64,000 bases of DNA from IMG/VR virus record IMGVR_UViG_3300042467_002158, positions 62,001-126,000 of that record, one strand, 5' to 3'. Below, one piece after another: positions 1 through 64,000 of this stretch. The stretch is from a virus. The notes beneath the pieces were generated by a model that saw nothing but the letters and a program-made list of their open reading frames with translations, was not told the DNA's origin and ran no database searches. Position 1 is the stretch's first letter. Each line of letters begins with the position of its first letter. The position numbers were made by a program, and so were the translations under genes.

Positions 1-61
1 TGTAAATTAGTAAAATTGGTCCTAAAACCCCTGTGATGAATGCGATTACAATTTCAGACAT
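1..61 (-). CDS. Small membrane protein, N-terminal part only
   Basis: The start codon and first 20 residues are inside the window and the rest runs off its left edge. The visible part, MSEIVIAFITGVLGPILLIY, is a hydrophobic membrane segment. It lies downstream of the holin-like gene on the same strand, after a hairpin terminator. Function is unknown; small membrane proteins beside holins are often lysis accessories, but that is only context. Confidence 0.45.
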   Translation of the reverse strand, partial: MSEIVIAFITGVLGPILLIY

Positions 62-86
62 ATATGAATTTTTTTATATATAATAA

Positions 87-115
87 ATATCCCCCAACAT
101 AAAGAAGGGGGATAT
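87..115 (-). terminator. Hairpin terminator after the holin-like gene
   Basis: A 9-bp perfect stem (ATATCCCCC / GGGGGATAT) with an 11-nt loop lies just downstream of the stop codon of the 57-residue gene at 129-302. Confidence 0.6.
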
Positions 116-128
116 ATTTTTGTTAAGA

Positions 129-302
129 TTAAGCTTGTTTTTTAACAATGATGGACCAAATTGTTCCTGTTAAAGTGATTACACCACCAACGATTTCAGT
201 AACAGTTGTTTCGTCAACGAGACCTTTCATTACCAAAATACCACCAATAAACGTAAGCCCGTGTCTTGTAATTCCTAAAATTTGTTCTTTTGTTAATTTC
301 AT
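129..302 (-). CDS. Putative holin-like membrane protein (Pam3-gp28-like)
   Basis: This 57-residue gene has the order typical of the Pam3-gp28 putative holin family: a short charged start with KEQILGITRHGLTFIGG, a first membrane segment, a small acidic turn (VDETTVTEIVGG), a second membrane segment (VITLTGTIWSII) and a basic C-terminus (VKKQA). Holins of this kind would open the inner membrane to let an endolysin through. Its assignment rests on the recalled family pattern; the two membrane segments and glycine spacing are directly visible. It starts at ATG with an A-rich leader and is followed by a terminator. Confidence 0.6.
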   Translation of the reverse strand: MKLTKEQILGITRHGLTFIGGILVMKGLVDETTVTEIVGGVITLTGTIWSIIVKKQA

Positions 303-387
303 TTTTGTTCGAGTTTTAAATAGAATTATTTATTCTATAAATACTTGTCCGTTTACAAAACAAACAAAAAAAGTAAAGATTAGTTCC

Positions 388-477
388 TTATTCTTTTTGT
401 CCTTTAAGTGACATGATTACCAAAATCAACACCAGAGTAACTGGAACCGAAATTGCAACTAAAATTGATGGGTTCAT
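388..477 (-). CDS. 29-residue single-pass membrane peptide
   Basis: A very short ORF encodes MNPSILVAISVPVTLVLILV followed by a short basic tail ending KGQKE. Nearly the whole protein is one membrane helix. It sits between the holin-like gene and a two-pass membrane gene on the same strand with ordinary spacing. No family is recognised; it could be a membrane regulator of lysis or a chance ORF, but the composition is very unlike shadow ORFs. Confidence 0.5.
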   Translation of the reverse strand: MNPSILVAISVPVTLVLILVIMSLKGQKE

Positions 478-533
478 TTTTTTTATTTTAAAACGTTTTT
501 TTTTACTAAAAGTAATGCTAAATTAGCATTTAC

Positions 534-734
534 CTACTTTGATCTATTTTTTCGAAACTTTAAGGTTTCTTTCCATTTATCAACTGCGGGATACAGAATA
601 AAAAACCCTAAAAGACCACAAAAGAGACTAACGATGCTAAATGGTTCTTTCATATAAAAAGTTACCAAAAAACAACCAATCATAACAAAAATGGTGGACA
701 CAACACCTTTTAAAAAATTAATTATAATACTCAT
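534..734 (-). CDS. Small two-pass membrane protein
   Basis: 66 residues. Two hydrophobic segments are visible (about residues 3-26 and 32-52), separated by KEP and followed by a strongly basic tail (KWKETLKFRKNRSK), predicting a cytoplasmic C-terminus by the positive-inside rule. It belongs to the run of small membrane genes at the left edge. Function unknown. Confidence 0.6.
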   Translation of the reverse strand: MSIIINFLKGVVSTIFVMIGCFLVTFYMKEPFSIVSLFCGLLGFFILYPAVDKWKETLKFRKNRSK

Positions 735-744
735 ATTTTTTTAA

Positions 745-987
745 TTAGGCGGAAACTTTATGTTTTGACATTAACTCAGAAGCTTTGGCTACGGCCAAAT
801 CTTTTGTTTGGAATCCTTTATCCACAACTTTTTTAGAGTGATACAAAACATATTCGGTTGATTTTACTTCACCTTTAGTCCATTTGTATTTTGAAGTTTT
901 AGCGGGCTTTAAAGTGTCTTTTGCATAAATGTCGAAATACCCCACTTTACAGACGTAACGTCCTTTGTTTCCTGATTTTGTTGCCAT
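745..987 (-). CDS. Small basic hypothetical protein
   Basis: 80 residues, rich in lysine, no membrane segment or signal peptide. The text YVCKVGYFDIYAKDTLKPAK and later KGFQTKDLAVAKASELM suggests a compact alpha/beta protein, but I do not recognise a family. It starts at ATG 10 nt upstream of the membrane gene at 534-734. Confidence 0.6.
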   Translation of the reverse strand: MATKSGNKGRYVCKVGYFDIYAKDTLKPAKTSKYKWTKGEVKSTEYVLYHSKKVVDKGFQTKDLAVAKASELMSKHKVSA

Positions 988-1060
988 AGTTTTTTTTAGA
1001 TTTTTAAGTTAAACAATAATATAAATATAGTGATTTTATTTTAAATAACCAAATTTTTTA

Positions 1061-1339
1061 TTAAAAAGTTTCATCCCATTCTGAAATAACAAACGATAAT
1101 GAAATAAAATCATCTTTTTTATCATAATGAACTCTAAATCCTCCGGTTCCAATACTAATTTTTTGATTAATAGCATCTTCCATTAATCTTCTTGCAGTTT
1201 CCCTTATTTCAGGTTCAGTTGGGATTCCATCTTCAGCAGACGCCCATTTCCAGTCTAACGCAACCATAGTTCGATGAACTTTAGAAAAGTCAAACCAATC
1301 CATAATCTTGTCAATTGCTTTTTGTTGTTTCTTTTTCAT
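1061..1339 (-). CDS. Hypothetical protein, last gene of the cassette-like run
   Basis: 92 residues. It begins with a basic stretch (MKKKQQKAIDKIMDWFDF) and ends in beta-like text with an acidic tail (SEWDETF). Its ATG overlaps the stop of the upstream gene, so the two are probably translationally coupled. No hairpin of the attC-like kind follows it, unlike the genes upstream. No family recognised. Confidence 0.6.
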   Translation of the reverse strand: MKKKQQKAIDKIMDWFDFSKVHRTMVALDWKWASAEDGIPTEPEIRETARRLMEDAINQKISIGTGGFRVHYDKKDDFISLSFVISEWDETF

Positions 1340-1611
1340 TACTTTAATTCTTGAACTTGTTTCATAACATCGGTTACATCTTCTTCACTCAAGTAACCAA
1401 TTACGTCATTTGTCACAGGAGTATCATAAGTAAGTTTATCGTCAGAATCCAATACCGCAATCTCATAAAGACCATCACGACCACCATATGAATGAGAGTG
1501 TGATACAACAGATACACCATATCCATTATCAAAATGCATACGGGTTTTTTTACCGACCATAAACGGTGCATCATTGATTTGCTCGAATTCTAAATCTTGG
1601 AAAGTTTTCAT
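1339..1611 (-). CDS. Hypothetical protein in the cassette-like region
   Basis: 90 residues, acidic, with histidine-rich SHSHSYGGRDG in the middle. It is the first gene downstream of the attC-like element at 1634-1703, whose repeat copy also precedes another gene 1.8 kb away. Its leader shares the sequence TAATTTTAATAATTT (plus strand) with two other genes of the array. Function unknown. Confidence 0.6.
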   Translation of the reverse strand: MKTFQDLEFEQINDAPFMVGKKTRMHFDNGYGVSVVSHSHSYGGRDGLYEIAVLDSDDKLTYDTPVTNDVIGYLSEEDVTDVMKQVQELK

Positions 1612-1633
1612 AGTTTTTAATTTTAATAATTTA

Positions 1634-1703
1634 CGCCATTAAAACGGCGGTTAACAGTTAGCAAGTGCAATTGAAACTGCACCTGCTTTTGTGTTATACA
1701 CAA
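1634..1703 (-). repeat. attC-like site 1 (double hairpin)
   Basis: Outer ends TAACA (1652-1656) and TGTTA (1692-1696) enclose AGCA/TGCT and GTGCA/TGCAC stems with single unpaired bases, around the loop ATTGAAAC. A second small hairpin, CGCC-ATTAAAAC-GGCG, abuts it at 1634-1649. This layout (AAC/GTT ends, internal unpaired spacers, extrahelical bases, position directly 3' of a gene) is that of integron attC sites. The segment 1619-1696 is identical to 3462-3539. Confidence 0.6.
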
Positions 1704-1705
1704 TA

Positions 1706-2239
1706 CTAATCCATATATTTTCGACCAATACCTAAAATTTCTTCTCGTGAAACAGCACTTAATGATGTTAATACCTCAAATAGAAATCTTTTGTTATGGA
1801 TAGTCCCATTAAAACAATTTTCTCCTTCATTATTAATCCAATTTGCAATCATTAGATGGTTTGTCTTAAAATAAAACTTACCACTAACTTCACAATTATT
1901 CATCCTTTTTTTGAATGTACACCAATCTTCGTCATAATGTTTAACTGTGAATCCCATTTGTTGAAAGTCTAAGTATGTTATTTCTTCGTTACCATACTTA
2001 TGTTGGTTGAAAAAGTTTGATAGTCCCAAACCTAATTTTGGTATAACATCAAATAAATCTTCATTACTCCTTAACCAATACTCATATTCACCTGTTTCCA
2101 TATCAGAAATCGGTTTGAAATTTGGTGAGCGACTAAGTCCTATTAAAACACTTACTTTCTCTTTTCTTTCACGCTCACCCCAAACAACATCTTTTTGTTC
2201 TATAGGTGTTGGTCTCTCATTTTCTAATTTTTCTTTCAT
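1706..2239 (-). CDS. Hypothetical protein, cassette-like gene
   Basis: 177 residues, the longest gene of the array. It is soluble, with an acidic central part and the motif EEILGIGRKYMD at the C-terminus. It lies between attC-like sites at 1634-1703 and 2270-2320, the arrangement expected of a gene cassette. No family recognised. The start is preceded by an A-rich leader without a Shine-Dalgarno site. Confidence 0.65.
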   Translation of the reverse strand: MKEKLENERPTPIEQKDVVWGERERKEKVSVLIGLSRSPNFKPISDMETGEYEYWLRSNEDLFDVIPKLGLGLSNFFNQHKYGNEEITYLDFQQMGFTVKHYDEDWCTFKKRMNNCEVSGKFYFKTNHLMIANWINNEGENCFNGTIHNKRFLFEVLTSLSAVSREEILGIGRKYMD

Positions 2240-2269
2240 ATATTTATTTTTAATTTAAAATGTACTGTG

Positions 2270-2320
2270 TATAACAAATGATAAACAACATTAAAACGAT
2301 TGTTTATCATCAGACGTTAT
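2270..2320 (-). repeat. attC-like site 2
   Basis: Ends TAAC (2272-2275) and GTTA (2316-2319) flank a perfect 9-bp stem GATAAACAA / TTGTTTATC with apical loop containing ATTAAAAC. The spacers between ends and stem are unequal (4 and 7 nt), as expected for the unpaired central spacer of an attC site. Confidence 0.6.
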
Positions 2321-2351
2321 CTTCCAACCAATCTACTGCTGTCTGTTTCAT
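2310..2351 (-). CDS. 13-residue truncated ORF inside a cassette
   Basis: The ORF MKQTAVDWLEDNV ends where attC-like site 2 begins. From memory, MKxTAVxWL is how many longer phage and Bacteroidota hypothetical proteins begin, so this looks like a gene cut off by the recombination site, leaving only its start. Probably not functional. Confidence 0.35.
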   Translation of the reverse strand: MKQTAVDWLEDNV

Positions 2352-2381
2352 TGTTCTTGTTGTTTAAGGTTTTACATTCCG

Positions 2382-2433
2382 CATAACAGTTGCTAAAAGA
2401 CATTAAAACGTCATTTAGCTTTGTGTTAGTGGC
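2382..2433 (-). repeat. attC-like site 3
   Basis: TAACA (2384-2388) and TGTTA (2424-2428) enclose GCTAAA/TTTAGC and GAC/GTC stems around the loop ATTAAAAC (2402-2409). The minus-strand 3' end reads GTTATGCGG and the 5' end CCACTAAC, matching the conserved AAC and GTT triplets of integron sites. Confidence 0.6.
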
Positions 2434-2437
2434 AATA

Positions 2438-2665
2438 CTACGAAGCAAACCAATCGAAATTAGTTTCTAAACCACTTATCATCGTTTTTAATTGTTCTAT
2501 CAATGCTTTTTTATCTTCACCGCATTGATGTAAAACAACTAATTTCTTACGTTCTCCACCATTATCCATTTCACCAACAAAAGTTTCGATTTGTTCTGTT
2601 TCAAACCAAGCACTGCCACTAACATCGGTTTGGCAAGATTGGGGGTTTTGTTCTGAATTGTTCAT
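2438..2665 (-). CDS. Hypothetical cassette protein whose start lies in an attC-like site
   Basis: 75 residues: MNNSEQNPQSCQTDVSGSAW followed by an acidic helix-rich part and a C-terminal helix. The start codon and first 14 or so codons lie in the long loop and one arm of attC-like site 4, and the residues DVSGS are encoded by the GTTAGTGGC end of that site. So the N-terminus is supplied by the recombination site and the remainder by the cassette. I recall similar NPQSCQTDVSG starts in Bacteroidota hypotheticals; function unknown. Confidence 0.6.
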   Translation of the reverse strand: MNNSEQNPQSCQTDVSGSAWFETEQIETFVGEMDNGGERKKLVVLHQCGEDKKALIEQLKTMISGLETNFDWFAS

Positions 2666-2748
2666 TTGTTCTATTTATTAAAATTTGTAATTAATTTTAG
2701 CGATTGTGCTTTTAGTCCCCAACCTCGCCAAGCCGAGAACCGTTATAA
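2615..2748 (-). repeat. attC-like site 4 (long type)
   Basis: Arms at 2615-2645 and 2717-2748 can pair over 19 positions with one mismatch (for example TTGGGG / CCCCAA and TTGGC / GCCAA), ending in GTTAG and ATAAC. The roughly 70-nt apical region carries the start codon of the gene at 2438-2665. Total length about 134 nt is within the range of long attC sites. Confidence 0.55.
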
Positions 2749-2764
2749 GTAATAAAAACAAAAT

Positions 2765-3079
2765 TTATGAATTTATTTTATTTAAAAAATCATTCAATAT
2801 CTTGTCATATTCAGAAGGTTCAGTAAGAGTTTTCAATTCATCAAACATTTCTTTAATTGAAAAAGATTGTTTCATTAATACATCTTTAATAACATCAATT
2901 TTACCTATACGGTGTGCTATAAATCGTTGGTTTGTTTCCTTTTTCAATTTTTCTTCTGCAACTAATAATAAATCAGCTTTCTTTTCTGATTTTTCATTCA
3001 TCTTGATTACATTAATAATATCTTCAACAGCAGTCGTGATTTTTATTGGTTCTATTTGTTCTCCGTTTAATTTTTCCAT
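2765..3079 (-). CDS. Hypothetical helical cassette protein
   Basis: 104 residues, almost entirely charged helix text (EDIINVIKMNEKSEKKADLL, later KEMFDELKTL). No membrane segment. It is bounded by attC-like sites at 2615-2748 and 3123-3179. Possible coiled coil; no family recognised. Confidence 0.6.
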   Translation of the reverse strand: MEKLNGEQIEPIKITTAVEDIINVIKMNEKSEKKADLLLVAEEKLKKETNQRFIAHRIGKIDVIKDVLMKQSFSIKEMFDELKTLTEPSEYDKILNDFLNKINS

Positions 3080-3122
3080 GATTTTTTATTTTTTAATTTG
3101 TATAATTTTTGTTTTACATACT

Positions 3123-3179
3123 TATAACAAAGAATATGTGTCATTAAAACGAACACATATTCTCAACCGTTATGTGCCA
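3123..3179 (-). repeat. attC-like site 5
   Basis: TAAC (3125-3128) and GTTA (3169-3172) enclose a perfect 10-bp stem GAATATGTGT / ACACATATTC with the loop ATTAAAAC at 3143-3150. The stem sequence differs completely from the other sites while the loop is the same. Confidence 0.6.
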
Positions 3180-3181
3180 TT

Positions 3182-3448
3182 TTAAATAGCAGCAGCTCTA
3201 TGATTTGAACAATTACTATTAAATCCAAAAGCACAATTATTACAACCTTCTGATTGTTCAGCAAAGTGCTTACAGATTGGATATGCCTTTTCACAACCGA
3301 TAACTTTAGTGATTATGTGCATATCTGCTTCATATTCATTTTTAAAGTGTTTAATGTCGTTTTGTGTTTCAACCGCATAATTTCCAGTAAACCCGCTTTT
3401 GAATTTAATGTAATCTCCATTTGTTTCGTAACCTGATTTTGTTTTCAT
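3182..3448 (-). CDS. Cysteine-rich hypothetical cassette protein
   Basis: 88 residues. The C-terminal third holds a cysteine/histidine cluster (CEKAYPICKHF, then GCNNCAFGF and NCSNH), which could bind zinc or an iron-sulphur cluster. The N-terminal part is beta-like. It sits between attC-like sites 5 and 6. Function unknown. Confidence 0.6.
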   Translation of the reverse strand: MKTKSGYETNGDYIKFKSGFTGNYAVETQNDIKHFKNEYEADMHIITKVIGCEKAYPICKHFAEQSEGCNNCAFGFNSNCSNHRAAAI

Positions 3449-3476
3449 ATTATTTTTATTTAATTTTAATAATTTA

Positions 3477-3543
3477 CGCCATTAAAACGGCGGTTAACAG
3501 TTAGCAAGTGCAATTGAAACTGCACCTGCTTTTGTGTTAGCGG
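3477..3543 (-). repeat. attC-like site 6 (copy of site 1)
   Basis: Same double hairpin as at 1634-1703. The identical block is 78 bp (3462-3539 against 1619-1696) and includes part of the downstream gene leader. On the minus strand it begins CCGCTAACAC, and its outer end forms the GCTAAC/GTTAGC-like core. Confidence 0.6.
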
Positions 3544-3749
3544 TCATTGCTACCAAGCCACTTTACGCATTCGCAAAATCCAGCAATAAAGAACGATTGT
3601 TCCTGTGCTGTCAACGGTGGTTCTACCATTTCTGAAATTTTTACAGCCATTACCCCTGCTTCATCAACCGAAGGCAACGAACCGCTAACAACAGATATAC
3701 CCAATTTGGGGTTCTGTGTTTCATTTGGATTTTCTGCTTTTTTTGTCAT
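3537..3749 (-). CDS. Hypothetical cassette protein starting in an attC-like loop
   Basis: 70 residues. The start and the text up to GISVVSGS are encoded by attC-like site 7, whose GTTAGCGG end gives the codons for VSG. The remainder (EAGVMAVKISEMVEPPLTAQ, FFIAGFCECVKWL) would be the cassette proper. This repeats the arrangement of the gene at 2438-2665. The stop overlaps the next attC-like site by a few bases. Confidence 0.6.
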   Translation of the reverse strand: MTKKAENPNETQNPKLGISVVSGSLPSVDEAGVMAVKISEMVEPPLTAQEQSFFIAGFCECVKWLGSNDR

Positions 3750-3815
3750 TTTGTTTATAATTTAAAGTTTTTATTATTTAATCCCAAACTGGGTATATCT
3801 GCAACCGTTAGTGGC
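3682..3815 (-). repeat. attC-like site 7 (long type)
   Basis: Arms CAGATATACCCAATTTGGG (plus, from 3690) and CCCAAACTGGGTATATCTG (ending 3801) are inverted copies with one mismatch, flanked by CGCTAAC (3683-3689) and GTTAGTGGC (3807-3815). The loop of about 70 nt contains the start codon of the gene at 3537-3749. Confidence 0.6.
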
Positions 3816-4011
3816 TATTTTGAGCAACATTGGTGTCAATTATAATCGGCTCAATAAAAGTCCCTAATTCGTATTTTTTATTTTCTCCTTTCGGGTACGG
3901 TTCAATTCCGTAATTTAGTTTTTTCATATACTCTTTTCTTTTTGTTTTACTTGTTACGCAGTAAAATTCGTGTTCGTCTTCGGGTAGGTTAAATGTTAGT
4001 TTTGCTTTCAT
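3808..4011 (-). CDS. Small hypothetical cassette protein
   Basis: 67 residues: MKAKLTFNLPEDEHEFYCVT then a basic, tyrosine-rich part. The start MKAKLTFNLPED is similar to short phage proteins that begin with a beta strand, but no function can be given. It is the first gene of the array on the minus strand and follows tRNA-Asp, with the shared cassette leader TAATTTTAATAATTT. Confidence 0.6.
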   Translation of the reverse strand: MKAKLTFNLPEDEHEFYCVTSKTKRKEYMKKLNYGIEPYPKGENKKYELGTFIEPIIIDTNVAQNSH

Positions 4012-4041
4012 ATTATTCTGATTTAATTTTAATAATTTTAG

Positions 4042-4113
4042 CGGTCCATGCGAGAATCGAACTCGCGGCTCATCCGTGACAGGGATGAATGTTAGCCACT
4101 ACACCAATGGACC
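4042..4113 (-). tRNA. tRNA-Asp(GTC)
   Basis: Cloverleaf complete: acceptor GGTCCAT/ATGGACC, anticodon loop CTGTCAC on a 5-bp stem CATCC/GGATG, normal T-loop TTCGATT, discriminator G. CCA is not encoded. One of two Asp genes in the cluster. Confidence 0.9.
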
Positions 4114-4570
4114 ATTAAAAAAGGTTCTGAATCATCCCCACGCCAGTTTGGGAGAACCTTTCAAGTTTTAATATTTGACGACATAATATCCCTCACCGAT
4201 ATGACTAAGATTCGTTAGTCCATAGTAACCATCCACGGTGGGTTTATACTTTCACACTCCGTCCTTATTCTATCTCACCATCGTGTCGGGTGGAATCAAA
4301 CTCAGCGTTCAGTGTTATCCTCAGAACATCTTCACCATACCCCCAAAGTTACGTGGTGGGTCTCACTCGGAAGACGAGTGTATATTGTAAGATTGTTCAG
4401 TGTTCTTACAACTTGTGGATTGTATTACGATCACTTAAGACCCCTAACCCCCTCCATCCATAATGGGGAACCCTTGTTTGTTCGTGTAGCCTCCCCCATA
4501 GCCTTGAAGCCTTCAAGTCAGGTTCACACCCATAACAGCCGGATACTTCTGTTAATCGTGGGGTCTTTTG
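4114..4570. other. Noncoding stretch with hairpins, no gene seen
   Basis: No credible ORF on either strand. It starts with a hairpin AAGGTTCT/AGAACCTT (4122-4161). A degenerate T-arm-like text (minus strand GAGTTTGATTCC near 4295) hints at a decayed tRNA. Otherwise nothing recognised. Confidence 0.4.
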
Positions 4571-4654
4571 AAGTCAGGGTAGGATTCGAACCTACAATGA
4601 GCAACCATTTTTAACAAAATGGATTCAACACCAGGTCTCTTTACACTCCTGACT
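4571..4654 (-). tRNA. tRNA-like gene, possibly Asn(GTT), irregular
   Basis: Acceptor AGTCAGG/CCTGACT and T-arm GTAGG-TTCGAAT-CCTAC are perfect. The anticodon stem CCATT/AATGG closes an 8-nt loop TTGTTAAA containing GTT, the D-arm does not fold clearly and the variable region is 9 nt. It may be a degenerate or non-standard tRNA; isotype is uncertain. Confidence 0.45.
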
Positions 4655-4759
4655 AACCTTTTTTTACAAATGTAAGACATATATTTAGACTAATCAAATT
4701 TTTTTAAAAAAAAAATATAATTTAGGGTTAGTTCGTATGACTTTTTTGTGGGTTCGTGA

Positions 4760-4767
4760 TATTTATA
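4760..4767 (+). promoter_or_regulatory. TATTTATA box before the endonuclease gene
   Basis: The sequence GATATTTATATATAAAGGA lies 16 nt upstream of the ATG. The same box precedes most tagged genes on the minus strand, so it is read as a phage promoter element. Confidence 0.45.
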
Positions 4768-4783
4768 TATAAAGGAAGTTATT

Positions 4784-5686
4784 ATGTTTGAATGTAAAAT
4801 TTGTAATCGTTATATTGATAATCTTGGTAATCTTAACCAACACATTAAAAAATGTGAAAAATTACATCTAATAAAAGATGAACTTATTAGATTATATATT
4901 GATGAATCTTATAGTGTTAAAGATTTAAGAAAAAAATTTAAATTACAATCTGATGACATAAAAATAATATTAGGAGATAAAGTCAGATCGGCATCCGTGG
5001 CCAATAAATTAGCCCATAAAAAATATCCAGAAAACTTCAAACATACTGAAGAAAGTAAAAAAATAATGCGAGAAAAAAGATTGGAGTTTATGAAAAATAA
5101 TCCTGAAAAAACTGCTTGGAGATTATCCAATGTTTCCTACCCAGAAAAATTATGTATTGAATATATTGAAAAAAATGGTTTAGATAAAAAATATGCAATA
5201 GTTAGAGAATATTCGGTTTTTCCTTATTTTATTGATTTTGCGTTTGTAAATCAAATGGTTGCTATTGAAATTGATGGATCTCAACATCTTTTACCCGAAA
5301 GAAAAGAAAGAGACGATAAAAAAGATAAATTATTAAATGAATTAGGTTGGTTAGTTATCAGAGTTTCGGAAAAAGAAATTAAAACTAATATTAATAATGT
5401 TTTTGATGAAATTGTTTCAATACTGAATAAAAAACCAAAAATAAATAATATAAGAATTGGTATGGTAGTTCACCCTAAAAAACACAAGAAAAAAGACAGA
5501 AATGAATTTGGTTTTACAGAAAAACAAATCCAATCAATGAAGAGTCAGAGAAAGGTTGAAAGGCCGAATCATGAAGACTTACTTAAATTGATTGAAGATA
5601 ACGGTTTTAGGTCAACCGGAAAAATGTTTGGTGTTTCAGATACTGCAATTCGTAAATGGGTAAAGTCTTACCAAAAAGGATTATAA
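4784..5686 (+). CDS. Homing-type endonuclease, zinc finger plus DUF559/Vsr-like nuclease
   Basis: 300 residues in three parts. Residues 1-30 form a C2H2-type finger (FECKICNRYI...HIKKCEKLH). Residues about 125-215 match the Vsr/DUF559-like nuclease fold: YPEKLCIEYI, then FIDFAFVNQMVAIEIDGSQH, where the acidic residues and the final histidine fit the EDxHD-type active site, then LGWLVIRVSEKEI. The last 40 residues resemble a helix-turn-helix (GKMFGVSDTAIRKWVKSY). Free-standing nucleases of this type are mobile genes. It is the only plus-strand gene in the tRNA cluster, consistent with insertion. Could also be an intron-less relic of a group I intron endonuclease. Confidence 0.7.
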   Translation: MFECKICNRYIDNLGNLNQHIKKCEKLHLIKDELIRLYIDESYSVKDLRKKFKLQSDDIKIILGDKVRSASVANKLAHKKYPENFKHTEESKKIMREKRLEFMKNNPEKTAWRLSNVSYPEKLCIEYIEKNGLDKKYAIVREYSVFPYFIDFAFVNQMVAIEIDGSQHLLPERKERDDKKDKLLNELGWLVIRVSEKEIKTNINNVFDEIVSILNKKPKINNIRIGMVVHPKKHKKKDRNEFGFTEKQIQSMKSQRKVERPNHEDLLKLIEDNGFRSTGKMFGVSDTAIRKWVKSYQKGL

Positions 5687-5690
5687 TTGT

Positions 5691-5760
5691 AGCCCATCCC
5701 GGTAACGCTCCGAGATTTTTTGGTTGAAAACCAAATGTCCTTACTTTTAGACGAATGGGC
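5691..5760 (-). tRNA. tRNA-Glu(TTC)
   Basis: Acceptor GCCCATT/GATGGGC, anticodon stem TTTGG/CCAAA with loop TTTTCAA. The T-loop is unusual (AGCGTTA rather than TTCRANN) although its stem pairs. Discriminator T. Confidence 0.75.
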
Positions 5761-5901
5761 CAAATTAAGAGTGTAAAAGATTCGTCTTACCTAAGACCGC
5801 GGATCCCCATAAGACTTAACTTTACCAATCTGTTGATTTGCAACTCATCAGATTGTCAGGTTACTACTCATACAGAACCTTTTACTGCTTTCAGTGTTTA
5901 C

Positions 5902-5977
5902 TACGACCATACAGGATTCGAACCTGTGTCCTTCGGCTTGTGTGCCGACGCTCTAACCGCTCGAGCTAAAAGCCGTA
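5902..5977 (-). tRNA. tRNA-like gene with 6-nt anticodon loop, isotype unclear
   Basis: D-arm GCTCGAGCGGTTAGAGC and T-arm ACAGG-TTCGAAT-CCTGT are canonical. The anticodon stem TCGGC/GCCGA closes only six nucleotides (ACACAA) with no U33. The acceptor has one mismatch. Either a decayed gene or one altered in the anticodon loop. Confidence 0.45.
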
Positions 5978-6004
5978 GATATTTACTTTCCGCTTTTCTC
6001 TTAG

Positions 6005-6158
6005 TAACCCCAGTGGGAATCGAACCCACCTTGTGAACTACATGTAATAAGCTTCAACTTTGATACTCCGATCCTAGTATTAAGGAGAGTTACTCGCAAA
6101 TTACCCTCATTCACCCACTTATCGCCATGGTAGCGAACCATAACCGACTATGGAGTCA
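6005..6158 (-). other. Enlarged tRNA-like element (about 154 nt)
   Basis: A perfect T-arm (GTGGG-TTCGATT-CCCAC) is followed by GGGGTTA, which can pair with TGACTCC at the 5' end 150 nt away. The interior is twice the size of a tRNA. It may be a tRNA with an insertion, or a 3' tRNA half with a chance partner. Confidence 0.3.
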
Positions 6159-6221
6159 TATTGTTAAAACAAAGATAAGTAGAATATTTCAATTTAACAA
6201 ATCTTTTTTTAACTTTTTTTG

Positions 6222-6295
6222 CGGTCTGGACGGGACTCGAACCCGCGACCCCCTGCGTGACAGGCAGGTATTCTAACCAACTGAACTACCAGACC
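6222..6295 (-). tRNA. tRNA-Asp(GTC), second copy
   Basis: Acceptor GGTCTGG/CCAGACC, anticodon stem CCTGC/GCAGG with loop CTGTCAC, T-loop TTCGAGT, discriminator G. The body differs clearly from the Asp gene at 4042, so it is not a recent duplicate. Confidence 0.92.
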
Positions 6296-6301
6296 AAGTT
6301 G

Positions 6302-6375
6302 TGGAGGTAAAGGGATTCGAACCCATGACCCTCTGCGTGCAAGGCAGATGCTCTAGCCAACTGAGCTATACCCCC
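6302..6375 (-). tRNA. tRNA-Ala(TGC)
   Basis: Acceptor GGGGGTA/TACCTCC including the Ala-specific G3-T70 wobble, anticodon loop CTTGCAC on stem TCTGC/GCAGA, standard D- and T-arms, A73. Confidence 0.92.
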
Positions 6376-6452
6376 ATAACCAAAGTCGCTATTATAAGTA
6401 ACGACTTTTTAACTTTTTCTCCACTTACTTCTTTCGAATGGAAGATAAGATG

Positions 6453-6525
6453 AGCGGAAGAAGAGACTCGAACTCTCAACAACCTGCTTGGAAGGCAGGA
6501 GCTCTACCAATTGAGCTACTTCCGC
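6453..6525 (-). tRNA. tRNA-Gly(TCC)
   Basis: Acceptor GCGGAAG/CTTCCGC, anticodon loop CTTCCAA on stem CCTGC/GCAGG, D-arm GCTCAATTGGTAGAGC, discriminator T as usual for Gly. Confidence 0.92.
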
Positions 6526-6742
6526 AAAGTGTGACAACCTTTGGGGTCGGTTATCACTTTTACGTGAATGGGGTGATCAAACCCACTAACATCACGGGTG
6601 TTGGTTTTTCACATTAAACCATCTCCACAAAACGAAAGTTTTTATCAACCAAAACTTTATAAACGACTTGACTATTTTGTAACCCCCATTTTAAGTGCGT
6701 GTTACCTCTTTCTCAAGTAGAACTCTACTGTCGACACTCCCG

Positions 6743-6815
6743 TGCTGATGAAGGGACTTGAACCCATAGCCTTGACGATATAAGCGTCCTGCTCTCACCA
6801 TTGAGCTACATCAGC
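6743..6815 (-). tRNA. tRNA-Ile(TAT)
   Basis: Acceptor GCTGATG/CATCAGC, anticodon loop CTTATAT on stem GACG/CGTC, T-loop TTCAAGT, A73. It would read AUA codons, which AT-rich phage genes use heavily. Confidence 0.85.
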
Positions 6816-6823
6816 ATTATAGT

Positions 6824-6904
6824 TGCGGGAGGTGGGCTCGAACCACCGGGGTCAAAGACACGAGGTTATGAGCCTCGCCAGCTACCAACTACTTACTATC
6901 CCGC
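6824..6904 (-). tRNA. tRNA-Met(CAT), unusual variable region
   Basis: Anticodon loop CTCATAA on stem CGAGG/CCTCG and T-arm GGTGG-TTCGAGC-CCACC are clear. The variable region is 13 nt (TGTCTTTGACCCC) and can form a small hairpin, which is odd for a CAT tRNA. Could be elongator Met or an Ile2 precursor. Confidence 0.65.
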
Positions 6905-6912
6905 CTTATTTG

Positions 6913-6987
6913 TGGTATGGGAATGGAATCGAACCATCGGCACAAGGGGTTTCCGTCCCTTTGCTCTACCTACTGAGCTACCACACC
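6913..6987 (-). tRNA. tRNA-like gene with 8-nt anticodon loop
   Basis: Acceptor GGTGTGG/CCATACC and D-arm GCTCAGTAGGTAGAGC are normal. The anticodon stem AAGGG/CCCTT closes eight nucleotides (ACGGAAAC), and one extra base lies between T-stem and acceptor. GGA (Ser) or GAA (Phe) could be the anticodon; U33 is missing. Confidence 0.5.
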
Positions 6988-7014
6988 ATTTTATGTAAAA
7001 TTACTAAAAATATA

Positions 7015-7524
7015 TTATTTAAACAACTTACCTTGATAATTTTTAGCAACTTCTTTTAATTTTTCATTTGAGTAGTTTGAGTGTTCTAATCTGTGACACA
7101 ACGCACATAACAAATCACATTTATCTAACTCATTTTTCACTTTATCCCAACTCATATTTGCCATGTTGAGGGCACTTGAGTTAAAATCTTTTTCTTCTGG
7201 GTCTCTATGATGAAGGTCATATCCTGATAAATCACCTTTCCACCCACACTTAACACATTCACCACCCAAATATTTAACCGCGTATTCCTTAACTCTATAC
7301 CTTCGTATGTTTACAGAACACATTTGACAAAAATTCTTACTTGTTATTGTTTTTCCACAAAGTTTACAACAAGTTTCTTCCTTTTTGTTATACTCAATTC
7401 CGTTTCTATTTATTATTCTATAAACCGTTCTTCTTCCAATACCTAAGTCATTAGATATTTCGGTCGGTGTTTTTTTTTCGGTATACAACCTAATAACCTC
7501 TAATTCTTTTTCTGTTTTCTTCAT
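7015..7524 (-). CDS. HNH homing endonuclease with N-terminal helix-turn-helix
   Basis: 169 residues. The N-terminus (EKKTPTEISNDLGIGRRTVY) is a resolvase-like helix-turn-helix. Cysteine pairs CKLCG and CQMC, then CVKCGW, form a zinc frame. The HNH core is SGYDLHHRDPEEKDF with a downstream CALCHRLEH. Free-standing HNH genes with this order are common between phage tRNA genes. The stop codon is only 27 bp from the neighbouring tRNA, and a TATTTAT box precedes the start. Confidence 0.85.
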   Translation of the reverse strand: MKKTEKELEVIRLYTEKKTPTEISNDLGIGRRTVYRIINRNGIEYNKKEETCCKLCGKTITSKNFCQMCSVNIRRYRVKEYAVKYLGGECVKCGWKGDLSGYDLHHRDPEEKDFNSSALNMANMSWDKVKNELDKCDLLCALCHRLEHSNYSNEKLKEVAKNYQGKLFK

Positions 7525-7604
7525 ATCTCTTTATTAATAAATATCAAGAAAAAATAGAAAAGACACACTTTTAGTAAAAAAAAATATACTTTTTGTGTCT
7601 TTTG

Positions 7605-7706
7605 TAGTCAGGACAGGATTTGAACCTGTATTGGTGACCGACTTAATTACTTGGGACTTGAACCCACACCACTCTTCCGATGCGTCTACCATTCCGCCAC
7701 CTGACT
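7605..7706 (-). tRNA. Enlarged tRNA-Leu-like gene (possible CAA anticodon)
   Basis: Acceptor AGTCAGG/CCTGACT, Leu-type D-arm (GGCGGAATGGTAGACGC), T-arm ACAGG-TTCAAAT-CCTGT and A73. The centre is about 15 nt too long. A stem TGGG/CCCA closes TTCAAGT, which would give CAA. GGTG/CACC can extend the arm. Confidence 0.5.
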
Positions 7707-7720
7707 ATTTGAGGTTGAGT

Positions 7721-7834
7721 TCCTCTGTGTTGTCTGTACTGTTTTACCCCCAATCAAACGATTGACATTACTTTTAATGTAATCAGTTTCATACGTAGCG
7801 TCTGTTCAGTCTTCCTTTCTCAAGGGAACAACAC
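7721..7834. ncRNA. Structured spacer element, copy A
   Basis: It begins TCCTCTGTGTTGT and ends CCTTTCTCAAGGGAACAACAC, so GTGTTGT/ACAACAC can close a domain of about 110 nt, with CCTT..AAGG as a terminal hairpin. The same ends recur at 7975-8061 with a different middle. Both copies lie immediately beside an enlarged Leu-like tRNA. Confidence 0.5.
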
Positions 7835-7838
7835 TTTG

Positions 7839-7958
7839 TAGTCAGGACAGGATTCGAACCTGTATTGTCATTGTGGCAGGCTATTCTACCTGCGACCTAT
7901 ATCTCGAATTTTATACGAGAACACTTTGAACTATTGGCAACCGTTTCGCCACCTGACC
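7839..7958 (-). tRNA. Enlarged tRNA-Leu-like gene (about 120 nt)
   Basis: Acceptor GGTCAGG/CCTGACT, D-arm GGCGAAACGGTTGCC, T-arm ACAGG-TTCGAAT-CCTGT, A73. Two hairpins fill the centre: TCTCG/CGAGA and GCAGG/CCTGC. It is about 35 nt longer than a class II tRNA; the anticodon cannot be assigned. Confidence 0.45.
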
Positions 7959-7974
7959 ATTTGAGAATGAGAGG

Positions 7975-8061
7975 TCCTCTGTGTTGTAGTGTGCGATTAC
8001 AATTTTTGTAATTCAAGTAATGTCACTCTTCTTTACAATTCCTTTCTCAAGGGAACAACAC
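7975..8061. ncRNA. Structured spacer element, copy B
   Basis: Shares TCCTCTGTGTTGT at one end and CCTTTCTCAAGGGAACAACA at the other with copy A at 7721-7834, again able to close by GTGTTGT/ACAACAC, and again next to a Leu-like tRNA. Confidence 0.5.
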
Positions 8062-8211
8062 AATATTGTCGATAGTGTTGGAGTACCCATCTCGCTCCAA
8101 TCTTAACTGCTTAATCGTAGTTTTACGAGGCCTCGGCAGAAACGGTGATGAATTCCTGATCCACTCTGGATTGTCGACATCCGTTGAGTGGGGAAAACCA
8201 CTATCAATATT
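8062..8211. ncRNA. 150-nt foldable element
   Basis: AATATT and GATAGTG at the left can pair with CACTATC and AATATT at the right, closing the domain with a 13-bp stem and a 3-nt bulge. TTGGAG/CTCCAA forms an internal hairpin at 8078-8106. It does not match tmRNA, RNase P RNA or 4.5S RNA by eye. Confidence 0.4.
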
Positions 8212-8735
8212 TTAAAATGTTTAACGGTTATAGATACTTTATTATCTCCACTTTTAGTTCCCAACGTAAAGATCACTCTTCCTAATTGTCTTTTAAGTTT
8301 CACAGATTTTTATCCTCTCTAACACTTTATCAATACTTTGCCGTTAAACACTTAATATCTTAAAAAATGGTAAGACCTTAAGATTTACTCATTCGTGGGT
8401 CACCCCATCCGTACTACCTATACCTCGCCTTTAACATCCGTTCTACCCAAACCATCGTTTTTACCTGTTAACCTTTCGGAAAACTTTGAGTACCTCCTCA
8501 ATCCATTAGTCTGATAGGGGCTCCGTTTTGCTCGTCATTTCTGACTCCCTATGGGATTCTGCCGATATAGGTCTATCTGCTATCTTACCAATCTAATATG
8601 TCAATGAACTTTTTCTCTTTTGTGTGGGGGTGAGTCCACCATCACATTTTCTCACCCCCGTTGTTTGTTTTACAAATATAAGAACTTTATTTTGATCTGC
8701 CAAACACTTTGTAAAATATTTTTTATTTTTTTCTG
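8212..8735. other. Noncoding stretch, no gene seen
   Basis: No convincing ORF on either strand. There is a 9-bp hairpin GGGGGTGAG/CTCACCCCC at 8626-8659. The part at 8390-8580 has a base composition less AT-rich than its surroundings, like the tRNA spacers, suggesting structured RNA, but I recognise no family. Confidence 0.35.
8626..8659. terminator. GC-rich hairpin, possible terminator
   Basis: GGGGGTGAG pairs with CTCACCCCC across a 16-nt loop, followed on the plus strand by a short T-rich stretch. Confidence 0.4.
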
Positions 8736-8816
8736 TAGTCCGGGAGGGACTCGAACCCTCACGCATTGCGCATTCGATCTTAAGCCGAACGTGTATACCG
8801 ATTCCAACACCGAACC
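8736..8816 (-). tRNA. tRNA-Leu(TAA)
   Basis: Acceptor GGTTCGG/CCGGACT, anticodon loop CTTAAGA on stem TTCGG/TCGAA, long variable arm (TGCGCAATGCGT), T-loop TTCGAGT, A73. A regular class II Leu tRNA. Confidence 0.88.
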
Positions 8817-8904
8817 ATTTTCACCATTATGTCAAAGAACCTTTGTCTTTTGTTTCACAAAGATAGTGATCTTTTTGAAACTACCAAACTTATATTCACA
8901 AAAA

Positions 8905-8929
8905 AACCCCTCTTTTTTGGGGAGGGGTT
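8905..8929. terminator. Hairpin terminator
   Basis: AACCCCTC/GAGGGGTT stem around TTTTTTGGG, flanked by A6 on one side, between tRNA-Leu(TAA) and the downstream genes. Confidence 0.5.
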
Positions 8930-9096
8930 CTAAATATTATATGTATAAAATATTACACCCTCCTCTTGAAAGTTGCCTCAGCTAAATCGCCCCCTATCAA
9001 TAATATGTGTAAATTTTTCATTTGCGGTTTTTAAGTTTTGTTATAAATATATGATACTTTTAGAAAGTGTCAAGTTTTATGGATTATTTTTTTAAT

Positions 9097-9486
9097 TTAC
9101 GCCTCGTAGTGACTTGGGAACCATTCACCGCCATTTCTTAGATATTTCTCAATTTCTTGTGGGTCAACTAAATCTAAAACTAAATATTTTTTACCTTTTA
9201 AATCATCTTCAAAAAGTTCGTAACCAAATGTTTTACCATCGGGTGATTCTAACCAATAGATATCCATATCATCATCTTTTATTAATTCAGTAGGTAATAC
9301 TTCATTTGTCATAGTCCCAACCCAATACATTTGATATTTAGGTAATATTTCTTTAACATACATAAATCCAGGATAATTCTCGTTATTGAAATAAACTTTA
9401 CCTAATCTATTATTTTCATTTTCTTTAATCACTCGTTTAACTATGTTAGTCAAATCAGATTCTGTAATTCTTATTATTTTTTTCAT
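9097..9486 (-). CDS. Tagged hypothetical protein, candidate head-packaged protein
   Basis: 129 residues. The first 22 (MKKIIRITESDLTNIVKRVI, then KE before N) form the leader shared by many proteins in this window, ending in the (L/I)xE form IKE. The rest is acidic, with aromatic repeats (YWVGTMTNEV, IYWLESPDGKTFGYE) and no known domain. A TATTTATT box lies a few bases upstream of ATG. By analogy with T4 internal proteins the leader may be removed by a prohead protease; this is inference. Confidence 0.7.
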   Translation of the reverse strand: MKKIIRITESDLTNIVKRVIKENENNRLGKVYFNNENYPGFMYVKEILPKYQMYWVGTMTNEVLPTELIKDDDMDIYWLESPDGKTFGYELFEDDLKGKKYLVLDLVDPQEIEKYLRNGGEWFPSHYEA

Positions 9487-9559
9487 ATTAATAAATATGA
9501 GATCAAAAAGTTATTATTTTAGAAAAAATCTAAAATTTAGTATATATACTATTTTTTGT

Positions 9560-9632
9560 GCCCCCAGCAGGACTCGAACCTGCAAAATTGTGATCCTAAA
9601 TCACATGCGTATGCCAATTCCGCCATAGGGGC
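9560..9632 (-). tRNA. tRNA-Leu(TAG), short variable region
   Basis: Acceptor GCCCCTA/TGGGGGC, Leu-type D-arm (TGGCGGAATTGGCATACGC), anticodon loop TTTAGGA on stem TGTGA/TCACA, T-loop TTCGAGT. The variable region is only about 5 nt although Leu tRNAs normally have a long arm. Confidence 0.8.
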
Positions 9633-9640
9633 ATTTGTTG

Positions 9641-9712
9641 AGGTCAGGGTGGGATTCGAACCCACATACCGAGATTTTGCAGATCTGGACTTTACCTATC
9701 AGACACCCGACC
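9641..9712 (-). tRNA. tRNA-Cys(GCA)
   Basis: Acceptor GGTCGGG/CCTGACC, anticodon loop CTGCAAA, T-arm GTGGG/CCCAC, discriminator T, the Cys identity base. It ends 3 bp from the stop of the YkuK-like gene. Confidence 0.88.
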
Positions 9713-9714
9713 AA

Positions 9715-10170
9715 TTAACGACAATGAAAATCTGCCGCCTTTGTTGCAATTTGGTTATCAGGTTTAATATTCGCCTTATAACCCAAAGAATTAACCCACC
9801 CAACCGCAGGACCAACCAACTTTGAACTAAAGTGTTGTTCTTGAGCGTTATAATCAAGATCAATCTCAAGTTTAACATTCACCTTACTTGTTAAAAAGTT
9901 TGCAACCTCAATTGAATAATCGGCTTCATTCCATAACCTTGTCCACTTATCACGAATTTTTTTAACCTTATGTTTGTGATATATATAGTGAACTCCGCGG
10001 TTTCCATACCGATATGCTATTGCGGTTACATATACAGTCGATCTTCTGTGGTTTTGAGAATCAGTTCCAACATGAATTTCAACATAAGGACATTCATTTA
10101 AAATATCCAAAGTGTGTTTTGATATGTCAGAAACTGGATTTCCATCAACCTTTCTAAATACTCGGTTCAT
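9715..10170 (-). CDS. YkuK-like (DUF458) RNase H-fold protein
   Basis: 151 residues. The first strand block YVEIHVGTDSQ with the following VYVTAIAYRYGNRG matches the start of YkuK/DUF458 proteins, which have an RNase H-like fold; the aspartate of GTDSQ is the expected metal ligand. A second acidic block is KLEIDLDYNAQ, and the C-terminal KAADFHCR supplies a further acid. YkuK homologs are near normal length (about 150-170). Function in phages is not established; a nuclease role in RNA turnover is possible. It is flanked by tRNA-Cys and tRNA-Phe on the same strand. Confidence 0.75.
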   Translation of the reverse strand: MNRVFRKVDGNPVSDISKHTLDILNECPYVEIHVGTDSQNHRRSTVYVTAIAYRYGNRGVHYIYHKHKVKKIRDKWTRLWNEADYSIEVANFLTSKVNVKLEIDLDYNAQEQHFSSKLVGPAVGWVNSLGYKANIKPDNQIATKAADFHCR

Positions 10171-10193
10171 TTTATCTCCTTTTTAATTGTTTG

Positions 10194-10266
10194 TGGACCG
10201 GGACGGAATCGAACCATCCACGCCTAGATCTTCAGTCTAGCGCTCTACCAACTGAGCTACCGGTCC
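10194..10266 (-). tRNA. tRNA-Phe(GAA)
   Basis: Acceptor GGACCGG/CCGGTCC, D-arm GCTCAGTTGGTAGAGC, anticodon loop CTGAAGA on stem CTAGA/TCTAG, T-loop TTCGATT, A73. Confidence 0.93.
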
Positions 10267-10274
10267 TTATTTGG

Positions 10275-10346
10275 CGCGTCGTCAGGGAATCGAACCCATG
10301 TCTATGCGAGGTTTTGGAGGCCTGCCGCTTCCATAAGCTACGACGC
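10275..10346 (-). tRNA. tRNA-Trp(CCA)
   Basis: Acceptor GCGTCGT/ACGACGC, anticodon loop CTCCAAA, discriminator G as for Trp. The D-loop is very short (GCTT-ATGG-AAGC) and the T-stem is weak. Confidence 0.78.
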
Positions 10347-10354
10347 AAATATTG

Positions 10355-10427
10355 TACCTTCGGAGAGACTCAAACTCCCATCTTGTGATCCGTAGTCACA
10401 GGTTCTTTTCAATTGAACTACGAAGGT
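10355..10427 (-). tRNA. tRNA-Arg(ACG)
   Basis: Acceptor ACCTTCG/CGAAGGT, D-stem GTTC/GAAC, anticodon loop CTACGGA on stem TGTGA/TCACA. ACG is expected to need A34 deamination by the host TadA. Confidence 0.88.
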
Positions 10428-10433
10428 ATTTTG

Positions 10434-10506
10434 TGTGTATGATGGGGGTCGAACCCATGACCTCTTGACCCACAATCAAGCACTCTGCCAACTGAGCTAC
10501 ATACAC
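10434..10506 (-). tRNA. tRNA-His(GTG)
   Basis: Acceptor GTGTATG/CATACAC preceded by a G at position -1, anticodon loop TTGTGGG on stem CTTGA/TCAAG, canonical D- and T-arms. The discriminator is A where bacterial His tRNAs usually have C. Confidence 0.9.
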
Positions 10507-10513
10507 CATGTAG

Positions 10514-10583
10514 TACCGATAAAGGGTATCGAACCAAATGACATCCAGGATATGAGCCCGGACCGGAAACCTTTCCTATCGGC
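10514..10583 (-). tRNA. tRNA-Met/Ile2(CAT)
   Basis: Acceptor GCCGATA/TATCGGT, anticodon stem CCGGG/CCTGG with loop CTCATAT. The D-loop is tiny and the T-stem imperfect (TTTGG against CCCTT). The run of three G in the anticodon stem is reminiscent of initiator tRNA. Confidence 0.68.
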
Positions 10584-10586
10584 AGA

Positions 10587-10940
10587 TTATAAAAAATTAC
10601 TAATTTGTTTTAGTTTGTCTTTTAACTTGTTAAACTCTTTTCTACCCTTTATCAATTTTTTACACTTTGGGTAAAATCTTATTGTATCATCACCAAGTTT
10701 CTCAAATTCAATTTCTAAATCAAAAATAATGTTTTCTATATTCTTATGATATTCATTCTTAATGTCAAACCAAGGAAATTTTTCACCCCAATTTTTGTGT
10801 CCCCAACAAGATTGTGTTGTTCCGATGTTATTATAATTAAGTAAAACAATTAACTCTCTTATACCATCGTCAATTTTACAACCCAATCCATCTGTAACTA
10901 TTTTTGATTTTTCATCTATTTTTTTATATCTGTCATTCAT
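10587..10940 (-). CDS. Hypothetical protein with SCxGH motif
   Basis: 117 residues. The segment LIVLLNYNNIGTTQSCWGHK resembles a pattern I recall from small phage proteins (hydrophobic helix, GI-T--SC-GH), which may bind metal through C and H. The C-terminal half is a charged helix. It is inserted between tRNA-Met/Ile2 and tRNA-Ser on the same strand. No function known. Confidence 0.6.
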   Translation of the reverse strand: MNDRYKKIDEKSKIVTDGLGCKIDDGIRELIVLLNYNNIGTTQSCWGHKNWGEKFPWFDIKNEYHKNIENIIFDLEIEFEKLGDDTIRFYPKCKKLIKGRKEFNKLKDKLKQISNFL

Positions 10941-10965
10941 ATGAATTATTTTTTGTCATAAGTTG

Positions 10966-11049
10966 CGGAAGACATTGGAATCGAACCAAATACCCGAAGG
11001 TACATCTCGCTTAGCAGGCGGACCCTATCTCCATCAAGGTTTATCTTCC
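10966..11049 (-). tRNA. tRNA-Ser(GCT)
   Basis: Acceptor GGAAGAT/GTCTTCC, anticodon loop CTGCTAA, long variable arm (TACC-TTC-GGGTA), T-loop TTCGATT, discriminator G. Class II as expected for Ser. Confidence 0.85.
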
Positions 11050-11053
11050 GTAG

Positions 11054-11130
11054 TCGGCACAGTAGGAATCGAACCTACATGGGACCTATTAACCTTTCAA
11101 CCGCGTATCAGACGGAGGGTATATGTGCCG
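11054..11130 (-). tRNA. tRNA-Ile(GAT), reduced D region
   Basis: Acceptor CGGCACA/TGTGCCG and T-arm GTAGG-TTCGATT-CCTAC are perfect. The best anticodon loop is CTGATAC on stem CCGT/GCGG, leaving only about 7 nt for a D-arm and about 20 nt for the variable region. Isotype is therefore provisional. Confidence 0.55.
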
Positions 11131-11140
11131 TAGTTTTTTG

Positions 11141-11212
11141 CGGACTGGGAGAATTACGATATCTCGACCTCAACCTTAACAGGGTTTTGCTCTGCCTCTG
11201 AGCTACCAGTCC
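11141..11212 (-). tRNA. tRNA-Asn(GTT)
   Basis: Acceptor GGACTGG/CCAGTCC, D-arm GCTCAGAGGCAGAGC, anticodon loop CTGTTAA on stem AACC/GGTT, discriminator G. The T-loop is ATCGTAA, deviating from TTCRANN. Confidence 0.83.
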
Positions 11213-11216
11213 AGTG

Positions 11217-11297
11217 TGGGAGAGGAGGGACTCGAACCCCCAAGGCTTTCGCGACAGATTTACAGTCTGCTGAGCCAACCAATTGCTCAACTCTCCC
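11217..11297 (-). tRNA. tRNA-Tyr(GTA)
   Basis: Acceptor GGGAGAG/CTCTCCC, anticodon loop CTGTAAA on stem CAGA/TCTG, long variable arm, T-loop TTCGAGT, A73. A regular bacterial class II Tyr tRNA. Confidence 0.92.
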
Positions 11298-11360
11298 AAA
11301 AATCTAATTCTATGATACCGTCGTCCACATAAGGTCTATGAATTAGTAACAGTCTCCTCG

Positions 11361-11434
11361 TGCACCCTACAGGGATCGAACCTGTGACCTGTTGTATGTA
11401 AAACAACCGCTACTACCTGCTGAGCTAAAGGTGC
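11361..11434 (-). tRNA. tRNA-Val(TAC)
   Basis: Acceptor GCACCTT/AGGGTGC, anticodon loop TTTACAT on stem GTTGT/ACAAC, T-arm ACAGG-TTCGATC-CCTGT, A73. Confidence 0.92.
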
Positions 11435-11506
11435 TTGTTTTAGTTTTTCAGAACAAAAGTAACCACTTTTTGGTAATGAACGCTCAGTTTTACTAAATTT
11501 TTTTTG

Positions 11507-11579
11507 TCCCCCCGGCCGGTTACGATCCGACTCTCCCCATATTAAAAGTATGGTGCTTTCCCGATTAAGCTACGAGGGG
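11507..11579 (-). tRNA. tRNA-Lys(TTT)
   Basis: Acceptor CCCCTCG/CGGGGGG, D-arm GCTTAATCGGGAAAGC, anticodon loop CTTTTAA on stem CCATA/TATGG. The T-loop is ATCGTAA, as in the Asn gene. Confidence 0.86.
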
Positions 11580-11639
11580 TTTTGTTTGTCATACTTGTCA
11601 CTTTCCATGATACTTGTTTTTTTATTTGTTTATTTATAG

Positions 11640-11712
11640 TAGGGTAGACAAGACTCGAACTTGCATCGTCCACGTCCCAAACGTGGTGACTTACCAATTA
11701 GTCAACTACCCT
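11640..11712 (-). tRNA. tRNA-Pro(TGG)
   Basis: Acceptor AGGGTAG/CTACCCT, anticodon loop TTTGGGA on stem CCACG/CGTGG, T-loop TTCGAGT, A73. Confidence 0.9.
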
Positions 11713-11719
11713 ATATGGA

Positions 11720-11802
11720 GGAAGAGTGAGGTGTCGATCCCCATACCTTTCAGTACCTGCCGTTTTCAAGACGGAGTCACAAGCCGTTGTGATTACTCTT
11801 CC
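11720..11802 (-). tRNA. tRNA-Ser(TGA)
   Basis: Acceptor GGAAGAG/CTCTTCC, anticodon loop CTTGAAA on stem CCGT/ACGG, long variable arm. The T-loop is ATCGACA and the discriminator T, both unusual for Ser. A second Ser(TGA) lies at 13856. Confidence 0.8.
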
Positions 11803-11809
11803 ATTATCG

Positions 11810-11880
11810 TTGTCTCGGCTGGACTCGAACCAACACACCCGGAGTCAAAATCCGGTGCCCTGCCTTTAGGCTACGAGACA
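11810..11880 (-). tRNA. tRNA-Gln(TTG)
   Basis: Acceptor TGTCTCG/CGAGACA, D-stem GCC/GGC, anticodon loop TTTTGAC on stem CCGGA/TCCGG, T-loop TTCGAGT, A73. Confidence 0.9.
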
Positions 11881-11914
11881 ATTTATGAAACCAATATGTC
11901 AAAGAACCTTTTTG

Positions 11915-11986
11915 AGCTCCGTACCAGATTCGAACTGATTTCTTCTGATTACAAGTCAGACGCATCGCCATCAATGCTTACAGAGC
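11915..11986 (-). tRNA. tRNA-Thr(TGT)
   Basis: Acceptor GCTCTGT/ACGGAGC, D-stem GCAT/ATGC, anticodon loop CTTGTAA on stem TCTGA/TCAGA, T-loop TTCGAAT, discriminator T. Confidence 0.88.
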
Positions 11987-12000
11987 CAATATAAAACAAA

Positions 12001-12028
12001 AAACCCGAGATTTTTAAGTCTCGGGTTT
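12001..12028. terminator. Strong hairpin terminator at the head of the tRNA run
   Basis: A 10-bp perfect stem AAACCCGAGA/TCTCGGGTTT around TTTTTAAG, with A- and T-runs at the two sides, able to end transcription from either direction. Confidence 0.6.
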
Positions 12029-12249
12029 TACATTCCTTTTATTATGTTAGTTAAACGTTTTTAACTCATAAGTGAAAATACCCTCGACTGATTTCGCGTA
12101 ATATAGCTAAACGACCACTGATTGCTCGGTAGACAATTGACCATATGTTTGAGTGTATTTTTCATTTTTATTATAATTATATCGTTTTTTTAAAAAGTTT
12201 CAATTTCTTTACAAATATAGTAATCTTTTTTTAATTGACAAGTTTTTTT

Positions 12250-12630
12250 CTAAAATTTTATTATAACTCCTGTCGTATGAAAAACTTGACCATTACTTAA
12301 TCCTGTGATAAAGGCTCGTTGAAACACCTTAACATTTGGAGATATGTAAAATCTTGCCCTTATGTCGTAAGAACCTGCAAATAAAATATCGTCCACGGTT
12401 AGATCAGAGAATTTATCCTGGAAGGGAACCCTTTTTAATTTGGTGCTTACCGACAATTGGAATTGTCCATAATCAAGTTTATAAACATAATCATTTTTTG
12501 GTTTAAAGGTTATTTTTTTAAAGTTGGATTCCGCAATTGACTGATAATCCATATTTGAATATTGTCTCATCAAAGGTTGAGAATAACCAATGAAGGTAAA
12601 AAATAAAAGAGTAATAAAAATTGTTTTCAT
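12250..12630 (-). CDS. Secreted hypothetical protein
   Basis: 126 residues with a typical signal peptide (MKTIFITLLFFTFIGYS, cleavage before Q). The mature part is beta-like and basic, with alternating hydrophobic residues (DYVYKLDYGQFQLSVSTKLK) and no recognised domain. Phage proteins with host export signals may act at the cell surface. It overlaps nothing and lies 4 bp downstream of the next gene. Confidence 0.65.
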   Translation of the reverse strand: MKTIFITLLFFTFIGYSQPLMRQYSNMDYQSIAESNFKKITFKPKNDYVYKLDYGQFQLSVSTKLKRVPFQDKFSDLTVDDILFAGSYDIRARFYISPNVKVFQRAFITGLSNGQVFHTTGVIIKF

Positions 12631-12634
12631 AATA

Positions 12635-13132
12635 TTATTTTATCTCAAATGCACACCTCATAGGTCGTTTTGTTTTAATTGAATCTTCAGGGTTTCCAAT
12701 TACAACACCGTCTTTGATTGTAAAAGCGTGTCTTCTAACCAATACAAAGAAAGTTCCTTTTGGGTTTTGTTTAACAAATGTTCCAACGGTCATGTTTCTT
12801 TTTTTAGTCTCACCTTTTACTTTAACATCATACATTAATGATCTTAACAAATGATCGTTGTGTCTTACTCCAAGAGGACAAACTTTTTTACCGTTAACCT
12901 TGATCAAACTGTCGGCCATTTTAACAAGAGTTGTTATAGTCCCGTAAGTTCCTTTTCTTGGTTTTCTTCCAAACTCATCTGCAACGTATTTGTGAGCGTA
13001 ATCATAAGACACATCGAATGAAGATGCAAATGCTCTAACAACACAATCATTTGTTTCTCCTTTGGCGATGGCAGAATCACTATATCCTTTAATCGCATTT
13101 CCTGTTTTTTCGTATGGTAATTTGTTTGTCAT
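12635..13132 (-). CDS. Putative papain-fold cysteine peptidase-like protein
   Basis: 165 residues. GETNDCVVRAFASSFDVSYD gives the candidate nucleophile Cys after Asn-Asp, as in many C39/transglutaminase-like small proteins. KGTYGTITTLVK follows, and HAFTIKDGVVIGNPED supplies the candidate catalytic His and Asn. The C, H, N order and spacing match papain-fold enzymes. Substrate unknown; peptidase, amidase or deamidase activity cannot be told apart. A TATCTTTA text upstream resembles the host-type promoter box. Confidence 0.55.
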   Translation of the reverse strand: MTNKLPYEKTGNAIKGYSDSAIAKGETNDCVVRAFASSFDVSYDYAHKYVADEFGRKPRKGTYGTITTLVKMADSLIKVNGKKVCPLGVRHNDHLLRSLMYDVKVKGETKKRNMTVGTFVKQNPKGTFFVLVRRHAFTIKDGVVIGNPEDSIKTKRPMRCAFEIK

Positions 13133-13152
13133 ACTGTAAAGATAAGTAATTT

Positions 13153-13623
13153 TTACAATTCAACAAAATAAAAACTAGAATTGTCATTAGAATTTAATGA
13201 CTTATAACCTCTTTTTTGATAAATGTTGTTTGCAATTTCATTATCATTATCAGAAATAAAAGATAGATAATTATATCCGTTATTTTTTGCAAATTCATGT
13301 GCCAAATCTAATAAGTGTGACCCATGTCCCTGTTTTCTATGGTTTTCATCCACCTCTAAAGTGTGCATAAAAAGACAATTATCATAATTTAATGGAATGG
13401 TTTGAAACTTGGATTCGTCATATAAAGTATTGAAGTTCAGATCTAAATTTTCACCATCATTCATTTTGGATATATGGATAAAACCAATAGTATTATTATC
13501 AGGAGACGTTAACTCAATGTTTTTTCCAAAGTATCCATCTAAATCACCTTTATATACAATTTGGACTTGTGGTTGTTCATACATCAAGTTTTTAATCCTG
13601 TGGATCTGTTCGTTGAGGTTCAT
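13153..13623 (-). CDS. Tagged GNAT-family acetyltransferase
   Basis: 156 residues from the internal ATG chosen here, because the leader MNLNEQIHRIKNLMYEQ starts there and a TATTTATA box lies just upstream at 13627-13634. The acetyl-CoA-binding motif is DENHRKQGHGSHLLDLA (residues about 97-113), followed by the usual GYNYLSFISDNDNEIANNIY and KRGY. GNAT enzymes acetylate amino groups on proteins or small molecules. The presence of the leader on an enzyme suggests it is a packaged effector; that is inference. Confidence 0.75.
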   Translation of the reverse strand: MNLNEQIHRIKNLMYEQPQVQIVYKGDLDGYFGKNIELTSPDNNTIGFIHISKMNDGENLDLNFNTLYDESKFQTIPLNYDNCLFMHTLEVDENHRKQGHGSHLLDLAHEFAKNNGYNYLSFISDNDNEIANNIYQKRGYKSLNSNDNSSFYFVEL

Positions 13624-13626
13624 AAT

Positions 13627-13634
13627 TATAAATA
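13627..13634 (-). promoter_or_regulatory. TATTTATA box
   Basis: On the coding strand GATATTTATAATT stands 4 nt from the ATG of the tagged acetyltransferase. The same element precedes most tagged genes. Confidence 0.45.
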
Positions 13635-13770
13635 TCATAAAGATACTTATCATAATCTTCAGAGTTAATAAACTCCTCGTGAATTTGTTGATGTATGTCT
13701 TCCATAATACTAATATAAATATATTTTAGTTTGTTCTAATTGTCACAGGGAAATTCATGGGAAAGTAGTA

Positions 13771-13839
13771 GGTCCACCTGGAATCGAACCAGGAATACAA
13801 GCTTAGAAGGCTAGGGTTATATCCGTTTAACTATGGACC
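13771..13839 (-). tRNA. tRNA-Arg(TCT)
   Basis: Acceptor GGTCCAT/GTGGACC, anticodon loop CTTCTAA on stem AGC/GCT plus flanking pairs, T-arm CCTGG-TTCGATT-CCAGG. Reads AGA, a frequent codon in AT-rich phages. Confidence 0.85.
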
Positions 13840-13855
13840 CATATTTCACATTTTG

Positions 13856-13940
13856 CAGAGGAGGAGGGATTCGAACCCCCGGATCCGTAAAGATCAACGG
13901 TTTTCAAGACCGCCTCATTCGACCGCTCTGACACTCCTCT
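13856..13940 (-). tRNA. tRNA-Ser(TGA), second copy
   Basis: Acceptor AGAGGAG/CTCCTCT, D-arm with CAGAGCGGTCGAATG, anticodon loop CTTGAAA on stem CGGT/ACCG, long variable arm, discriminator G. More regular than the copy at 11720. Confidence 0.9.
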
Positions 13941-13967
13941 AACATTCAAAGAACTATTATAAATATA

Positions 13968-14711
13968 CTAATTATTGTATAACATGTCAATTAGTTCTCT
14001 ATCAATCGGTGCGTATTCTGTTGTTGTTGTCCAACCTTGATAAAAAATACTTTCAGGATATTTGTAAGAATCATCACATAAACCTAAAGATTGTGTTAAT
14101 TCTTCACGAAGTAAATGTTTTTGCTCGAGTTCATTAGCCCTATGAATATCAACATACATACAACCTGAATTTTGTTTAACTATAAAAAGACCCCAATTTG
14201 ACTTTAGTAATCCATAATCAATGTTTGGTTTAATCAAACTAAAATCTTTGTAAGATCCAAAATAAATATACATATTGGATAATGATGAATCAGAAACGAT
14301 TTCGATATTGATGGGATCAATTATGTTGTTCAATTCCAATACAATTCGTTCCAACTCACTATTCAAAACTTCATTGGTGTTTCCTCCAACATATATTTTC
14401 ATGTCCTTGTCCCAACGCTTAAGAACTTCACTATCACTTTTAAATTCACGACCTAAAGCGATTTCCTTGAAATACTCGACCGACTCGGCAGAATAAGATT
14501 TGTATTTGTTTTCATCAAAAGGTTCGGCCGTATTTCCACCACCAATCGATAAATCATCGTTTTTGATATTTTGTTTGAGTGTGGATAAATCTGTTTTGAA
14601 TATTTTTTCTACCTTTTCTAAAATGGCAATTTGCATTTTATCATTTAATAGACAAAAAACGATTAGACATAAAACTAAAACACTAATTAAACTTTTGATT
14701 GGATTTTTCAT
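13968..14711 (-). CDS. DUF2927-like putative metallopeptidase, membrane-anchored
   Basis: 247 residues from the ATG that begins MKNPIKSLISVLVLCLIVFC, an N-terminal membrane anchor. The C-terminal half carries HLLREELTQSLGLCDDSYKY followed by PESIFYQGW, which I recall as the hallmark of DUF2927, a family with a zincin-like context but no HExxH. The middle (MKIYVGGNTNEVLNSELERI) fits the same family. The protein probably faces the periplasm. A host-type promoter box (minus TATCTTTG) lies upstream at 14729-14736. Confidence 0.6.
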   Translation of the reverse strand: MKNPIKSLISVLVLCLIVFCLLNDKMQIAILEKVEKIFKTDLSTLKQNIKNDDLSIGGGNTAEPFDENKYKSYSAESVEYFKEIALGREFKSDSEVLKRWDKDMKIYVGGNTNEVLNSELERIVLELNNIIDPINIEIVSDSSLSNMYIYFGSYKDFSLIKPNIDYGLLKSNWGLFIVKQNSGCMYVDIHRANELEQKHLLREELTQSLGLCDDSYKYPESIFYQGWTTTTEYAPIDRELIDMLYNN

Positions 14712-14728
14712 TTTTCTATTATTTGATA

Positions 14729-14736
14729 CAAAGATA
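14729..14736 (-). promoter_or_regulatory. Bacteroidota-type -7 box (TATCTTTG)
   Basis: Reads TATCTTTG on the minus strand 17 nt upstream of the DUF2927-like start, matching the TAnnTTTG consensus of Bacteroidota housekeeping promoters. Confidence 0.5.
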
Positions 14737-14763
14737 AACAAAAAAACTATACCACCAAAAAAA

Positions 14764-16527
14764 TTAGAAAAAACTTGTAATAATCCCGCTCTCTTTTACA
14801 CCTTCTATAATTCCACAAACAATTTTGGTTGCCATCCCTTCTAATGCTCTAAATGCTGGTGTGTTTGCTGCTGCCTCAGTTACGGTATTTTTTAGGGCCG
14901 TATAAACAAAAGTTGATATAGTTCCAGCTTCACCACCTTTCATTGATACAACTGCTTTATCTAACCACGCCTCTAACGCTGATTTTGTAATAATTTCACT
15001 AAACTTTTCACAATCACTAATAAAATTCATATAATCCTTAAATTCAAGATTTGCAAAAATATTAGCGATTAAAAGAGCGAAATAACCATTTGGGTCGAAA
15101 CCTGCCCAGCCAATTATTTTTTTTGCGATCGTCTCTTTAAATCCTTGACTTAGACCCGTTCCCAATTTACTTCCTAAATTACTAACTAAGTTTTTTCCGC
15201 CTTCTAAAGCTTTACTTCCAGCACTAGATAGAAAATCGGTTATTGCATTTTCATCCAATCTTTGGAATTTTTTGAAATCTTTTTGTAAGTCGAATAATGC
15301 ACTTACAACCAACTGATCTGCTAATGACTCAACTAGTTGATTGTCAAATTGAATTTTTTTTTTATTAAAAGAAAGTCTTTTGAAATCTTCGTTTAATCTT
15401 TTGTTGATTTTTTTGTTAAGAGATTCTGTCATTGAAGAATACTTCGCTTTACCTCTTGCTCTGTTTAGATTTGCCAATCCGTATGGACCTGGATCTGAAA
15501 AAATTGCCTTATATTCATCTCCTTTTCCAAAAGGACCTTCGATAAAGTTTTTATCACCACACGAAAGAGCAATAAACTTATCTCTAAATAGATTTGCGGA
15601 ACATCCTGCTTTGTTTGTTTTTGTTTTGCAATCGTAAAGTCTTTTAATTACAGATTTACAAGCCTTTCTATCAGGAGTCAAAACTGAACCACCGTATTCA
15701 CTTGTATAACTTGGGTCAGGGAAATATATTCCTGTATTTCTGATATCAGGATCAATACTTAATGATGGTAAATCTCCTTGAACGTCTTTTAGATAAAACC
15801 CATAATTTGCTTCATCGGTTCCTGCCTTTGGTTTGTTTTTTGTAAATCCTTGTTCTTTCATAAAGTCATCAACTTCACCTGCAACATCACCCATAGTTCC
15901 TTGATCTTGTTCGACTTTTTTCCAAACAATACCTTCACCTGGACTTTGTAATAAAGGTAATCCGTCAGCGTCTTTGAGATTCTTCATTTTATATTCTCTA
16001 TAGTTCAACGGATCTTTCGGATCAGTTGAGGTAAATAAACCACCTTGTTTTTTAATAAAAGCATCAAGTCTAGATCTATCATAAGCCGAAAGTTGTGCTT
16101 GTCCCACATCTTCTATTTTTTGTAAATATTGACACCCTTTTGCAATACCGTCAGTTATCCTGTCGGCAACTGCTCCTGTTGTAACTCTGTATCCTAATAA
16201 TGCTTGATCTGTTAAGTTCGGATCTTGCATACCAAAAACAACTATAATATTTCCACTACCATCGTCTCCGGAAGCAAAGGCAACACTTTCTTTACCCGAG
16301 TTATAAACATCTTTGAATTTAGCCATTAATGGTTGTCCGCTAGTTGTATCTTTTGGTGATGTTCTACTCATAGACTTAATCGCCTTATCTTTTAGAAAAG
16401 ATATACCTTGGCAAAAATTAATAGTATTTTGCAATACTTTACCTGTATCGGAGACATTAACTCCTTTAGTTTCTTTACTAGCTTCTTGTTCTAATAGGAT
16501 TTGTGTTAGTTTTTTTGAAATATCCAT
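14764..16527 (-). CDS. Large tagged protein with C-terminal hydrophobic domain
   Basis: 587 residues. It begins MDISKKLTQILLEQEAS, the leader type ending LLE. Residues about 20-380 are soluble, with an aspartate-rich middle and several cysteines (KACKSVIKRLYDCKTKTNKA). Residues about 430-587 are amphipathic/hydrophobic with many alanines and glycines, ending KIVCGIIEGVKESGIITSFF. The same hydrophobic style occurs in the next two upstream genes. It may be a virion protein that inserts into the host envelope during entry. No family recognised. Confidence 0.6.
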   Translation of the reverse strand: MDISKKLTQILLEQEASKETKGVNVSDTGKVLQNTINFCQGISFLKDKAIKSMSRTSPKDTTSGQPLMAKFKDVYNSGKESVAFASGDDGSGNIIVVFGMQDPNLTDQALLGYRVTTGAVADRITDGIAKGCQYLQKIEDVGQAQLSAYDRSRLDAFIKKQGGLFTSTDPKDPLNYREYKMKNLKDADGLPLLQSPGEGIVWKKVEQDQGTMGDVAGEVDDFMKEQGFTKNKPKAGTDEANYGFYLKDVQGDLPSLSIDPDIRNTGIYFPDPSYTSEYGGSVLTPDRKACKSVIKRLYDCKTKTNKAGCSANLFRDKFIALSCGDKNFIEGPFGKGDEYKAIFSDPGPYGLANLNRARGKAKYSSMTESLNKKINKRLNEDFKRLSFNKKKIQFDNQLVESLADQLVVSALFDLQKDFKKFQRLDENAITDFLSSAGSKALEGGKNLVSNLGSKLGTGLSQGFKETIAKKIIGWAGFDPNGYFALLIANIFANLEFKDYMNFISDCEKFSEIITKSALEAWLDKAVVSMKGGEAGTISTFVYTALKNTVTEAAANTPAFRALEGMATKIVCGIIEGVKESGIITSFF

Positions 16528-16541
16528 TTTTTTTATATTTT

Positions 16542-17834
16542 TTAATAAGAGAATCTACTAGCCCCATAACTCGTCGCACATATCGATGGCATATCTGATG
16601 GACTAAAACTTTTCTTGTTTATTTTTTTATATAATGCGTCTTCTGTTTCTTTATTAAAGAAACCATTAGGTGTTACACCCAAACAATCTTGAGCCTTTCT
16701 TATGTCGTCATTTCCTTTTTTAGCGACACAACCCTTATAATAAGGTGGTGTGCATTCTATATATTTATTACCATCAACGTCGATCAACACTCCTTGGTTT
16801 TGGTCGTCATCAGGTGATCCTCCACCTCCTCCGTCATCGTCTCCGCCGCCGCCTCCGCCGTCATCATCATCTATTTTATCATCGTCTTTAACTTTCCATC
16901 CACTATCTGTAAATAAACTATATACGGCCCATAAAGTTAGACCTATTCCCGCAATTTTAAATATTCCCCAAAGAGTTCCCCAAGACATAATTTTTCGACC
17001 CCAATTAAGACCTCTTCTAAGTCTTGATCCCTTACTAACTCTATTATATTCTTCCATAAACCCTCTTTCGTCATTTTTTAACCAATCTTGAGAGTCTTTC
17101 CATTTTCTTTTTCTTGCTGCATCATCCATGTGAGGTCCATACTCTTCCGCAATTTTAAATCCCTCGGATTGAACTTGGTTAGTTATATTGAGGTTGATAT
17201 TATTTTGATTTACAGGTCCTTCACTTGGTTTCGGTCCTTCACTTGGTTTCGGTCCTTCACTTGGTTTCGGTCCTTCACCTGTCTTAGGGGGCTCGATTGG
17301 ATCAACTCGACTTTTTCTCGACTTATACTTATTCATAAGAGTTTCTGCTTCACCTTTTGTATATTTTCCAGGACCATTCATTAGTTCGTTTACGGCTTGT
17401 TCTCTTGTTAACATACCATATTTTTGTTCAAAAGATGGAAATGATGTTACCAGTTCGGCTGCTAATGATTTAATCTCTGTGCTTGTTGCCGGGCTTTTTA
17501 AGAGAGACTTACCAATATTACCTAACTCAGCACCCGCAATTCTTCCTTCTTTCATCGCCAACACTATTTCTTCGACATTTTTTGTTGATGAAAAAATTCC
17601 TTTCTCATTTTTAATAGTGACTGCACCTATATCGGCAACTACAGTTTCTAAACTATTATGTAGGATGGCTCTTTCTGCGTTCCCCAACTCCTTGGCTGCG
17701 ATTAGGGCCTCGGCAGCAGCCTCATTCAAATAGTTTTTGGACGACTGTTTAATTTTGTTTTCTTCATAAGTTTCGTTCAAATTATAGTTGTATAATAATT
17801 TGATTCTGTTAAGTTGTTCTTTTAAATTTTCCAT
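16542..17834 (-). CDS. Tagged membrane protein with peptidoglycan-binding-like C-terminus
   Basis: 430 residues. Leader MENLKEQLNRIKLLYNYN then NLNE. A GPKPSE hexapeptide is repeated about three to four times near residues 190-210. A transmembrane segment (LWGIFKIAGIGLTLWAVYSL) lies near residue 290, followed by an Asp/Gly-only stretch (DDDGGGGG) and a C-terminal domain with DIRKAQDCLGVTPNGFFNKE, the pattern of the PG-binding-1 fold. This suggests one part in the membrane and one on the cell wall. It is 5 bp from the next gene on the same strand. Confidence 0.65.
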   Translation of the reverse strand: MENLKEQLNRIKLLYNYNLNETYEENKIKQSSKNYLNEAAAEALIAAKELGNAERAILHNSLETVVADIGAVTIKNEKGIFSSTKNVEEIVLAMKEGRIAGAELGNIGKSLLKSPATSTEIKSLAAELVTSFPSFEQKYGMLTREQAVNELMNGPGKYTKGEAETLMNKYKSRKSRVDPIEPPKTGEGPKPSEGPKPSEGPKPSEGPVNQNNINLNITNQVQSEGFKIAEEYGPHMDDAARKRKWKDSQDWLKNDERGFMEEYNRVSKGSRLRRGLNWGRKIMSWGTLWGIFKIAGIGLTLWAVYSLFTDSGWKVKDDDKIDDDDGGGGGGDDDGGGGGSPDDDQNQGVLIDVDGNKYIECTPPYYKGCVAKKGNDDIRKAQDCLGVTPNGFFNKETEDALYKKINKKSFSPSDMPSICATSYGASRFSY

Positions 17835-17839
17835 AATAT

Positions 17840-19315
17840 TTAAAATAATCCCTGTGCTTCAGCATCTTGCACGGTTAATTTCGACATTTCTTGTTTTAGT
17901 TTATCTGATTTTAATCCGGCTTTTAAGTCTTCTTCCGCTTTTTTAATTTGTTCTTCGCTTATCTCACCATTTTCTATTTTGTGTTGACAAGTCCACCCAT
18001 CAACACCAAGAGCGGCACAAAGAGCCGCGGTAACTAATACTGTTTTTCCCGATTTTTTTAAAACCACAGGAATTGGTTTAGTAAATTTGAAATCTTTGGT
18101 AAATTGTTTAACTCCTTCGCCCGCCTTTTTAAGTGAATCTTTTGCTGTTCCTACAACGCCCTTTTCACCTTCCTTAGCGGCTGTTTGTGCTGCCTTTTCA
18201 GCAACCTCAACTTCTTTTGTTAAAATTGTTTCGGCCTTTGCTCCGTATTTTTCAAGAAATGTTAATCCTAATTTTTCTCCGACAAACTTCATAGATTTTC
18301 CTATTGCAGAAAATATTTTACCAAGGCTTCCCTTGAAAAAGTTTAGAACTCTTCTAAAAATACCTCCTTCAGTTGCCGCCTTAATTCCCAATTCGGCAAA
18401 TCCCTTGATTCCTCTAAGAGCCGATTTTGCTAAAAACCCTAACGCTGGTAACACGGCACATATGGCGTCGATAATTATTTCCATCCAACTCCATTTGTAT
18501 TTACCTGATTCGTATTTACCGCTCAACATTTTGTAAATGTCCCAAATTAACAAACTACCAAATACTATAACATCCGCCACTTGACCCACACCAGGAATAA
18601 ATGAAATTGCGGTCATAACTCCCATTCCCACGGCAGAAAATGATGCGTCTCTAATTCCCTCCATTAAACACTCAAAGAAATTATTTGTTAAACAATTCCA
18701 TGCCCTTGCAACCGCATCTTTAACATAATTCCAAGCGTTACTAACTTTTTCTCCTGCCCATGTAAAAAATCCTTTATCTCTAATTTGTTTTGCCTGATCT
18801 ACAGTCCAATCAACGGCCTTTTTTCCTTGATCGTAAACCCAACTACCAACATTTTTTACACCTCTACCGATTGATCCAATAGGGTCACTAAAGAAATCCC
18901 CAATCATATTTTCATGTAAAATGTTTGAGATACTATTCCAAGCATCATTTACCCTACTTTCAACAAGTAGTTTATCTACTGATTCATTGATTAGAAGTAA
19001 TTTGTTTCCATAAACTTCTTCCCATTCCTTTATAATGGTTGTGTAGTTTTTCAATTCAAAGATCTCGAGTAATCTATATAAAGATCTTCTAGGTGAATTG
19101 GAATACTCTATAAGAGATATTTGATTCGCCTTATAAAATGTCGAATAATGTTCCTTTAACATTTGAATACCTAAGTGAAGGTTTTCGTAAGAATATTCGA
19201 TTAAATTTGTTTTGGAATTTGAAAAAAAAGAATTGGTCTCTAATATACCCTCATTTGTAAAAATATATTTTACATCGTGAGATATACCGACCAATTTTAA
19301 ATTATTGTAGTTCAT
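17840..19315 (-). CDS. Large hydrophobic hypothetical protein
   Basis: 491 residues. The N-terminal 130 are soluble. Residues about 215-300 are strongly hydrophobic (VGMGVMTAISFIPGVGQVAD, later MEIIIDAICAVLPALGFLAK) and further amphipathic helices follow. Glycine-rich hydrophobic hairpins of the form IPGVGQVAD are seen in toxin and pore-forming protein domains, so a membrane-penetrating virion role is possible but unproven. It is the first of three co-directional large genes and has a TATTTATA box at 19324-19331. Confidence 0.6.
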   Translation of the reverse strand: MNYNNLKLVGISHDVKYIFTNEGILETNSFFSNSKTNLIEYSYENLHLGIQMLKEHYSTFYKANQISLIEYSNSPRRSLYRLLEIFELKNYTTIIKEWEEVYGNKLLLINESVDKLLVESRVNDAWNSISNILHENMIGDFFSDPIGSIGRGVKNVGSWVYDQGKKAVDWTVDQAKQIRDKGFFTWAGEKVSNAWNYVKDAVARAWNCLTNNFFECLMEGIRDASFSAVGMGVMTAISFIPGVGQVADVIVFGSLLIWDIYKMLSGKYESGKYKWSWMEIIIDAICAVLPALGFLAKSALRGIKGFAELGIKAATEGGIFRRVLNFFKGSLGKIFSAIGKSMKFVGEKLGLTFLEKYGAKAETILTKEVEVAEKAAQTAAKEGEKGVVGTAKDSLKKAGEGVKQFTKDFKFTKPIPVVLKKSGKTVLVTAALCAALGVDGWTCQHKIENGEISEEQIKKAEEDLKAGLKSDKLKQEMSKLTVQDAEAQGLF

Positions 19316-19323
19316 AGTTTTTT

Positions 19324-19331
19324 TATAAATA
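19324..19331 (-). promoter_or_regulatory. TATTTATA box
   Basis: Coding-strand GATATTTATAAAAAAA lies 10 nt upstream of the ATG of the 491-residue protein. Confidence 0.45.
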
Positions 19332-19345
19332 TCATTAAAAAATGT

Positions 19346-19579
19346 TTATAATAAAGTATTTGCCTTCCCTCTAGTCAGTTTGTTCAAATCTTTCCACTTA
19401 GCCTTATAATCTATTTGATTTGCAACACTTCTCGTTAGTCCTGTTTCCCATTTTGTAACCGTAGGATAAGCAGCTCCGCCACCACCTCCCGATCCTCCAG
19501 CATCTTGTTCTCCAATCTCATCTTTCGATTCGGTTGTTGTATATCTTTTCAGTAAATAAATTATTTCGTCTAATTCCAT
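19346..19579 (-). CDS. Small glycine-rich hypothetical protein
   Basis: 77 residues: an acidic N-terminal helix (MELDEIIYLLKRYTTTESKD), a glycine linker (GGSGGGGGAAYPTVTKWETG) and a basic C-terminus (KAKWKDLNKLTRGKANTLL). A TATTTAT box precedes the start. No family recognised; linker architecture suggests a two-part adaptor. Confidence 0.6.
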   Translation of the reverse strand: MELDEIIYLLKRYTTTESKDEIGEQDAGGSGGGGGAAYPTVTKWETGLTRSVANQIDYKAKWKDLNKLTRGKANTLL

Positions 19580-19618
19580 TTTTTTAATAAATAGTCCTTG
19601 TAATTAAAAAAATATATT

Positions 19619-19626
19619 TATATTTG
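19619..19626 (+). promoter_or_regulatory. Bacteroidota-type -7 box (TATATTTG)
   Basis: TATATTTG stands 16 nt before the ATG of the lipoprotein gene on the plus strand. Confidence 0.5.
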
Positions 19627-19642
19627 TAGAAATTAAAACCAT

Positions 19643-20143
19643 ATGAAAAACATTTTATCAATTCTTATTTTATCTCTTGTTATAAGCTCTTGTGTAAAGT
19701 ATGCACAACCACCACTTCTTAGTTTAAGTGGAGAATATCGTATAGATAAAATTACTTATGAAAACCGAGACTATTCAGGGTTGAACCAAGTTTTTTACCC
19801 CGGAACGCTTTACGTAAATGAAAGTGAAACAAAACCTTTGGATTCTATTGAGGTTGGGTTTACAAGACTTGCTTTGGACTATTCTGTAATTTATTTCTAT
19901 CCTATTGATTTACCCAGTGGTGGGACAACTTGGACTAAAAAATTCACATATTACGTTCATGGTCAAAGAAACGTATATGATTTGGGATATATTGTTTTTG
20001 ATTACGATGGAACTCGTAGAGTTTGGAAAATAATTGATGATGGTCCTGAAAGTCTTGTTATTAGAACATCAGGAAGCTATGATTATGGTTCAAACAGCAG
20101 TGGTGAAACCACAACCATGTTTTTAACTCGAGTTGGTCCTTAG
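19643..20143 (+). CDS. Predicted lipoprotein
   Basis: 166 residues. Signal peptide MKNILSILILSLVISSCVKY with lipobox ISSC, so Cys17 would be lipidated. The mature part is beta-rich (LSLSGEYRIDKITYENRDYS, RRVWKIIDDGPESLVIR), similar to the small beta-barrel lipoproteins of Bacteroidota. It is a plus-strand single gene with a host-type promoter, consistent with early expression or with capture from the host. A role in superinfection exclusion is possible, but only by analogy with phage lipoproteins elsewhere. Confidence 0.65.
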   Translation: MKNILSILILSLVISSCVKYAQPPLLSLSGEYRIDKITYENRDYSGLNQVFYPGTLYVNESETKPLDSIEVGFTRLALDYSVIYFYPIDLPSGGTTWTKKFTYYVHGQRNVYDLGYIVFDYDGTRRVWKIIDDGPESLVIRTSGSYDYGSNSSGETTTMFLTRVGP

Positions 20144-20439
20144 ATTAACTCGGGTTTTGGTAGTTTTTCGGGGCTCACTATATAATATTCATTTAGAAAA
20201 CTAATTAGATTGTCTTCGTCAATTGATGGGGAATCAAACCAATATAAATTTTCTTCGTCATCATCGTCATATGATTCAATTTCCTCTAATATCAAATCAT
20301 AACCAAAATCAGAAGCCTCATTTAAATTGATATTATCAATTCTAATTTCATCCTCAGAATCGACATTTAATCTAAATTGAACTTCTATGGTGTTTGTGTT
20401 TTCGTGTAGATAAAAAAAAATCAATTCTTGAATTTCCAT
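20140..20439 (-). CDS. Acidic hypothetical protein
   Basis: 99 residues from the internal ATG (MEIQELIFFYLHENTNTIEV), chosen because the longer frame would start inside the upstream gene. Highly acidic (ESYDDDDEENLYW). It overlaps the end of the convergent lipoprotein gene by 4 bp and follows the next tagged gene directly. No family recognised. Confidence 0.55.
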   Translation of the reverse strand: MEIQELIFFYLHENTNTIEVQFRLNVDSEDEIRIDNINLNEASDFGYDLILEEIESYDDDDEENLYWFDSPSIDEDNLISFLNEYYIVSPEKLPKPELI

Positions 20440-20440
20440 T

Positions 20441-21055
20441 TTAGTTGTATTTTTTGAATCTTTCGAACATGTGTCTCGACTCATACAATTGTTGAACTAA
20501 TTCAGGTAGTATTTCTTCATCAACATTTTGTAGTGTATCTTGTAGTCTTTCACTGTAAGTTAAATATTCTTCGTCTGTATTGTCATAATCTTTGCTCGCT
20601 GAATAGTCCTCAAGTTCGTCAATATCATATTCAAACCTATCTAAGTTTTGTAAGCTTGTGTTTGGTATGTCCTCTTCATCTGAGATTTTACCATAGGTTA
20701 CAAATTCTTCTTCTTCCTCGTTGGGTGATGGATAATATTGGTCCAACATTTTTTTATTGATTGAATTTGTTTGACTCACACTATCAATATCTATCGTTCC
20801 GTTTTCTAAGTCCATAGGCCCATCGGCAATCATATCTAAAAGACCTTCATTAATACCTACGTTAGTATAAGTCTTAACCAATCCTTTATTATTTACCGTA
20901 ATACCATTTTTATCATTTGCCAAATCCTGAACATAAAGAGGATATTGGTTTGATTGTTGATTGTATTTTGTTACATAACCATCATATACATGTTTATGTT
21001 GATCCAAGATGTTCTCTCTTTCTTGTTTGTTCATTTTAAAAAAGTATGAATTCAT
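20441..21055 (-). CDS. Acidic protein with a leader-like N-terminus
   Basis: 204 residues beginning MNSYFFKMNKQERENILDQH, similar to the leader subtype xEKxRIxxMH seen at 31461. A start at the second Met is also possible. The remainder is rich in Asp, Glu and Asn (PSPNEEEEEFVTYG, YDNTDEEYLTYSERLQDTLQ) and ends in a helix ESRHMFERFKKYN. A TATTTATA box precedes it. No (L/I)xE site is obvious, unlike most tagged proteins. Confidence 0.55.
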   Translation of the reverse strand: MNSYFFKMNKQERENILDQHKHVYDGYVTKYNQQSNQYPLYVQDLANDKNGITVNNKGLVKTYTNVGINEGLLDMIADGPMDLENGTIDIDSVSQTNSINKKMLDQYYPSPNEEEEEFVTYGKISDEEDIPNTSLQNLDRFEYDIDELEDYSASKDYDNTDEEYLTYSERLQDTLQNVDEEILPELVQQLYESRHMFERFKKYN

Positions 21056-21167
21056 AACTATATTTTTTTATATAAATATCTCAACTACGATATAAATTAA
21101 AATAGAAATATAATTTAAGTTTATAATTTATAAATTATTATTCCATATAAAGATATTTACATATAGT

Positions 21168-21788
21168 ATGGATATAATTTTAACAGAATCGCAATACATT
21201 AAAGTTCTACAAGAATCTAAAGAAAATGCCATGTCGGATATTTTTACTAATTCGAAAAACTTTACAAAAAAAATTATCGAAGACGTAAAAAAACAATTTG
21301 GAATTGATTTTGTTTTTTTGGGAACTTGGGGTTCTGTAATAGGGGGATTTGTGGGACCTGTTTCAAAATATATGAGTGGTAGATATCCAAACCTAACAGA
21401 AACAGACATAACCCTAATATCTTTTGGTATAATTTTAACTTTTTTTTCCTCGAATAAGGAAAAATTACGTGAGGTGTTAGAACTAATAAAAGAAAAAAAA
21501 TTAATTACGTTTTTTGATAGAGCACTTTCAAAATCCTATGATTTAAGAGATGCTCTTTTCGGTTTTTTAGAAAGTTTGAATTTAACTTTTTCAAAAGTCT
21601 CTAATATGATCGCCTACACGTTTTTGGTCCCATTAGTTCCAATATTGAAAGATCTTTCAGATTTATCAATAGGTGAAAAACAAATTAAATTATTAGCGAT
21701 GGGTGTAGGACACTATTTAGGCGGGATTTTTACATCACATATTGTTTATATGCTAGTCAAAAAGATTATAGATAGGTTTAAATCTTAG
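21168..21788 (+). CDS. Tagged membrane protein
   Basis: 206 residues, leader MDIILTESQYIKVLQESKEN with cleavage-like LQE. After that come four likely membrane segments (about residues 48-66, 83-95, 145-165 and 178-198) with short charged loops. It is one of only a few tagged genes on the plus strand, and GATATTTACATATAG precedes the ATG. Membrane topology plus leader could indicate an ejected or inner-membrane protein. No family recognised. Confidence 0.6.
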   Translation: MDIILTESQYIKVLQESKENAMSDIFTNSKNFTKKIIEDVKKQFGIDFVFLGTWGSVIGGFVGPVSKYMSGRYPNLTETDITLISFGIILTFFSSNKEKLREVLELIKEKKLITFFDRALSKSYDLRDALFGFLESLNLTFSKVSNMIAYTFLVPLVPILKDLSDLSIGEKQIKLLAMGVGHYLGGIFTSHIVYMLVKKIIDRFKS

Positions 21789-22365
21789 GTCTGTAATTTA
21801 ATATCATCGATACAGTTTCTTCAACTTCAGAATCATCCATTTGATGAACATCCTTATACTTTTTGAACCAATTTTTAACTAATTCATCGAAAGGTTTTTT
21901 TGTGATTTTTGACATTCTTTTGAATCCGTAATATTGAGCGTCAATTTCCTCAGGTCTTGTATAATACTCGAAACCTTTTTCTTCATCAACATCCATGTCA
22001 GAATCCAAATCAAATAGACCGGTATTTTTTTGGTGACTATGTCTAAGTTCGTGTGCAATGAGTTCGTTTAATTCTCCGACCATGTTGTAGATATTTTTAG
22101 TTTTAAATTCTGGATTATATACTATTTTTACAACAATAGTATCATCATCGGGATAAAAATCGGCGTTTAATAAAAAATCGTCAACCGTATTTGACTCTTC
22201 CAAAATTAATTCAACAGAAACAAATATGTCTTTAAAGTCGTATTCGTCAGACTCTTCATCAACATCGTAGGGTAAATAAAAATGCCCGTCAGATTCTTTT
22301 TTATACATAAGAACAATATCCTTTATAATCTGTCGAACTAATGAGTCATATCTATAACTCTCCAT
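21778..22365 (-). CDS. Putative zincin metallopeptidase (HELRH)
   Basis: 195 residues from the ATG at MESYRYDSLVRQIIKDIVLM; the upstream in-frame TTG is less likely. The active site is LNELIAHELRHSHQ (residues about 109-122), an HExxH zinc motif. The downstream EYYTRPEEIDAQYYG supplies a glutamate as likely third ligand. This arrangement recalls phage and plasmid peptidases with HELxH. Length is normal for a minimal metalloprotease domain. Its last 11 bp overlap the convergent membrane gene. Confidence 0.7.
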   Translation of the reverse strand: MESYRYDSLVRQIIKDIVLMYKKESDGHFYLPYDVDEESDEYDFKDIFVSVELILEESNTVDDFLLNADFYPDDDTIVVKIVYNPEFKTKNIYNMVGELNELIAHELRHSHQKNTGLFDLDSDMDVDEEKGFEYYTRPEEIDAQYYGFKRMSKITKKPFDELVKNWFKKYKDVHQMDDSEVEETVSMILNYRPKI

Positions 22366-22429
22366 TAAATCTATTTTTTTTGCTAAAAAATAATTACCCA
22401 AAATAAAATTGTGTTAATTTAGTTATTTA

Positions 22430-22801
22430 TTACCAAGTTCTACAAGCCCAATATCTTGGTTTCCATCTTGGTCCAGGATTATCGCAATTGTGTCTTGCTC
22501 TGAAAGATCGTCGTCTTTCTGGGTTATTTTTTTTAATAACCATTCTTTTCCCTTTTGCTGATTTACCACCAAAACCAAAATTAACTTTAACAACTTTACC
22601 TTTGTCATTTTTAACATAAACCTTAAACTTTTTTACGTCACCCTGCATTATTTTACCAAGTTGAACTTTTCTTCCTTGATATTCGGCTTCATTTAAAAAA
22701 TCAACATCTTCAACCGACCCATAGAAATCCTCAAAAATAAACTTAGGTCTTAAAAATGACTCAATCAATACTTTCCTTATAATGTCATTAATATTTTTCA
22801 T
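22430..22801 (-). CDS. Tagged protein with conserved basic-aromatic C-terminal block
   Basis: 123 residues. Leader MKNINDIIRKVLIESF with LIE. The C-terminal 35 residues (NPERRRSFRARHNCDNPGPR, then ending YWACRTW) form a block I recall at the end of several tailed-phage capsid-assembly or prohead-associated proteins, with the invariant RARHNC and YW-C--W. That supports a virion or assembly role. Divergent from the plus-strand gene at 22856, sharing an AT-rich promoter region. Confidence 0.65.
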   Translation of the reverse strand: MKNINDIIRKVLIESFLRPKFIFEDFYGSVEDVDFLNEAEYQGRKVQLGKIMQGDVKKFKVYVKNDKGKVVKVNFGFGGKSAKGKRMVIKKNNPERRRSFRARHNCDNPGPRWKPRYWACRTW

Positions 22802-22855
22802 ATTATCTAATATTTATTATTATAAATACTTAAAGTTTTTAAAATATATTATAAG

Positions 22856-23383
22856 ATGAAACGAAATCAATTTAATAACCGTGACCTAAATAGAGTCATT
22901 AGAAAAGTTCTTTTAGAAAACGAAATGGAAGGAAAAAAAAATAAAAAGGAAAAACCTAAGTGTATTCCTGAAAATGTTATGCCTCTAGACGAAATAGTCG
23001 GGAGAGCGGGTGAATTTGATAAATACACACCAGGGATTACCAAAAGAATTACAGGGGTTAACTCTATGGTTGATACTTTAGGGATTTTGAATAATATCCG
23101 TTTGTTTAAAGACATTAAAGACGGTGGAACACATTTGGCATATGAAATGATGAATCATTTGAATAAGTTTAGGAATAAAAACTATTATGACGAGACTACA
23201 GGTGAATGCAATAAAGCCATGGATAAGATCATCGAGTTATATAAAGAAAATGAACACGGAACTGAGTTAGTTAAGGACATTGAAAGGGTTTTAAACCTTC
23301 AAACTAAGGATGATGAATATACTCCGTCCCCAAGAGCTAAAGAATACCTAAAACAATCAATAAACCTTATTAAAGGAATCTAA
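22856..23383 (+). CDS. Tagged hypothetical protein
   Basis: 175 residues. Leader MKRNQFNNRDLNRVIRKVLL then ENE, cleavage-like LLE. The rest is charged helix with GRAGEFDKYTPGITKRITGV and a C-terminal ...PSPRAKEYLKQSINLIKGI. It is followed 1 nt later by a two-pass membrane gene, so the two are probably one operon. No family recognised. Confidence 0.6.
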   Translation: MKRNQFNNRDLNRVIRKVLLENEMEGKKNKKEKPKCIPENVMPLDEIVGRAGEFDKYTPGITKRITGVNSMVDTLGILNNIRLFKDIKDGGTHLAYEMMNHLNKFRNKNYYDETTGECNKAMDKIIELYKENEHGTELVKDIERVLNLQTKDDEYTPSPRAKEYLKQSINLIKGI

Positions 23384-23384
23384 A

Positions 23385-23633
23385 ATGACAAAGTTAAAAA
23401 AAATGACTAGTGATTATTGGAAACCAACACCCAAAAAATGGAGAAAATGGGGTGATTCTTTATTGGCAATCGCTTCTGTTCTTGCGATAGGTGGTTTATG
23501 GCAATTCGACAACTTAAAAGACATATTTACACCCTTAGAAATAAAGTCTATGATAGTATCGTCTATTATATTTGGTGTTGTTGGTAAGTTTTTAACCAAT
23601 TTCTTTAAAGAAGATAATCCTGAAAACGAGTAA
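23385..23633 (+). CDS. Small two-pass membrane protein
   Basis: 82 residues with a basic N-terminus (MTKLKKMTSDYWKPTPKKWR) and two membrane segments (about residues 27-41 and 53-70). Short proteins with this outline are often phage holins, but no signature decides it. Followed by two back-to-back terminators. Confidence 0.6.
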   Translation: MTKLKKMTSDYWKPTPKKWRKWGDSLLAIASVLAIGGLWQFDNLKDIFTPLEIKSMIVSSIIFGVVGKFLTNFFKEDNPENE

Positions 23634-23657
23634 AAATACCCCTATTTTAACGTAAAA

Positions 23658-23679
23658 ACCCCCAAAATAGGGGGTTTTT
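23658..23679. terminator. Hairpin terminator for the plus-strand pair
   Basis: AAACCCCC/GGGGGTTT stem followed on the plus strand by a T-run (GGGGGTTTTTTTG). Confidence 0.7.
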
Positions 23680-23702
23680 TTGTATATATAGAGACAAAAA
23701 AC

Positions 23703-23717
23703 GACCTAAAATAGGTC
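23703..23717. terminator. Hairpin terminator between convergent genes
   Basis: GACCTA/TAGGTC stem with T6 on the plus side and A-rich sequence on the other, lying between the convergent genes at 23633 and 23736. Confidence 0.5.
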
Positions 23718-23735
23718 TTTTTTCGGTGTTTTTAT

Positions 23736-24029
23736 CTACTTTTGACCCATTTTTTTACCAATTTCACTCATTCTTTGGTTAAATTTAGTAATATTTTCGT
23801 TAAAATTACCCATTTGACCCCCAAAATTACCAATATTTTGATAAAAATCCTCTAAATTATCCAAATTTCCAAGATTTTGAACGAAATTTGACGGATTTTG
23901 CATGTTTTTTAGGTCTTTTAGGGTAGAAAATAGTGATTTTCCGTATTTTTTCCACCAAATAATGAATAAAATGGTAGTAAAAAGGATAATAATACTAAAA
24001 ACTAATAAAGAAATTGATAATAATGTCAT
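23736..24029 (-). CDS. Membrane-anchored coiled-coil-like protein
   Basis: 97 residues: one N-terminal membrane segment (LLSISLLVFSIIILFTTIL), a basic anchor (WWKKYGKSL), then asparagine-rich near-repeats (NFVQNLGNLDNLEDFYQNIG, NFGGQMGNFNENITKF). The N-L-G-N pattern repeats about every 7-11 residues. Could be a membrane-associated fibre or spacer. No family recognised. Confidence 0.6.
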   Translation of the reverse strand: MTLLSISLLVFSIIILFTTILFIIWWKKYGKSLFSTLKDLKNMQNPSNFVQNLGNLDNLEDFYQNIGNFGGQMGNFNENITKFNQRMSEIGKKMGQK

Positions 24030-24101
24030 AATATGTGTGTTTTTATGAAAAAATCGTCAATTTTTGTGATATAATCAAGTTTTTAGGTAAAAAAAACACG
24101 A

Positions 24102-24761
24102 TTATCTACCCATAAAGTGTTTTACAAGTTCAGTTGTTAGTTTATTTACCCTATTTGTTGCTGATCTACCTGTAATTTCTACATTTTTTTGCTCTAAATC
24201 GGTAATTGCGGCTGAAATCATGATATTTCTTACGTTTTCAGACATTTCTAAGATTTTTTCTATTTTTTCTTCATCATTATCGTCTAATTCACGTTGCATT
24301 CGGTATAAATCAAAGTATTTTGTTAAATAATCTTTAGTTTGACCTAAAAATTGACCTGATTGGAACATATTTACCACACCTAACTGTCTAATTACCTCCA
24401 AATAGTCTAAAATATACTTCAAATCGGACTTTTTAAAGAGTCTCGACCACTCATGTCGTCTAATTAACTCATCTAAGTCAGTTATTACACGATTTTTGGC
24501 CTCATTTAGGTCATTTTGAGTAAATTCGGGATCTAATATCCAAGAATCGGCCTCAGGAAGTAAAGAAAGGGTGCTAATTACCTTACCATCGTCATCTAAC
24601 CACTCTACATTATACATATAACTAGGTGATTCCCCGAAAGATGGTGCTTGACCAATACTTTTAACCCTTCCTTTGGTTCCTGTATCAATATCTTCACCTG
24701 GCATGTAGATTAAAACAATGCGATCACCCTCTTTTAACTCAGGATTTTTCTTTTTACTCAT
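24102..24761 (-). CDS. Hypothetical protein with N-terminal SH3-like strand region
   Basis: 219 residues. Residues about 8-80 (EGDRIVLIYMPGEDIDTGTK, then GRVKSIGQA) resemble the KOW/SH3-like regulatory-loop domains that read GDRV, DTGTKGRV. The rest is helical, with a hydrophobic segment and a C-terminal KLTTELVKHFMGR. A TATTTATTTATATG start region precedes it. Function unknown. Confidence 0.6.
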   Translation of the reverse strand: MSKKKNPELKEGDRIVLIYMPGEDIDTGTKGRVKSIGQAPSFGESPSYMYNVEWLDDDGKVISTLSLLPEADSWILDPEFTQNDLNEAKNRVITDLDELIRRHEWSRLFKKSDLKYILDYLEVIRQLGVVNMFQSGQFLGQTKDYLTKYFDLYRMQRELDDNDEEKIEKILEMSENVRNIMISAAITDLEQKNVEITGRSATNRVNKLTTELVKHFMGR

Positions 24762-24776
24762 ATAAATAAATATCTA

Positions 24777-27227
24777 TTACTTAATAAGCGTAAAACTACC
24801 GTAAAATTCTTTGATTTCATCGGTTTTGGGACTTTTAAATTTTAATTTCCACGTATAAACCCCATCTTGACAAGGAATATTGTTATATGTCCCATCCCAA
24901 CCCACATTGGTATTAAAAGATTCCCATACAATCTGTCCCCACCTATTAAAAACCACAAAAGAGTAGTTAAAAATGTCCACTCCTGAGGTGATTATTGGTT
25001 TTAATATGTTATTTCTTTCATCACCATCGGGTGTAAAGGCATTTGGGATGTAAAATATCTCATTTGGACACAATTCTAAGGTTATGGTGAAGGATTGGGG
25101 GTTAGAAACACACCCATTGTCCCATCTTACTCCCTGAAAAGTGAATATACCGTCCATATCCCACGTTATATTTAACGTATTGTTAGTAATTGTATCCCCA
25201 AACACATACCATTCGTTATATCCACCACTAACTGATGATAAACTAAACACATCTGATACAGTATCACCCTCACATATTTGATGATACTCTAAATTCTCAT
25301 CAACAACACCATTTGTCACAGGTAAAATGTTAGGTCGTGGATAAACTTGAACGTTAATTGACGTATCAAACCAACATCCTGACTGAGAATACATATAATT
25401 TACAAAATCTAACCCAATAAACCCATTGTCAGGACAATATTGATTACCCCAAACGTTTAATCCACTGAAAATTCCATTAGGTGGGGTTGCAATTAAGTTA
25501 ATACAGTTGTCATATTCACAAAACGGACCGATAGGTGTAATTACAGGTAGTATATTCAATACAACAATAGAAAAAGTTTGAGGTTGTGACTGACATCCAA
25601 CTTGATTTACACCAATAACTGATAAAGTATTGGAATATAGACCCCCATTCACACCAGTTACGTCCAAATTTATTTGATTTGTCCCTTGTCCTGACGAGAT
25701 ATTTCCCATCGTGTTAGTCCATACGTAGTTTAGGTTAGGAAAAACACTTGAGACGTTGTATAAATTACCTGTAGAGTTAAAACAAACTGTGTCTGATCCT
25801 GTAATCGGGTTAATTGTTACAAGTGGAGGATCAACTAACGTTGTGGTTTGAGTTACAGGACAGTTATTTGCGTCTGTAACAGTCACAGAATAGTTTCCCG
25901 AACATAAATTAGTTGCCGTTTGAGTGGTTTGACCATCATTCCAAAGATATGTGTATGGTGCAAGTCCATCTATAGGATTAACAATTGATGATCCGTCACA
26001 ATAACCAAAACAAGTTGGGTTAGTTGACGTTACTGTTGGTAATTGTAATGGTGGTGGGTTTAATAAAGTTGAAGTTCCGTTATATACACACCCATTTGCA
26101 TCGGTCAAAGAGAAATTATATGTCCCTGAACACAAATTATTTAATGTTAGAGTGTTTGACCCATTAGACCAATTGATAATATAAGGACCTAATCCGCCAA
26201 CAGGAGTTACAACTATTGATCCATTACAACCATTATTACACAAAGGATCTGTTGGAGTAATTGTGGGAGGTGGTAAATTTGGTGTTGGTGTTACTAAAAT
26301 TGTATCAGGACCTTGTCCAACTCCTGCGTTACAAGAGGACCAACCAGCATTACAAGAAGGGAACACTGGTTGGCAGGTATAATAAGCTCCTCCGATTGGA
26401 GGAGTAACAGTAATACTCAATCCCGTACCAATTGGGTTAGGGTTTCCAACCTGATACCAAGTCCATGTTGGCTGAATTACACCTCCACTTGGCGTCCAAC
26501 GATAAGCATTGTTAACAGTGGTCCATTGTGTTGAGTTTCTACCTGCAACAGGAACTGCCGCATTTCCTAAAAGGTTGTGAATACCCTGAACTGCGGTTCC
26601 TCCTGCCCATTGATTACATGCGGGTTTATTTGCAATATGATTTTCAATCACGTTAGTTGATTCGTAAAGAATAATATGAAAAGTTCCCTGAAGGTTTGTA
26701 CAAGAAAACATAGGAACACCTATCCAACTGACTACTAATTTACGACAAGGGGCAGTTCCTTGTACTTGATATCTAATTTGACCCCCTAAACTTGGATTCC
26801 AATCTTGCCACGGACCCATAATACAATTTTTGGGAACTGCGGCATTTGCTGAAGGTATTGCTTGAGTGGCAAAAGTGGCTGGTTGAACTCCAGCACCCAA
26901 CGAAATCCATCCATTTGATCCTATACGAAACTGTGTATAATTAGAACCGTAAAAACAAAAAGTAAACCCAATATTAAACGTATTAGATTGTGAATCATCA
27001 CTAAGTTGTACCAATGTTCCGTTATTAACTTGTACAACATAAGGTATGTTAGTAACTCCGTAATTAGAGGTTCCTTGAGGAAGGGCTCCTTGACCACATT
27101 GTGATGGATCAGCAGTTAACGTTGTTGAGTTTACACCACAAGGTAAAGTTAAGTCAGGTCCAATATAAGGACAATACTGAGAATAAATAAAAAGGGGGAA
27201 TAAAAATAAAAATAAAATGTGTTTCAT
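24777..27227 (-). CDS. Type IX secretion cargo, SprB-repeat and CHU_C-type protein
   Basis: 816 residues. Signal peptide MKHILFLFLFPLFIYS. Residues about 60-250 form a lectin-like or adhesin beta domain. SprB-type repeats follow (PTDPLCNNGCNGSIVVTPVG, then NLCSGTYNFSLTDANGC), then PKD-like domains. The last 90 residues are the gliding-motility-associated type B sorting domain: FYIPNAFTPDGDERNNILKP and VVFNRWGQIVWESFNTNVGW, DGVYTWKLKF. This domain directs export and anchoring through the type IX system of Bacteroidota. For a phage it could be a secreted host-surface modifier. Complete in one reading frame. Confidence 0.85.
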   Translation of the reverse strand: MKHILFLFLFPLFIYSQYCPYIGPDLTLPCGVNSTTLTADPSQCGQGALPQGTSNYGVTNIPYVVQVNNGTLVQLSDDSQSNTFNIGFTFCFYGSNYTQFRIGSNGWISLGAGVQPATFATQAIPSANAAVPKNCIMGPWQDWNPSLGGQIRYQVQGTAPCRKLVVSWIGVPMFSCTNLQGTFHIILYESTNVIENHIANKPACNQWAGGTAVQGIHNLLGNAAVPVAGRNSTQWTTVNNAYRWTPSGGVIQPTWTWYQVGNPNPIGTGLSITVTPPIGGAYYTCQPVFPSCNAGWSSCNAGVGQGPDTILVTPTPNLPPPTITPTDPLCNNGCNGSIVVTPVGGLGPYIINWSNGSNTLTLNNLCSGTYNFSLTDANGCVYNGTSTLLNPPPLQLPTVTSTNPTCFGYCDGSSIVNPIDGLAPYTYLWNDGQTTQTATNLCSGNYSVTVTDANNCPVTQTTTLVDPPLVTINPITGSDTVCFNSTGNLYNVSSVFPNLNYVWTNTMGNISSGQGTNQINLDVTGVNGGLYSNTLSVIGVNQVGCQSQPQTFSIVVLNILPVITPIGPFCEYDNCINLIATPPNGIFSGLNVWGNQYCPDNGFIGLDFVNYMYSQSGCWFDTSINVQVYPRPNILPVTNGVVDENLEYHQICEGDTVSDVFSLSSVSGGYNEWYVFGDTITNNTLNITWDMDGIFTFQGVRWDNGCVSNPQSFTITLELCPNEIFYIPNAFTPDGDERNNILKPIITSGVDIFNYSFVVFNRWGQIVWESFNTNVGWDGTYNNIPCQDGVYTWKLKFKSPKTDEIKEFYGSFTLIK

Positions 27228-27290
27228 AATTTAAATACGTTATTTATCTTGTTAAGTTGTTATTGAATAAAAGTCCAATCAATATAAATG

Positions 27291-27485
27291 CTAATTTTTG
27301 GACTTCGCATCTTTCCACTCAAGGTAAATTGTATGTAAAACCATGGAATTAATCAACACGCACAAAAAAAATTCTAAAAACCAATGCCAATCAACTTGTG
27401 TCACTCCCATATGGACTCCAAACCACATAAAGGATCCGTATTTATTTATAAGAGTTAAATATAAATGTTTTAAAAAATCTAACAT
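27291..27485 (-). CDS. Small membrane protein
   Basis: 64 residues: MLDFLKHLYLTLINKYGSFM, an aromatic-rich region (WFGVHMGVTQVDWHWFLEFF) and a membrane segment, ending in a charged tail (EWKDAKSKN). A TATTTATA box at 27490-27497 directly upstream supports it as a real gene. No family recognised. Confidence 0.55.
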   Translation of the reverse strand: MLDFLKHLYLTLINKYGSFMWFGVHMGVTQVDWHWFLEFFLCVLINSMVLHTIYLEWKDAKSKN

Positions 27486-27489
27486 ATAT

Positions 27490-27497
27490 TATAAATA
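27490..27497 (-). promoter_or_regulatory. TATTTATA box
   Basis: Coding-strand ACTATATTTATAATATATG leads directly into the start of the 64-residue gene. Confidence 0.45.
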
Positions 27498-27545
27498 TAG
27501 TTTTACAAAAACATTTTTTTGTTTTATGATTAGAAAAAAAAATTT

Positions 27546-27971
27546 ATGAAAATTGTTGAGGTAAACAGCACCGTGACTGTTAATTACACGGGAAAATTAG
27601 AAGATGGATCTGTTTTTGACACTTCATTAATGGAAGGTCGTGAACCATTATCGGCAACTTTGGGTCAAGGTTCTTTAATTCCTGGTTTTGAAAAAGGTCT
27701 TTTGGGTATGAAAGAAGGTGATAAAAAAACTATTGAGATGGATCATACTGAAGCATATGGGGATCTTAGAGAAGATTTAGTTGTTGAGGTTCCAAAAGAC
27801 AGAGTTCCTGAAAATGTTGAGGTAGGCCAAATGTTACAAACTATGACACAACAAGGACCTATGAATGTTATGGTTAAAGAAGTAAACGAAACTAATGTTG
27901 TTTTGGACGCTAATCACCCATTGGCAGGAAAAAAATTAATTTTTGATTTAGAACTTGTTTCTGTAAATTAA
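27546..27971 (+). CDS. FKBP-type peptidyl-prolyl isomerase (SlyD-like)
   Basis: 141 residues with the full FKBP/SlyD order: VNSTVTVNYTGKLEDGSVFD, GREPLSATLGQGSLIPGFEK, GLLGMKEGDKKTIEM, then the inserted flap DHTEAYGDLREDLVVEVPKD and the closing strand HPLAGKKLIFDLELVSVN. It lacks the histidine-rich metal-binding tail of E. coli SlyD. It would catalyse prolyl isomerisation and act as a chaperone, perhaps for virion proteins. Phage-encoded FKBPs are uncommon. It is in the plus-strand island 27546-28363. Confidence 0.9.
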   Translation: MKIVEVNSTVTVNYTGKLEDGSVFDTSLMEGREPLSATLGQGSLIPGFEKGLLGMKEGDKKTIEMDHTEAYGDLREDLVVEVPKDRVPENVEVGQMLQTMTQQGPMNVMVKEVNETNVVLDANHPLAGKKLIFDLELVSVN

Positions 27972-27995
27972 TTTTTTATATCAATTATTTTTATT

Positions 27996-28003
27996 TATCT
28001 TTG
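27996..28003 (+). promoter_or_regulatory. Bacteroidota-type -7 box (TATCTTTG)
   Basis: TATCTTTG lies 33 nt before the ATG of the two-pass gene and downstream of the FKBP stop, so this gene can be expressed separately. Confidence 0.5.
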
Positions 28004-28036
28004 TAGTAATACAGGATAACTAAAATATTTATTGAT

Positions 28037-28363
28037 ATGTCAAAATTAAGAGAAGAGGTTGATTTATACAAAGACCTACCAAAAGAAAAGTTAAAAAAAA
28101 TAATTAGACAATATAAGTTTTTGTCTTTTACAAACTCAGAGTTATATTATTTTTTATATACGATTTTAACTTTTGGTGGGACTTTTTTATTCTTTTTTGG
28201 AGTTTCGTATAATTCCCTGTTAATAATGTTTCTGTTACATTACATTTTTTATTGGGAAATACTTTATAAAACGACAAACTTTAAGTCTTCGGACAAAAAG
28301 GAAAAAGAAGAAATCGATCAGATTATTGAAATCTTACAAGAACATCTTAAAGAAAAGAAATAA
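28037..28363 (+). CDS. Two-pass membrane protein with charged ends
   Basis: 108 residues. A charged N-terminal helix (MSKLREEVDLYKDLPKEKLK), two central membrane segments (LYTILTFGGTFLFFFGV and LLIMFLLHYIFYWEILY) and a charged C-terminal coiled coil (KEKEEIDQIIEILQEHLKEK). This resembles the 2TM-domain proteins of Bacteroidota. It is followed by a terminator shared with the convergent gene. Confidence 0.6.
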   Translation: MSKLREEVDLYKDLPKEKLKKIIRQYKFLSFTNSELYYFLYTILTFGGTFLFFFGVSYNSLLIMFLLHYIFYWEILYKTTNFKSSDKKEKEEIDQIIEILQEHLKEKK

Positions 28364-28368
28364 AAAAA

Positions 28369-28386
28369 CCCCTCTTTATAGAGGGG
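28369..28386. terminator. Shared terminator between convergent genes
   Basis: CCCCTC/GAGGGG stem with A7 on the left and ATTTTATT on the right, between the plus gene ending 28363 and the minus gene ending 28393. Confidence 0.65.
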
Positions 28387-28392
28387 ATTTTA

Positions 28393-28905
28393 TTATCTTC
28401 CTGTTCTAAGGCCTCTGTCAGCAGCACCTTTAAGTGCCATAACTAAACCAGCAATTAATACTGCGGTGCTCACAGGACCACCACCCATTTTGTCAACGTA
28501 ATCGTGAACCGCAATCATAAGGTCTCCAGCATCAGTATAACCCATTGCTTGACTAATCATTCCAAGTATTCCTGCTCCCATCATACCAATTCCACCACGA
28601 ATCATTGCCTTTTCTTTAAAAGATTTTTTTCTATCAGAAATGTCTTCTCTTAAAAACATTTCAGTTAGATCTTCTGTTTCAGAATTAACAACCATATCCT
28701 CAAGTTCTTCGATTTCGTCACTATCTAATCTTCTTAATTTTCTTTTAAAGAAGTCAGCAACCGCATGAACGGTGTCTTCTTTTGACATTCCTTCGGATTC
28801 TTCATCATCCATTGTAATTGACATCATTTCTTCTTCAGCCTCACGAACAAGTCTTCTTACTAAAGAATGAAATTCAGATTCTGTAAGTCTAATTTTTCTT
28901 CCCAT
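28393..28905 (-). CDS. Tagged membrane protein
   Basis: 170 residues. Leader MGRKIRLTESEFHSLVRRLV then REAEEE, a site of VRE type. An acidic helical middle follows, then two membrane segments near the C-terminus (GGIGMMGAGILGMISQAM and VSTAVLIAGLVMALKG). TATTTATA box at 28921-28928. It could be a packaged membrane protein. No family recognised. Confidence 0.65.
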   Translation of the reverse strand: MGRKIRLTESEFHSLVRRLVREAEEEMMSITMDDEESEGMSKEDTVHAVADFFKRKLRRLDSDEIEELEDMVVNSETEDLTEMFLREDISDRKKSFKEKAMIRGGIGMMGAGILGMISQAMGYTDAGDLMIAVHDYVDKMGGGPVSTAVLIAGLVMALKGAADRGLRTGR

Positions 28906-28920
28906 AATTTTTGTTTTGTT

Positions 28921-28928
28921 TATAAATA
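28921..28928 (-). promoter_or_regulatory. TATTTATA box
   Basis: Coding-strand AAATATTTATAAACAAA lies 15 nt upstream of the ATG of the tagged membrane protein. Confidence 0.45.
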
Positions 28929-28957
28929 TTTGATTTCAGATAAAAAACTATTTTTTT

Positions 28958-29299
28958 TTAAAATTTTTTTACAAAACAAAAAGGTTTTCCATCTTTTATT
29001 ATTGTAATACCCAATTCGTCAGATGGACTATCAGGATTAAAAATCATATCAACACCATTAACTCTTTTTTGTGATTCATCTTTTAACGTGTTTTTATCAA
29101 AAGAAACCATGTTTAAATCTGATTTTAACATTTGAGTAAAACAATCAGGTATAATATCAGGATCAGGTATTGGTCTTCTATAATCCATTTTATCAGGCTG
29201 AACACCGGGTAAATTAGAAAAAACCATTTCGTTAATTTCTTGTCCTCTTTTATACTCTAAAAGATATTTGATTTGGTTTAATTCTTCGTTGATTTTCAT
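28958..29299 (-). CDS. Tagged hypothetical protein
   Basis: 113 residues from the internal ATG, chosen because the leader MKINEELNQIKYLLEYKRGQ begins there and GATATTTATTTATATG ends in that ATG. The rest has PDKMDYRRPIPDPDIIPDCF and a short C-terminal GKPFCFVKKF. Leader class matches 13153 and 43043. Function unknown. Confidence 0.6.
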   Translation of the reverse strand: MKINEELNQIKYLLEYKRGQEINEMVFSNLPGVQPDKMDYRRPIPDPDIIPDCFTQMLKSDLNMVSFDKNTLKDESQKRVNGVDMIFNPDSPSDELGITIIKDGKPFCFVKKF

Positions 29300-29310
29300 A
29301 TAAATAAATA

Positions 29311-29625
29311 TCACACAAGTAATTCTTCTAAAAAATCCACATACTCAACCCCTCTAAAAATCATTTCGTCAGAGTATCTTGATCTCATCCATTCTGAAAA
29401 TTGTTTTATAAACTCATCTCTATGAAGTGGTATAAACTCTGAGAACTCAATTTCAAGGGATCTAAGAGTCTTAACTTCTTTAGTGGAGGGGTAATATAAG
29501 ATTTTAGATTTTAAGTCCTCCTCCACCGTGTAAAAGATAAAACACATTTTACCAAATATCGTTGACTCTACGGGTATAAGGTCTCCATAGACCAAATCAA
29601 ATAAACTGGAACTTGCTTTTTTCAC
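29311..29625 (-). CDS. Hypothetical protein
   Basis: 104 residues, no leader tag. Beta-rich N-terminal part (SSLFDLVYGDLIPVESTIFG, then MCFIFYTVEEDLKSKILYYP) and a helical C-terminal half. A TATATTTG box (29630-29637, minus strand) lies only 4 nt from the ATG, implying a leaderless or very short-leader message. No family recognised. Confidence 0.55.
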   Translation of the reverse strand: MKKASSSLFDLVYGDLIPVESTIFGKMCFIFYTVEEDLKSKILYYPSTKEVKTLRSLEIEFSEFIPLHRDEFIKQFSEWMRSRYSDEMIFRGVEYVDFLEELLV

Positions 29626-29629
29626 AATA

Positions 29630-29637
29630 CAAATATA
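29630..29637 (-). promoter_or_regulatory. Bacteroidota-type -7 box (TATATTTG)
   Basis: Minus-strand TATATTTG immediately upstream of the gene at 29311-29625. Transcription would begin at or just inside the start codon. Confidence 0.4.
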
Positions 29638-29645
29638 GAAAATTT

Positions 29646-30116
29646 TTAGATTTCTTCAATATGTTCTATCCAATCATCACCATAATCACCATCAACAGTG
29701 TCTTCGTCAATTGATTCACCTTCAAATGGTTCATATTCACCACTACTTTGTAATTCACCTAAAATGGAATTATCTAATGGTATGAAACTTTTCATCTCAT
29801 TTCTATAAGTATAATTTACCGTTTCCACCCTTTGATAAACATGAGTAATTTCAAATGTTCTTAACTCAGGCCTTTTGAGAGGCGATTCGAAATCATCATT
29901 CATTATTATAAGTGCCATAAAAAATGTCACATCTTCAAAATCAACATTTGTAAAGTAAGAAGTTAATTCATCTGTTATAATTTCTGACAACTCTCCAAGG
30001 TTATGATTAACATCATCTATATCTTCCAAATACATATTATTGGATTCTAAAGATTCAATAATGTCTTTGAGAATCGGTATGAGTGCTCTATCAGAATATT
30101 TTTGATATGGTTTCAC
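29646..30116 (-). CDS. Acidic hypothetical protein
   Basis: 156 residues, acidic, without the leader. Helical first half (ALIPILKDIIESLESNNMYL) and a C-terminal acidic tail (ESIDEDTVDGDYGDDWIEHI). It lies 5 bp from the tagged gene upstream, so it is probably in that operon. No family recognised. Confidence 0.55.
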   Translation of the reverse strand: MKPYQKYSDRALIPILKDIIESLESNNMYLEDIDDVNHNLGELSEIITDELTSYFTNVDFEDVTFFMALIIMNDDFESPLKRPELRTFEITHVYQRVETVNYTYRNEMKSFIPLDNSILGELQSSGEYEPFEGESIDEDTVDGDYGDDWIEHIEEI

Positions 30117-30121
30117 AATAT

Positions 30122-30466
30122 TTATCTTAATCGTTGTAATCTATGAATATATCGATTTACCTTTGTTTGAGTTTCATTTATCAACTGATAAAGTTCATAC
30201 ATTATTTCGAGTAATTCTCTCTTGTCTCTTCTATCCATATCAGAACTTTGAATTTTGGAATATAGTTCTTTGATGTTGGAAATAATATCTCGATCGGAGT
30301 AAACGTTTTTGATTAAATCTTGCATTATTTCTTCAAGCTCCTCCGAGTAAATTGTATATTTATCTTTAAACAAATTACTAAACCAACCTTCTTTTACTTC
30401 TTCAGATTCATTTATAACATCAAATACGATTCTATTGATGTCTGATTCTGTTAAATTATTTTTCAT
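30122..30466 (-). CDS. Tagged hypothetical helical protein
   Basis: 114 residues. Leader MKNNLTESDINRIVFDVINE then SEEV with INE as cleavage-like site. The remainder is predicted helix (SEELEEIMQDLIKNVYSDRD, MYELYQLINETQTKVNRYIH). A TATTTATT box precedes. No family recognised. Confidence 0.6.
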   Translation of the reverse strand: MKNNLTESDINRIVFDVINESEEVKEGWFSNLFKDKYTIYSEELEEIMQDLIKNVYSDRDIISNIKELYSKIQSSDMDRRDKRELLEIMYELYQLINETQTKVNRYIHRLQRLR

Positions 30467-30489
30467 ATTAATAAATACTTCATTTTTTT

Positions 30490-30966
30490 TTATCTTTCAA
30501 AAATAAAGTTATCTATTTTTTCCTTTAGTTCGTCACTTAGTTTTATTGAACTTTTGTCTTTATCTAATGTTACTCTAACATAATCTGAACCAAAAAAGTA
30601 TTGGAGTTCTTCGGATATACTAGTTGATAAATTATTTTTGAGTCGATATTCATTAGTAATTGAAGACCCCATCAATTTAGCAGAAACCAAAAACATTTTA
30701 TCTCCATCAATAATTGTAACATCAACCATTAAATAATCATATAATTCACCAACTGAGATCATTTGTCTAACCCCTTTGATTTGAAACTGATAATCAAATT
30801 TTGCTTTCCAATCGAGACCTATTGAAAGTTGACCTTCGAAAGTAAAAACCATGTCTTTAATTATCTTATTAACTCGTCTTAATTTTTCTTCTGTGTAAAT
30901 GTCGGAAACGTAATTAGAAGATTCACTTATGAGATTTAATAAGTTTCTTTTTTTGATGGTAAACAT
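30490..30966 (-). CDS. Tagged hypothetical protein
   Basis: 158 residues. Leader-like start MFTIKKRNLLNLISESSNYV, cleavage-like ISE. The body is alpha/beta (DMVFTFEGQLSIGLDWKAKF, DYLMVDVTIIDGDKMFLVSA) with an acidic helix at the end. It lies 4 bp from the gene at 30971. No family recognised. Confidence 0.55.
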   Translation of the reverse strand: MFTIKKRNLLNLISESSNYVSDIYTEEKLRRVNKIIKDMVFTFEGQLSIGLDWKAKFDYQFQIKGVRQMISVGELYDYLMVDVTIIDGDKMFLVSAKLMGSSITNEYRLKNNLSTSISEELQYFFGSDYVRVTLDKDKSSIKLSDELKEKIDNFIFER

Positions 30967-30970
30967 TATT

Positions 30971-31453
30971 TTATGAATTTATGCCAAACTGTTGATTTAA
31001 TTTTGATCTCCAATCCGAAAACGATGGTGTTGTTACGTTTGTAGAATTAGTTGTGGTATTTGTTGTGGTAGTATTAGTTTTACTTTGGGTGTTATCGCTA
31101 CTTTTTATTTGGTTTTGTAAATGTTGTAAAGTTTTAACTGCGGAATCTAACCATCGTTTTTGGTATTTATTATCGATATTATAGTTTTGTAAATATGATA
31201 TAGTTTTTGAAATATCAGTTTTACCATTCCACGCCTTATTTGTGAAGTTTTGAAACGCGGTTTTTACTTTAGATAAATTTTGACCATACTCAGCCCTTTT
31301 AGGATCGGTTTTTTCCAAAGTCGACCAATCCAACGGCAAAAAAGATTCCTCAGATGAGTTAAAAGTTTTTGCCATATCTTTCACAAAAGTTGATTGCTCA
31401 TAAAGAAGTTTGATTCTTTTTTTTTCGTCTTCTGTAATTATAAGTCTTTTCAT
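30971..31453 (-). CDS. Tagged protein with Thr/Asn linker
   Basis: 160 residues. Leader MKRLIITEDEKKRIKLLYEQ, cleavage-like LYE. A helical middle is followed by a Thr/Asn-only stretch (NTTTTNTTTNSTNVTTPS) and a short C-terminal DWRSKLNQQFGINS. The low-complexity linker resembles those of the next two genes. No family recognised. Confidence 0.6.
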   Translation of the reverse strand: MKRLIITEDEKKRIKLLYEQSTFVKDMAKTFNSSEESFLPLDWSTLEKTDPKRAEYGQNLSKVKTAFQNFTNKAWNGKTDISKTISYLQNYNIDNKYQKRWLDSAVKTLQHLQNQIKSSDNTQSKTNTTTTNTTTNSTNVTTPSFSDWRSKLNQQFGINS

Positions 31454-31460
31454 ACCCTAA

Positions 31461-32369
31461 TTAGGCTGTTGGTGGTTGTTGTCCTTGAGCTCCTGCTTTG
31501 AATCCAGCAACCGCTCCTTTTATTCCTTGACCTAATCTTTGAAATGCCGTGTCGGCAGCCATTCCAAGTGCGGTTCTAATATCTGATTTTAATGCCTTTG
31601 TTGTTTGATCACCACTTTTCTTTTCTAAATTATCTAAAGCCTTTTCTCTCTGATCTGGCGGAAGTTTTAGAATATACTCTCCTGCCGGTGATTTTGACCA
31701 TGTGGCAACTTCTTTTTGTTTCGCAGGATCTAATGAACTAATATTTGGCATAAGTTTTTTTGCTTCTCCAACAGGGTCTTGTAATGTTGTTGAGTTTGAT
31801 CCGGCTGCGGGTGCAGCACCTCCTTGTGGAGATGCGGTTAAACTAGGTGACGATACTTTCATTGAGGACGCCGGTTTTACATCAAGTTTATCTCCTTTAG
31901 CCCAATTAAGTTTGCTGATGGCGTCAAATGATTTAGTTCCTGGTTTAGCCTCTGTAAAATCTTTGAACTTACCCTGTTTGAAAAGTTTTTGTAAATTTGG
32001 TGATACAGCGTCCGCCTTAATTTTAAAGAAGTATTTGTCACCTTCTTTTTTATAATCATAATCAAGATCATGTAACATTATTGTTTTTTTATCGGGTGTT
32101 GCTCCTGCCGCTGGGGTCGCTCCTGCCGCTGGAGTCGCTCCTGCCGCTGGTGCTGTTTGTGTTGGGATATTAGACACTGAGGATTGAGGTGTAACCGCTC
32201 CTACAACAGGAGTTCCTTGGTTTCCTGTAACAGCATCTACATTTGGTTTATTGGGATCTACAACCGGTGCGGCTTGTTCAAAAACATAATTTTGTTTAGT
32301 TGCGGATTTGTGCATGTTTAAAATCCGATTTTTTTCATTTTCCGATAATACAAATAAATTCTTTTTCAT
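31461..32369 (-). CDS. Tagged Ala/Pro-rich protein with hexapeptide repeats
   Basis: 302 residues. Leader-like MKKNLFVLSENEKNRILNMH then KSATKQNYVFEQAAP. A repeat AAGATP x3 (18 nt period) lies at about residues 76-93, then a beta-like segment (MLHDLDYDYKKEGDKYFFKI), a Pro/Ser-rich linker and a C-terminal helix-rich region ending in GQQPPTA. It could be an internal virion protein with flexible linkers. TATTTATA-type box upstream. No family recognised. Confidence 0.6.
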   Translation of the reverse strand: MKKNLFVLSENEKNRILNMHKSATKQNYVFEQAAPVVDPNKPNVDAVTGNQGTPVVGAVTPQSSVSNIPTQTAPAAGATPAAGATPAAGATPDKKTIMLHDLDYDYKKEGDKYFFKIKADAVSPNLQKLFKQGKFKDFTEAKPGTKSFDAISKLNWAKGDKLDVKPASSMKVSSPSLTASPQGGAAPAAGSNSTTLQDPVGEAKKLMPNISSLDPAKQKEVATWSKSPAGEYILKLPPDQREKALDNLEKKSGDQTTKALKSDIRTALGMAADTAFQRLGQGIKGAVAGFKAGAQGQQPPTA

Positions 32370-32426
32370 AAAACTTTTTTTTATAAATAGTTTTATAAAT
32401 GTAAAATTCTTTAAATAATGAAAAAA

Positions 32427-32777
32427 TTATTTAACCTCTTGGACCGCACATTTCCATTCAGACTTTTCATATTCGTCCACGGATTTGTGACCACATTTAG
32501 TTGCAACATTTTTTTTCTGATCTTCAGTCTGTTTTTCCCATTCAATAACTTTACCATCATTACCTTTAATTGATTTTGGTCCTGATGCTTTTACCATAGG
32601 TTTAATTGGAGTTCTTGTTGAACTACTAGATGGTGTGGTAGGTGAATCCGCTGGAGCGGCAGGTGCCGGAGCGGCAGGAGGTGCAGGTGGCGGCGGGGCT
32701 TGTTCCTTCAAATATCTCTGTTCTAAGATAAGATTAGATTTTTGTATGTTTTGTGTTTTTCTTTTGTTGAGATACAT
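32427..32777 (-). CDS. Tagged Pro/Ala-rich small protein
   Basis: 116 residues from the ATG of MYLNKRKTQNIQKSNLILEQ, with two cleavage-like sites (LILE and YLKE). A Pro/Ala stretch (APPPPAPPAAPAPAAPADSP) follows, then KSIKGNDGKVIEWEKQTEDQ and a C-terminal CGHKSVDEYEKSEWKCAVQ with two Cys. Compact architecture of leader, linker and small domain. No family recognised. Confidence 0.6.
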   Translation of the reverse strand: MYLNKRKTQNIQKSNLILEQRYLKEQAPPPPAPPAAPAPAAPADSPTTPSSSSTRTPIKPMVKASGPKSIKGNDGKVIEWEKQTEDQKKNVATKCGHKSVDEYEKSEWKCAVQEVK

Positions 32778-32806
32778 GTTATTATTTTTTAATTCACAAT
32801 ATTTTT

Positions 32807-33475
32807 TTAACAAGGAACACTTGATTGAGCTCCAGATCCATCCTTACAACAATATTCTAACTTTTTATTCACATTATTTATTGTTGGTATATCAGTAAGA
32901 GCATATGCGCAAAAAGATCTTAAAAATCCCTTAGGATTTGCCTGAGTTATAACCGAAGTTTTATAATTTCCAACCCAAGCAGGAACTGCGGTAAATTCAT
33001 TAGGTTTGGCGGCATTAACATTCAACCCAACTGCGGTAGCTGAATTATCCAAATCTACACAATTATATCTATATTTTATATTTCCTTTATATGTCATACC
33101 ATCATATAATTTTTTTGTAAACTCAATTGTTTTTTCATCAATTTTAACTGGAAGACCTGCTTTGTTTGTTGTTGCAAATTGAGGTGCTTGTTGTGCTTCG
33201 GATTTATAGGCAGTTACTGCCTCGGGTCTACACTGATTTTGGATTCTTGCGGTTACAGAATATACATCCTGTGGTGAGCCTTGACCTCCTCCACCAACGA
33301 CTTCTTGATTTCCAGTGTCACCTGTTGGATTTTCGGTTAGTAATGGTTTAACATTACCAAGGTGAGATTCCAAAAGTTTTTTAAATCTTGAGGTATTCAC
33401 TAACAGACTACCTTCGTATTGTTCTCTAATTCTATTTTTTTCTTCGTTAGATAAATCGTTTAATAAATGTTTCAT
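32807..33475 (-). CDS. Tagged hypothetical protein with cysteine-rich end
   Basis: 222 residues. Leader MKHLLNDLSNEEKNRIREQY with IRE. Glycine-rich linker (TGNQEVVGGGGQGSPQDVYS), a body with VTARIQNQCRPEAVTAYKSE and a C-terminal pair CCKDGSGAQSSVPC. TATTTATA box in the region upstream of the ATG. No family recognised. Confidence 0.6.
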   Translation of the reverse strand: MKHLLNDLSNEEKNRIREQYEGSLLVNTSRFKKLLESHLGNVKPLLTENPTGDTGNQEVVGGGGQGSPQDVYSVTARIQNQCRPEAVTAYKSEAQQAPQFATTNKAGLPVKIDEKTIEFTKKLYDGMTYKGNIKYRYNCVDLDNSATAVGLNVNAAKPNEFTAVPAWVGNYKTSVITQANPKGFLRSFCAYALTDIPTINNVNKKLEYCCKDGSGAQSSVPC

Positions 33476-33507
33476 ACTAATTGTTTAATTATAAATATTA
33501 TTATAAA

Positions 33508-34194
33508 TTATAAGGTGGTTGATAATGTAATATTATTTCCATTAACATTATAATTTCCTCTGGTTTTTCCCGTAAAAGGATTTGATTCACGTGAATTAAA
33601 TGAGTTTGTATTATCCTCACTTGTCATACATGAAAATCTAACCTTATTTAAAACAATGTCAAAAATCCCTTTGGTTTTATTTTTACATTTTTTATTATAG
33701 TTATCAAATCCACTAGGTTTTGTAATTGTTTTACTACGATCTTCGTTTAAAATCGAAATAACGGACGACGTAATATTTGACTCATATAGATTATTTTCAA
33801 AATTACAATAGAATATCATTTCAAATCGTGGTCCCATTTCAAACATAAGTTCAAAAGGGAAATCATATTTATCATTAAACTCGTCAACAAATTTTTTTAT
33901 TTTATTAAAATAATTTTCCAAAACTTCTTCTCCATCTCTATATTTTGAGTCCCACTCTCTTGGGTTTCTATAAAATTCCATAAGATGCAAACTATCCCCA
34001 TCTTTTGAAATTTCAAAATCTAGTCCCCCATAAGAAAAAATGATTCCGTCATCATTAGGATAATGAAAACTTTCAGAAAGTCTTCTTAATTTTAACCAAA
34101 TGTTTGTCCAATCGATATCTGAAAACCCTTCGTTTATTACACGTCTAACTACTCTTGTTAAATCTGACTCACTCAATCTAACGATTTTTTTCAT
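33508..34194 (-). CDS. Tagged hypothetical protein
   Basis: 228 residues. Leader MKKIVRLSESDLTRVVRRVI then NEG, nearly identical to 9097 and 36208. Body includes DDGIIFSYGGLDFEISKDGD and FDVFELMFEMGPRF-like beta text, and a C-terminal part (VRFSCMTSEDNTNSFN, ...NVNGNNITLSTTL). TATTTATA box at 34208-34215. No family recognised. Confidence 0.65.
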   Translation of the reverse strand: MKKIVRLSESDLTRVVRRVINEGFSDIDWTNIWLKLRRLSESFHYPNDDGIIFSYGGLDFEISKDGDSLHLMEFYRNPREWDSKYRDGEEVLENYFNKIKKFVDEFNDKYDFPFELMFEMGPRFEMIFYCNFENNLYESNITSSVISILNEDRSKTITKPSGFDNYNKKCKNKTKGIFDIVLNKVRFSCMTSEDNTNSFNSRESNPFTGKTRGNYNVNGNNITLSTTL

Positions 34195-34207
34195 AATGAA
34201 CTTTAAT

Positions 34208-34215
34208 TATAAATA
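34208..34215 (-). promoter_or_regulatory. TATTTATA box
   Basis: Coding-strand GACTATATTTATAATT lies 13 nt upstream of the ATG of the tagged gene at 33508-34194. Confidence 0.45.
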
Positions 34216-34236
34216 TAGTCAAAAGAAAAAAAAGGT

Positions 34237-34371
34237 TTATTTTGTGGTTGTCTCATTTTTCTTATCGGAGGGTTTAATAACTTTTTTGAATTTCTTAAAC
34301 TTAAGTGTATCTTCTGAGATCCCCGAAGAATAGAATTCCCTTATTTTTGGTTTGTTTATTATTTTTGACAT
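34237..34371 (-). CDS. 44-residue basic hypothetical protein
   Basis: MSKIINKPKIREFYSSGISE followed by a lysine-rich C-terminus (KFKKFKKVIKPSDKKNETTT). The length, clean stop and distinct lysine composition suggest a real small gene. Function unknown; DNA- or RNA-binding is possible from charge only. Confidence 0.5.
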   Translation of the reverse strand: MSKIINKPKIREFYSSGISEDTLKFKKFKKVIKPSDKKNETTTK

Positions 34372-34455
34372 ACAATTTTAAATATATCAACAAATAAAAA
34401 CCGACCCTTTTTTTAAGTGATCTATTAAGTAAGACATTATATAAGACAAAATAAA

Positions 34456-34497
34456 ACCCGAAGGGTTCGGTCGGTAAAAAAAAACCGACGAAGTCGG
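34456..34497. terminator. Nested GC hairpins, probable terminators
   Basis: ACCCGAAGGGT-type and CCGAC-GAA-GTCGG hairpins follow each other with A8-A9 runs between, in the 160 bp between the small basic gene and the tagged gene at 34534. They can stop transcription in either direction. Confidence 0.4.
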
Positions 34498-34533
34498 GAT
34501 CCGCGGTATATGGCCCCCATTTAAAAGGAAGAA

Positions 34534-34983
34534 TTATCGTTTTTTAGATCTTTTAGGTTTTTTATAATGGTAGTGATCGAATTCTTTATCAGTATAGGAG
34601 ATTACCTCATCTGAATCATCATCATACCTTTCTAATTCTTTATATTTTCCTGTAAAATAACTAAACTCAACACAATCACATTTGATACCCGTTTTTGATG
34701 TGAAATATTCAAGAACTACTTCTGAAAAAACTTTTTTTCTATTAATGGGAATAAAACTTTCAAAATCATTAGTAAATTGGTTATCTAATGATAATTCTCT
34801 TTTACACCCCTTAGTAATTGGCTCATCATGCCAAAGAGTTGCAAAGTCATCTCCATCAGAAGTTTTAACATTTCTATACGAACTTTCTTCTTCGTAAGGA
34901 TCCACATCGAAACCTTTAATAAAACTATCAAGGAATTTTAAAAGAACTCTTCTATACTGATCTTTAGAGATGATTATTTTCAT
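34534..34983 (-). CDS. Tagged hypothetical protein
   Basis: 149 residues. Leader variant MKIIISKDQYRRVLLKFLDS. Body is acidic (YEEESSYRNVKTSDGDDFA, ERYDDDSDEVISYTDKEFDH) with a basic end (HYHYKKPKRSKKR). Coding-strand TATTTATA at 34988-34995 is 4 nt from the ATG, one of the closest in the window. No (L/I)xE site is obvious in this leader. No family recognised. Confidence 0.6.
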   Translation of the reverse strand: MKIIISKDQYRRVLLKFLDSFIKGFDVDPYEEESSYRNVKTSDGDDFATLWHDEPITKGCKRELSLDNQFTNDFESFIPINRKKVFSEVVLEYFTSKTGIKCDCVEFSYFTGKYKELERYDDDSDEVISYTDKEFDHYHYKKPKRSKKR

Positions 34984-34987
34984 ACTC

Positions 34988-34995
34988 TATAAATA
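34988..34995 (-). promoter_or_regulatory. TATTTATA box, very near the start codon
   Basis: Coding-strand GTAGTATTTATAGAGTATG: the box ends 4 nt from the ATG, implying a leaderless or very short leader if it is a -10 type promoter. Confidence 0.45.
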
Positions 34996-34998
34996 CTA

Positions 34999-35583
34999 CT
35001 ACAAACCAAATCTATCAGGATGGATCCAATTGTCTTGGTAACTAGAAGATATTGCGGCTCTATGGTATTCACGAGCAAAATATTCCCCCCAACATTCAAA
35101 TGGTTTAGGATCAAACATATCAATATTATGAATGGGTGTATGTGGGGAAATAAGAGGTCTAAAAGTGATTAAAATATGTTTATTTAGTTCAGAAATAAAA
35201 TTCTCAATTTCATTATATATTTCCTCACCTCCGATATACCCATTATAATGTGGGGTTTTATACACTTGAGAAAATGTTTGTGGAGCATAAGAGGGTAAAG
35301 AAATTATATCATAGATTCTAAGTTCCATATAGGTTTGACCATACCACTGAGGATTTTTAATCTTTGGATCTCGGTGTCTAATAAAAACATCAAACTTCAA
35401 ACCAGGGTAAGTAGATTCAATAAACTTACCCAACAACTTAAGATATTTTCTATGGATAAGGTATCTAAGTTTTTCTTCCTCCTGTATTAATTTAAACTCA
35501 GAATAAGAACTATAGGTATGACTCATCACATGAGTAGCATACTCATCTCTAAGTTTCATTTCAAAATTCAAGTTGTGATTCAT
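34999..35583 (-). CDS. Hypothetical protein
   Basis: 194 residues, no leader. Helical N-terminus (FEMKLRDEYATHVMSHTYSS), then LRYLIHRKYLKLLGKFIEST and aromatic-rich beta text (MELRIYDIISLPSYAPQTFS). C-terminal part ECWGEYFAREYHRAA. No recognised domain. Downstream of a TATTTATA-controlled gene on the same strand. Confidence 0.55.
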   Translation of the reverse strand: MNHNLNFEMKLRDEYATHVMSHTYSSYSEFKLIQEEEKLRYLIHRKYLKLLGKFIESTYPGLKFDVFIRHRDPKIKNPQWYGQTYMELRIYDIISLPSYAPQTFSQVYKTPHYNGYIGGEEIYNEIENFISELNKHILITFRPLISPHTPIHNIDMFDPKPFECWGEYFAREYHRAAISSSYQDNWIHPDRFGL

Positions 35584-35668
35584 AATAAAAATGTAATTTA
35601 AATAAATCCACTAATCAAATTAAGGGAAATTTTTTCAAAATTTTTTTTTTAAGATTTCAGTTCTTTTT

Positions 35669-35693
35669 AAAAAGGGGGGTCTTGTTTTAGAAA
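35669..35693. repeat. Direct repeat element, copy 1
   Basis: AAAAAGGGGGGTCTTGTTTT followed by AGAAA, next to the stop of the tagged gene at 35687. A copy with one change is at 37479-37503 beside an HNH endonuclease gene. Confidence 0.45.
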
Positions 35694-36106
35694 TCCTCTT
35701 CTTTAAAATACAGATCAATAATATCTGAGAATCTTAAACCCATTATTGCGATTCCAAGTTGTTCGGGTATTTCATTTTCAATATATATATTTCCATTCTC
35801 ATCAATAAACTTCTCATGATCCCCCACATCTAAATAAAGATATTTTTTCCCGTCAAGTTCAAAAAGATACATAGGTCCATATTTGTTTAAATAACGATTA
35901 ATCAATCCAGGTGAAATATATCCAGCAAATTCCATTGGAATATCATAAGTTGAGGTTATTTGTTGAATGACATTTGTAAAATCAATACCCAACTTGTTTT
36001 TTAAAAACTTTTTGTTTTTTTCTAACATAGAGTCATTTTCACGAATCACTCGTTTAACGAGGTTAGTTAATTGTCCGTATTGATCTTCAGTTATAATGAT
36101 TTTCAT
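35687..36106 (-). CDS. Tagged hypothetical protein
   Basis: 139 residues. Leader MKIIITEDQYGQLTNLVKRV then IREN, site IRE. The body has a beta-like segment (YLFELDGKKYLYLDVGDHEK) and ends with FSDIIDLYFKEEDF. The stop overlaps the direct repeat copy 1. No family recognised. Confidence 0.6.
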   Translation of the reverse strand: MKIIITEDQYGQLTNLVKRVIRENDSMLEKNKKFLKNKLGIDFTNVIQQITSTYDIPMEFAGYISPGLINRYLNKYGPMYLFELDGKKYLYLDVGDHEKFIDENGNIYIENEIPEQLGIAIMGLRFSDIIDLYFKEEDF

Positions 36107-36207
36107 ATTAGATAAATATAATGGAAAATAAAAAACCCCAACTGTTGAGAGATGGGGGATATAATTTATTTTGGATTAAAAATTATTAGTTAAATAAAAA
36201 AATATTA

Positions 36208-36699
36208 TTATGTCATACTCTCACTTCTAAAATTATTAAATGGGTAACCTCTTCTCATAATAATATTTGAAGTATCTACGTCATAATCATAAGAGTTTAA
36301 CAACCAATCTTTAATATATTCTCTAGATTCATTAAGATCTAAATTAAAGGCCCTTAAAAATTGATCCATAAACCCGATATTCATATAGACCTTGTTTTCT
36401 TCTTTATTTGAAATTAACATCATAGTTGGTTTATTTTCATGATAAAAAAACATTTTCCAAGTAGGTCTTAATTCATCGGTCATACTATTTAAGTCGTTGA
36501 ATAAACTAAGGTATTTCATTGGGGTATCAATACCAGACAATTTTTTTAAGTTATCTGAACCCCCAACCATTCCGGATGATTCTTTCCACCCATCTTCTTT
36601 GATCATATCAATTAAACTATCTTTTGTTTCATTTTCTTTGAGAACTTGTTTAATTATATTGGTTAGTTGTGATTCAGTAATAGATACAATTTTTTTCAT
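36208..36699 (-). CDS. Tagged hypothetical protein
   Basis: 163 residues. Leader MKKIVSITESQLTNIIKQVL then KEN, site LKE, one of the clearest copies. Residues about 30-65 (DMIKEDGWKESSGMVGGSDN, LKKLSGIDTPMKYLSLF) are notable because the same theme, V(G/A)G-(I/N)NLK, occurs in the tagged protein at 46502 (AAEMVGGINNLKRMM). No family recognised. Confidence 0.62.
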   Translation of the reverse strand: MKKIVSITESQLTNIIKQVLKENETKDSLIDMIKEDGWKESSGMVGGSDNLKKLSGIDTPMKYLSLFNDLNSMTDELRPTWKMFFYHENKPTMMLISNKEENKVYMNIGFMDQFLRAFNLDLNESREYIKDWLLNSYDYDVDTSNIIMRRGYPFNNFRSESMT

Positions 36700-36732
36700 A
36701 ATAAAATTCTTTAGTAATAAATATATGATAAA

Positions 36733-36750
36733 ATAAAACCCCCCCTCTTT
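36733..36750. terminator. Hairpin terminator
   Basis: CCCTCTTT can pair with AAGGAGGG, flanked by A- and T-rich sequence, between the tagged gene and the HNH gene. Confidence 0.5.
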
Positions 36751-36764
36751 AAAAGGAGGGAGAA

Positions 36765-37388
36765 TTAAAATTTAGATCCTTTCTTTAGATTATCTTCAGC
36801 CCATAGGGGTTGGAAGTTAGTATAATGATTTAATTTAATGACCTCCTCATAAGTGGTGGCAGTTGACAATGGAATAATGTGATCATAGTGCCATTCCCCG
36901 TGATTATCCCAAGTCATCCCCTCCAAGAATAAATTCTCAATGTGAGCTCTGAAACCCATAAAATCAATTCCCAATATATCATAGGTTTTTGATTTTTTTG
37001 TATAACCCCTTCTTTTTACGGATTCCTTTATTGTTTTTCTAAGACGAATTTTGAATTTAAAGATTGGGTCATTATCCATTCTTTCTTTTCTTTTAACATT
37101 TTTACAGGACTTACAAACCTTTTCATAATTAATCCCGTTTGTTTGAATACGGAAGTTTTCAGTTGTAATTTTTCTTTCACCACAACAACTACAAGTCGTT
37201 AAACACTCTATTTTATTTGGTGTTCTTTTATGTAGGTTTTTAGATCTAAATATTTTATCTCTTTTTCTTCTTCGTATGTTTGAACACATTTTACAATAAC
37301 TCTGTAATGTCCCCGACTTTATATTCTTAACATAGAAATCACATTTAAGTTTAGACTCTTTACAATCAACACATTTTCTATTTTCCAT
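36765..37388 (-). CDS. HNH endonuclease (Zn-finger type)
   Basis: 207 residues from the ATG of MENRKCVDCKESKLKCDF. CxxC pairs at the N-terminus and middle (CSCCGERKITTENF, CKSCKNVKRKERM) bind zinc. The C-terminal HNH-like core is WDNHGEWHYDHIIPLSTATT then YTNFQPLWAEDNLKKGS, the pattern of phage HNH homing genes. The gene at 38676 is a close relative. It is followed by a long noncoding stretch, typical of inserted homing genes. Confidence 0.85.
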   Translation of the reverse strand: MENRKCVDCKESKLKCDFYVKNIKSGTLQSYCKMCSNIRRRKRDKIFRSKNLHKRTPNKIECLTTCSCCGERKITTENFRIQTNGINYEKVCKSCKNVKRKERMDNDPIFKFKIRLRKTIKESVKRRGYTKKSKTYDILGIDFMGFRAHIENLFLEGMTWDNHGEWHYDHIIPLSTATTYEEVIKLNHYTNFQPLWAEDNLKKGSKF

Positions 37389-37478
37389 ATAACTTAAATA
37401 TATAGATATAACATAAATAGGGGTCAATTTTTCCCATAAAATTCTAAAAATTTTTTTTAGTATATATGACCTTTTTTC

Positions 37479-37503
37479 AAAAAGGGGGGTCGTGTTTTAG
37501 AAA
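37479..37503. repeat. Direct repeat element, copy 2
   Basis: AAAAAGGGGGGTCGTGTTTT then AGAAA, one base different from copy 1 at 35669-35693. It lies just upstream of the HNH gene on the minus strand. Confidence 0.45.
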
Positions 37504-37731
37504 ACCTCCACCCTTAATAAGACATAGGGAAAAATATCAATTTTTTTCCAGAAATTTTTTTACGAATACTTTATAGAGGGGATTGAACCCCCCTTTCCCC
37601 TGACAGAATGTCACTTATGGGGGGAATACGGTAGGGGGGAGGGGGTATATAATAAGGTAGGGGCCCATGCCAAAGAAGAAGGGAGGGAGTGGTTTGTTAA
37701 TAACTTTAATTGACAATTAAGTGATCCGTTA

Positions 37732-37763
37732 TTTGATCATCTCATTTTTTTTCACTACCTTTG
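37732..37763 (+). promoter_or_regulatory. Bacteroidota-type promoter (TTTG, 20-nt spacer, TACCTTTG)
   Basis: TTTG at 37732-37735 and TACCTTTG at 37756-37763 are separated by 20 nt, the spacing of the Bacteroidota consensus. It points into a noncoding element. Confidence 0.55.
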
Positions 37764-37870
37764 TGTCATAGACCGATACGTCAGTTGAGTATTGTAACCT
37801 TCATTAACGAGGGGGACCGAGTAGACTCCATCCTGCCTTATAGTTTAGAAACATACAAGCATAAAAAAAT
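37764..37870 (+). ncRNA. Putative noncoding RNA, copy 1
   Basis: Begins just after the promoter and contains TAGACCGATACGTCAGTTGA (37769-37788) and a second motif GTAGACTCCATCCTGCC (from 37821). No ORF. The first motif recurs at 39771 and the second at 38143. Confidence 0.45.
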
Positions 37871-38057
37871 TCCCCACCTATTAGAAAGAGATTAGATTAA
37901 AGAACCCCTCGTTAGAAGTTCGTATGTCTTATTTGTTTTAAACCTCATCTTAATCTTTACATGTCACTTGGATCATTGATTAACTAATTCCCAACTGTGG
38001 GGAAAATAAGATTCTTATTATAAATATATTATTCTTTTAAAAAAGATCAATGGTTTA

Positions 38058-38089
38058 TTTGTTTATGTCAAAATAAATTTCTATCTTTG
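38058..38089 (+). promoter_or_regulatory. Bacteroidota-type promoter (TTTG, 20-nt spacer, TATCTTTG)
   Basis: TTTG at 38058-38061 and TATCTTTG at 38082-38089 with 20-nt spacing. It drives the element at 38090 and probably the small gene at 38232. Confidence 0.6.
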
Positions 38090-38165
38090 TATTGAAGGTG
38101 ATGATCACATATTCGGGCTGGGGGAGAAACACCTCTTGGAGTGTAGACTCCAATCTGCACTAATA
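38090..38165 (+). ncRNA. Leader RNA or noncoding RNA related to copy 1
   Basis: Contains GGGGGAGAAACACCTC, a hairpin GGAGT/ACTCC and TAGACTCCAATCTGC, matching the 37764 element in two places. It may be a structured 5' leader of the 54-residue gene, such as a riboswitch, or an independent RNA. Confidence 0.4.
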
Positions 38166-38231
38166 TATTATTATTGATCCCCCAATATTTAATTTGATGG
38201 TGTGAAATAATATTCGTATATTTATATTATT

Positions 38232-38396
38232 ATGATTGATATTCTATATTACTTGGGGATTGTTGTCTCCATCTTTTTTGTCCCCCTTTTTATTGGAATG
38301 ATCTTTTCCATTGTTATGGTTTCCAAGTTCCCCAACTCAAAGGTTTCGCTATGGTTGAAAAAACATATTGTTACCGATGAAGATCTTGAACCCTAA
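38232..38396 (+). CDS. Small membrane protein
   Basis: 54 residues: MIDILYYLGIVVSIFFVPLF with a long membrane segment to about residue 31, then a basic part (KFPNSKVSLWLKKH) and an acidic tail (IVTDEDLEP). It lies 140 nt downstream of a host-type promoter, with the structured leader in between. A TATTTATA text also stands 15 nt before the ATG. Its last 26 bp overlap the convergent gene at 38371. Too short for the usual ORF cut-off; no family recognised. Confidence 0.5.
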   Translation: MIDILYYLGIVVSIFFVPLFIGMIFSIVMVSKFPNSKVSLWLKKHIVTDEDLEP

Positions 38397-38679
38397 GAAG
38401 TGAGTGATCTCTTATAAGTTTATTAACCGTCATTAAATCGTCATCACTTAATGGGGAATTGGAATGAATGAATTCAATAACGTCTGCCATGTCTGTGTTG
38501 ATAAGTAACCATGCTTTTTGTTGAAACCTGTTATTGACCTCAATTATTCTATATTCACAAGTTCCCGTCACAGACCGAGACTCTGAGTCGAGTGACAGAG
38601 TGTCATATCTATAATTGACCATTATGGAACCATTATTTTCACTTACAGTTGTTTCGAATTTGTCTATTAGTTGTATCAT
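38371..38679 (-). CDS. Hypothetical protein
   Basis: 102 residues: beta-like N-terminus (MIQLIDKFETTVSENNGSIM, NYRYDTLSLDSES) and a helical C-terminus (ADVIEFIHSNSPLSDDDLMT). Its start overlaps the stop of the HNH gene by 4 bp (ATGA). No family recognised. Confidence 0.55.
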   Translation of the reverse strand: MIQLIDKFETTVSENNGSIMVNYRYDTLSLDSESRSVTGTCEYRIIEVNNRFQQKAWLLINTDMADVIEFIHSNSPLSDDDLMTVNKLIRDHSLLRVQDLHR

Positions 38680-39296
38680 AGTTTATTACTCTTAGTTAAA
38701 TTATCTTTAGCCCATAATGGTTGTAGATTAGTGTAGTGTGATAGTTTTTTAAGTTCATCGTAATTTTTAGCGGAAGATAAAGGTATTATATGATCGATAT
38801 GCCATTCACCATGATTATCCCATGTCATCCCATCTGTAAACTTATCCTCAATATGTTTTACTAATTCTGTTGGGGAACACCCAATTAAATCAAATGTTGT
38901 GTCTTTTTTAATCCCCCCCGATAATTTTAAAAAATTACGTATTCTACTTCGCACAGTAAATGTTAATTTAAAAACCTCATCCTCAGTGAATCTTTTTTTC
39001 CTGTAATCAGACACAACCTTATTTACTCTATCTTTATTATTCTTTCTATAGTCATTACTATTTTGTATGTATTTTTCCCTATTTAATTCATAATGAATTT
39101 TTTTTCTGAGTGTGTCTTTCTCCTTATTGTTTGAGACCCAATCTCTATGGTATTCGGGGTTTTCCTCTCTCCATTTAATGTTCCTATTTTTGATACAATC
39201 TTTACATTGATTTCTATAACCATCTTTACAAGGATCACACTTGAGAAATTCGTCAATATTTTTATTTAACTCACATATGGTGCATATTTTATCCAT
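38676..39296 (-). CDS. HNH endonuclease, paralog of 36765
   Basis: 206 residues. CxxC pairs (CTICELNKNIDEFLKCDPC, CKDC) and the same C-terminal core as the gene at 36765: WDNHGEWHIDHIIPLSSAKN then YTNLQPLWAKDNLTKSN. The two HNH genes share this block almost unchanged, so they are paralogs. The tandem arrangement beside noncoding repeats suggests mobile homing genes. Confidence 0.85.
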   Translation of the reverse strand: MDKICTICELNKNIDEFLKCDPCKDGYRNQCKDCIKNRNIKWREENPEYHRDWVSNNKEKDTLRKKIHYELNREKYIQNSNDYRKNNKDRVNKVVSDYRKKRFTEDEVFKLTFTVRSRIRNFLKLSGGIKKDTTFDLIGCSPTELVKHIEDKFTDGMTWDNHGEWHIDHIIPLSSAKNYDELKKLSHYTNLQPLWAKDNLTKSNKL

Positions 39297-39770
39297 AACT
39301 TTTTAATAATATTTTATATTATAAATACTCATTAAGTTATCAACAGAGGGGATTTTTGTTAATAACTTTATGTTAAAAAATTTGGAAATGACAAAAAGTC
39401 AGTCTTGCTCGCTTCACAACACAATCCCCTCACCCACTTTTATACCACAAACTCCCACAATTCATTACCACTTTCTACCACCATTATTGGTCCTGTTGCT
39501 ATACTGAGAGTGAAAAAATCCCCTCTCTTGACCCCTACAGGACCACTTTTTTAACTACTTATATTTTCCAGCTAAAAAAGTATAGTTAAAGAACAAGAAG
39601 CGTGGACAGTCCTTTAGGACGTTAGAATGGTATATTATATATAACTTCAACGACCACTTTAGTGTTTTACTTAGATCCAACTTAACATTCGACCCCCTAA
39701 TAATAGACACATTATTTAGACTTGTAAATAATCTACTTAACTGTTCATTATTTCCCTGTGTTCAGCATCG

Positions 39771-39850
39771 TAGACCGACACGCCAGTGGAGTGCCACTGA
39801 ACATTAATCTGTAGTGAACACCTCATCTAGGATTACTCTTTGATCTACTA
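39771..39850 (+). ncRNA. Putative noncoding RNA, copy 2
   Basis: Starts TAGACCGACACGCCAGTGGA, equal to the motif at 37769 at 16 of 20 positions with the changes mostly transitions. GTGGAGTGCCAC can form a hairpin. No clear host-type promoter box precedes it. Confidence 0.4.
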
Positions 39851-40061
39851 AAGTTGGTGGTAATAAGTGGGGGAACTTTGTTCCCCATTTGTGAAATCAC
39901 CAATAAACTGATCACCATAACGTCTTCTTTAATTGTGTCACTTATAAATGGGGGTCTTTCATTTAGTGGGGGGATTACATTACTGTTTAATATATGTGGT
40001 AATTAGTGGGACATATCCTATATAGAAATGTAATAATATAATACATGAATGAATGAAAAAA

Positions 40062-40082
40062 GGAGACCCGTATGGAGTCTCC
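40062..40082. terminator. Hairpin terminator
   Basis: GGAGAC/GTCTCC stem with CCGTATGGA loop, A6 on the left and TTTT on the right, next to the stop of the secreted protein gene. Short GAATGAATGA and GTGAATGAAT repeats flank it. Confidence 0.55.
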
Positions 40083-40111
40083 CTTTTGTAGTGAGTGAAT
40101 GAATTATATTA

Positions 40112-40627
40112 TTACTCGTTAATATACCTTATCTCTTTTGATCCATCACTATAAACATAGATCATTGGTTGATTAAACATAGTAGTTGTTTCTCTTCCCA
40201 TAAAATCTACAACCTTTACAATTTCTTTTTTATTTACCGTTACTTCATTAAGTTCTAATACTGAACAATCAACAACAAAGTTAATAAAGATTGTGAAATT
40301 TGTTGTTTGTGTAAAACATTGTGGTGTTTGGGGTGGGAATGGTTCTTGTGTTGCACCTACATACAAACAAACTGTTACTGTGATAGGATAAAACGCAACT
40401 CCATTGTTCGAAACTGGAACATCAATAATATAATGATGAACATTTTGAGATTGCATACTATCAATAGATGTAGGTATCATACTGCCAGATCCTACTTCTG
40501 AAACATAAGTATTGGTTAATCCGTAAAGGCATTCATTTTGATTGGAGATATAAATGTTTGCAGGAACTTGTGAAAATGTCATAAAAGACATAAGAACAAG
40601 GATAAATGTCAATAATAGATTTTTCAT
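40112..40627 (-). CDS. Secreted hypothetical protein
   Basis: 171 residues. Signal peptide MKNLLLTFILVLMSFMTFSQ. The mature protein is beta-rich with three cysteines (NECLYGLTNTYVSEVGSGSM, VTVCLYVGATQEPFPPQTPQ), and the C-terminus reads VYSDGSKEIRYINE with FMGRETTTMFNQPMIYVY, recalling the ends of Bacteroidota proteins carrying C-terminal T9SS type A-like motifs (DxxGR). That reading is tentative. It may be a phage-encoded surface protein. Confidence 0.6.
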   Translation of the reverse strand: MKNLLLTFILVLMSFMTFSQVPANIYISNQNECLYGLTNTYVSEVGSGSMIPTSIDSMQSQNVHHYIIDVPVSNNGVAFYPITVTVCLYVGATQEPFPPQTPQCFTQTTNFTIFINFVVDCSVLELNEVTVNKKEIVKVVDFMGRETTTMFNQPMIYVYSDGSKEIRYINE

Positions 40628-40676
40628 TGTTTTTTATTTAAAGATACTCATATTCCCCCACTTTATCCTACACTCT

Positions 40677-41369
40677 TTAACTTACCATAGATAAAAACTT
40701 TTTCATCTTTGTTAAATCCATTGTAACATTTTTAGGTATATGTGTAGGTGCCAATGATTCTTTTACATTTGGATTTGTTTGTTTGGCTAAATCATATATC
40801 GTTTTTTGATCCGTTCCTACATTGTATAAACCTTTTGCGTCTTTTTTAATTAGTTCTATTACCAATGAAGATATAACGTCTGTGTAGTCAGCATTTGTTA
40901 CCACATCAGTCCATGCTGAATCATATGGGAATGGTTTTGGTTTATGAGACAATCTACATATTAAATAATCTTTGGAGAATAATCTAATATGTTCATCAGC
41001 CAAAACTTTAGATAAACTATACCAAGTGTTGTCAGGTGCTGGAACACTGTTCTCGTTAGCATTTTTTTGTGATCTCGCATAAACATAATCTGTTGATATA
41101 TGAATTAGTTTTGATCCCGCTTCATTACAGAACGTAACCAAATACGTAACAAACTCATAATTGTCTTTAATGACCGATTCATAATCATCTGAATATGTAT
41201 TTGTGTTTGCAATACAATTAAGAATCACGTCATATCCTTGTAGTTTATAAATCCATTCATCAAACGTTGTGATATCAATATTATCTTTCTTTCTTGATAA
41301 AAAATCCCACCCTGTTTGGTTGATGATCTCTTGACCTAATTTTCCATTACCTAACACTAAAACTTTCAT
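40677..41369 (-). CDS. RmlD-like NAD(P)-dependent sugar reductase
   Basis: 230 residues. N-terminal nucleotide-binding loop MKVLVLGNGKLGQEI, then DVILNCIANTNTY and the catalytic pair ISTDYVY plus WYSLSKVLADE (Tyr and Lys of the extended SDR family). This is the order of dTDP-4-dehydrorhamnose reductase, which makes dTDP-rhamnose for O-antigen, though the protein is about 60 residues shorter than the usual 290. It may supply rhamnose-like sugars for surface modification. No rmlABC partners are nearby. Confidence 0.7.
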   Translation of the reverse strand: MKVLVLGNGKLGQEIINQTGWDFLSRKKDNIDITTFDEWIYKLQGYDVILNCIANTNTYSDDYESVIKDNYEFVTYLVTFCNEAGSKLIHISTDYVYARSQKNANENSVPAPDNTWYSLSKVLADEHIRLFSKDYLICRLSHKPKPFPYDSAWTDVVTNADYTDVISSLVIELIKKDAKGLYNVGTDQKTIYDLAKQTNPNVKESLAPTHIPKNVTMDLTKMKKFLSMVS

Positions 41370-41388
41370 AACTTAATTATATAAAAAA

Positions 41389-41416
41389 TCCCCCATTAAA
41401 ACAAACGGAGGATTGA
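41389..41416. terminator. Hairpin terminator, recurring type
   Basis: ATCCCCCATTAAAACAAACGG then AGGAT: ATCC-CC/GG-GGAT stem. Near-identical elements occur at 43009 and 44143, each just downstream of a minus-strand gene. Confidence 0.55.
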
Positions 41417-41485
41417 ATTATTTATTCTTTTTGTTTAATTATAAAACTCAACATTTAGTTTTGTATCATACCATAATATATTGTA

Positions 41486-42304
41486 TTATTTACCAATTAA
41501 CGATAATCTTTTTCTTTCTATTTCACAATACTCTTCAGATAATTCTGACCCTATATAATTTCTATTGTTTAAAATTGACATTTTAGAGGTGGTTCCACTA
41601 CCCATAAACGGGTCATATATTAAATCACCTTCATTTGACCAACTAATTATGTGTCTCCTTACTAACTCTTCAGGAAATATTGCGGGGTGTTCGAATGCGA
41701 CCTTATCATGAGTGCTATTTCCACCACCAACATAAAAATCCCATATATTGTAATCAGGCACCATTTCTTTAACAAAATAATCATTTTGATTAAAATCTCC
41801 ATCTTGATTCCTTGAAAACTTTTTCTTTCTATAAACTCGTTTGTCATTACATTTATTACTTCTTTCCCGTAATTCTATGTTAGTCGTTTTAGGTTTGCCT
41901 TTAGAGAAGACAAACATATACTCAAACATCTGTTGATATCTTATACCAGCATTAGGCATAGGGTTTAATTTCCTATATATCATCGTATCATGAACTTTAA
42001 ATCCAATCTCTTTGAAATAAAGTGCTTGTCTAAATGAGTTTAAAGATTCTGAACCATCAATCATGCTATCATTAACCACCCAAACAACAACTCCCCCTTT
42101 TTTAGTTACTCTATACAGCTCATTTGCAATATCTTCGAATGGGAATGAGTATCCGTTAAATTCATTACTTAATTTACCAACCTTTTTATTATAATTTCTT
42201 ATTTCATCATAAGGTGGTGATGTGATTGTTAAGTCGATAAAATTATTGGCCATAGAACCCATTGTTTTTAAACAACTCTCGTTATAAGTTTTATTAATTT
42301 CCAT
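41486..42304 (-). CDS. DNA methyltransferase (N6-adenine or N4-cytosine)
   Basis: 272 residues. Catalytic motif IV is DLTITSPPYDEIRNY (residues about 25-39); AdoMet-binding motif I is DLIYDPFMGSGTTSKMSILN near the C-terminus, so the order is that of the beta class. TSPPY is found in both N4-cytosine and N6-adenine enzymes. Length is normal for a solitary type II methylase. It overlaps the preceding gene by 11 bp. It may protect phage DNA from host restriction or pair with the neighbour as a restriction-modification system. Confidence 0.88.
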   Translation of the reverse strand: MEINKTYNESCLKTMGSMANNFIDLTITSPPYDEIRNYNKKVGKLSNEFNGYSFPFEDIANELYRVTKKGGVVVWVVNDSMIDGSESLNSFRQALYFKEIGFKVHDTMIYRKLNPMPNAGIRYQQMFEYMFVFSKGKPKTTNIELRERSNKCNDKRVYRKKKFSRNQDGDFNQNDYFVKEMVPDYNIWDFYVGGGNSTHDKVAFEHPAIFPEELVRRHIISWSNEGDLIYDPFMGSGTTSKMSILNNRNYIGSELSEEYCEIERKRLSLIGK

Positions 42305-42980
42305 GATTTAAAATAATATCAATACATTTATTATAAATAATATCAAAATTATGACATTTATCAATAGCCGAATATGCATGCTCTCTTTTTTTAAATTCTT
42401 TGTGAACCCAATAATCAACTTCACAAATATCAGTATTTAATATACCCATATACTCTAAATATTTATTATTTGTGACCACATTAACATTACCTTTAACACC
42501 ATCCCCGCAGGCTAAAATCATGCCAATAACAACGTCTACTTTATATGGTAATCCATTTAAGTTAGGATTAAGATGATTAGGTAACAAATGAAAATAATTA
42601 GATACTTTATCTTGATTTATGAAATCATTTAAACCTTTAAGTGTGCTATACAATGAGGAAGTGTTAAAAGACGCATCATTACCTTTTTGTTGTGAAACTC
42701 TAATGTCAACAATACCATCAATGATCTTTACCGCCATTAAATCGACTTTAGTAGTATCCTGTGGTAATTTAACAATAACTCTGTCTTCTTGGAAATTTAT
42801 TAAAGCATCCTCTCTAAGATTTGCGATAATAGTATCTTTGGAATTTTTAGAAAAAATCTTATTATATTCGTAAATAACTTTGTCTTTGAATTCTCGTGAA
42901 TTAATATTCAGACCTAAATTAATTAAATTTTCTATGATTTCGATTATTTGTGCAGGAGACGCCCCTTTTTTTATACCCAT
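42294..42980 (-). CDS. Putative restriction endonuclease or methylase partner
   Basis: 228 residues, no clear family by eye. It overlaps the methyltransferase start by 11 bp, and its text has a helical N-terminus (KKGASPAQIIEIIENLINLG) and a central acidic/lysine region (DLMAVKIIDGIVDIRVSQQK) that could hold a PD-(D/E)xK-type core. Phage DNA methylases often stand alone, so this tight pair is notable. It could also be a specificity or regulatory protein. A host-type TATATTTG box (42999-43006) lies upstream. Confidence 0.5.
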   Translation of the reverse strand: MGIKKGASPAQIIEIIENLINLGLNINSREFKDKVIYEYNKIFSKNSKDTIIANLREDALINFQEDRVIVKLPQDTTKVDLMAVKIIDGIVDIRVSQQKGNDASFNTSSLYSTLKGLNDFINQDKVSNYFHLLPNHLNPNLNGLPYKVDVVIGMILACGDGVKGNVNVVTNNKYLEYMGILNTDICEVDYWVHKEFKKREHAYSAIDKCHNFDIIYNKCIDIILNHGN

Positions 42981-42998
42981 TTGTTTATCTATTTAACA

Positions 42999-43006
42999 CA
43001 AATATA
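42999..43006 (-). promoter_or_regulatory. Bacteroidota-type -7 box (TATATTTG)
   Basis: Minus-strand TATATTTG 18 nt upstream of the ATG of the gene pair at 41486-42980. Confidence 0.45.
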
Positions 43007-43008
43007 TA

Positions 43009-43037
43009 AAAAATCCCCCATTAAAACAAACGGAGGA
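43009..43037. terminator. Hairpin terminator, recurring type
   Basis: Same sequence type as 41389: ATCCCCCATTAAAACAAACG then GAGGAT. It lies downstream of the tagged gene at 43043. Confidence 0.55.
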
Positions 43038-43042
43038 TTAAA

Positions 43043-43318
43043 TTATTTTAAATGAAATTTAAGTGGAATTTTTAAATTAATTGATCTGAACCTTTCTTGT
43101 GATATATTCATGTTTTGACCATTTTTGAAATGTATATCTAAAGACCCATCGTTTAATATATCCACTTTATGAACTTCAGTTTTTATGGGCTCAACACCCA
43201 TCAATGTTACTGGTTTATTGATTATATTTTTAATGATGGTGTTTGTGTCACCTGTGGTTTGTTCATTAATAACCCCCATCATTTCTTGTATTCTTGATAT
43301 TTGTTCTTGTAGGTTCAT
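43043..43318 (-). CDS. Tagged hypothetical protein
   Basis: 91 residues from the internal ATG chosen because the leader MNLQEQISRIQEMMGVINEQ starts there. Site INE. A TATTTATTAGATATG leader precedes. The remainder is beta-like (KPVTLMGVEPIKTEVHKVDI, NGQNMNISQERF). Same leader class as 13153 and 28958. No family recognised. Confidence 0.6.
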   Translation of the reverse strand: MNLQEQISRIQEMMGVINEQTTGDTNTIIKNIINKPVTLMGVEPIKTEVHKVDILNDGSLDIHFKNGQNMNISQERFRSINLKIPLKFHLK

Positions 43319-43331
43319 ATCTAATAAATAT

Positions 43332-43589
43332 CTAAGAAACTTTAAATTCGCAAGTGATATAAAAATCAAATGGGAACATATTTGACATATCTTCCTCTAA
43401 TTGTTTTAGTATATTTAAATCCCTTCCTTTTCTCCCGAAGAACTTATGTGCCTTTTGGGCCGTATCACAATGCACAGTAATGAAAAATATTTTTTTGTTT
43501 GCACTATATCTGAATTTTAAATCATCATAATCATGTGGTATGATCAGTTTGAAATAGTCCAATATAAGTTTATCTAATTTATTTTCCAT
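43332..43589 (-). CDS. Hypothetical protein, small paralog group
   Basis: 85 residues. MENKLDKLILDYFKLIIPHD then FITVHCDTAQKAHKFFGRKG and a C-terminal FDFYITCEFKVS. Pattern (helix, strand, helix, strand) is like the next two genes, suggesting a loose family. It overlaps the next gene by 16 bp. No family recognised. Confidence 0.55.
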   Translation of the reverse strand: MENKLDKLILDYFKLIIPHDYDDLKFRYSANKKIFFITVHCDTAQKAHKFFGRKGRDLNILKQLEEDMSNMFPFDFYITCEFKVS

Positions 43590-43876
43590 GCTCCGTATTT
43601 ATATTCTTTAAGCATTGGTTTTAAATTAATGTTCGGGTAATTAATATATTCCACCAACAATTTGACTTTAAGATTTGGTAAGTATCTTTTTATTTGATTT
43701 CTTATGTATCTAATGTTTGGTTCTGCGTTTTCAATAGCCATACTATAGAATACATGACTACCTTTTAAATCTTTTGTTATAGAAATAAAATATGATCCAT
43801 CTTCCTGTAAAGAAATTTTTAATGGCAAATTAATGTCATCAAACAAAGATTCTATGTATTCGGTTAAGTCTTTCAT
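43574..43876 (-). CDS. Hypothetical protein of the small paralog group
   Basis: 100 residues. Start MKDLTEYIESLFDDINLPLK is clearly related to MKDLSKYIESLLDDHMPDKK of the next gene. Strand-rich body (DGSYFISITKDLKGSHVFYS, LPNLKVKLLVEYINYPN). Both starts resemble a shortened leader. No family recognised. Confidence 0.55.
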   Translation of the reverse strand: MKDLTEYIESLFDDINLPLKISLQEDGSYFISITKDLKGSHVFYSMAIENAEPNIRYIRNQIKRYLPNLKVKLLVEYINYPNINLKPMLKEYKYGAWKIN

Positions 43877-44128
43877 TTAAACAAAAATATAAGTTGTGTA
43901 AAACATAACTTGGTTATCAGGTAAAAAAGTTTTCATAATGTCATTTATTGTATAGTCGGTGGTAAACGACATAATATATTGGTAAGAATCTTGTGTTTCA
44001 GGATTAAAATTCTCCTTAGTTATGGTGATTTTAATTGAATACTTATCGTTATATTTTTTAACCTCAACTTTTTTGTCGGGCATATGATCATCGAGCAACG
44101 ACTCTATATATTTGGATAAATCTTTCAC
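43877..44128 (-). CDS. Hypothetical protein of the small paralog group
   Basis: 83 residues. MKDLSKYIESLLDDHMPDKK then alternating strands (YNDKYSIKITITKENF, QVMFYTTYIFV). Directly adjacent to its paralog at 43574, so a tandem duplication is likely. No family recognised. Confidence 0.55.
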   Translation of the reverse strand: MKDLSKYIESLLDDHMPDKKVEVKKYNDKYSIKITITKENFNPETQDSYQYIMSFTTDYTINDIMKTFLPDNQVMFYTTYIFV

Positions 44129-44142
44129 TAACGCTAAGATAA

Positions 44143-44173
44143 AAAAAATCCCCCATTTTTACAAGTGGAGGAT
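44143..44173. terminator. Hairpin terminator, recurring type
   Basis: ATCCCCCATTTTTACAAGTG then GAGGAT: eight-position stem with one mismatch, downstream of the tagged operon at 44199. Confidence 0.55.
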
Positions 44174-44198
44174 CAAATTATTTGTTCTTTTATCTTTA

Positions 44199-45443
44199 TC
44201 ATACAAAATATAATTTTAGTTGTCCTAATCTCATGGTATCTATAATTGAGTAACCACCAACTGATGATACTATAAGTTCTAATTCGTCGTTTAAATCATC
44301 AAGTTCTCCTTTTCCTATAATATCACCTAATCTAACGGGATCTTCTTCTTCCCATCCACTATTTGAAGGGAAAGGTTTATATTCATAATATTCTCTCCAT
44401 TGTTTTGCTCCCCACTTTTCATCTACTTTTAATTCTCCGTAAATTGTTAATGTGTTGGAAAATTCAGAATAACTAATATTATCTATTTCTATTTCTTTAA
44501 ACCAAGAAAAACTCTTTGGTATAATTTTGTTGATCGCACTTTCTATATTGGAATAGTCTTCTTCTTTTGGAGTCCAATATTCTTTTAATGATTTATTTTT
44601 CTTTTTAACACAATTAGGATATCTCTTACCAAACATTGTCTTCATACCTTTTTGAGTATATCCTTTCCAACATTTCTCTGTAAGTTCTGTTTCTTCATTA
44701 TATTGGTGTTTGAAATGAACATGATCTGGTTTCATTTCAAATGCAGGTGCGGCATAACCACCAACACCTTCGGTTTCTTCTTCTTTATGAGTATCATCAC
44801 ATTTTGTTGTGTCGTAAGCAATATATATCCCGTCAAACTTTGGTAAATAATCTTCAATTAATCCTTTAAGTTCTTGTTTAGATTGTCCGTATCTTTCATA
44901 ACCAAAATCTTTCAAACTATCATAAGTAAAATATAAAATGATCCTTATTGAAATTCCTTCTCTATGATGTAGTTTGATTACATCCCAACTTAACCCACAA
45001 ATACCTTCATCAAATACATCATAAACTAACTTGTTAATTAGTTTTTCATATTTCATGAAAGGTTTTTTAAGATCACTTACATGTTCTTTCACTGATTCTG
45101 TTAGAATATCCTGAACTTCTAAATTATGTTTATTTACAGGAGCACTACGGTGTTGAGAAAAATCGTGTTTGGTTAATTTTCTTCCCATTCGTTTTTCTAA
45201 ACAAGACATACAAAGTGTATTGGTATTGTTTCCGAATTCACGCCAAATATCATCGTCGACCATGTACATTTGATAATTGGGATCTCCGCAATCTTCGCAT
45301 GTGAATTTTTCTTTTTCTGATTGTATTGTACTAGGATCAACTTCTACCCTTTTTTTAAACCTGAAAAAATTACCAAGATCATCTAATAAACTTTCATTAG
45401 TTTCTTCTTTGAGTATATTTTTGATATGTTGTTTTAGATCCAT
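44199..45443 (-). CDS. Tagged zinc-ribbon protein with duplicated leader
   Basis: 414 residues. Leader MDLKQHIKNILKEETNESLL, site LKE. Zinc ribbon CEDCGDPNYQMYMVDDD then CMSCLEKRMGRKLTK. A second leader-like segment LEVQDILTESVKEH follows near residue 108. Motif TEKCWKGYTQKGMKTMFGKR then YPNCVKK near residue 262 is a block I recall from marine phage proteins. Multi-module architecture, possibly an assembled virion protein. It is the last gene of the operon. Confidence 0.6.
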   Translation of the reverse strand: MDLKQHIKNILKEETNESLLDDLGNFFRFKKRVEVDPSTIQSEKEKFTCEDCGDPNYQMYMVDDDIWREFGNNTNTLCMSCLEKRMGRKLTKHDFSQHRSAPVNKHNLEVQDILTESVKEHVSDLKKPFMKYEKLINKLVYDVFDEGICGLSWDVIKLHHREGISIRIILYFTYDSLKDFGYERYGQSKQELKGLIEDYLPKFDGIYIAYDTTKCDDTHKEEETEGVGGYAAPAFEMKPDHVHFKHQYNEETELTEKCWKGYTQKGMKTMFGKRYPNCVKKKNKSLKEYWTPKEEDYSNIESAINKIIPKSFSWFKEIEIDNISYSEFSNTLTIYGELKVDEKWGAKQWREYYEYKPFPSNSGWEEEDPVRLGDIIGKGELDDLNDELELIVSSVGGYSIIDTMRLGQLKLYFV

Positions 45444-45470
45444 TACTTAATAAATATTAAAAAAAACCAA

Positions 45471-46499
45471 TTAGTCCCTACTTCTTAATGGCACTATTTC
45501 TACATCAAACATATCTATACGAGGATCATAAAATCTCGGGTTTGTTCGTAAACGATTTAATACTTCACCATAAAAATCATTGAATGAAAAATACTCCCTG
45601 AAATCATCGAACTCAAAGTCAGTCATTTCTTCAATGAAATTATCGTCAACTTGTTCTTCTTTACCGTCTTCAGTTATTTTAACACCCTCAAAATATCCCC
45701 TTGTGGTAATTTCAATAGTATCACTGTTTATGTGAATTTGATATCTTACAAATTCAAAGTTTAACATATACTGAGATTTATAGGCGTCGAATTCTAAATA
45801 CTTTTTATTTTTTAATGTTGTTTCAATAAAGTTTTCATCATTTTTGTTTAAGTAATACCGACCGTTTGGCATGTTTTCTATAACATTCATTTGTTTGTAT
45901 AACCCATAAAAATCTAAATTAACAAAAGAACAAAAATCTCTAAACTCATCAACCGCCACTTCTTTAATCAATTCCCCATTGAAAGAATAATCCTCAGGGT
46001 TTTCAATAATCCAAGTAATAACATCATATTCTTCGTGATAATTTGGTTGTAAAATTATTCCTTTATATTCAACTGGTTGTTCATGTAAAAAGTTTTTGTA
46101 GAAGTATTTAATTGGTTTTTCTAATTTTTTCTTTTTTTCAGATTCGTTAATAACATTTCCCAAATTATCATATTTCAACTTTTCAGTGTCAATGTAAACA
46201 TCAACAATTTTATGTCTAAAATCCCAATGAAAAGCCCAATAAGGACAAACAACAACATGACCACCTGTAATTTGCATGATTTCGTCTGATATGTGTTCCG
46301 CAAACCAAGATGTGATGTTTGCGGCAGGATCGTCGGAGTCAAAGTAAATTTTAAGGAGTGGTTTATCATCATATGTGGATTGCTCAATAAAAGAAACCTC
46401 ATCAAACAAATCATATATCATTTGTTTAACCAAATTAACTTTATTGTTTTGGTTTTCCTCAACAAGAACATTTTTAATATGTTGTCTAAGTTGATTCAC
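45471..46499 (-). CDS. Tagged hypothetical protein (GTG start)
   Basis: 342 residues. The start is GTG, giving MNQLRQHIKNVLVEENQNNK, site LVE. The body is beta-rich and acidic (LLKIYFDSDDPAANITSWFA, FDFEDFREYFSFNDFYGEV). It lies 2 bp from the upstream gene. The leader falls in the class MxxLIxxILKEE of 46502-48266. No family recognised. Confidence 0.6.
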   Translation of the reverse strand: MNQLRQHIKNVLVEENQNNKVNLVKQMIYDLFDEVSFIEQSTYDDKPLLKIYFDSDDPAANITSWFAEHISDEIMQITGGHVVVCPYWAFHWDFRHKIVDVYIDTEKLKYDNLGNVINESEKKKKLEKPIKYFYKNFLHEQPVEYKGIILQPNYHEEYDVITWIIENPEDYSFNGELIKEVAVDEFRDFCSFVNLDFYGLYKQMNVIENMPNGRYYLNKNDENFIETTLKNKKYLEFDAYKSQYMLNFEFVRYQIHINSDTIEITTRGYFEGVKITEDGKEEQVDDNFIEEMTDFEFDDFREYFSFNDFYGEVLNRLRTNPRFYDPRIDMFDVEIVPLRSRD

Positions 46500-46501
46500 A
46501 A

Positions 46502-47371
46502 TTACATTACTTGGTTTAAGAATGTTTTAACAGCTCTTACCACATTTTGAGCGTAAGAGTCAAGGTGTCTTTCATAAAAATTGAAGGGTTCAATTACATC
46601 ATGTTCTATCAACATTTTAATAATTGTCATTCTTTGTTCTTGTTTGTTTTGAAATGTTGATATGGTATATGTTTCTCCGTTAACATCAAAAAATATTGTC
46701 TTAAATATTATTGGTTTTTCTTCATCACCAAAATTTCTTTCCTCCACTTTATATCTTCTTAAAAGAAAGTTTAATATCTTTTGAGTTGGGTCTTCTTCGT
46801 TTTCTTGAAGTGTCTTCGATTCGTTCATATTAATTTTATTGTAATACTCACGATGTAAGTTTTTAATATCATTGTAATTATACCTAATGTCGTGGTCCAA
46901 ACTTTCCCAGTCTTTTCCATTTACAAAGTCAATAGAAACATAATACCCATCTTTGTACATGTCTCTTACTTCAGGTTTTATATCAAGTTTACCTATGTTT
47001 AAATCAGCAATTGAGGAGTAAATAAATTGCTCCAACAATTTTTTATCACTTTCATTTAAGTTAGAATCATCATAAATCAAATTAAGTATTGGCCAAGAGT
47101 TCGTTTCATGTATATTTTTAGCAATACCAACAACTTCAAATTCAAATGGGAATTCAATTATATCATTTTTGAAATGTCCTAAAAGATCCAACTTTCCTTT
47201 GAGTGAATCTATCATGTCCGTAAGATCAGGAAATGGTTTCATCATTCTTTTAAGATTATTTATTCCACCAACCATTTCAGCAGCAACAAATATACCCTCA
47301 TCTTTAATTACATCAAGTATGTTTGAAAGTGCTGAAGACTCTTTTAAGATATATCTAATTAACTCTCTCAT
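46502..47371 (-). CDS. Tagged hypothetical protein
   Basis: 289 residues. Leader MRELIRYILKESSALSNILD, site LKE. It contains AAEMVGGINNLKRMM, a theme shared with the tagged gene at 36208. Later NESKTLQENEEDPTQKILNF marks a second module. Overlaps the upstream gene by 4 bp (ATGA). No family recognised. Confidence 0.6.
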   Translation of the reverse strand: MRELIRYILKESSALSNILDVIKDEGIFVAAEMVGGINNLKRMMKPFPDLTDMIDSLKGKLDLLGHFKNDIIEFPFEFEVVGIAKNIHETNSWPILNLIYDDSNLNESDKKLLEQFIYSSIADLNIGKLDIKPEVRDMYKDGYYVSIDFVNGKDWESLDHDIRYNYNDIKNLHREYYNKINMNESKTLQENEEDPTQKILNFLLRRYKVEERNFGDEEKPIIFKTIFFDVNGETYTISTFQNKQEQRMTIIKMLIEHDVIEPFNFYERHLDSYAQNVVRAVKTFLNQVM

Positions 47372-47832
47372 TTAACAAAAATGTAATTATCAACACCCAA
47401 ATCTTTAGGTTCATTTTGATTAAAAACAGCCCGTGATCGTTTCATTTTGAGTTTGTTTGGTATCATTTCCTCATAAAAACTCTCTAAGTCATTTTGTAAT
47501 ATTCTATATTCATCGGTATCAAAGTTTTCATCTTCCTCATAATTTGTTTGAGAATACGGATATGGGTATTTTTCTCGTGTTTCGATATCCTTTTTCAAAA
47601 AATTATACCATTTTGGGTGTGGTTTCAAACCATAAAACTCCATCATTTTCGAGTGATCAATTTCAAGGTCGATATATATTTTATAAGTCCATTTATCGGG
47701 TGAATCAGAATATTCCCAACCCACAACAAAAGGATATTGTTTTTTTAACATTATAACGGTAATGTCAATTCCTTTACGAATATCGTCAGGACTTGTTTCT
47801 TCTTTTAATATTTGTTTAATTAAATTTCTCAT
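47368..47832 (-). CDS. Tagged hypothetical protein
   Basis: 154 residues. Leader MRNLIKQILKEETSPDDIRK, site LKE, the clearest member of this class. Body YKIYIDLEIDHSKMMEFYGL and a C-terminal PKDLGVDNYIFVK. Overlaps both neighbours (ATGA and TAATG), so translation is coupled. No family recognised. Confidence 0.62.
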   Translation of the reverse strand: MRNLIKQILKEETSPDDIRKGIDITVIMLKKQYPFVVGWEYSDSPDKWTYKIYIDLEIDHSKMMEFYGLKPHPKWYNFLKKDIETREKYPYPYSQTNYEEDENFDTDEYRILQNDLESFYEEMIPNKLKMKRSRAVFNQNEPKDLGVDNYIFVK

Positions 47833-48251
47833 TATTCAGTTCTATAATCATCTTGGTGTAAATAAAATTCAATATATAATTCACCATTATTACTTTCCCA
47901 ATTTACTTTAATAGCAAAAAACATGAGATAACTATCACCATCAACTTTATTCAATTTACCGTTTTTTGAAAATTCGTATTTTCCGATAATTTGGTAAATT
48001 TGATCTTCAACTTTTTTCATTTGGGTAGATAATTCATAAATGTCAGGATCCTCACAATAAGATTTGACTTTAATTGTTGCAGTGATATCTTTATATCTTT
48101 CGTAAAAATCAACATCAACAAATTCAATTTCTTCAATATCATTATTCACATTACTTTGAATAATATACTCAAGTGATTTCATATTTCTGAGAAATCTTTC
48201 TTTGAGTCCCCCGTCTTCTTCTTTTAATATTTTTCTAATTTTTTGTTTCAT
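47832..48251 (-). CDS. Tagged hypothetical protein
   Basis: 139 residues. Leader MKQKIRKILKEEDGGLKERF, site LKE. Beta-rich body (VDVDFYERYKDITATIKVKS, FFAIKVNWESNNGELYIEFY). Stop and next start share one base (TAATG). No family recognised. Confidence 0.6.
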   Translation of the reverse strand: MKQKIRKILKEEDGGLKERFLRNMKSLEYIIQSNVNNDIEEIEFVDVDFYERYKDITATIKVKSYCEDPDIYELSTQMKKVEDQIYQIIGKYEFSKNGKLNKVDGDSYLMFFAIKVNWESNNGELYIEFYLHQDDYRTE

Positions 48252-48265
48252 TGTTTGTAATTCAA

Positions 48266-51103
48266 TTAAGCGGTCTTCATTCCGTCGGGATTTTTAATTG
48301 CCGCCGCCACTTTATCTTTATTTAACAATTTTGTGTTTGCCCTTGAATTAATCGCAACATCTATCAACTCTGAGTCAGATTTCCCTTGTTTTACGGCATC
48401 GGTTAATTCATTTGCAAACTTTTTGAAGAAACCAGGTCCATTCCAACACGCATAAGTCATATGAACCAAAAGCCCTTTGTTTTTCATAATTTTGTCTTTG
48501 ACTTCTTGGTCTTTAACAAAATTTGACATATTTCTATCAAATGATCTTTTCATTATTTTAGCGGCCAATTCTTTTAATTCCTCTTCGTTTTCACCACCTC
48601 GATATAACCATTTCCATTTTTTACAAAAAGCGTCCATTCCCAATTCTTCTTTTTGGTTGTCTATAATTTCAAAAAATTGTTTACCCTCAGGGGTGCTTTC
48701 TATGTTACCGTTATATCTATCTAACCCGAACATAGTTTCTGTTGATGAACCCATACTTCCCTTCGGGTGATTTTTACAAATTCCTAATTTACTTGTGCTC
48801 TCATTTTTTGACGTTGATCCGTTCCAATATCCGCCCTCAAAATTGGCAATCACTTTTTTTGTGATTTCCATAAAATCTGAATCACTTCCTGATGTTTGAG
48901 AAACCGTCGCGGTTGATGTCTGTGTTGATTTAGTATCGTCCTCATCTGATGTTTCTTTGGATCCAAACAACGAACCAATCTTGTTTTTAAGTATTTGACT
49001 AAGATTAGACTTCAACGATCCAAAATTTAAAATATCACCAACAAGTTGTCCTTGATTTGTTTCTAAAGATTTGTCGTCGGATAAGTTAATAACTGACGGT
49101 TCTGTCGTTTTAGAATATAAACCTTCTGATGTTTCATGTGGTGGATATTTTTCAGGTAAAGTGTATTTAAAGAAATATTGTCTGATTTTTACTCCTGACT
49201 TATTATTAAAGTCTAAAACTTGTGTAATGTTTCTTGCTCCCATTTTTTCTAATTCTTTTTTTAATGGTCCTACTTGACCCAACGCTCTAATATCGGCCCC
49301 ACCACCTGCAGATCCTCTTGTTGAAACTCCCATGTAAGCATTTCCATCTTGACTTTCATCCAAAGTTGCTTCCCACTGAACCGTATAATTTTTAGAGTCT
49401 ACTGTTATGTTTATATTCACAACGTCGGGATTGATTCCTGCGTTGTAAATTTCTTTTAACTTTTCTCCAATTTTTGTTGTCATTTTACCCCCAAAACCAT
49501 CTTTTTTTCTTCTTTCAAATGAGTGAAGAGCATCAGCATCCCCTTTGGGTGCTGAATATCCATCTTTAATTATTAATGGTAAACTAATTTTTTGTTCTTT
49601 TATTAGGTTTTTTGGGTTCAGAAGAATTGATGTTGGGCTACTTAATATTTTTTTTTTAGTAATGTATTTTTCTTGTATTTTGGTGGAAGACTTTATTTTT
49701 TCTTTTAAAGTTTTTACAAACTCAGCCTGAATGTCTTTTAACAAATCAACATAAGATTCTCTAACTCTTTGTTCAGGTTCTTGGAACTTAGAATTAGAGT
49801 ATAGATAGTTAATACCAGAAATATTTGTAATACATTTATGTCCTCCTGAATTAGCCATAATAACATCATAACCATTTACAGAAGCCTTGTTAAATACTTT
49901 TCTATCTTCCGCAGGTATTGATTTGAAAAGTTTTTTTGACATGTAATCAAGATATTTTTCAAGTTTTTCTGTCCCATAAATCTTCAAAGATGGTGAATTT
50001 CCATATATTGCTAAAAAGTCTTTAAATGTAAATCCAACTGAAGTTTTATCAGAGTCCATTTCTGATATTCTTTTAAGTGTTCCAAATGAAATTCTTTGTT
50101 TTTCTAATTCAGGTCTAAACTTTTCTAATACCTCATTTTTTATTTCACCTAAATCAACACCCTTTAACGCTCTTTCTTTTTTATATGGATTACAAGATGC
50201 TTGAACCATTCCCATTGGAAGTCCTGTCACTAAGAACTCAGCGTCAGGATGATTGATGAATGGTGTGTAACGATCATATCCACCTGATTTTTGCGTTGGT
50301 CCTAATGTATATTGTGAAATAATACCATCTTCATAAGTAACACCTTTTTCTTTTCTTGATTCAATATAGGACTCTTGGTTTTTTATCAATTGGTCTATTG
50401 ACGCATAACCTTCTTTTTCCATTATATCTTTTATATTTAATAAAATACTCTGAAGTGATGGTTTTGCATCCATAACTAACTTTTTCAAAAACCCAGGTTT
50501 GTTTTTAAACGCTAATAATAACTTGTTAGCAACAAGTCCCATCATTTTTTTATTTTCTTTAACTCCTTTTGTTTTATCCACTTGGAATAGATATTTCAAA
50601 ACTTGTTGTGGAGTAATATCATGTTTTGCAAAATCTGCTGAGTCAATCATAGAAATTGTTTCGATATCGTCTTGACTAAAAATATCTCTTGGTGAAATTG
50701 ATTGTGAAATTGTTTCAACATTCGATCTTGATGGTTTGAAGTTTGTTGATGTTCCCTGTTCTACACCAGCTTGAGTGTCGTGGTGATCTGTGTGAATTAC
50801 AAACATCGGTTTACCGTGAGCAAAATCCACTAAGACTGGCATTATATCACCTTCACCTTCAGGTTTATGAATTGCAAACTCTTTTGATCCATATTGAATA
50901 ATTTCGGCATCAACAACTTTGATTCCGTTGTTTTCCAAATAGTTTTTCATTGCCAATGCCGTGGTAACTCCATCTAAATCTTGATGAAAATAGATTTTGG
51001 CCATTTGATATCTTTTGGAAAGTTTTTTAATATCTCTGATACCACTTTCTTTAAGTAGTTTTTTAGATTCTTCAGTTATTACTTGAATTATTAAATCTCT
51101 CAT
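48266..51103 (-). CDS. Tagged DHH phosphoesterase fused to muramidase-like domain
   Basis: 945 residues. Leader MRDLIIQVITEESKKLLKES, site ITE. Residues about 35-330 are a DHH-superfamily phosphoesterase: IYFHQDLDGVTTALAMK, LVDFAHGKPM and VIHTDHHDT carry the metal-binding aspartates and histidines of RecJ/NrnA/GdpP-type enzymes. A long middle has a beta part with FGGKMTTKIGEKLKEIYNAG. The last 210 residues (about 740-940) resemble a lysozyme domain: VIANFEGGYWNGST and FFEIIDNQKEELGMDAFCKK. A nuclease joined to a peptidoglycan hydrolase is unusual. Confidence 0.6.
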   Translation of the reverse strand: MRDLIIQVITEESKKLLKESGIRDIKKLSKRYQMAKIYFHQDLDGVTTALAMKNYLENNGIKVVDAEIIQYGSKEFAIHKPEGEGDIMPVLVDFAHGKPMFVIHTDHHDTQAGVEQGTSTNFKPSRSNVETISQSISPRDIFSQDDIETISMIDSADFAKHDITPQQVLKYLFQVDKTKGVKENKKMMGLVANKLLLAFKNKPGFLKKLVMDAKPSLQSILLNIKDIMEKEGYASIDQLIKNQESYIESRKEKGVTYEDGIISQYTLGPTQKSGGYDRYTPFINHPDAEFLVTGLPMGMVQASCNPYKKERALKGVDLGEIKNEVLEKFRPELEKQRISFGTLKRISEMDSDKTSVGFTFKDFLAIYGNSPSLKIYGTEKLEKYLDYMSKKLFKSIPAEDRKVFNKASVNGYDVIMANSGGHKCITNISGINYLYSNSKFQEPEQRVRESYVDLLKDIQAEFVKTLKEKIKSSTKIQEKYITKKKILSSPTSILLNPKNLIKEQKISLPLIIKDGYSAPKGDADALHSFERRKKDGFGGKMTTKIGEKLKEIYNAGINPDVVNINITVDSKNYTVQWEATLDESQDGNAYMGVSTRGSAGGGADIRALGQVGPLKKELEKMGARNITQVLDFNNKSGVKIRQYFFKYTLPEKYPPHETSEGLYSKTTEPSVINLSDDKSLETNQGQLVGDILNFGSLKSNLSQILKNKIGSLFGSKETSDEDDTKSTQTSTATVSQTSGSDSDFMEITKKVIANFEGGYWNGSTSKNESTSKLGICKNHPKGSMGSSTETMFGLDRYNGNIESTPEGKQFFEIIDNQKEELGMDAFCKKWKWLYRGGENEEELKELAAKIMKRSFDRNMSNFVKDQEVKDKIMKNKGLLVHMTYACWNGPGFFKKFANELTDAVKQGKSDSELIDVAINSRANTKLLNKDKVAAAIKNPDGMKTA

Positions 51104-51107
51104 ATCA

Positions 51108-51115
51108 TATAAATA
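51108..51115 (-). promoter_or_regulatory. TATTTATA box of the tagged operon
   Basis: Coding-strand AAAGTATTTATATGATATG: the box lies 4 nt from the ATG of the 945-residue gene. Confidence 0.45.
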
Positions 51116-51164
51116 CTTTAGAAAATTTATTTATGAAAAAAGTAATTTATTTCATTTAAAATTG

Positions 51165-51172
51165 TATCTTTG
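51165..51172 (+). promoter_or_regulatory. Bacteroidota-type -7 box (TATCTTTG)
   Basis: TATCTTTG 4 nt before the ATG at 51177, so the message of this gene would be almost leaderless. Confidence 0.5.
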
Positions 51173-51176
51173 TTGT

Positions 51177-51389
51177 ATGAAGATGAACAAAATTACCGAC
51201 CGCATTTATGAGTTTATTGACTCACGTTTTGAAGATAGCATGTTTGAGTTTGATGAAGAACCTGATTATGTTGAAATAGTTGAAGAAGAAAAAAGTGTTG
51301 ATATTTCCGTTTTGGAGTTTTTCTCTATGTTAAAAATCGGTTTGGATAATCTAACTGTTGAGGAAGCTGAAGAAATTGGTTTATTTTAA
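51177..51389 (+). CDS. Small acidic hypothetical protein
   Basis: 70 residues from the ATG at MKMNKITDRIYEFIDSRFED, chosen because the upstream ATG lies in the promoter. Acidic throughout (EFDEEPDYVEIVEEEKSVDI) with a helical C-terminus (LDNLTVEEAEEIGLF). A small acidic early protein could be a DNA mimic or inhibitor of a host protein; this is speculation from charge and promoter type. Confidence 0.55.
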   Translation: MKMNKITDRIYEFIDSRFEDSMFEFDEEPDYVEIVEEEKSVDISVLEFFSMLKIGLDNLTVEEAEEIGLF

Positions 51390-51399
51390 ATTTGTTTGG

Positions 51400-51684
51400 A
51401 TGTATAAGATATTTAAATTTTTTCTCATTTATTTATTTGCTAAGGACACTACGACTGCGGCGAAGATTTATAATTTGTTATATAATACAAATTTACCTTC
51501 ACAAACTCCGAGTGTTAAAAAAGTTTTGAACTCAAACACAACTTCCGTCAAAGAGGTAAAGCCTACAACTTCTAAAAAACAAGAAATTATGGATTCGCTA
51601 TCTTATTTGAAATCTAAAAAGATCCAAACTAAAAAAGATAAAGAGTCTATATATACTTTGGAGATGGTTTTAAAAAATATGTAA
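51400..51684 (+). CDS. Small membrane-anchored basic protein
   Basis: 94 residues from MYKIFKFFLIYLFAKDTTTA, an N-terminal hydrophobic segment, then a Lys/Ser/Thr-rich part (SVKKVLNSNTTSVKEVKPTT) and a basic C-terminus. A longer start is possible at 51358, overlapping the previous gene. Co-directional with it, probably one operon. No family recognised. Confidence 0.5.
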   Translation: MYKIFKFFLIYLFAKDTTTAAKIYNLLYNTNLPSQTPSVKKVLNSNTTSVKEVKPTTSKKQEIMDSLSYLKSKKIQTKKDKESIYTLEMVLKNM

Positions 51685-51700
51685 CTATTTAATTAGTAAT

Positions 51701-51796
51701 TTAATAAGCTAGTTTTTTCCCTTTGTTATAAGTTTTTTTACTCTCAACTTTTATTTTGATTTTTGGTTCATAATTTTTTGGGTAATCTAGGTTCAT
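51701..51796 (-). CDS. 31-residue basic peptide
   Basis: MNLDYPKNYEPKIKIKVESK then KTYNKGKKLAY. Short but with a plausible start and strong lysine content unlike its surroundings. It could be a chance ORF. Confidence 0.35.
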   Translation of the reverse strand: MNLDYPKNYEPKIKIKVESKKTYNKGKKLAY

Positions 51797-51847
51797 TTTC
51801 CTTCAAGATTTTTCGAATAAGTTTTACAATTACATTCAAATACTTTT

Positions 51848-53065
51848 CTACACAAAAACATAAGGGAGTTCATCCCAAGATGTAGTATATTTTTGAGTAA
51901 TATAGTCTTGTCTCATTTCCCACTCATGAGTTTCATTCTGTGGTGCTTCAACAACTTGGACCTCATCATTGAATAAAGAGGTTTGAATAATTGTGTCGGG
52001 AGTTAGTTCATTAAAAACAATTCCACACTTTTTATATTTTTCAGATTTATTACAAAGAACTTTGTATTGTTCATGAATCTGAGACCAAATAAGATCGGGA
52101 TCTCTTGTTGGGGTTTGTAGTTTGATTGTTTTAGAATGGTGATACTTATCTCCTTTATGATAGTTTCCTGAAACAAATATGGTTGCCTTATTTGCAAACA
52201 ATTTGTTTTGACTTAGTTTTTTTACACCGTTTTTAATGTAGGTATACATCGCTTCACCCAATTGATCAAAGTCCTGTACATCTTTTCCAAATGAACGAGT
52301 GGAAGCGATATTCTTCTTTGGTTTGGATTTTTTTTGAATTGGAAAACAATACATCTCTGTTAACTCCAATTGTGTTTTTACACCATTGATATTCATCAAC
52401 TTTCTAACAGTATATTCGTTTGTGTTAATAAACTGACCTACCGATTCAACACCGATGTTTTTTAATTTTTTTGCCCATTTTCTACCAATACCCCAAACTT
52501 CATCTACATCAATTCCATAACAAATATTTCTAAAGTTTGGTAAGTCCCAGTATGAACACACACCATTATAGTTTAGCTGTTGTTTAGCTAAATAAGATGT
52601 TAGTTTAGCTAAGGTTTTGTTCGGACCAACACCGATAGATACAGGGATTCCAACTTTCTTTCTTACTTCTTCTTTGATTCCCAATAATGTTTCTGTTAGA
52701 TCTTCAAGAGGAATGTTTGAAAAATCAACAAAAGCTTCATCAATAGAATACACTTCAATGTCATTTCCAAACTCACCAATCACTTTCATAACCCGATCTG
52801 AGATATCACCATACAAGTTATAATTTGATGAATAGACGCAAAATCTATGTTGGTCCATGAACTCACGGCTCTTGAAAAATGGTTCACCCATTTTAATTCC
52901 AAGATCTTTTGCTTCTTGAGATCTGGCAATCACACATCCGTCGTTGTTTGATAATACAACGGTAGGTCTTCCAATTGACTCAGGGTTAAATAACCGTTCA
53001 CAACTAACATAAAAGTTGTTACAGTCAATAATTCCAATCTTTCTTACATTTTCTTTAATATCCAT
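51848..53065 (-). CDS. umuC: Y-family DNA polymerase (UmuC-like)
   Basis: 405 residues from MDIKENVRKIGIIDCNNFYV. All Y-family marks are present: IIDCNNFYVSCERLFNP (catalytic Asp), VVLSNNDGCVIARSQEAKDL, SIDEAFVDFS (catalytic Asp-Glu), SIGVGPNKTLAKLTSYLAKQ and GIGRKWAKKLKNIG (helix-hairpin-helix). The C-terminal part (STRSFGKDVQDFD) is the little-finger start of UmuC proteins. With UmuD' it would form a translesion polymerase active on damaged DNA. It overlaps the UmuD-like gene, as in bacterial umuDC operons. A start at 53080 is also possible. Confidence 0.92.
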   Translation of the reverse strand: MDIKENVRKIGIIDCNNFYVSCERLFNPESIGRPTVVLSNNDGCVIARSQEAKDLGIKMGEPFFKSREFMDQHRFCVYSSNYNLYGDISDRVMKVIGEFGNDIEVYSIDEAFVDFSNIPLEDLTETLLGIKEEVRKKVGIPVSIGVGPNKTLAKLTSYLAKQQLNYNGVCSYWDLPNFRNICYGIDVDEVWGIGRKWAKKLKNIGVESVGQFINTNEYTVRKLMNINGVKTQLELTEMYCFPIQKKSKPKKNIASTRSFGKDVQDFDQLGEAMYTYIKNGVKKLSQNKLFANKATIFVSGNYHKGDKYHHSKTIKLQTPTRDPDLIWSQIHEQYKVLCNKSEKYKKCGIVFNELTPDTIIQTSLFNDEVQVVEAPQNETHEWEMRQDYITQKYTTSWDELPYVFV

Positions 53066-53361
53066 GTTACTTTTCCCCATAAGTTTTTTTGTCCTTTGTA
53101 TTCTCTAAGTTTGAAGTGTGTTTTTTCTGTTAAAACTACCAAATCCCCATCTTTTGGATCCTCAGTTCGGTCAATTACAATTGTATCTCCTTGGTTAATT
53201 CCAAACACACTTGGTCCTGAATACTTAAAATAAAATGTTGTATAATGATCTTTAACAATTAAGTCGTTTAGATCTAACCTTTTATCAACATAGGTTTCTG
53301 CTGGTGAAGCAAATCCTGTTGTTGTCGCTTTAATTTGAATTGGGTTTTGATGTCTTAACAT
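53044..53361 (-). CDS. umuD: UmuD-like S24 peptidase, short N-terminal arm
   Basis: 105 residues, against about 139 in E. coli UmuD. The post-c cleavage sequence GFASPAETYVDKRLDLNDLI is there, followed by the nucleophile region YSGPSVFGINQGDTIVIDRT and the general-base Lys region (KTHFKLREYKGQK). The usual GDSM is GPSV. Only 14 residues precede the cleavage glycine, with T-G replacing the normal Cys/Ala-Gly bond. So it may be made nearly in the processed form. RecA-dependent self-cleavage would normally activate it. Confidence 0.82.
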   Translation of the reverse strand: MLRHQNPIQIKATTTGFASPAETYVDKRLDLNDLIVKDHYTTFYFKYSGPSVFGINQGDTIVIDRTEDPKDGDLVVLTEKTHFKLREYKGQKNLWGKVTWILKKM

Positions 53362-53415
53362 ATACTAAAATATAGTAAATGTAAATGACATAAAAAAGAA
53401 AATATTGAAACTTTT

Positions 53416-53766
53416 TTATTTGTTTTTAACAACTTTGAAAAGTGCTTTCTCAATAGAGAAACCGTTGTTAATAAAGTATTTCAAACTATCAACATTACAG
53501 TGAGCATAGATTGTTTTTTCTGTATCATGTATTTTTGAATCTCTATAGTTCCAAAGTAATTTGTAGATTCCCCTATCTCTATACTCTTCTAAAACATAAG
53601 CATGGCACAAATAAATAACTGAATCATGTTCAACATAAGAAACAATTCCAACTAACTTGTCTTTGATATAACATCCGTAGTAAGTCGCATATTCATCTAA
53701 AAGATCTGGTTTTACTTCCTTGAAGTTTTCATAAACTTCTTTATAATTTATTTTAGTTATTTCCAT
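53416..53766 (-). CDS. GNAT-like acetyltransferase
   Basis: 116 residues. YLCHAYVLEEYRDRGIYKLL is the acetyl-CoA-binding motif A (the usual R/Q-x-x-G-x-G/A with DRGI), preceded by KLVGIVSYVEHDSVIYL. The end KYFINNGFSIEKALF gives the C-terminal motif B. Shorter than the usual 150 residues. No leader, unlike the enzyme at 13153. Substrate unknown. Confidence 0.7.
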   Translation of the reverse strand: MEITKINYKEVYENFKEVKPDLLDEYATYYGCYIKDKLVGIVSYVEHDSVIYLCHAYVLEEYRDRGIYKLLWNYRDSKIHDTEKTIYAHCNVDSLKYFINNGFSIEKALFKVVKNK

Positions 53767-53775
53767 ATATCAATT

Positions 53776-54345
53776 TTATTTGATAATAGTAACAAAACCT
53801 GAAATAACTTTCAATTCATCAGAGTCTAATAAGTCAATTTTCATAATCCAAGAGTATGTTCCATCAGGAACAAAACTACCATTATATGTTCCGTCCCAAT
53901 TTGTATTTGCGTTTTTACTTTGCCAAACAATATTTCCCCACCTATTATAAACCGTAAGTTCAAAGTTTTCTAAAGAAATCCCACTTGTTATTACTGGTCC
54001 CCACGTTTGATTAAATTCATTATTATCGGGTGTAAAAGAATTTGGGACCCAATAAATTAAGGGATCACATTTTGTTACACTCACATTATACACAACAGGT
54101 GGACCTGGACATCCTAAATCATTATAACCAACCGCCACTATTTGATAATCACCAGGTTGACTATATGTAATACTCATATCGTTTCCGTTTCCTAAACTGA
54201 AACCATTCAAAAACCATTCAATAGTTCCACTCATATCAATTGAAGTTGAATATGTCACGGTATTTGAACTTTCACATATTTCAAATTCTTGTTGTGAAAA
54301 ACAAGTTAAACTAAAAAATAAAAACAAAAACAATAATTGTTTCAT
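53776..54345 (-). CDS. Secreted type IX C-terminal domain protein
   Basis: 189 residues. Signal peptide MKQLLFLFLFFSLTCFS. A PKD-like segment (PGDYQIVAVGYNDLGCPGPP) is followed by the type B sorting domain: YWVPNSFTPDNNEFNQTWGP, FELTVYNRWGNIVWQSKNAN, TNWDGTYNGSFVPDGTYSW. It is mostly the sorting domain alone. Its start shares a base with the stop of the next upstream gene. Homologous to the end of the 816-residue protein at 24777. Confidence 0.85.
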   Translation of the reverse strand: MKQLLFLFLFFSLTCFSQQEFEICESSNTVTYSTSIDMSGTIEWFLNGFSLGNGNDMSITYSQPGDYQIVAVGYNDLGCPGPPVVYNVSVTKCDPLIYWVPNSFTPDNNEFNQTWGPVITSGISLENFELTVYNRWGNIVWQSKNANTNWDGTYNGSFVPDGTYSWIMKIDLLDSDELKVISGFVTIIK

Positions 54346-54911
54346 TAGTTATGTGATATTGGTGTTAATGTTGGTAATGGGTTTACAACTACGTTTATTG
54401 TTGTTGAAAATGAACATCCTCCGTTTGAATATAAATAAGATATTGTGTGTGTTCCTGCTCCCGCAGTTTGAGGACAGAATTGACCATTAACAACACCAGG
54501 TCCCGACCAAATCCCACCCGCAGGAGTTCCAACTAAAGGAACACATGGATCTGTTGAACAAAATGGTCCAATTTGAGTTATTGTTGGAACAACATTATAA
54601 ATTAAAACATTTAGGTTAACCGCTGGTGAAAAACACCCTTGAGGACTTGTATAAGTAACCGACACACCATTATTGATAAGACCCGCAGGACAATTGGACC
54701 AATTGACAAATATTGTATTTGTTCCTTGCCCTGATTGGATTGTTGCACACGCAGGGATTGTCCAGTTATAGTTTCCATTACCAACTGAAGTAACGGTGTA
54801 TTGAGAAAGGGTTCCTGATTGAAAACAAATTGTGTCGGGATTGTTTGTTGTTAATTGACCAAAAAGTGTTGTAGTCAAAAACATGAATAGTAATACAAAT
54901 AATTTTTTCAT
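54345..54911 (-). CDS. Secreted PKD-like protein ending in PISHN
   Basis: 188 residues. Signal peptide MKKLFVLLFMFLTTTLFGQL. The body (PDTICFQSGTLSQYTVTSVG, NVVPTITQIGPFCSTDPCVP) is a pair of beta domains closely similar to residues about 480-640 of 24777. It stops at LPTLTPISHN without a sorting domain. The stop overlaps the start of 53776 (TAATG), so the two are probably co-translated and may assemble. Confidence 0.75.
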   Translation of the reverse strand: MKKLFVLLFMFLTTTLFGQLTTNNPDTICFQSGTLSQYTVTSVGNGNYNWTIPACATIQSGQGTNTIFVNWSNCPAGLINNGVSVTYTSPQGCFSPAVNLNVLIYNVVPTITQIGPFCSTDPCVPLVGTPAGGIWSGPGVVNGQFCPQTAGAGTHTISYLYSNGGCSFSTTINVVVNPLPTLTPISHN

Positions 54912-54920
54912 TTTTTTATT

Positions 54921-55976
54921 TTAATTATGGTTTATTGGACCTAACAATATTTGATTAGGTTGGGTTATAGTTACAGATCCTGTTGCTGTGCAACCACTTA
55001 TATTTACCGTTACGGTATATGTGCCAGGACAAAGATTTGATATTGAAGGGGTTGTTTGTCCTCCCGGTGACCAAAGAAAAGTGGCCCCTGGTGTTGTTAC
55101 ATTTGAGTTTGCGGTTCCATCACATAATCCAAAACATGTGACATTTGTTGAGGTTGGGTTAACCACCAAATTAACGGGTGTGTAAGTGATTGTTAAATAT
55201 CCGTGTCCTGTGTTGTTTGTGGGTAAACAAGTTCCTCCAACAGGGACAAGTGAAGATCCTCCACCGCCACCACCTCCACCGTTAGCACCAGTGCAACATC
55301 CATCATTTCCTCCACCGCCACCGCCATAACGACCGCCACCGCCACCGCCACCTGATGCCGTTTGCCAAAATCCACCATTTCCACCTTGACCTAATGTTCC
55401 TGCTTGACCACCAGGAGGTGTTCCTGCCCAAGGAGCACCACCATTTCCTCCTGCAACTTGTGTTCCTCCTCCACCGCCAGCACCAAAGGTATTTCCTCCG
55501 TTTGCTCCGTTATTACATAAGGCTCCACCACCAGGTGTATTTGTGTTTGATCCTCCACCTTTACCACCACCCGCTCCTGCAACAATTACTCTATTTGCAA
55601 GTGCGGTTCCTCCAATTCTAATATCAGTTGCACCTCCACCACCACAAGAATTATATGTTACATTCGCAGGGTTAGAAGCATATCCTGTTCCTCCACCATT
55701 CCATCCTCCTGAATTATTTCCACATGTCCCCATTCCACCAACATATATATTCAGAGTTTGACCTGGTGTTACGGCTATTGTTGCGGTTATTCTTGCTCCG
55801 TTTCCTCCAATAGCACCTCCACCTTTTGCTCCTGCGGCGACTACATTGATAGAAGTAACACAAGGTGGAACAACCCATGTTTGAACAGCACCTGTATAAT
55901 TAAAAGTTACGGTTTGAGTTTGTGATAAACTAATGAAAAATAGAAATATAGATACTATAAAAGATATTAGTTTCAT
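54921..55976 (-). CDS. Secreted glycine-rich protein with SprB-like repeat, ends GPINHN
   Basis: 351 residues from MKLISFIVSIFLFFISLSQT (signal peptide). Residues about 20-260 are glycine-rich (GGKGGGSNTNTPGGGALCNN and GGGGGGGRYGGGGG), resembling phage tail-fibre tip or adhesin glycine sheets. Then an SprB-type repeat (STNVTCFGLCDGTANSNVTT, LCPGTYTVTVN). It ends at QILLGPINHN. With the two following genes it mirrors the domain order of the 816-residue protein at 24777. Confidence 0.7.
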   Translation of the reverse strand: MKLISFIVSIFLFFISLSQTQTVTFNYTGAVQTWVVPPCVTSINVVAAGAKGGGAIGGNGARITATIAVTPGQTLNIYVGGMGTCGNNSGGWNGGGTGYASNPANVTYNSCGGGGATDIRIGGTALANRVIVAGAGGGKGGGSNTNTPGGGALCNNGANGGNTFGAGGGGGTQVAGGNGGAPWAGTPPGGQAGTLGQGGNGGFWQTASGGGGGGGRYGGGGGGNDGCCTGANGGGGGGGGSSLVPVGGTCLPTNNTGHGYLTITYTPVNLVVNPTSTNVTCFGLCDGTANSNVTTPGATFLWSPGGQTTPSISNLCPGTYTVTVNISGCTATGSVTITQPNQILLGPINHN

Positions 55977-56059
55977 ACACATAAATACGACAAAAAAATA
56001 ATTAGGTTTGGGCCAATGAAAGTTTATGATGTTTATGTTATTATTTGAAAGATTTTCAC

Positions 56060-56067
56060 TATATTTG
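56060..56067 (+). promoter_or_regulatory. Bacteroidota-type -7 box (TATATTTG)
   Basis: TATATTTG 4 nt before the GTG start of the UvrC-like gene, implying a leaderless message. The spacing to an upstream TTTG (56044) is too short for a -33 element. Confidence 0.5.
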
Positions 56068-56071
56068 TATT

Positions 56072-57346
56072 GTGATTACAGAGAAACTTTCAAACATTCC
56101 CCAATCAAGTGGTTGTTACCTTTTCAAAAATGAGAAGGGTCAGATCATCTATGTGGGTAAGTCAAAGTTTTTACCGAAACGAGTGAAGTCTTACTTTCAA
56201 AAAAATCACAAGGATATCAAGACTACTTCTCTTGTGAGTGAGATCCGTGATGTTGAGTTCATGACTACTAACGATGAGTCACAGGCTCTTTTGTTGGAGG
56301 ACGAACTTATCAAGTCTTTGAAACCAAAATACAACATCAAAGCAAAAGACGACAGATCTCGTCGTTGGTTTATTACTTTGAGTGATGAGGAGTTCCCTCG
56401 TTTACAAGTTTGTAATCCTTCTAACTTTTCAGGTCAGATCCTTCTTGAGTCTACAAGTTCCAACTCTTGTTATGAGATCTATGAAATGGTTCACGACATC
56501 TTCAATCTTCGTTCTTGTTCTTACAACTTGACTGAAGAAAACATTTCAAACGAAAAGTTCAAAACTTGTTTGGAGTTTCATCTTGGTCGTTGTAATGCAC
56601 CTTGTATTTCAAACATTCTAAAGTTCTCCTACAAGAAGATTGTAAGTGAGATGAAAGAAGTATTTTCTTTTGAGTTTGACAAGGTTCGTAGTCGTTTGAA
56701 AAAGTCTATGAAATATTTTTCTGATTCTATGGAGTTTGAGAAAGCTCAAGAGTTCAAAACTAAAATCTCTGTTGTTGATTCACTTCAAAAGAAACTTGAA
56801 CCTTTTCGTGTTAGAAAGTATAATGATGTTGCTCGTCAGTTTAAAGAATCTTTGGGTCTTATCAATGTTCCTACTTTGATTGAGGCGTTTGACAATTCTC
56901 ACACTAGTGGTGACTGTCAAGTGTCTGCTCTTGTTCGTTACAAGAATGGTAAAACTGATAAGTCAAACTACCGTAAGTTTAACATCAAAACTGTTGAGGG
57001 TCCTGATGACTACGCTTCATTCACTGAAGTTCTTTCTCGTCGTTTTACAAGACTTTTGAACGAAAAACAAGAGTTACCTTCACTTGTTGTTATTGATGGT
57101 GGTAAAGGTCAGTTGGGTGTTGCAAAACAAGTATTTGAATCTCTTGGTTTGTTATCTCGTATTGATTTGATTTCTATTTCCAAAAACGACAAACACCAAT
57201 CTCAAACAATCCACTTGACTGACGGGTCGTCATTTGATATTCCACGAAATGAGTTTGGATTTTTGCTTGCTGAAGTTCAAAATGAAGTTCACAGATTTGT
57301 GATTTCTTTTCACCGTAAAAAAAGATCAAAAAAAGTTATTGGATAA
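56072..57346 (+). CDS. uvrC: Short UvrC-like endonuclease (GIY-YIG plus RNase H-like domain)
   Basis: 424 residues from GTG (codons VITEKLSNIPQSSGCYLF); the in-frame ATG at 56045 lies upstream of the promoter box and is rejected. GIY-YIG nuclease domain: GCYLFKNEKGQIIYVGKSKF. A UvrB-binding (UVR) motif-like segment (SMEFEKAQEFKTKISVV) lies in the middle. The C-terminal RNase H-like domain has AFDNSHTSGDCQVSALVRY and VVIDGGKGQLGVAKQVF and ends RKKRSKKVIG. The two helix-hairpin-helix motifs of the normal 600-residue UvrC are absent. It may cut damaged DNA with host UvrAB. Confidence 0.88.
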   Translation: MITEKLSNIPQSSGCYLFKNEKGQIIYVGKSKFLPKRVKSYFQKNHKDIKTTSLVSEIRDVEFMTTNDESQALLLEDELIKSLKPKYNIKAKDDRSRRWFITLSDEEFPRLQVCNPSNFSGQILLESTSSNSCYEIYEMVHDIFNLRSCSYNLTEENISNEKFKTCLEFHLGRCNAPCISNILKFSYKKIVSEMKEVFSFEFDKVRSRLKKSMKYFSDSMEFEKAQEFKTKISVVDSLQKKLEPFRVRKYNDVARQFKESLGLINVPTLIEAFDNSHTSGDCQVSALVRYKNGKTDKSNYRKFNIKTVEGPDDYASFTEVLSRRFTRLLNEKQELPSLVVIDGGKGQLGVAKQVFESLGLLSRIDLISISKNDKHQSQTIHLTDGSSFDIPRNEFGFLLAEVQNEVHRFVISFHRKKRSKKVIG

Positions 57347-57992
57347 ACTTGGTATCGTAGTAACCTAAATTGTTGCCGTATGGATCCCTAAATAGGGGAT
57401 AATTGTTTAAGATGTTGTCAATTTGGGGGTAAAGATTTTCTGTTTCCCAGTAACTTTCTTTGTCAGGTAGAAAGTCATTAAGATATTCACTTACAACAAC
57501 TTTAGGATCCCACCACTCACCATCTTTTTCGGCTCTTACTACTTTCACATTATTGTATAAACCAAAACTTTCATTATCCCAATAACTTGTTGATACACCA
57601 ACTGATTCAATAAATAATTTGTATCTTTCATAACCAATAAAAGGAGTTCCTAATGTAAAATTAATCTCTTTAACGGAATTAAACACTTTTTGAATTCTTG
57701 ATTTTAATTCTTCATTTAAATAAATTCCTTGTTTAAAGTTTGGTACAAAATACACATCAATTTTTTCATTTACAAAATCCCCAAAGTCTTCTGTTTCATC
57801 ATAAATATAATCCCCAACAATTGGTGAAAAATATGAAACATCATTCGGGTTTTGAACTCTGAAATACATGTTAGTTCTACCATTTCTTCTAACAGATGGT
57901 TCTACTTTAACGGGTGTAACAACCAAACCATGTATGTCCAAAGGATCACCTGCAAAATGTTTGAATAGTTTTAATATTTTTTCGTTATCCAT
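57336..57992 (-). CDS. Hypothetical protein
   Basis: 218 residues, no leader. Text DPLDIHGLVVTPVKVEPSVR and FRVQNPNDVSYFSPIVGDYI suggests a beta-rich virion or assembly protein. Overlaps the lysozyme stop by one base (TAATG) and the convergent UvrC end by 11 bp. No family recognised. Confidence 0.6.
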   Translation of the reverse strand: MDNEKILKLFKHFAGDPLDIHGLVVTPVKVEPSVRRNGRTNMYFRVQNPNDVSYFSPIVGDYIYDETEDFGDFVNEKIDVYFVPNFKQGIYLNEELKSRIQKVFNSVKEINFTLGTPFIGYERYKLFIESVGVSTSYWDNESFGLYNNVKVVRAEKDGEWWDPKVVVSEYLNDFLPDKESYWETENLYPQIDNILNNYPLFRDPYGNNLGYYDTKFIQ

Positions 57993-58909
57993 TACCCAAA
58001 CATTTTATATTCTCTTTCTCGTCTTGTTTTCAAACCAGGGTATTCGTTAAACATGTGAGAACTTGTGTTTAGTATTTCCTTTTTTGCCCCTTCCAAATCA
58101 CCTCGTTTAACATATTGGATAAAATCGGATGTTCTAATACCAGGTCCCATGTTGTATGCCATAGACACCATTGCATCATACATACTTTGAGTTATTGGTG
58201 GCGTAATTCCTTGTTCTTCCCACTGATCTAGTATTCTATTGATAATACTTTCTGCCTCTTTAATATCGTCTTTAAGTAGTGTTTCTGCTTGTTCTTTTGT
58301 GATTTTGGTTTTACCTGAAATGATTTTATTATATCTTGGAAGAAATTCAAACGATTCTTCTTCATCAGGAAACACAGCATGACCATAACCAATTGTTTTT
58401 GCACCATCACCAAGATTATAAGCCGTTAATACTGGTTCACCTTTATGGATTATTGAACCTTCTTCCCATTTTAAATGATTTAATAATTTGTCTGATGACT
58501 TTCTAATCCTTAAATCCTTAACGACATTTTTAATAATTTCTTTTTCTTGTTTAACTGCAGTTTCAAGTGGTGGTTCTAAATAATTTTTTATTTGTCCAAT
58601 ACTAATAAGACCAATTAAAGAAAAAATCACATATTTGATAATTTTTCTTTTAATTTGAGAAGGTAGGTTTTTTATTTTATTAGACAAAGTCTGTAAAAAC
58701 TCTTTGGCATCTTCTTTTGTTTGAACCCAAGATTTTGCTAAATCAATATCCTTTTTAACATTTTCAAAGTCCCATTCCATGTCTGGTTCGGTTTTACCAT
58801 CATTCTCTATGATTAATGATAGTTTGAACACCATGTCATCTATAATACTTTCATAAACGAATTTAGTTTGGATTCTTTGAAATTGTTCTTCTGTAAGTGA
58901 AACTTTCAT
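57992..58909 (-). CDS. Tagged GH24 lysozyme with membrane segment
   Basis: 305 residues. Leader MKVSLTEEQFQRIQTKFVYE then S, site VYE. A helical arm and one membrane segment (KYVIFSLIGLISIGQIKNYL, about residues 92-110) precede the T4-type lysozyme domain: HLKWEEGSIIHKGEPVLTAY, TIGYGHAVF (residues about 147-185), with the expected catalytic Glu and the Gly-Tyr-Gly-His block, and GIRTSDFIQYVKRGDLEGAK to the end RREREYKMF. T4 lysozyme is 164 residues. The leader and membrane segment suggest packaging or export; TATTTATA at 58913-58920. Confidence 0.82.
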   Translation of the reverse strand: MKVSLTEEQFQRIQTKFVYESIIDDMVFKLSLIIENDGKTEPDMEWDFENVKKDIDLAKSWVQTKEDAKEFLQTLSNKIKNLPSQIKRKIIKYVIFSLIGLISIGQIKNYLEPPLETAVKQEKEIIKNVVKDLRIRKSSDKLLNHLKWEEGSIIHKGEPVLTAYNLGDGAKTIGYGHAVFPDEEESFEFLPRYNKIISGKTKITKEQAETLLKDDIKEAESIINRILDQWEEQGITPPITQSMYDAMVSMAYNMGPGIRTSDFIQYVKRGDLEGAKKEILNTSSHMFNEYPGLKTRREREYKMFG

Positions 58910-58912
58910 GTC

Positions 58913-58920
58913 TATAAATA
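58913..58920 (-). promoter_or_regulatory. TATTTATA box
   Basis: Coding-strand TCTATATTTATAGACATG leads directly into the lysozyme start, 3 nt away. Confidence 0.45.
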
Positions 58921-58930
58921 TAGACGAATT

Positions 58931-59293
58931 CTATTCGTAGGAAATCTTTGATATACAAAAGTCCATAATGTTAAAATAACATAACTCTTCTCGAAATAGT
59001 TGTTCCGTTTTCCAAGATCTTATTCTTCTGTTTTTATAGTTAGTGTTTGTGTAGTTACACCAACGGGAAGAATCGTTTTTTTTAACTTTGACATCCACTT
59101 CATACACAAATTTAGCGTTAGAACCATAATACCAACTATTCGCATATTTTCTAATATTTGTGATTTCAACCAAGCAATCATCTTTAATATGAATATTACT
59201 TTCAAAAATAATAGGATTTTTTTTCAAAAGTTTTTTAACAAACTTAATGTCCTTATCACTAATTACCTTTCCTTCCTTTCTTGGGTGTTTCAT
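58931..59293 (-). CDS. Small basic hypothetical protein
   Basis: 120 residues, rich in Lys and Asn (KKLLKKNPIIFESNIHIKDD, SRWCNYTNTNYKNRRIRSWK). Possibly RNA- or DNA-binding by charge. TATCTTTG on the minus strand at 59299-59306 precedes the ATG. No family recognised. Confidence 0.55.
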   Translation of the reverse strand: MKHPRKEGKVISDKDIKFVKKLLKKNPIIFESNIHIKDDCLVEITNIRKYANSWYYGSNAKFVYEVDVKVKKNDSSRWCNYTNTNYKNRRIRSWKTEQLFREELCYFNIMDFCISKISYE

Positions 59294-59298
59294 TAAAA

Positions 59299-59306
59299 CA
59301 AAGATA
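59299..59306 (-). promoter_or_regulatory. Bacteroidota-type -7 box (TATCTTTG)
   Basis: Minus-strand TATCTTTG 5 nt from the ATG of the small basic gene. Confidence 0.45.
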
Positions 59307-59321
59307 AGAAAAAATATTATT

Positions 59322-60278
59322 CTATCTAAATTTTTTTTTCAAATTATCAAGTTTTGCCTTTTTTAAGGCAGAGTTCAAATTAGGATGATACAACATCGAT
59401 CTGTTGTTGTTAATGGCATCATAATTTATTTTTTTTGGTTCTTTCGGAATATCTCTTTTTGGTTGATTAGAAAAAATCGTAGAAATAGATTCGTGTTTCA
59501 ACTTTTTTTTCTCATATTCGGTTATTTCGTGTTCTTCTTTTAACTCAATCAAAGATTTTGTAAATTCTTTATTTTCAATATCAACAACTTTATATTCACT
59601 CGTTTTGAGCCCCTCCAATTTTAAAAAATGTTTTGGTTTATTTTTACTAATGAAAAAATATTTAGCCCTAATTTTTGATGATAAGTTTGTCTCAGGATGA
59701 ATTGTTAAAGAATTTTTGTGTAATCTTCTATGAAATAGAATATGATTCGTATGTAATATTTTTAAATTCATTTTATATAGTCGAGACATAAGATCTGAGT
59801 CTGCGGCAACTCTCCATCCCTCAAATCCATTAATACTTAAAAATATGTCTTTTTTAATCCCAAAAACTCCCTCACCAAATGTATTTTTTTGTTGTTTGAA
59901 CTCTCGTTGATTGTTCTTATCCTCAAAATCAATATATTTTGGTTTGATCAAATCATATATGTTTAATTGACTGTCAATTTCCTCAAATAAATTTGGCAGA
60001 ATAACATCATCAGAATCAAAGAACAAAATTTTATTATACTGACTTATTTCAACTAAAGTATTTTTAATTAGATAGGGACCTTGATTTTCCAAAAAGAAAA
60101 AAAACTTAAAGTTTTTTGGAAATTCTTTATTATAAATGTAATCGATCGTTTCATAACAATTATCAATTCCAATCAAAACTTCAAATTCATTATCATATCT
60201 ACTATTTTCTATAGATAAAAAAAGTTCATCCAAAAAAATAACATTTTTATAAGTTGGTATAATAACACTTAAACTCAT
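59322..60278 (-). CDS. Family 2 glycosyltransferase
   Basis: 318 residues. GT2 (GT-A fold): SLSVIIPTYKNVIFLDELFL and EVLIGIDNCYETIDYIY, then the metal-binding DxD form ILFFDSDDVILPNLFEEI. Middle FGIKKDIFLSINGFEGWRVA (the acceptor-binding WRVAADSDLM part). The C-terminal 80 residues are Lys/Pro-rich and unlike ordinary GT2 proteins, with PKEPKKINYDAINNNRS. It probably transfers a sugar to host or phage glycans. Overlaps 60275 by 4 bp. Confidence 0.8.
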   Translation of the reverse strand: MSLSVIIPTYKNVIFLDELFLSIENSRYDNEFEVLIGIDNCYETIDYIYNKEFPKNFKFFFFLENQGPYLIKNTLVEISQYNKILFFDSDDVILPNLFEEIDSQLNIYDLIKPKYIDFEDKNNQREFKQQKNTFGEGVFGIKKDIFLSINGFEGWRVAADSDLMSRLYKMNLKILHTNHILFHRRLHKNSLTIHPETNLSSKIRAKYFFISKNKPKHFLKLEGLKTSEYKVVDIENKEFTKSLIELKEEHEITEYEKKKLKHESISTIFSNQPKRDIPKEPKKINYDAINNNRSMLYHPNLNSALKKAKLDNLKKKFR

Positions 60279-61225
60279 CTGAATTTCTTTTTATTAAATG
60301 TTGAAATTTGTTTTGAATTAAGTTTCAGATTATTTGTATTAACCTGTGGTTTTTGTTGTGTATTATTTTGTAAATTTGAAAATATTCTATTAACTTTTTG
60401 GTAATCAATTGTTTTTTTATTTATTTCTAAAGTTTTTTCAATTTTTACCGGTTCATGTGGTGGTGGAGTTGGTTGCGGAATTGATATATTAGGAATTTGT
60501 TCTAACGAATTATTTTTATTATAGTTTTTTAAATTTTCTAAGTTAATCGTTTTATTAAAAATAGAATTTACAACTTGTGTTTGTATAAAATCATTTTTAG
60601 ATTCTACATCATAAATTGTGGTTTTTTGTGGTATATATTGTATATAACCTTTTAGGTGTTTCAAACAAATAATCTCAATTTTATTTTCCATACAATATTT
60701 TCCTAACCAAACATCGGCCATATTTGGAAATATAAAATATTCAAATGGTATTTTAAGTAAATTGGTATGAAAACACATCAATCCTGTTCCTCCAAATTGC
60801 ACTTTTGTGTCTTTCGAGACCTCTTGTAAAAAATGATATCTTTTTGATTTGGATTTGTAATATGATTGTATAGGGAAATTTTCAAAATTTCTTCCATGAT
60901 AAGTAATTACTTTTTTTCTTTCGTAAAAGTCGCATTTTTGAATGATTTTTTTTATAAAATTTTTAGGGTAAATTATATCATCGTCTAATGTAATGTAATA
61001 AGCATCTTCGGTATTATTTAAAAAATAAAACTTATAAGCATCTCCCTTTGAGTTGTCAGTTATTAAAATATTAATCTTATTGTCAAAAAGAAATTTTGGT
61101 ATTTCACCTTCATAAGAATTTAAGGCAACGTTTATTTTGTCACAATCTTCAATTACCGAATTTATTACTTTTTCTAAACCATCATTTCTTTTGTATGATG
61201 ATATATTCACAACAATTTTACTCAT
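60275..61225 (-). CDS. Glycosyltransferase-like protein
   Basis: 316 residues. VVNISSYKRNDGLEKVINSV, then the donor-site DxD-type YYITLDDDIIYPKNFIKKII and FGGTGLMCFHTNLLKIPFEY. Middle part is GT2-like; the C-terminal 90 residues are low complexity, Pro/Asn/Lys-rich (PQPTPPPHEPVKIEKTLEIN, NNTQQKPQVNTNN). This same kind of tail appears in 59322. Likely works in the same glycan pathway. Confidence 0.72.
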   Translation of the reverse strand: MSKIVVNISSYKRNDGLEKVINSVIEDCDKINVALNSYEGEIPKFLFDNKINILITDNSKGDAYKFYFLNNTEDAYYITLDDDIIYPKNFIKKIIQKCDFYERKKVITYHGRNFENFPIQSYYKSKSKRYHFLQEVSKDTKVQFGGTGLMCFHTNLLKIPFEYFIFPNMADVWLGKYCMENKIEIICLKHLKGYIQYIPQKTTIYDVESKNDFIQTQVVNSIFNKTINLENLKNYNKNNSLEQIPNISIPQPTPPPHEPVKIEKTLEINKKTIDYQKVNRIFSNLQNNTQQKPQVNTNNLKLNSKQISTFNKKKFR

Positions 61226-61226
61226 C

Positions 61227-61928
61227 TTAAAAAATATTTAAGTCATTAACCATTCTTTCGTTAATGTTCATTTTTGATTTTTCAAAACCATGTTTAACTA
61301 ATGATACTTTGGTATGATACATTGTATAACCTAAATCATTTAACCTTTTTGTTAATTGGTATCCAACCCCTGAACTTAAATTTGGGTCTTTGTTCCATCT
61401 GTTTTCTGAAATGGGGTTAATTTTGAAATCTAAAACCTCAAAGAATTTTTTTTCCGCAATAAAATCTAATTCAACCCATTGTGTTTGAATGTAATTGTCA
61501 ATTATGTTTGGTGTAAAGTTTGACCAATTTGGTCTTTTTGTTCTTACATCGGTTCTAAACTCCAAAGAAATTTTTTTGTGGTCATTTAAATTCTCATATA
61601 AATTTGTAACGTCTAAAATAAAATTATCATCCACTAATAAGTCATCTTGTAAGTATATATAATATTTTGATTCAATATTCCTTATATATTTAAAAGTCTG
61701 ATCGATTATATACCAAAACTTTTTTTTACCGTGATTATTTGAAAATTTTATATATTTTATATTTTCATCGTAATTAATAAGATTTTCTTTACCTCCGTCA
61801 TCAAAAACTACGATTTGAATTTTTTTATCCCCTTTTTGATGTAAAATTTTTTTTAAAAGGTTTTTTAGTGCCAACTGTCTATCAAAAGTGGTGATTATGA
61901 TGCAGTAGTCAAATACTTGGTTTCCCAT
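61227..61928 (-). CDS. Glycosyltransferase-like protein
   Basis: 233 residues. CIIITTFDRQLALKNLLKKI, IQIVVFDDGGKENL and KYYIYLQDDLLVDDNFILDV give the GT-A shape with acidic DD pairs. SSGVGYQLTKRLNDLGYTM near the end. No low-complexity tail. Adjacent to the other glycan genes with 1-6 bp gaps. Confidence 0.7.
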   Translation of the reverse strand: MGNQVFDYCIIITTFDRQLALKNLLKKILHQKGDKKIQIVVFDDGGKENLINYDENIKYIKFSNNHGKKKFWYIIDQTFKYIRNIESKYYIYLQDDLLVDDNFILDVTNLYENLNDHKKISLEFRTDVRTKRPNWSNFTPNIIDNYIQTQWVELDFIAEKKFFEVLDFKINPISENRWNKDPNLSSGVGYQLTKRLNDLGYTMYHTKVSLVKHGFEKSKMNINERMVNDLNIF

Positions 61929-61934
61929 AGAGAA

Positions 61935-62645
61935 TTAAATTTTAAAAATTTTTTGTTTAGATATATATTCTCTAACCATATTTTTATTTGTTCTTCCTAG
62001 TCTTTTTAAAGTAGTATTAGGGTGATTTTTTCTATAAATATAAATTGGTTCTTTTATTACAGACACTTCTTTTTTTGAACACTGTTCCAAACATGGATAA
62101 CTGTATGCCAAATCTGTACAATTTGTAAAAAAATTACCGTCCATTTTTAAAATAGTTTCAGGTATCGTATCAATCAAACTTTTTCTAAAAGTGTTTAAAG
62201 CAGTAGCTTTCCATTTTGTTTTTCTAAATAATTTTAATTCAAAAGTTTCTTCACTGTATTCTTCAACTTCAAAAACAACATTAGTGTCCATATCAACCCA
62301 ATTGCCGTATGTCATTTTTATTTCTGGTGTATAATAATTAGTAACTATTTCCAAAGCATCTAAACTTAATTTATCATCTAAACCAACAAAAGAAACAATT
62401 TCACCTTGTGCTAATTTATTTAAGTTATACCTACCATATAATGCACCCATATTTGTTTCATTGTTATATATTTTTATATTTTTATTTGATTTGAATTGCT
62501 CTAAAACTTTTTTGGTAGAATCAACGCTCCCATCATTATAAATTAATATTTCAAAATTATCATATGTTTGATTCAGAATTGACCGAATACACTCTTCGGC
62601 ATATAACTCACAATTGAATCCTGTTACAATTACAGAATGTTTCAT
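61935..62645 (-). CDS. Family 2 glycosyltransferase
   Basis: 236 residues. Canonical GT2 start: HSVIVTGFNCELYAEECIRS and NQTYDNFEILIYNDGSVDST, then MGALYGRYNLNKLAQGEIVS and FVGLDDKLS with the DD metal site. The acceptor part carries aromatic residues (MTYGNWVDMDTNVVFEVEEY). Most regular of the four glycosyltransferases. Confidence 0.85.
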   Translation of the reverse strand: MKHSVIVTGFNCELYAEECIRSILNQTYDNFEILIYNDGSVDSTKKVLEQFKSNKNIKIYNNETNMGALYGRYNLNKLAQGEIVSFVGLDDKLSLDALEIVTNYYTPEIKMTYGNWVDMDTNVVFEVEEYSEETFELKLFRKTKWKATALNTFRKSLIDTIPETILKMDGNFFTNCTDLAYSYPCLEQCSKKEVSVIKEPIYIYRKNHPNTTLKRLGRTNKNMVREYISKQKIFKI

Positions 62646-62646
62646 T

Positions 62647-63282
62647 TTATTTAATTACTTTACAATCTTTAAAAATATGGAAATCAGTTAGATCTCTATA
62701 TCCATTTATTTCATTTAAATCTATATTGTTTTCGGGATAATTTTGTAAAAGGCAAAGTCCATGAGCAGCTTCCTGTGGTGTCATATACATATTCCAACCA
62801 ATTGTTTCAATATTATCTTCTTTATAAAACTTTTCACTTCTACCCTCATATCTTGCCTTTTTAAACCACTTTGCGGCCACTTCATCGTCCGTTAGTATCA
62901 TACCTCCTTTTCCAATACCAAGTTGTTTTTTTATATGGAAAGATAAACCCATATAAGAACCAGGAATATACATGTTTGATGTTAATCTTTTTGCTGAGTC
63001 ATAAATTGGATATGGTTTTAATTGATATAAACCGCTCCAATGATTTGTAATTTCCCTTTTATCAAAAATAACTTCACCACCAGCATTAATTATACTCATA
63101 GGGACAGATAAATATGTTTTTGAGGGAATCGTAACTTCTTTAACTTGATGATATTTACACATCAAAAATAAGGCATTTGTACAACTATCAACAGATATTG
63201 CATATTTAGCACCAGTGTAAGAAGCAATTTCTTCTTCAAACATTTTTACTATTTTGTATGGGTTATGTTCTTTTATTGGCAT
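62647..63282 (-). CDS. DegT/DnrJ/EryC1-family aminotransferase-like protein
   Basis: 211 residues, shorter than the usual 370-400. FEEEIASYTGAKYAISVDSC is the N-terminal substrate region, with TNALFLMCKYHQVKEVTIPS; SYMGLSFHIKKQLGIGKGGM resembles the pyridoxal-phosphate lysine region (normally S-F-x-x-x-K). ARYEGRSEKFY follows. It would aminate a nucleotide sugar. The C-terminal domain is reduced, so activity is uncertain. Confidence 0.75.
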   Translation of the reverse strand: MPIKEHNPYKIVKMFEEEIASYTGAKYAISVDSCTNALFLMCKYHQVKEVTIPSKTYLSVPMSIINAGGEVIFDKREITNHWSGLYQLKPYPIYDSAKRLTSNMYIPGSYMGLSFHIKKQLGIGKGGMILTDDEVAAKWFKKARYEGRSEKFYKEDNIETIGWNMYMTPQEAAHGLCLLQNYPENNIDLNEINGYRDLTDFHIFKDCKVIK

Positions 63283-63287
63283 ATTTT

Positions 63288-64000
63288 TTATTTTGGTACA
63301 AATTTTATTAATTGAGATTGTAACTTTTTCATAAAGGCAATTTCAGTATCTGTATTTTTTTTTGTGTAGGTTCTTTCATTTATATTAAAATAACTTTTTT
63401 TGTTACAAATAATTTCACTATTTGACTCAACAATTTCAATATCATCAGTTTTAGGTATTTTTTTTATTAAATCCCATTTCTCCTGTAAAGTTATGTCGGT
63501 AAATTGTGGTTTAACTTTAGAAGTTATATTTTTTGCAGGACTTCCGGCGTAAACTTGATCTGTTTCCATATCTTTTGTTATTACACTACCAACCAAGGCC
63601 ATTGATCTATCTTTTGCGTGTATTGGTGAAACAATACAATGACCAACAAACCAAACATCATTCCCAATTGTCAAAGGTTTATTATCGTTGTAGTTACAAC
63701 CAATTAAAGGATCCCCATACTTAATATGACTCCACAATTGAGAATAGGCACCAATACCACAATTGTTTCCAATAGTAACTCCACCTATAGAATCAATTAT
63801 ACAACCTTGTCCAATCCATGCGTTATGTCCTATTTTCATAGGTAAATAACCATGAATATTTGTGTGATGGTGTATTTTACAATAATCACCAATTTCTAAT
63901 TCATCAATTATTATTTGAACATTGTCGCCGATATAAGTATTATCACCTATTGTTATTTTTTTTGCATTACCATTTATTCCTTTTATAGTTGCCTTAGGTG
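63288..64000 (-). CDS. Hexapeptide-repeat acyltransferase, 5' end outside the window
   Basis: At least 237 residues. The left-handed beta-helix is visible as IGHNAWIGQGCIIDSIGGVT, IGNNCGIGAYSQLW and IGNDVWFVGHCIVSP, ending ALVGSVITKDMETDQVYAGS. The frame stays open to the window edge (ITIGDNTYIGDNVQ upstream), so the first Met seen at 63839 is not the true start. Such enzymes acetylate sugars of O-antigen or capsule. The C-terminal 75 residues are a charged tail. Confidence 0.8.
   Translation of the reverse strand, partial: PKATIKGINGNAKKITIGDNTYIGDNVQIIIDELEIGDYCKIHHHTNIHGYLPMKIGHNAWIGQGCIIDSIGGVTIGNNCGIGAYSQLWSHIKYGDPLIGCNYNDNKPLTIGNDVWFVGHCIVSPIHAKDRSMALVGSVITKDMETDQVYAGSPAKNITSKVKPQFTDITLQEKWDLIKKIPKTDDIEIVESNSEIICNKKSYFNINERTYTKKNTDTEIAFMKKLQSQLIKFVPK

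Follow-up and report, generated by a model that had tools for sequence, protein, structure and literature searches.

Why would a phage encode as three separate secreted proteins a series of domains that it also encodes as a single chain, and what do the similar C-terminal tails on two of the three proteins do? These questions are raised by three consecutive genes in a 64,000-nucleotide stretch of viral DNA, here called the window, which covers bases 62001-126000 of the 140,128-base virus record IMGVR_UViG_3300042467_002158. The genes lie on the minus strand and are named A, B, and C from upstream to downstream.

The three-gene cassette

Gene A (54921..55982, 353 aa) starts with a signal peptide (55923..55982, predicted cleavage before Gln21). 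It continues with a glycine-rich domain of the ALK_LTK_GRD type (residues 49-245, 55248..55838; PF12810, PHROG 7388) and a SprB-like repeat domain (residues 277-350, 54933..55154), recognized by homology to an 816-aa protein encoded elsewhere in the window. PF13573 (SprB) is absent from the Pfam report for this A protein; it scores over the cut-off in the A relatives of loci L006 and L066. The protein ends in GPINHN (54924..54941), a putative docking tag delimited by column counts in A proteins. Gene B (54345..54911, 188 aa) encodes a signal peptide (54858..54911, cleavage before Gln19), a PKD_6 domain (PF19408, over cut-off), a second Ig-like domain, and the tail PISHN (54348..54362), of which P-I-x-H is conserved among B proteins. 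In the ORF translations, the complete C-termini read LLGPINHN for A and LTPISHN for B, each directly followed by the stop codon.

Gene C (53776..54345, 189 aa) has a signal peptide, an Ig-like domain, and a type B sorting domain of the type IX secretion system (T9SS) at 53785..54048, and lacks an HN tail. The sorting domain matches CHU_C (PF13585) with an E-value of 1e-16 and 61.3 bits against a Pfam cut-off of 27, and TIGR04131 with 48.4 bits against a curated cut-off of 35 bits. C thus combines a Sec signal peptide and a C-terminal CHU_C/TIGR04131 domain, two marks of a T9SS type B substrate. No sorting domain of their own was found in A or B of the window, and a scan of representative A proteins gave none either. 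B and C overlap by 1 base in the stop/start sequence TAATG (54343..54347, minus strand), which may serve translational coupling. From their sequences, A can be assigned the role of an exchangeable outer subunit and B that of a shaft or adaptor. The original prediction, made from the letters of the window alone, had described three secreted genes with separate signal peptides, together with both tails and the TAATG overlap, and every one of these features was borne out. The ORFs lie on the minus strand at the coordinates given, and Gln comes directly after each signal peptide.

Spread of the three-gene form

IMG/VR was searched with B and with a B alignment, which yielded more than 80 loci. They contain 62 distinct short stand-alone B ORFs in uncultured-virus contigs, with identities of 41-95% between phages and intact signal peptides. 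C adjoins B in all loci that extend far enough to show it. Five cases that seemed to have B without C turned out to be ORF-calling artefacts. The overlap of B and C is 1 base in 35 of 55 systems, while the spacing of A and B spans -23 to +109 and represents all three reading frames. The ends of the signal peptides are equally regular. The motif [AGSTCN]Q is found there in 56 of 59 A proteins, Gln19 in 100% of the 62 B proteins, and a Q-rule site in all 55 C proteins examined. Taken at sequence level, these data suggest that a three-gene surface protein is made by a large group of Bacteroidota viruses.

The same comparison bears on the simplest explanation of the locus, namely that the three ORFs are one gene split by a sequencing error, or one that is read through or frameshifted during translation. 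The same phage does have a fused homologue with the same domain order. Nevertheless, dozens of independent contigs have kept three separate ORFs, each with a signal peptide, internal signal peptides would be senseless in a fusion, and A-B gaps in all reading frames exclude read-through. This explanation is therefore given next to no probability. The original prediction had named relatives with one continuous, frameshifted gene as the outcome that would speak against it; the relatives instead conserve the three-gene form itself.

Some cassettes deviate from the common arrangement. In L089 and L169, A and B are parted by a secreted protein of about 410 aa, and the tail of A is still present. The interposed protein of L089 (11706-12926) has a PKD domain and a type A T9SS sorting domain, and that of L169 (2063-3307) is similar to it, so that both types of sorting signal occur in one cassette. 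L203 (4196-10898) carries a divergent cassette consisting of a C-like protein, a tailed PKD protein (ending in PTITPIIHN), and a 765-aa protein whose C-terminus resembles a type A sorting domain; there is no B. Upstream of it lies a gene for a 514-aa lipoprotein-like protein, which looks like a papain-type peptidase with Ig-like domains.

Conservation and specificity of the tail

The tail was not used for picking the B proteins, and all 62 distinct sequences end in I-x-H-N (60) or I-x-H-D (2). Wherever a locus has an adjacent upstream gene (57 of 57), the A protein ends in [IV]-x-H-[ND]. Column counts were made on a set filtered on the tail, the unfiltered check being the separate table of the 62 B proteins, and gave Ile at -4 and His at -2 in 59/59 A proteins, Asn at -1 in 58/59, and Gly at -6 in 57/59, with N, S, T, I, Q or L at -3. 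In B, P-I-x-H is found in 62/62 proteins and the final Asn in 60/62. Asp is the sole substitute for the terminal Asn (60 + 2 in B, 58 + 1 in A). Invariant Ile and His thus alternate with a free position.

At the DNA level, the codons of these residues vary (ATA, ATT or ATC for Ile, CAT or CAC for His, AAT or AAC for Asn), which indicates that selection acts on the peptide. A DNA element at the gene ends was ruled out on this ground. Among 2792 distinct ORFs of the fetched loci, IxH[ND] ends are confined to A- and B-type proteins. Moreover, all viral contigs were scanned, with no homology input, for a DNA pattern encoding PIxHN and a stop, followed by a start codon. The scan returned 57 matches, distributed over 52 stretches; 53 of them are the ends of A or B genes, and about four are chance matches. 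In the 140 kb record, PIxHN-stop occurs exactly twice, at the ends of A and B. Two matches per phage genome, both at A/B gene ends, rule out a chance origin of the tail. LR745206 has one extra match, at no secreted gene end.

The search for the tail on other secreted Bacteroidota proteins, which the original prediction had proposed as a check, came back empty: no tailed secreted genes were found among 396 Bacteroidota genomes, and two pattern matches (L189, L190) are not at such gene ends. In the sampled Bacteroidota genomes, B-like domains occur only inside large single-chain proteins of 600-3645 aa. For the 396 genomes sampled, these two results together rule out a host origin of the tail. 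That the tail has a function is well supported by comparison between the phages.

Exchange of the A ectodomain

Natural swaps show how the tail behaves when the rest of A changes. In L162 and L167, for instance, B is 95% and C 87% identical, and the A proteins are unrelated (200 and 322 aa, best E = 4), yet both end in IxHN. DNA similarity between the two loci begins at the end of A and extends to the end of C. A second case involves L004, whose A, B, and C proteins are identical to those of the window. The DNA of L006 and L004 matches as far as the start of the A signal peptide, diverges in the ectodomain, and matches once more over the final ~24 residues of A and over B and C. Across a tree built from 59 B proteins, the architecture of A changes at least 7-8 times. 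Judged from these alignments, the tail is what stays when the A ectodomain is exchanged. As the only fixed requirement on A, it would make the ectodomain exchangeable as a module. The outer piece is apparently free to be exchanged, with the host export signal confined to the last piece.

Fused homologues

The single-gene paralogue in the window (24777..27227, minus strand, 816 aa) consists of SprB repeats, a PKD_6 domain, an Ig domain, and a type B sorting domain, with no IxHN at its junctions. The idea that the three genes mirror the domains of this protein holds in part. The domain order is the same over residues ~400-816, and the N-terminal half is not covered. The SprB-like part of A (residues 277-350) has its counterpart in residues 400-475 of the SprB region (44% identity, E 1e-8), but the glycine-rich domain (PF12810) has none.

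Fused phage proteins are known from the window, LR745206, L014, and L015, and share 32-42% identity with B and C. When A, B, and C are aligned together on them, the tails coincide with the linker that leads into the next Ig-like domain, and the length of the second junction equals that of three of the four fused proteins. IxH[ND] was not found in the fused phage proteins. Large bacterial proteins with domains of this kind, 17,339 residues in total, contain it once, away from any junction.

The position of the tails, where fused homologues have an inter-domain linker, could mean that they are functionless linker remnants, kept by common descent after an ancestral gene was split. This is improbable. 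The tail is present on unrelated A ectodomains, the codons have diverged while Ile, His, and Asn have not, position -3 is free, and HN is absent from the corresponding place in the fused proteins.

A proposed docking model

The reading preferred here, with a probability of roughly 55%, is that A, B, and C form a three-subunit surface fibre, probably an adhesin, which is held together by docking of the tails and displayed on the infected Bacteroidota host via its T9SS. Each subunit would be exported by Sec through its own signal peptide. In the periplasm, the I-x-H-N strand of A would insert beside the first strand of the N-terminal Ig-like domain of B, and the tail strand of B would insert likewise in the Ig-like domain of C. 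The tail would thus supply in trans the linker or strand that is continuous in the fused homologues. C, the sole subunit with a sorting signal, would then take the pre-assembled complex through the host T9SS and anchor it, probably on a PorP/SprF-type shuttle of the host. The displayed fibre may act in adhesion or modify the cell surface in other ways.

Several observations are consistent with this geometry. The alternation of I-x-H is as expected of a beta strand that buries one of its faces. Shortly before the first Cys there is an acidic residue, which is Asp without exception in B and Glu in 96% of the C proteins; this Glu is found there in only one of the four fused homologues. Both acidic residues are candidate partners of the tail His. 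The chain of L143, read through the TAA stops with the signal peptides acting as linkers, was modelled with AlphaFold2. The model (pTM 0.38) has a DSSP strand at exactly x-H of both tails, with a pLDDT of ~60, and, as judged from its strand assignments, is weakly consistent with docking. AlphaFold2 was uninformative on the SprB-B chain of the window. When the rare HD tails (L140, L175) were compared with the partner residues, the few cases gave only one weakly covarying column.

The tail had initially been proposed as a docking or a processing signal, and the comparison supports the part that sees in it a functional assembly tag. Indeed, 62 B and 59 A proteins have the tail without exception; it is coupled to B and C, kept when A is replaced, absent when the domains are fused, and found only with C nearby. 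Processing or covalent ligation, in which a sortase-, asparaginyl-ligase-, isopeptide- or intein-like reaction would join the three proteins, is unlikely. A terminal Asn with Asp as its sole substitute recalls isopeptide tags, and His-Asn recalls the C-termini of inteins. However, Asn is the last residue, which leaves no leaving group. No Lys reaches 60% conservation or more in mature B or C, and profile matches of the Pfam/TIGRFAM type revealed no intein or ligase domain in A, B, or C. Furthermore, Gln at a Q-rule site is the first residue of the next subunit, and Bacteroidota convert such N-termini to pyroglutamate (PMC5837995, PMC10653852), by which they are normally blocked (PMC5837995). 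Docking is favoured over processing.

A stronger competitor, although still doubtful, is recognition of the tail by one common third factor instead of by the next subunit, with A and B exported or protected independently of C. Such a factor could be a host T9SS component, a periplasmic chaperone, or a protease repelled by the tail. It would account for the same tail on A and B despite different following partners, for the secreted gene between A and B in L089 and L169, and for the tailed protein of L203, which comes after C and without B. On the other hand, the tail occurs with a C gene nearby wherever this can be checked, and a general host receptor should have host clients, whereas no tail was found in the 396 Bacteroidota genomes. 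A shared partner for both tails does not demand a third factor either, because B and C both start with Ig-like domains and could offer a shared pocket.

Type B substrates use PorP/SprF-like proteins and stay bound to them (PMC9143113, PMC12618676). A cognate shuttle is often, though not always, encoded together with such a substrate; orphans that lack a linked one have been described (PMC12618676). No PorP/SprF-like shuttle was found in any of the seven phage records searched. Applied to two bacterial genomes, this search recovers 20 and 9. A host shuttle must therefore be assumed, and A and B may be exported as passengers of C.

A broader claim can be derived from the docking reading, and we hold it at slightly under even odds. 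I-x-H-N-COOH may be a transferable docking tag, a plug of four residues at the C-terminus, that recruits proteins without a sorting domain to a T9SS carrier. The result would be a piggy-back class of multi-subunit cargo with exchangeable tips, by which phages remodel the surface of infected cells.

Other features of the window

Many otherwise different proteins of the window share a similar amphipathic N-terminus, e.g., MKKIIRITESDLTNIVKRVIKENE, MGRKIRLTESEFHSLVRRLVREAEE, and MRNLIKQILKEET. Examples are encoded at 9097-9486, 22430-22801, 22856-23383, 28393-28905, and 30122-30466, and further ones at 33508-34194, 35687-36106, 36208-36699, 44199-48251, and 48266-51103. One possibility is that virion proteins have it in common as a targeting signal or as a packaging tag that is cleaved off. 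Close to the cassette, a UmuC-like (IMS) gene adjoins a short S24 peptidase (UmuD-like) gene at 51848-53361. A UvrC-like endonuclease gene (56045-57346) is located near this pair and the cassette. By sequence similarity, the three genes may constitute a phage-encoded set for DNA repair and mutagenesis.

Comparison with known systems

The closest relatives in architecture are SprB of Flavobacterium johnsoniae and the 'grappling hook' protein GhpA of Aureispira (PDB 9flp). Like A-B-C, they combine a signal peptide, Ig/PKD/SprB modules, and a type B sorting domain. Of the solved structures, GhpA comes closest to C in sequence (E 3e-11), and it also ranks first among the fold matches of the chain model. 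SprB and GhpA are each one long chain, whereas A-B-C is made of three separately exported phage proteins, two of them without a sorting domain. It is these two pieces that end in IxHN tails; SprB and GhpA are not split. The fused phage proteins have the same order of SprB, PKD, Ig, and sorting domains, but in one gene with one signal peptide.

Phage proteins addressed to the T9SS have been described before. The 'Cryophage' from cryoconite encodes variable proteins with T9SS sorting domains, which presumably use the host system and for which a role in competition or superinfection exclusion has been suggested (PMC7468147). There, however, each cargo carries a type A sorting domain itself, and neither a split cargo nor a docking tail was described (PMC7468147). 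UniProt also holds two proteins of an uncultured Caudovirales phage, A0A6J5NML0 (PKD-like, 185 aa) and A0A6J5NJX2 (gliding motility-associated C-terminal domain, 187 aa), which match B and C in length, name, and fold and are 61% and 40% identical to the L143 chain. They are annotated singly, with no system or tail described. The open-licence literature on phage T9SS sorting domains, on SprB, and on piggy-back export yielded no earlier account of such a system.

As for assembly, Mfa1 fimbriae may be the closest analogy in the phylum. Type V (Mfa1/FimA) fimbriae are likewise built from separate secreted beta-domain subunits (tip, shaft, anchor), for which donated-strand assembly has been proposed, and polymerisation of Mfa1 is impaired when its final C-terminal residues are removed (PMC5789003). 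No homology of the FimA/Mfa1 type was found for A-B-C in Pfam or in sequence matches to solved structures. In contrast to these fimbriae, A-B-C has no polymerising shaft and would be anchored by a T9SS sorting domain.

Most known T9SS cargo consists of single chains that each bring their own sorting domain. If the docking reading is true, the T9SS can export assembled complexes, phages can exchange surface tips and leave the export module as it is, and a natural peptide tag is at hand for displaying proteins on Bacteroidota. The conserved system of tag-bearing, swappable tips departs from the known T9SS surface adhesins, and there is a real chance that it represents a new class of piggy-back cargo.
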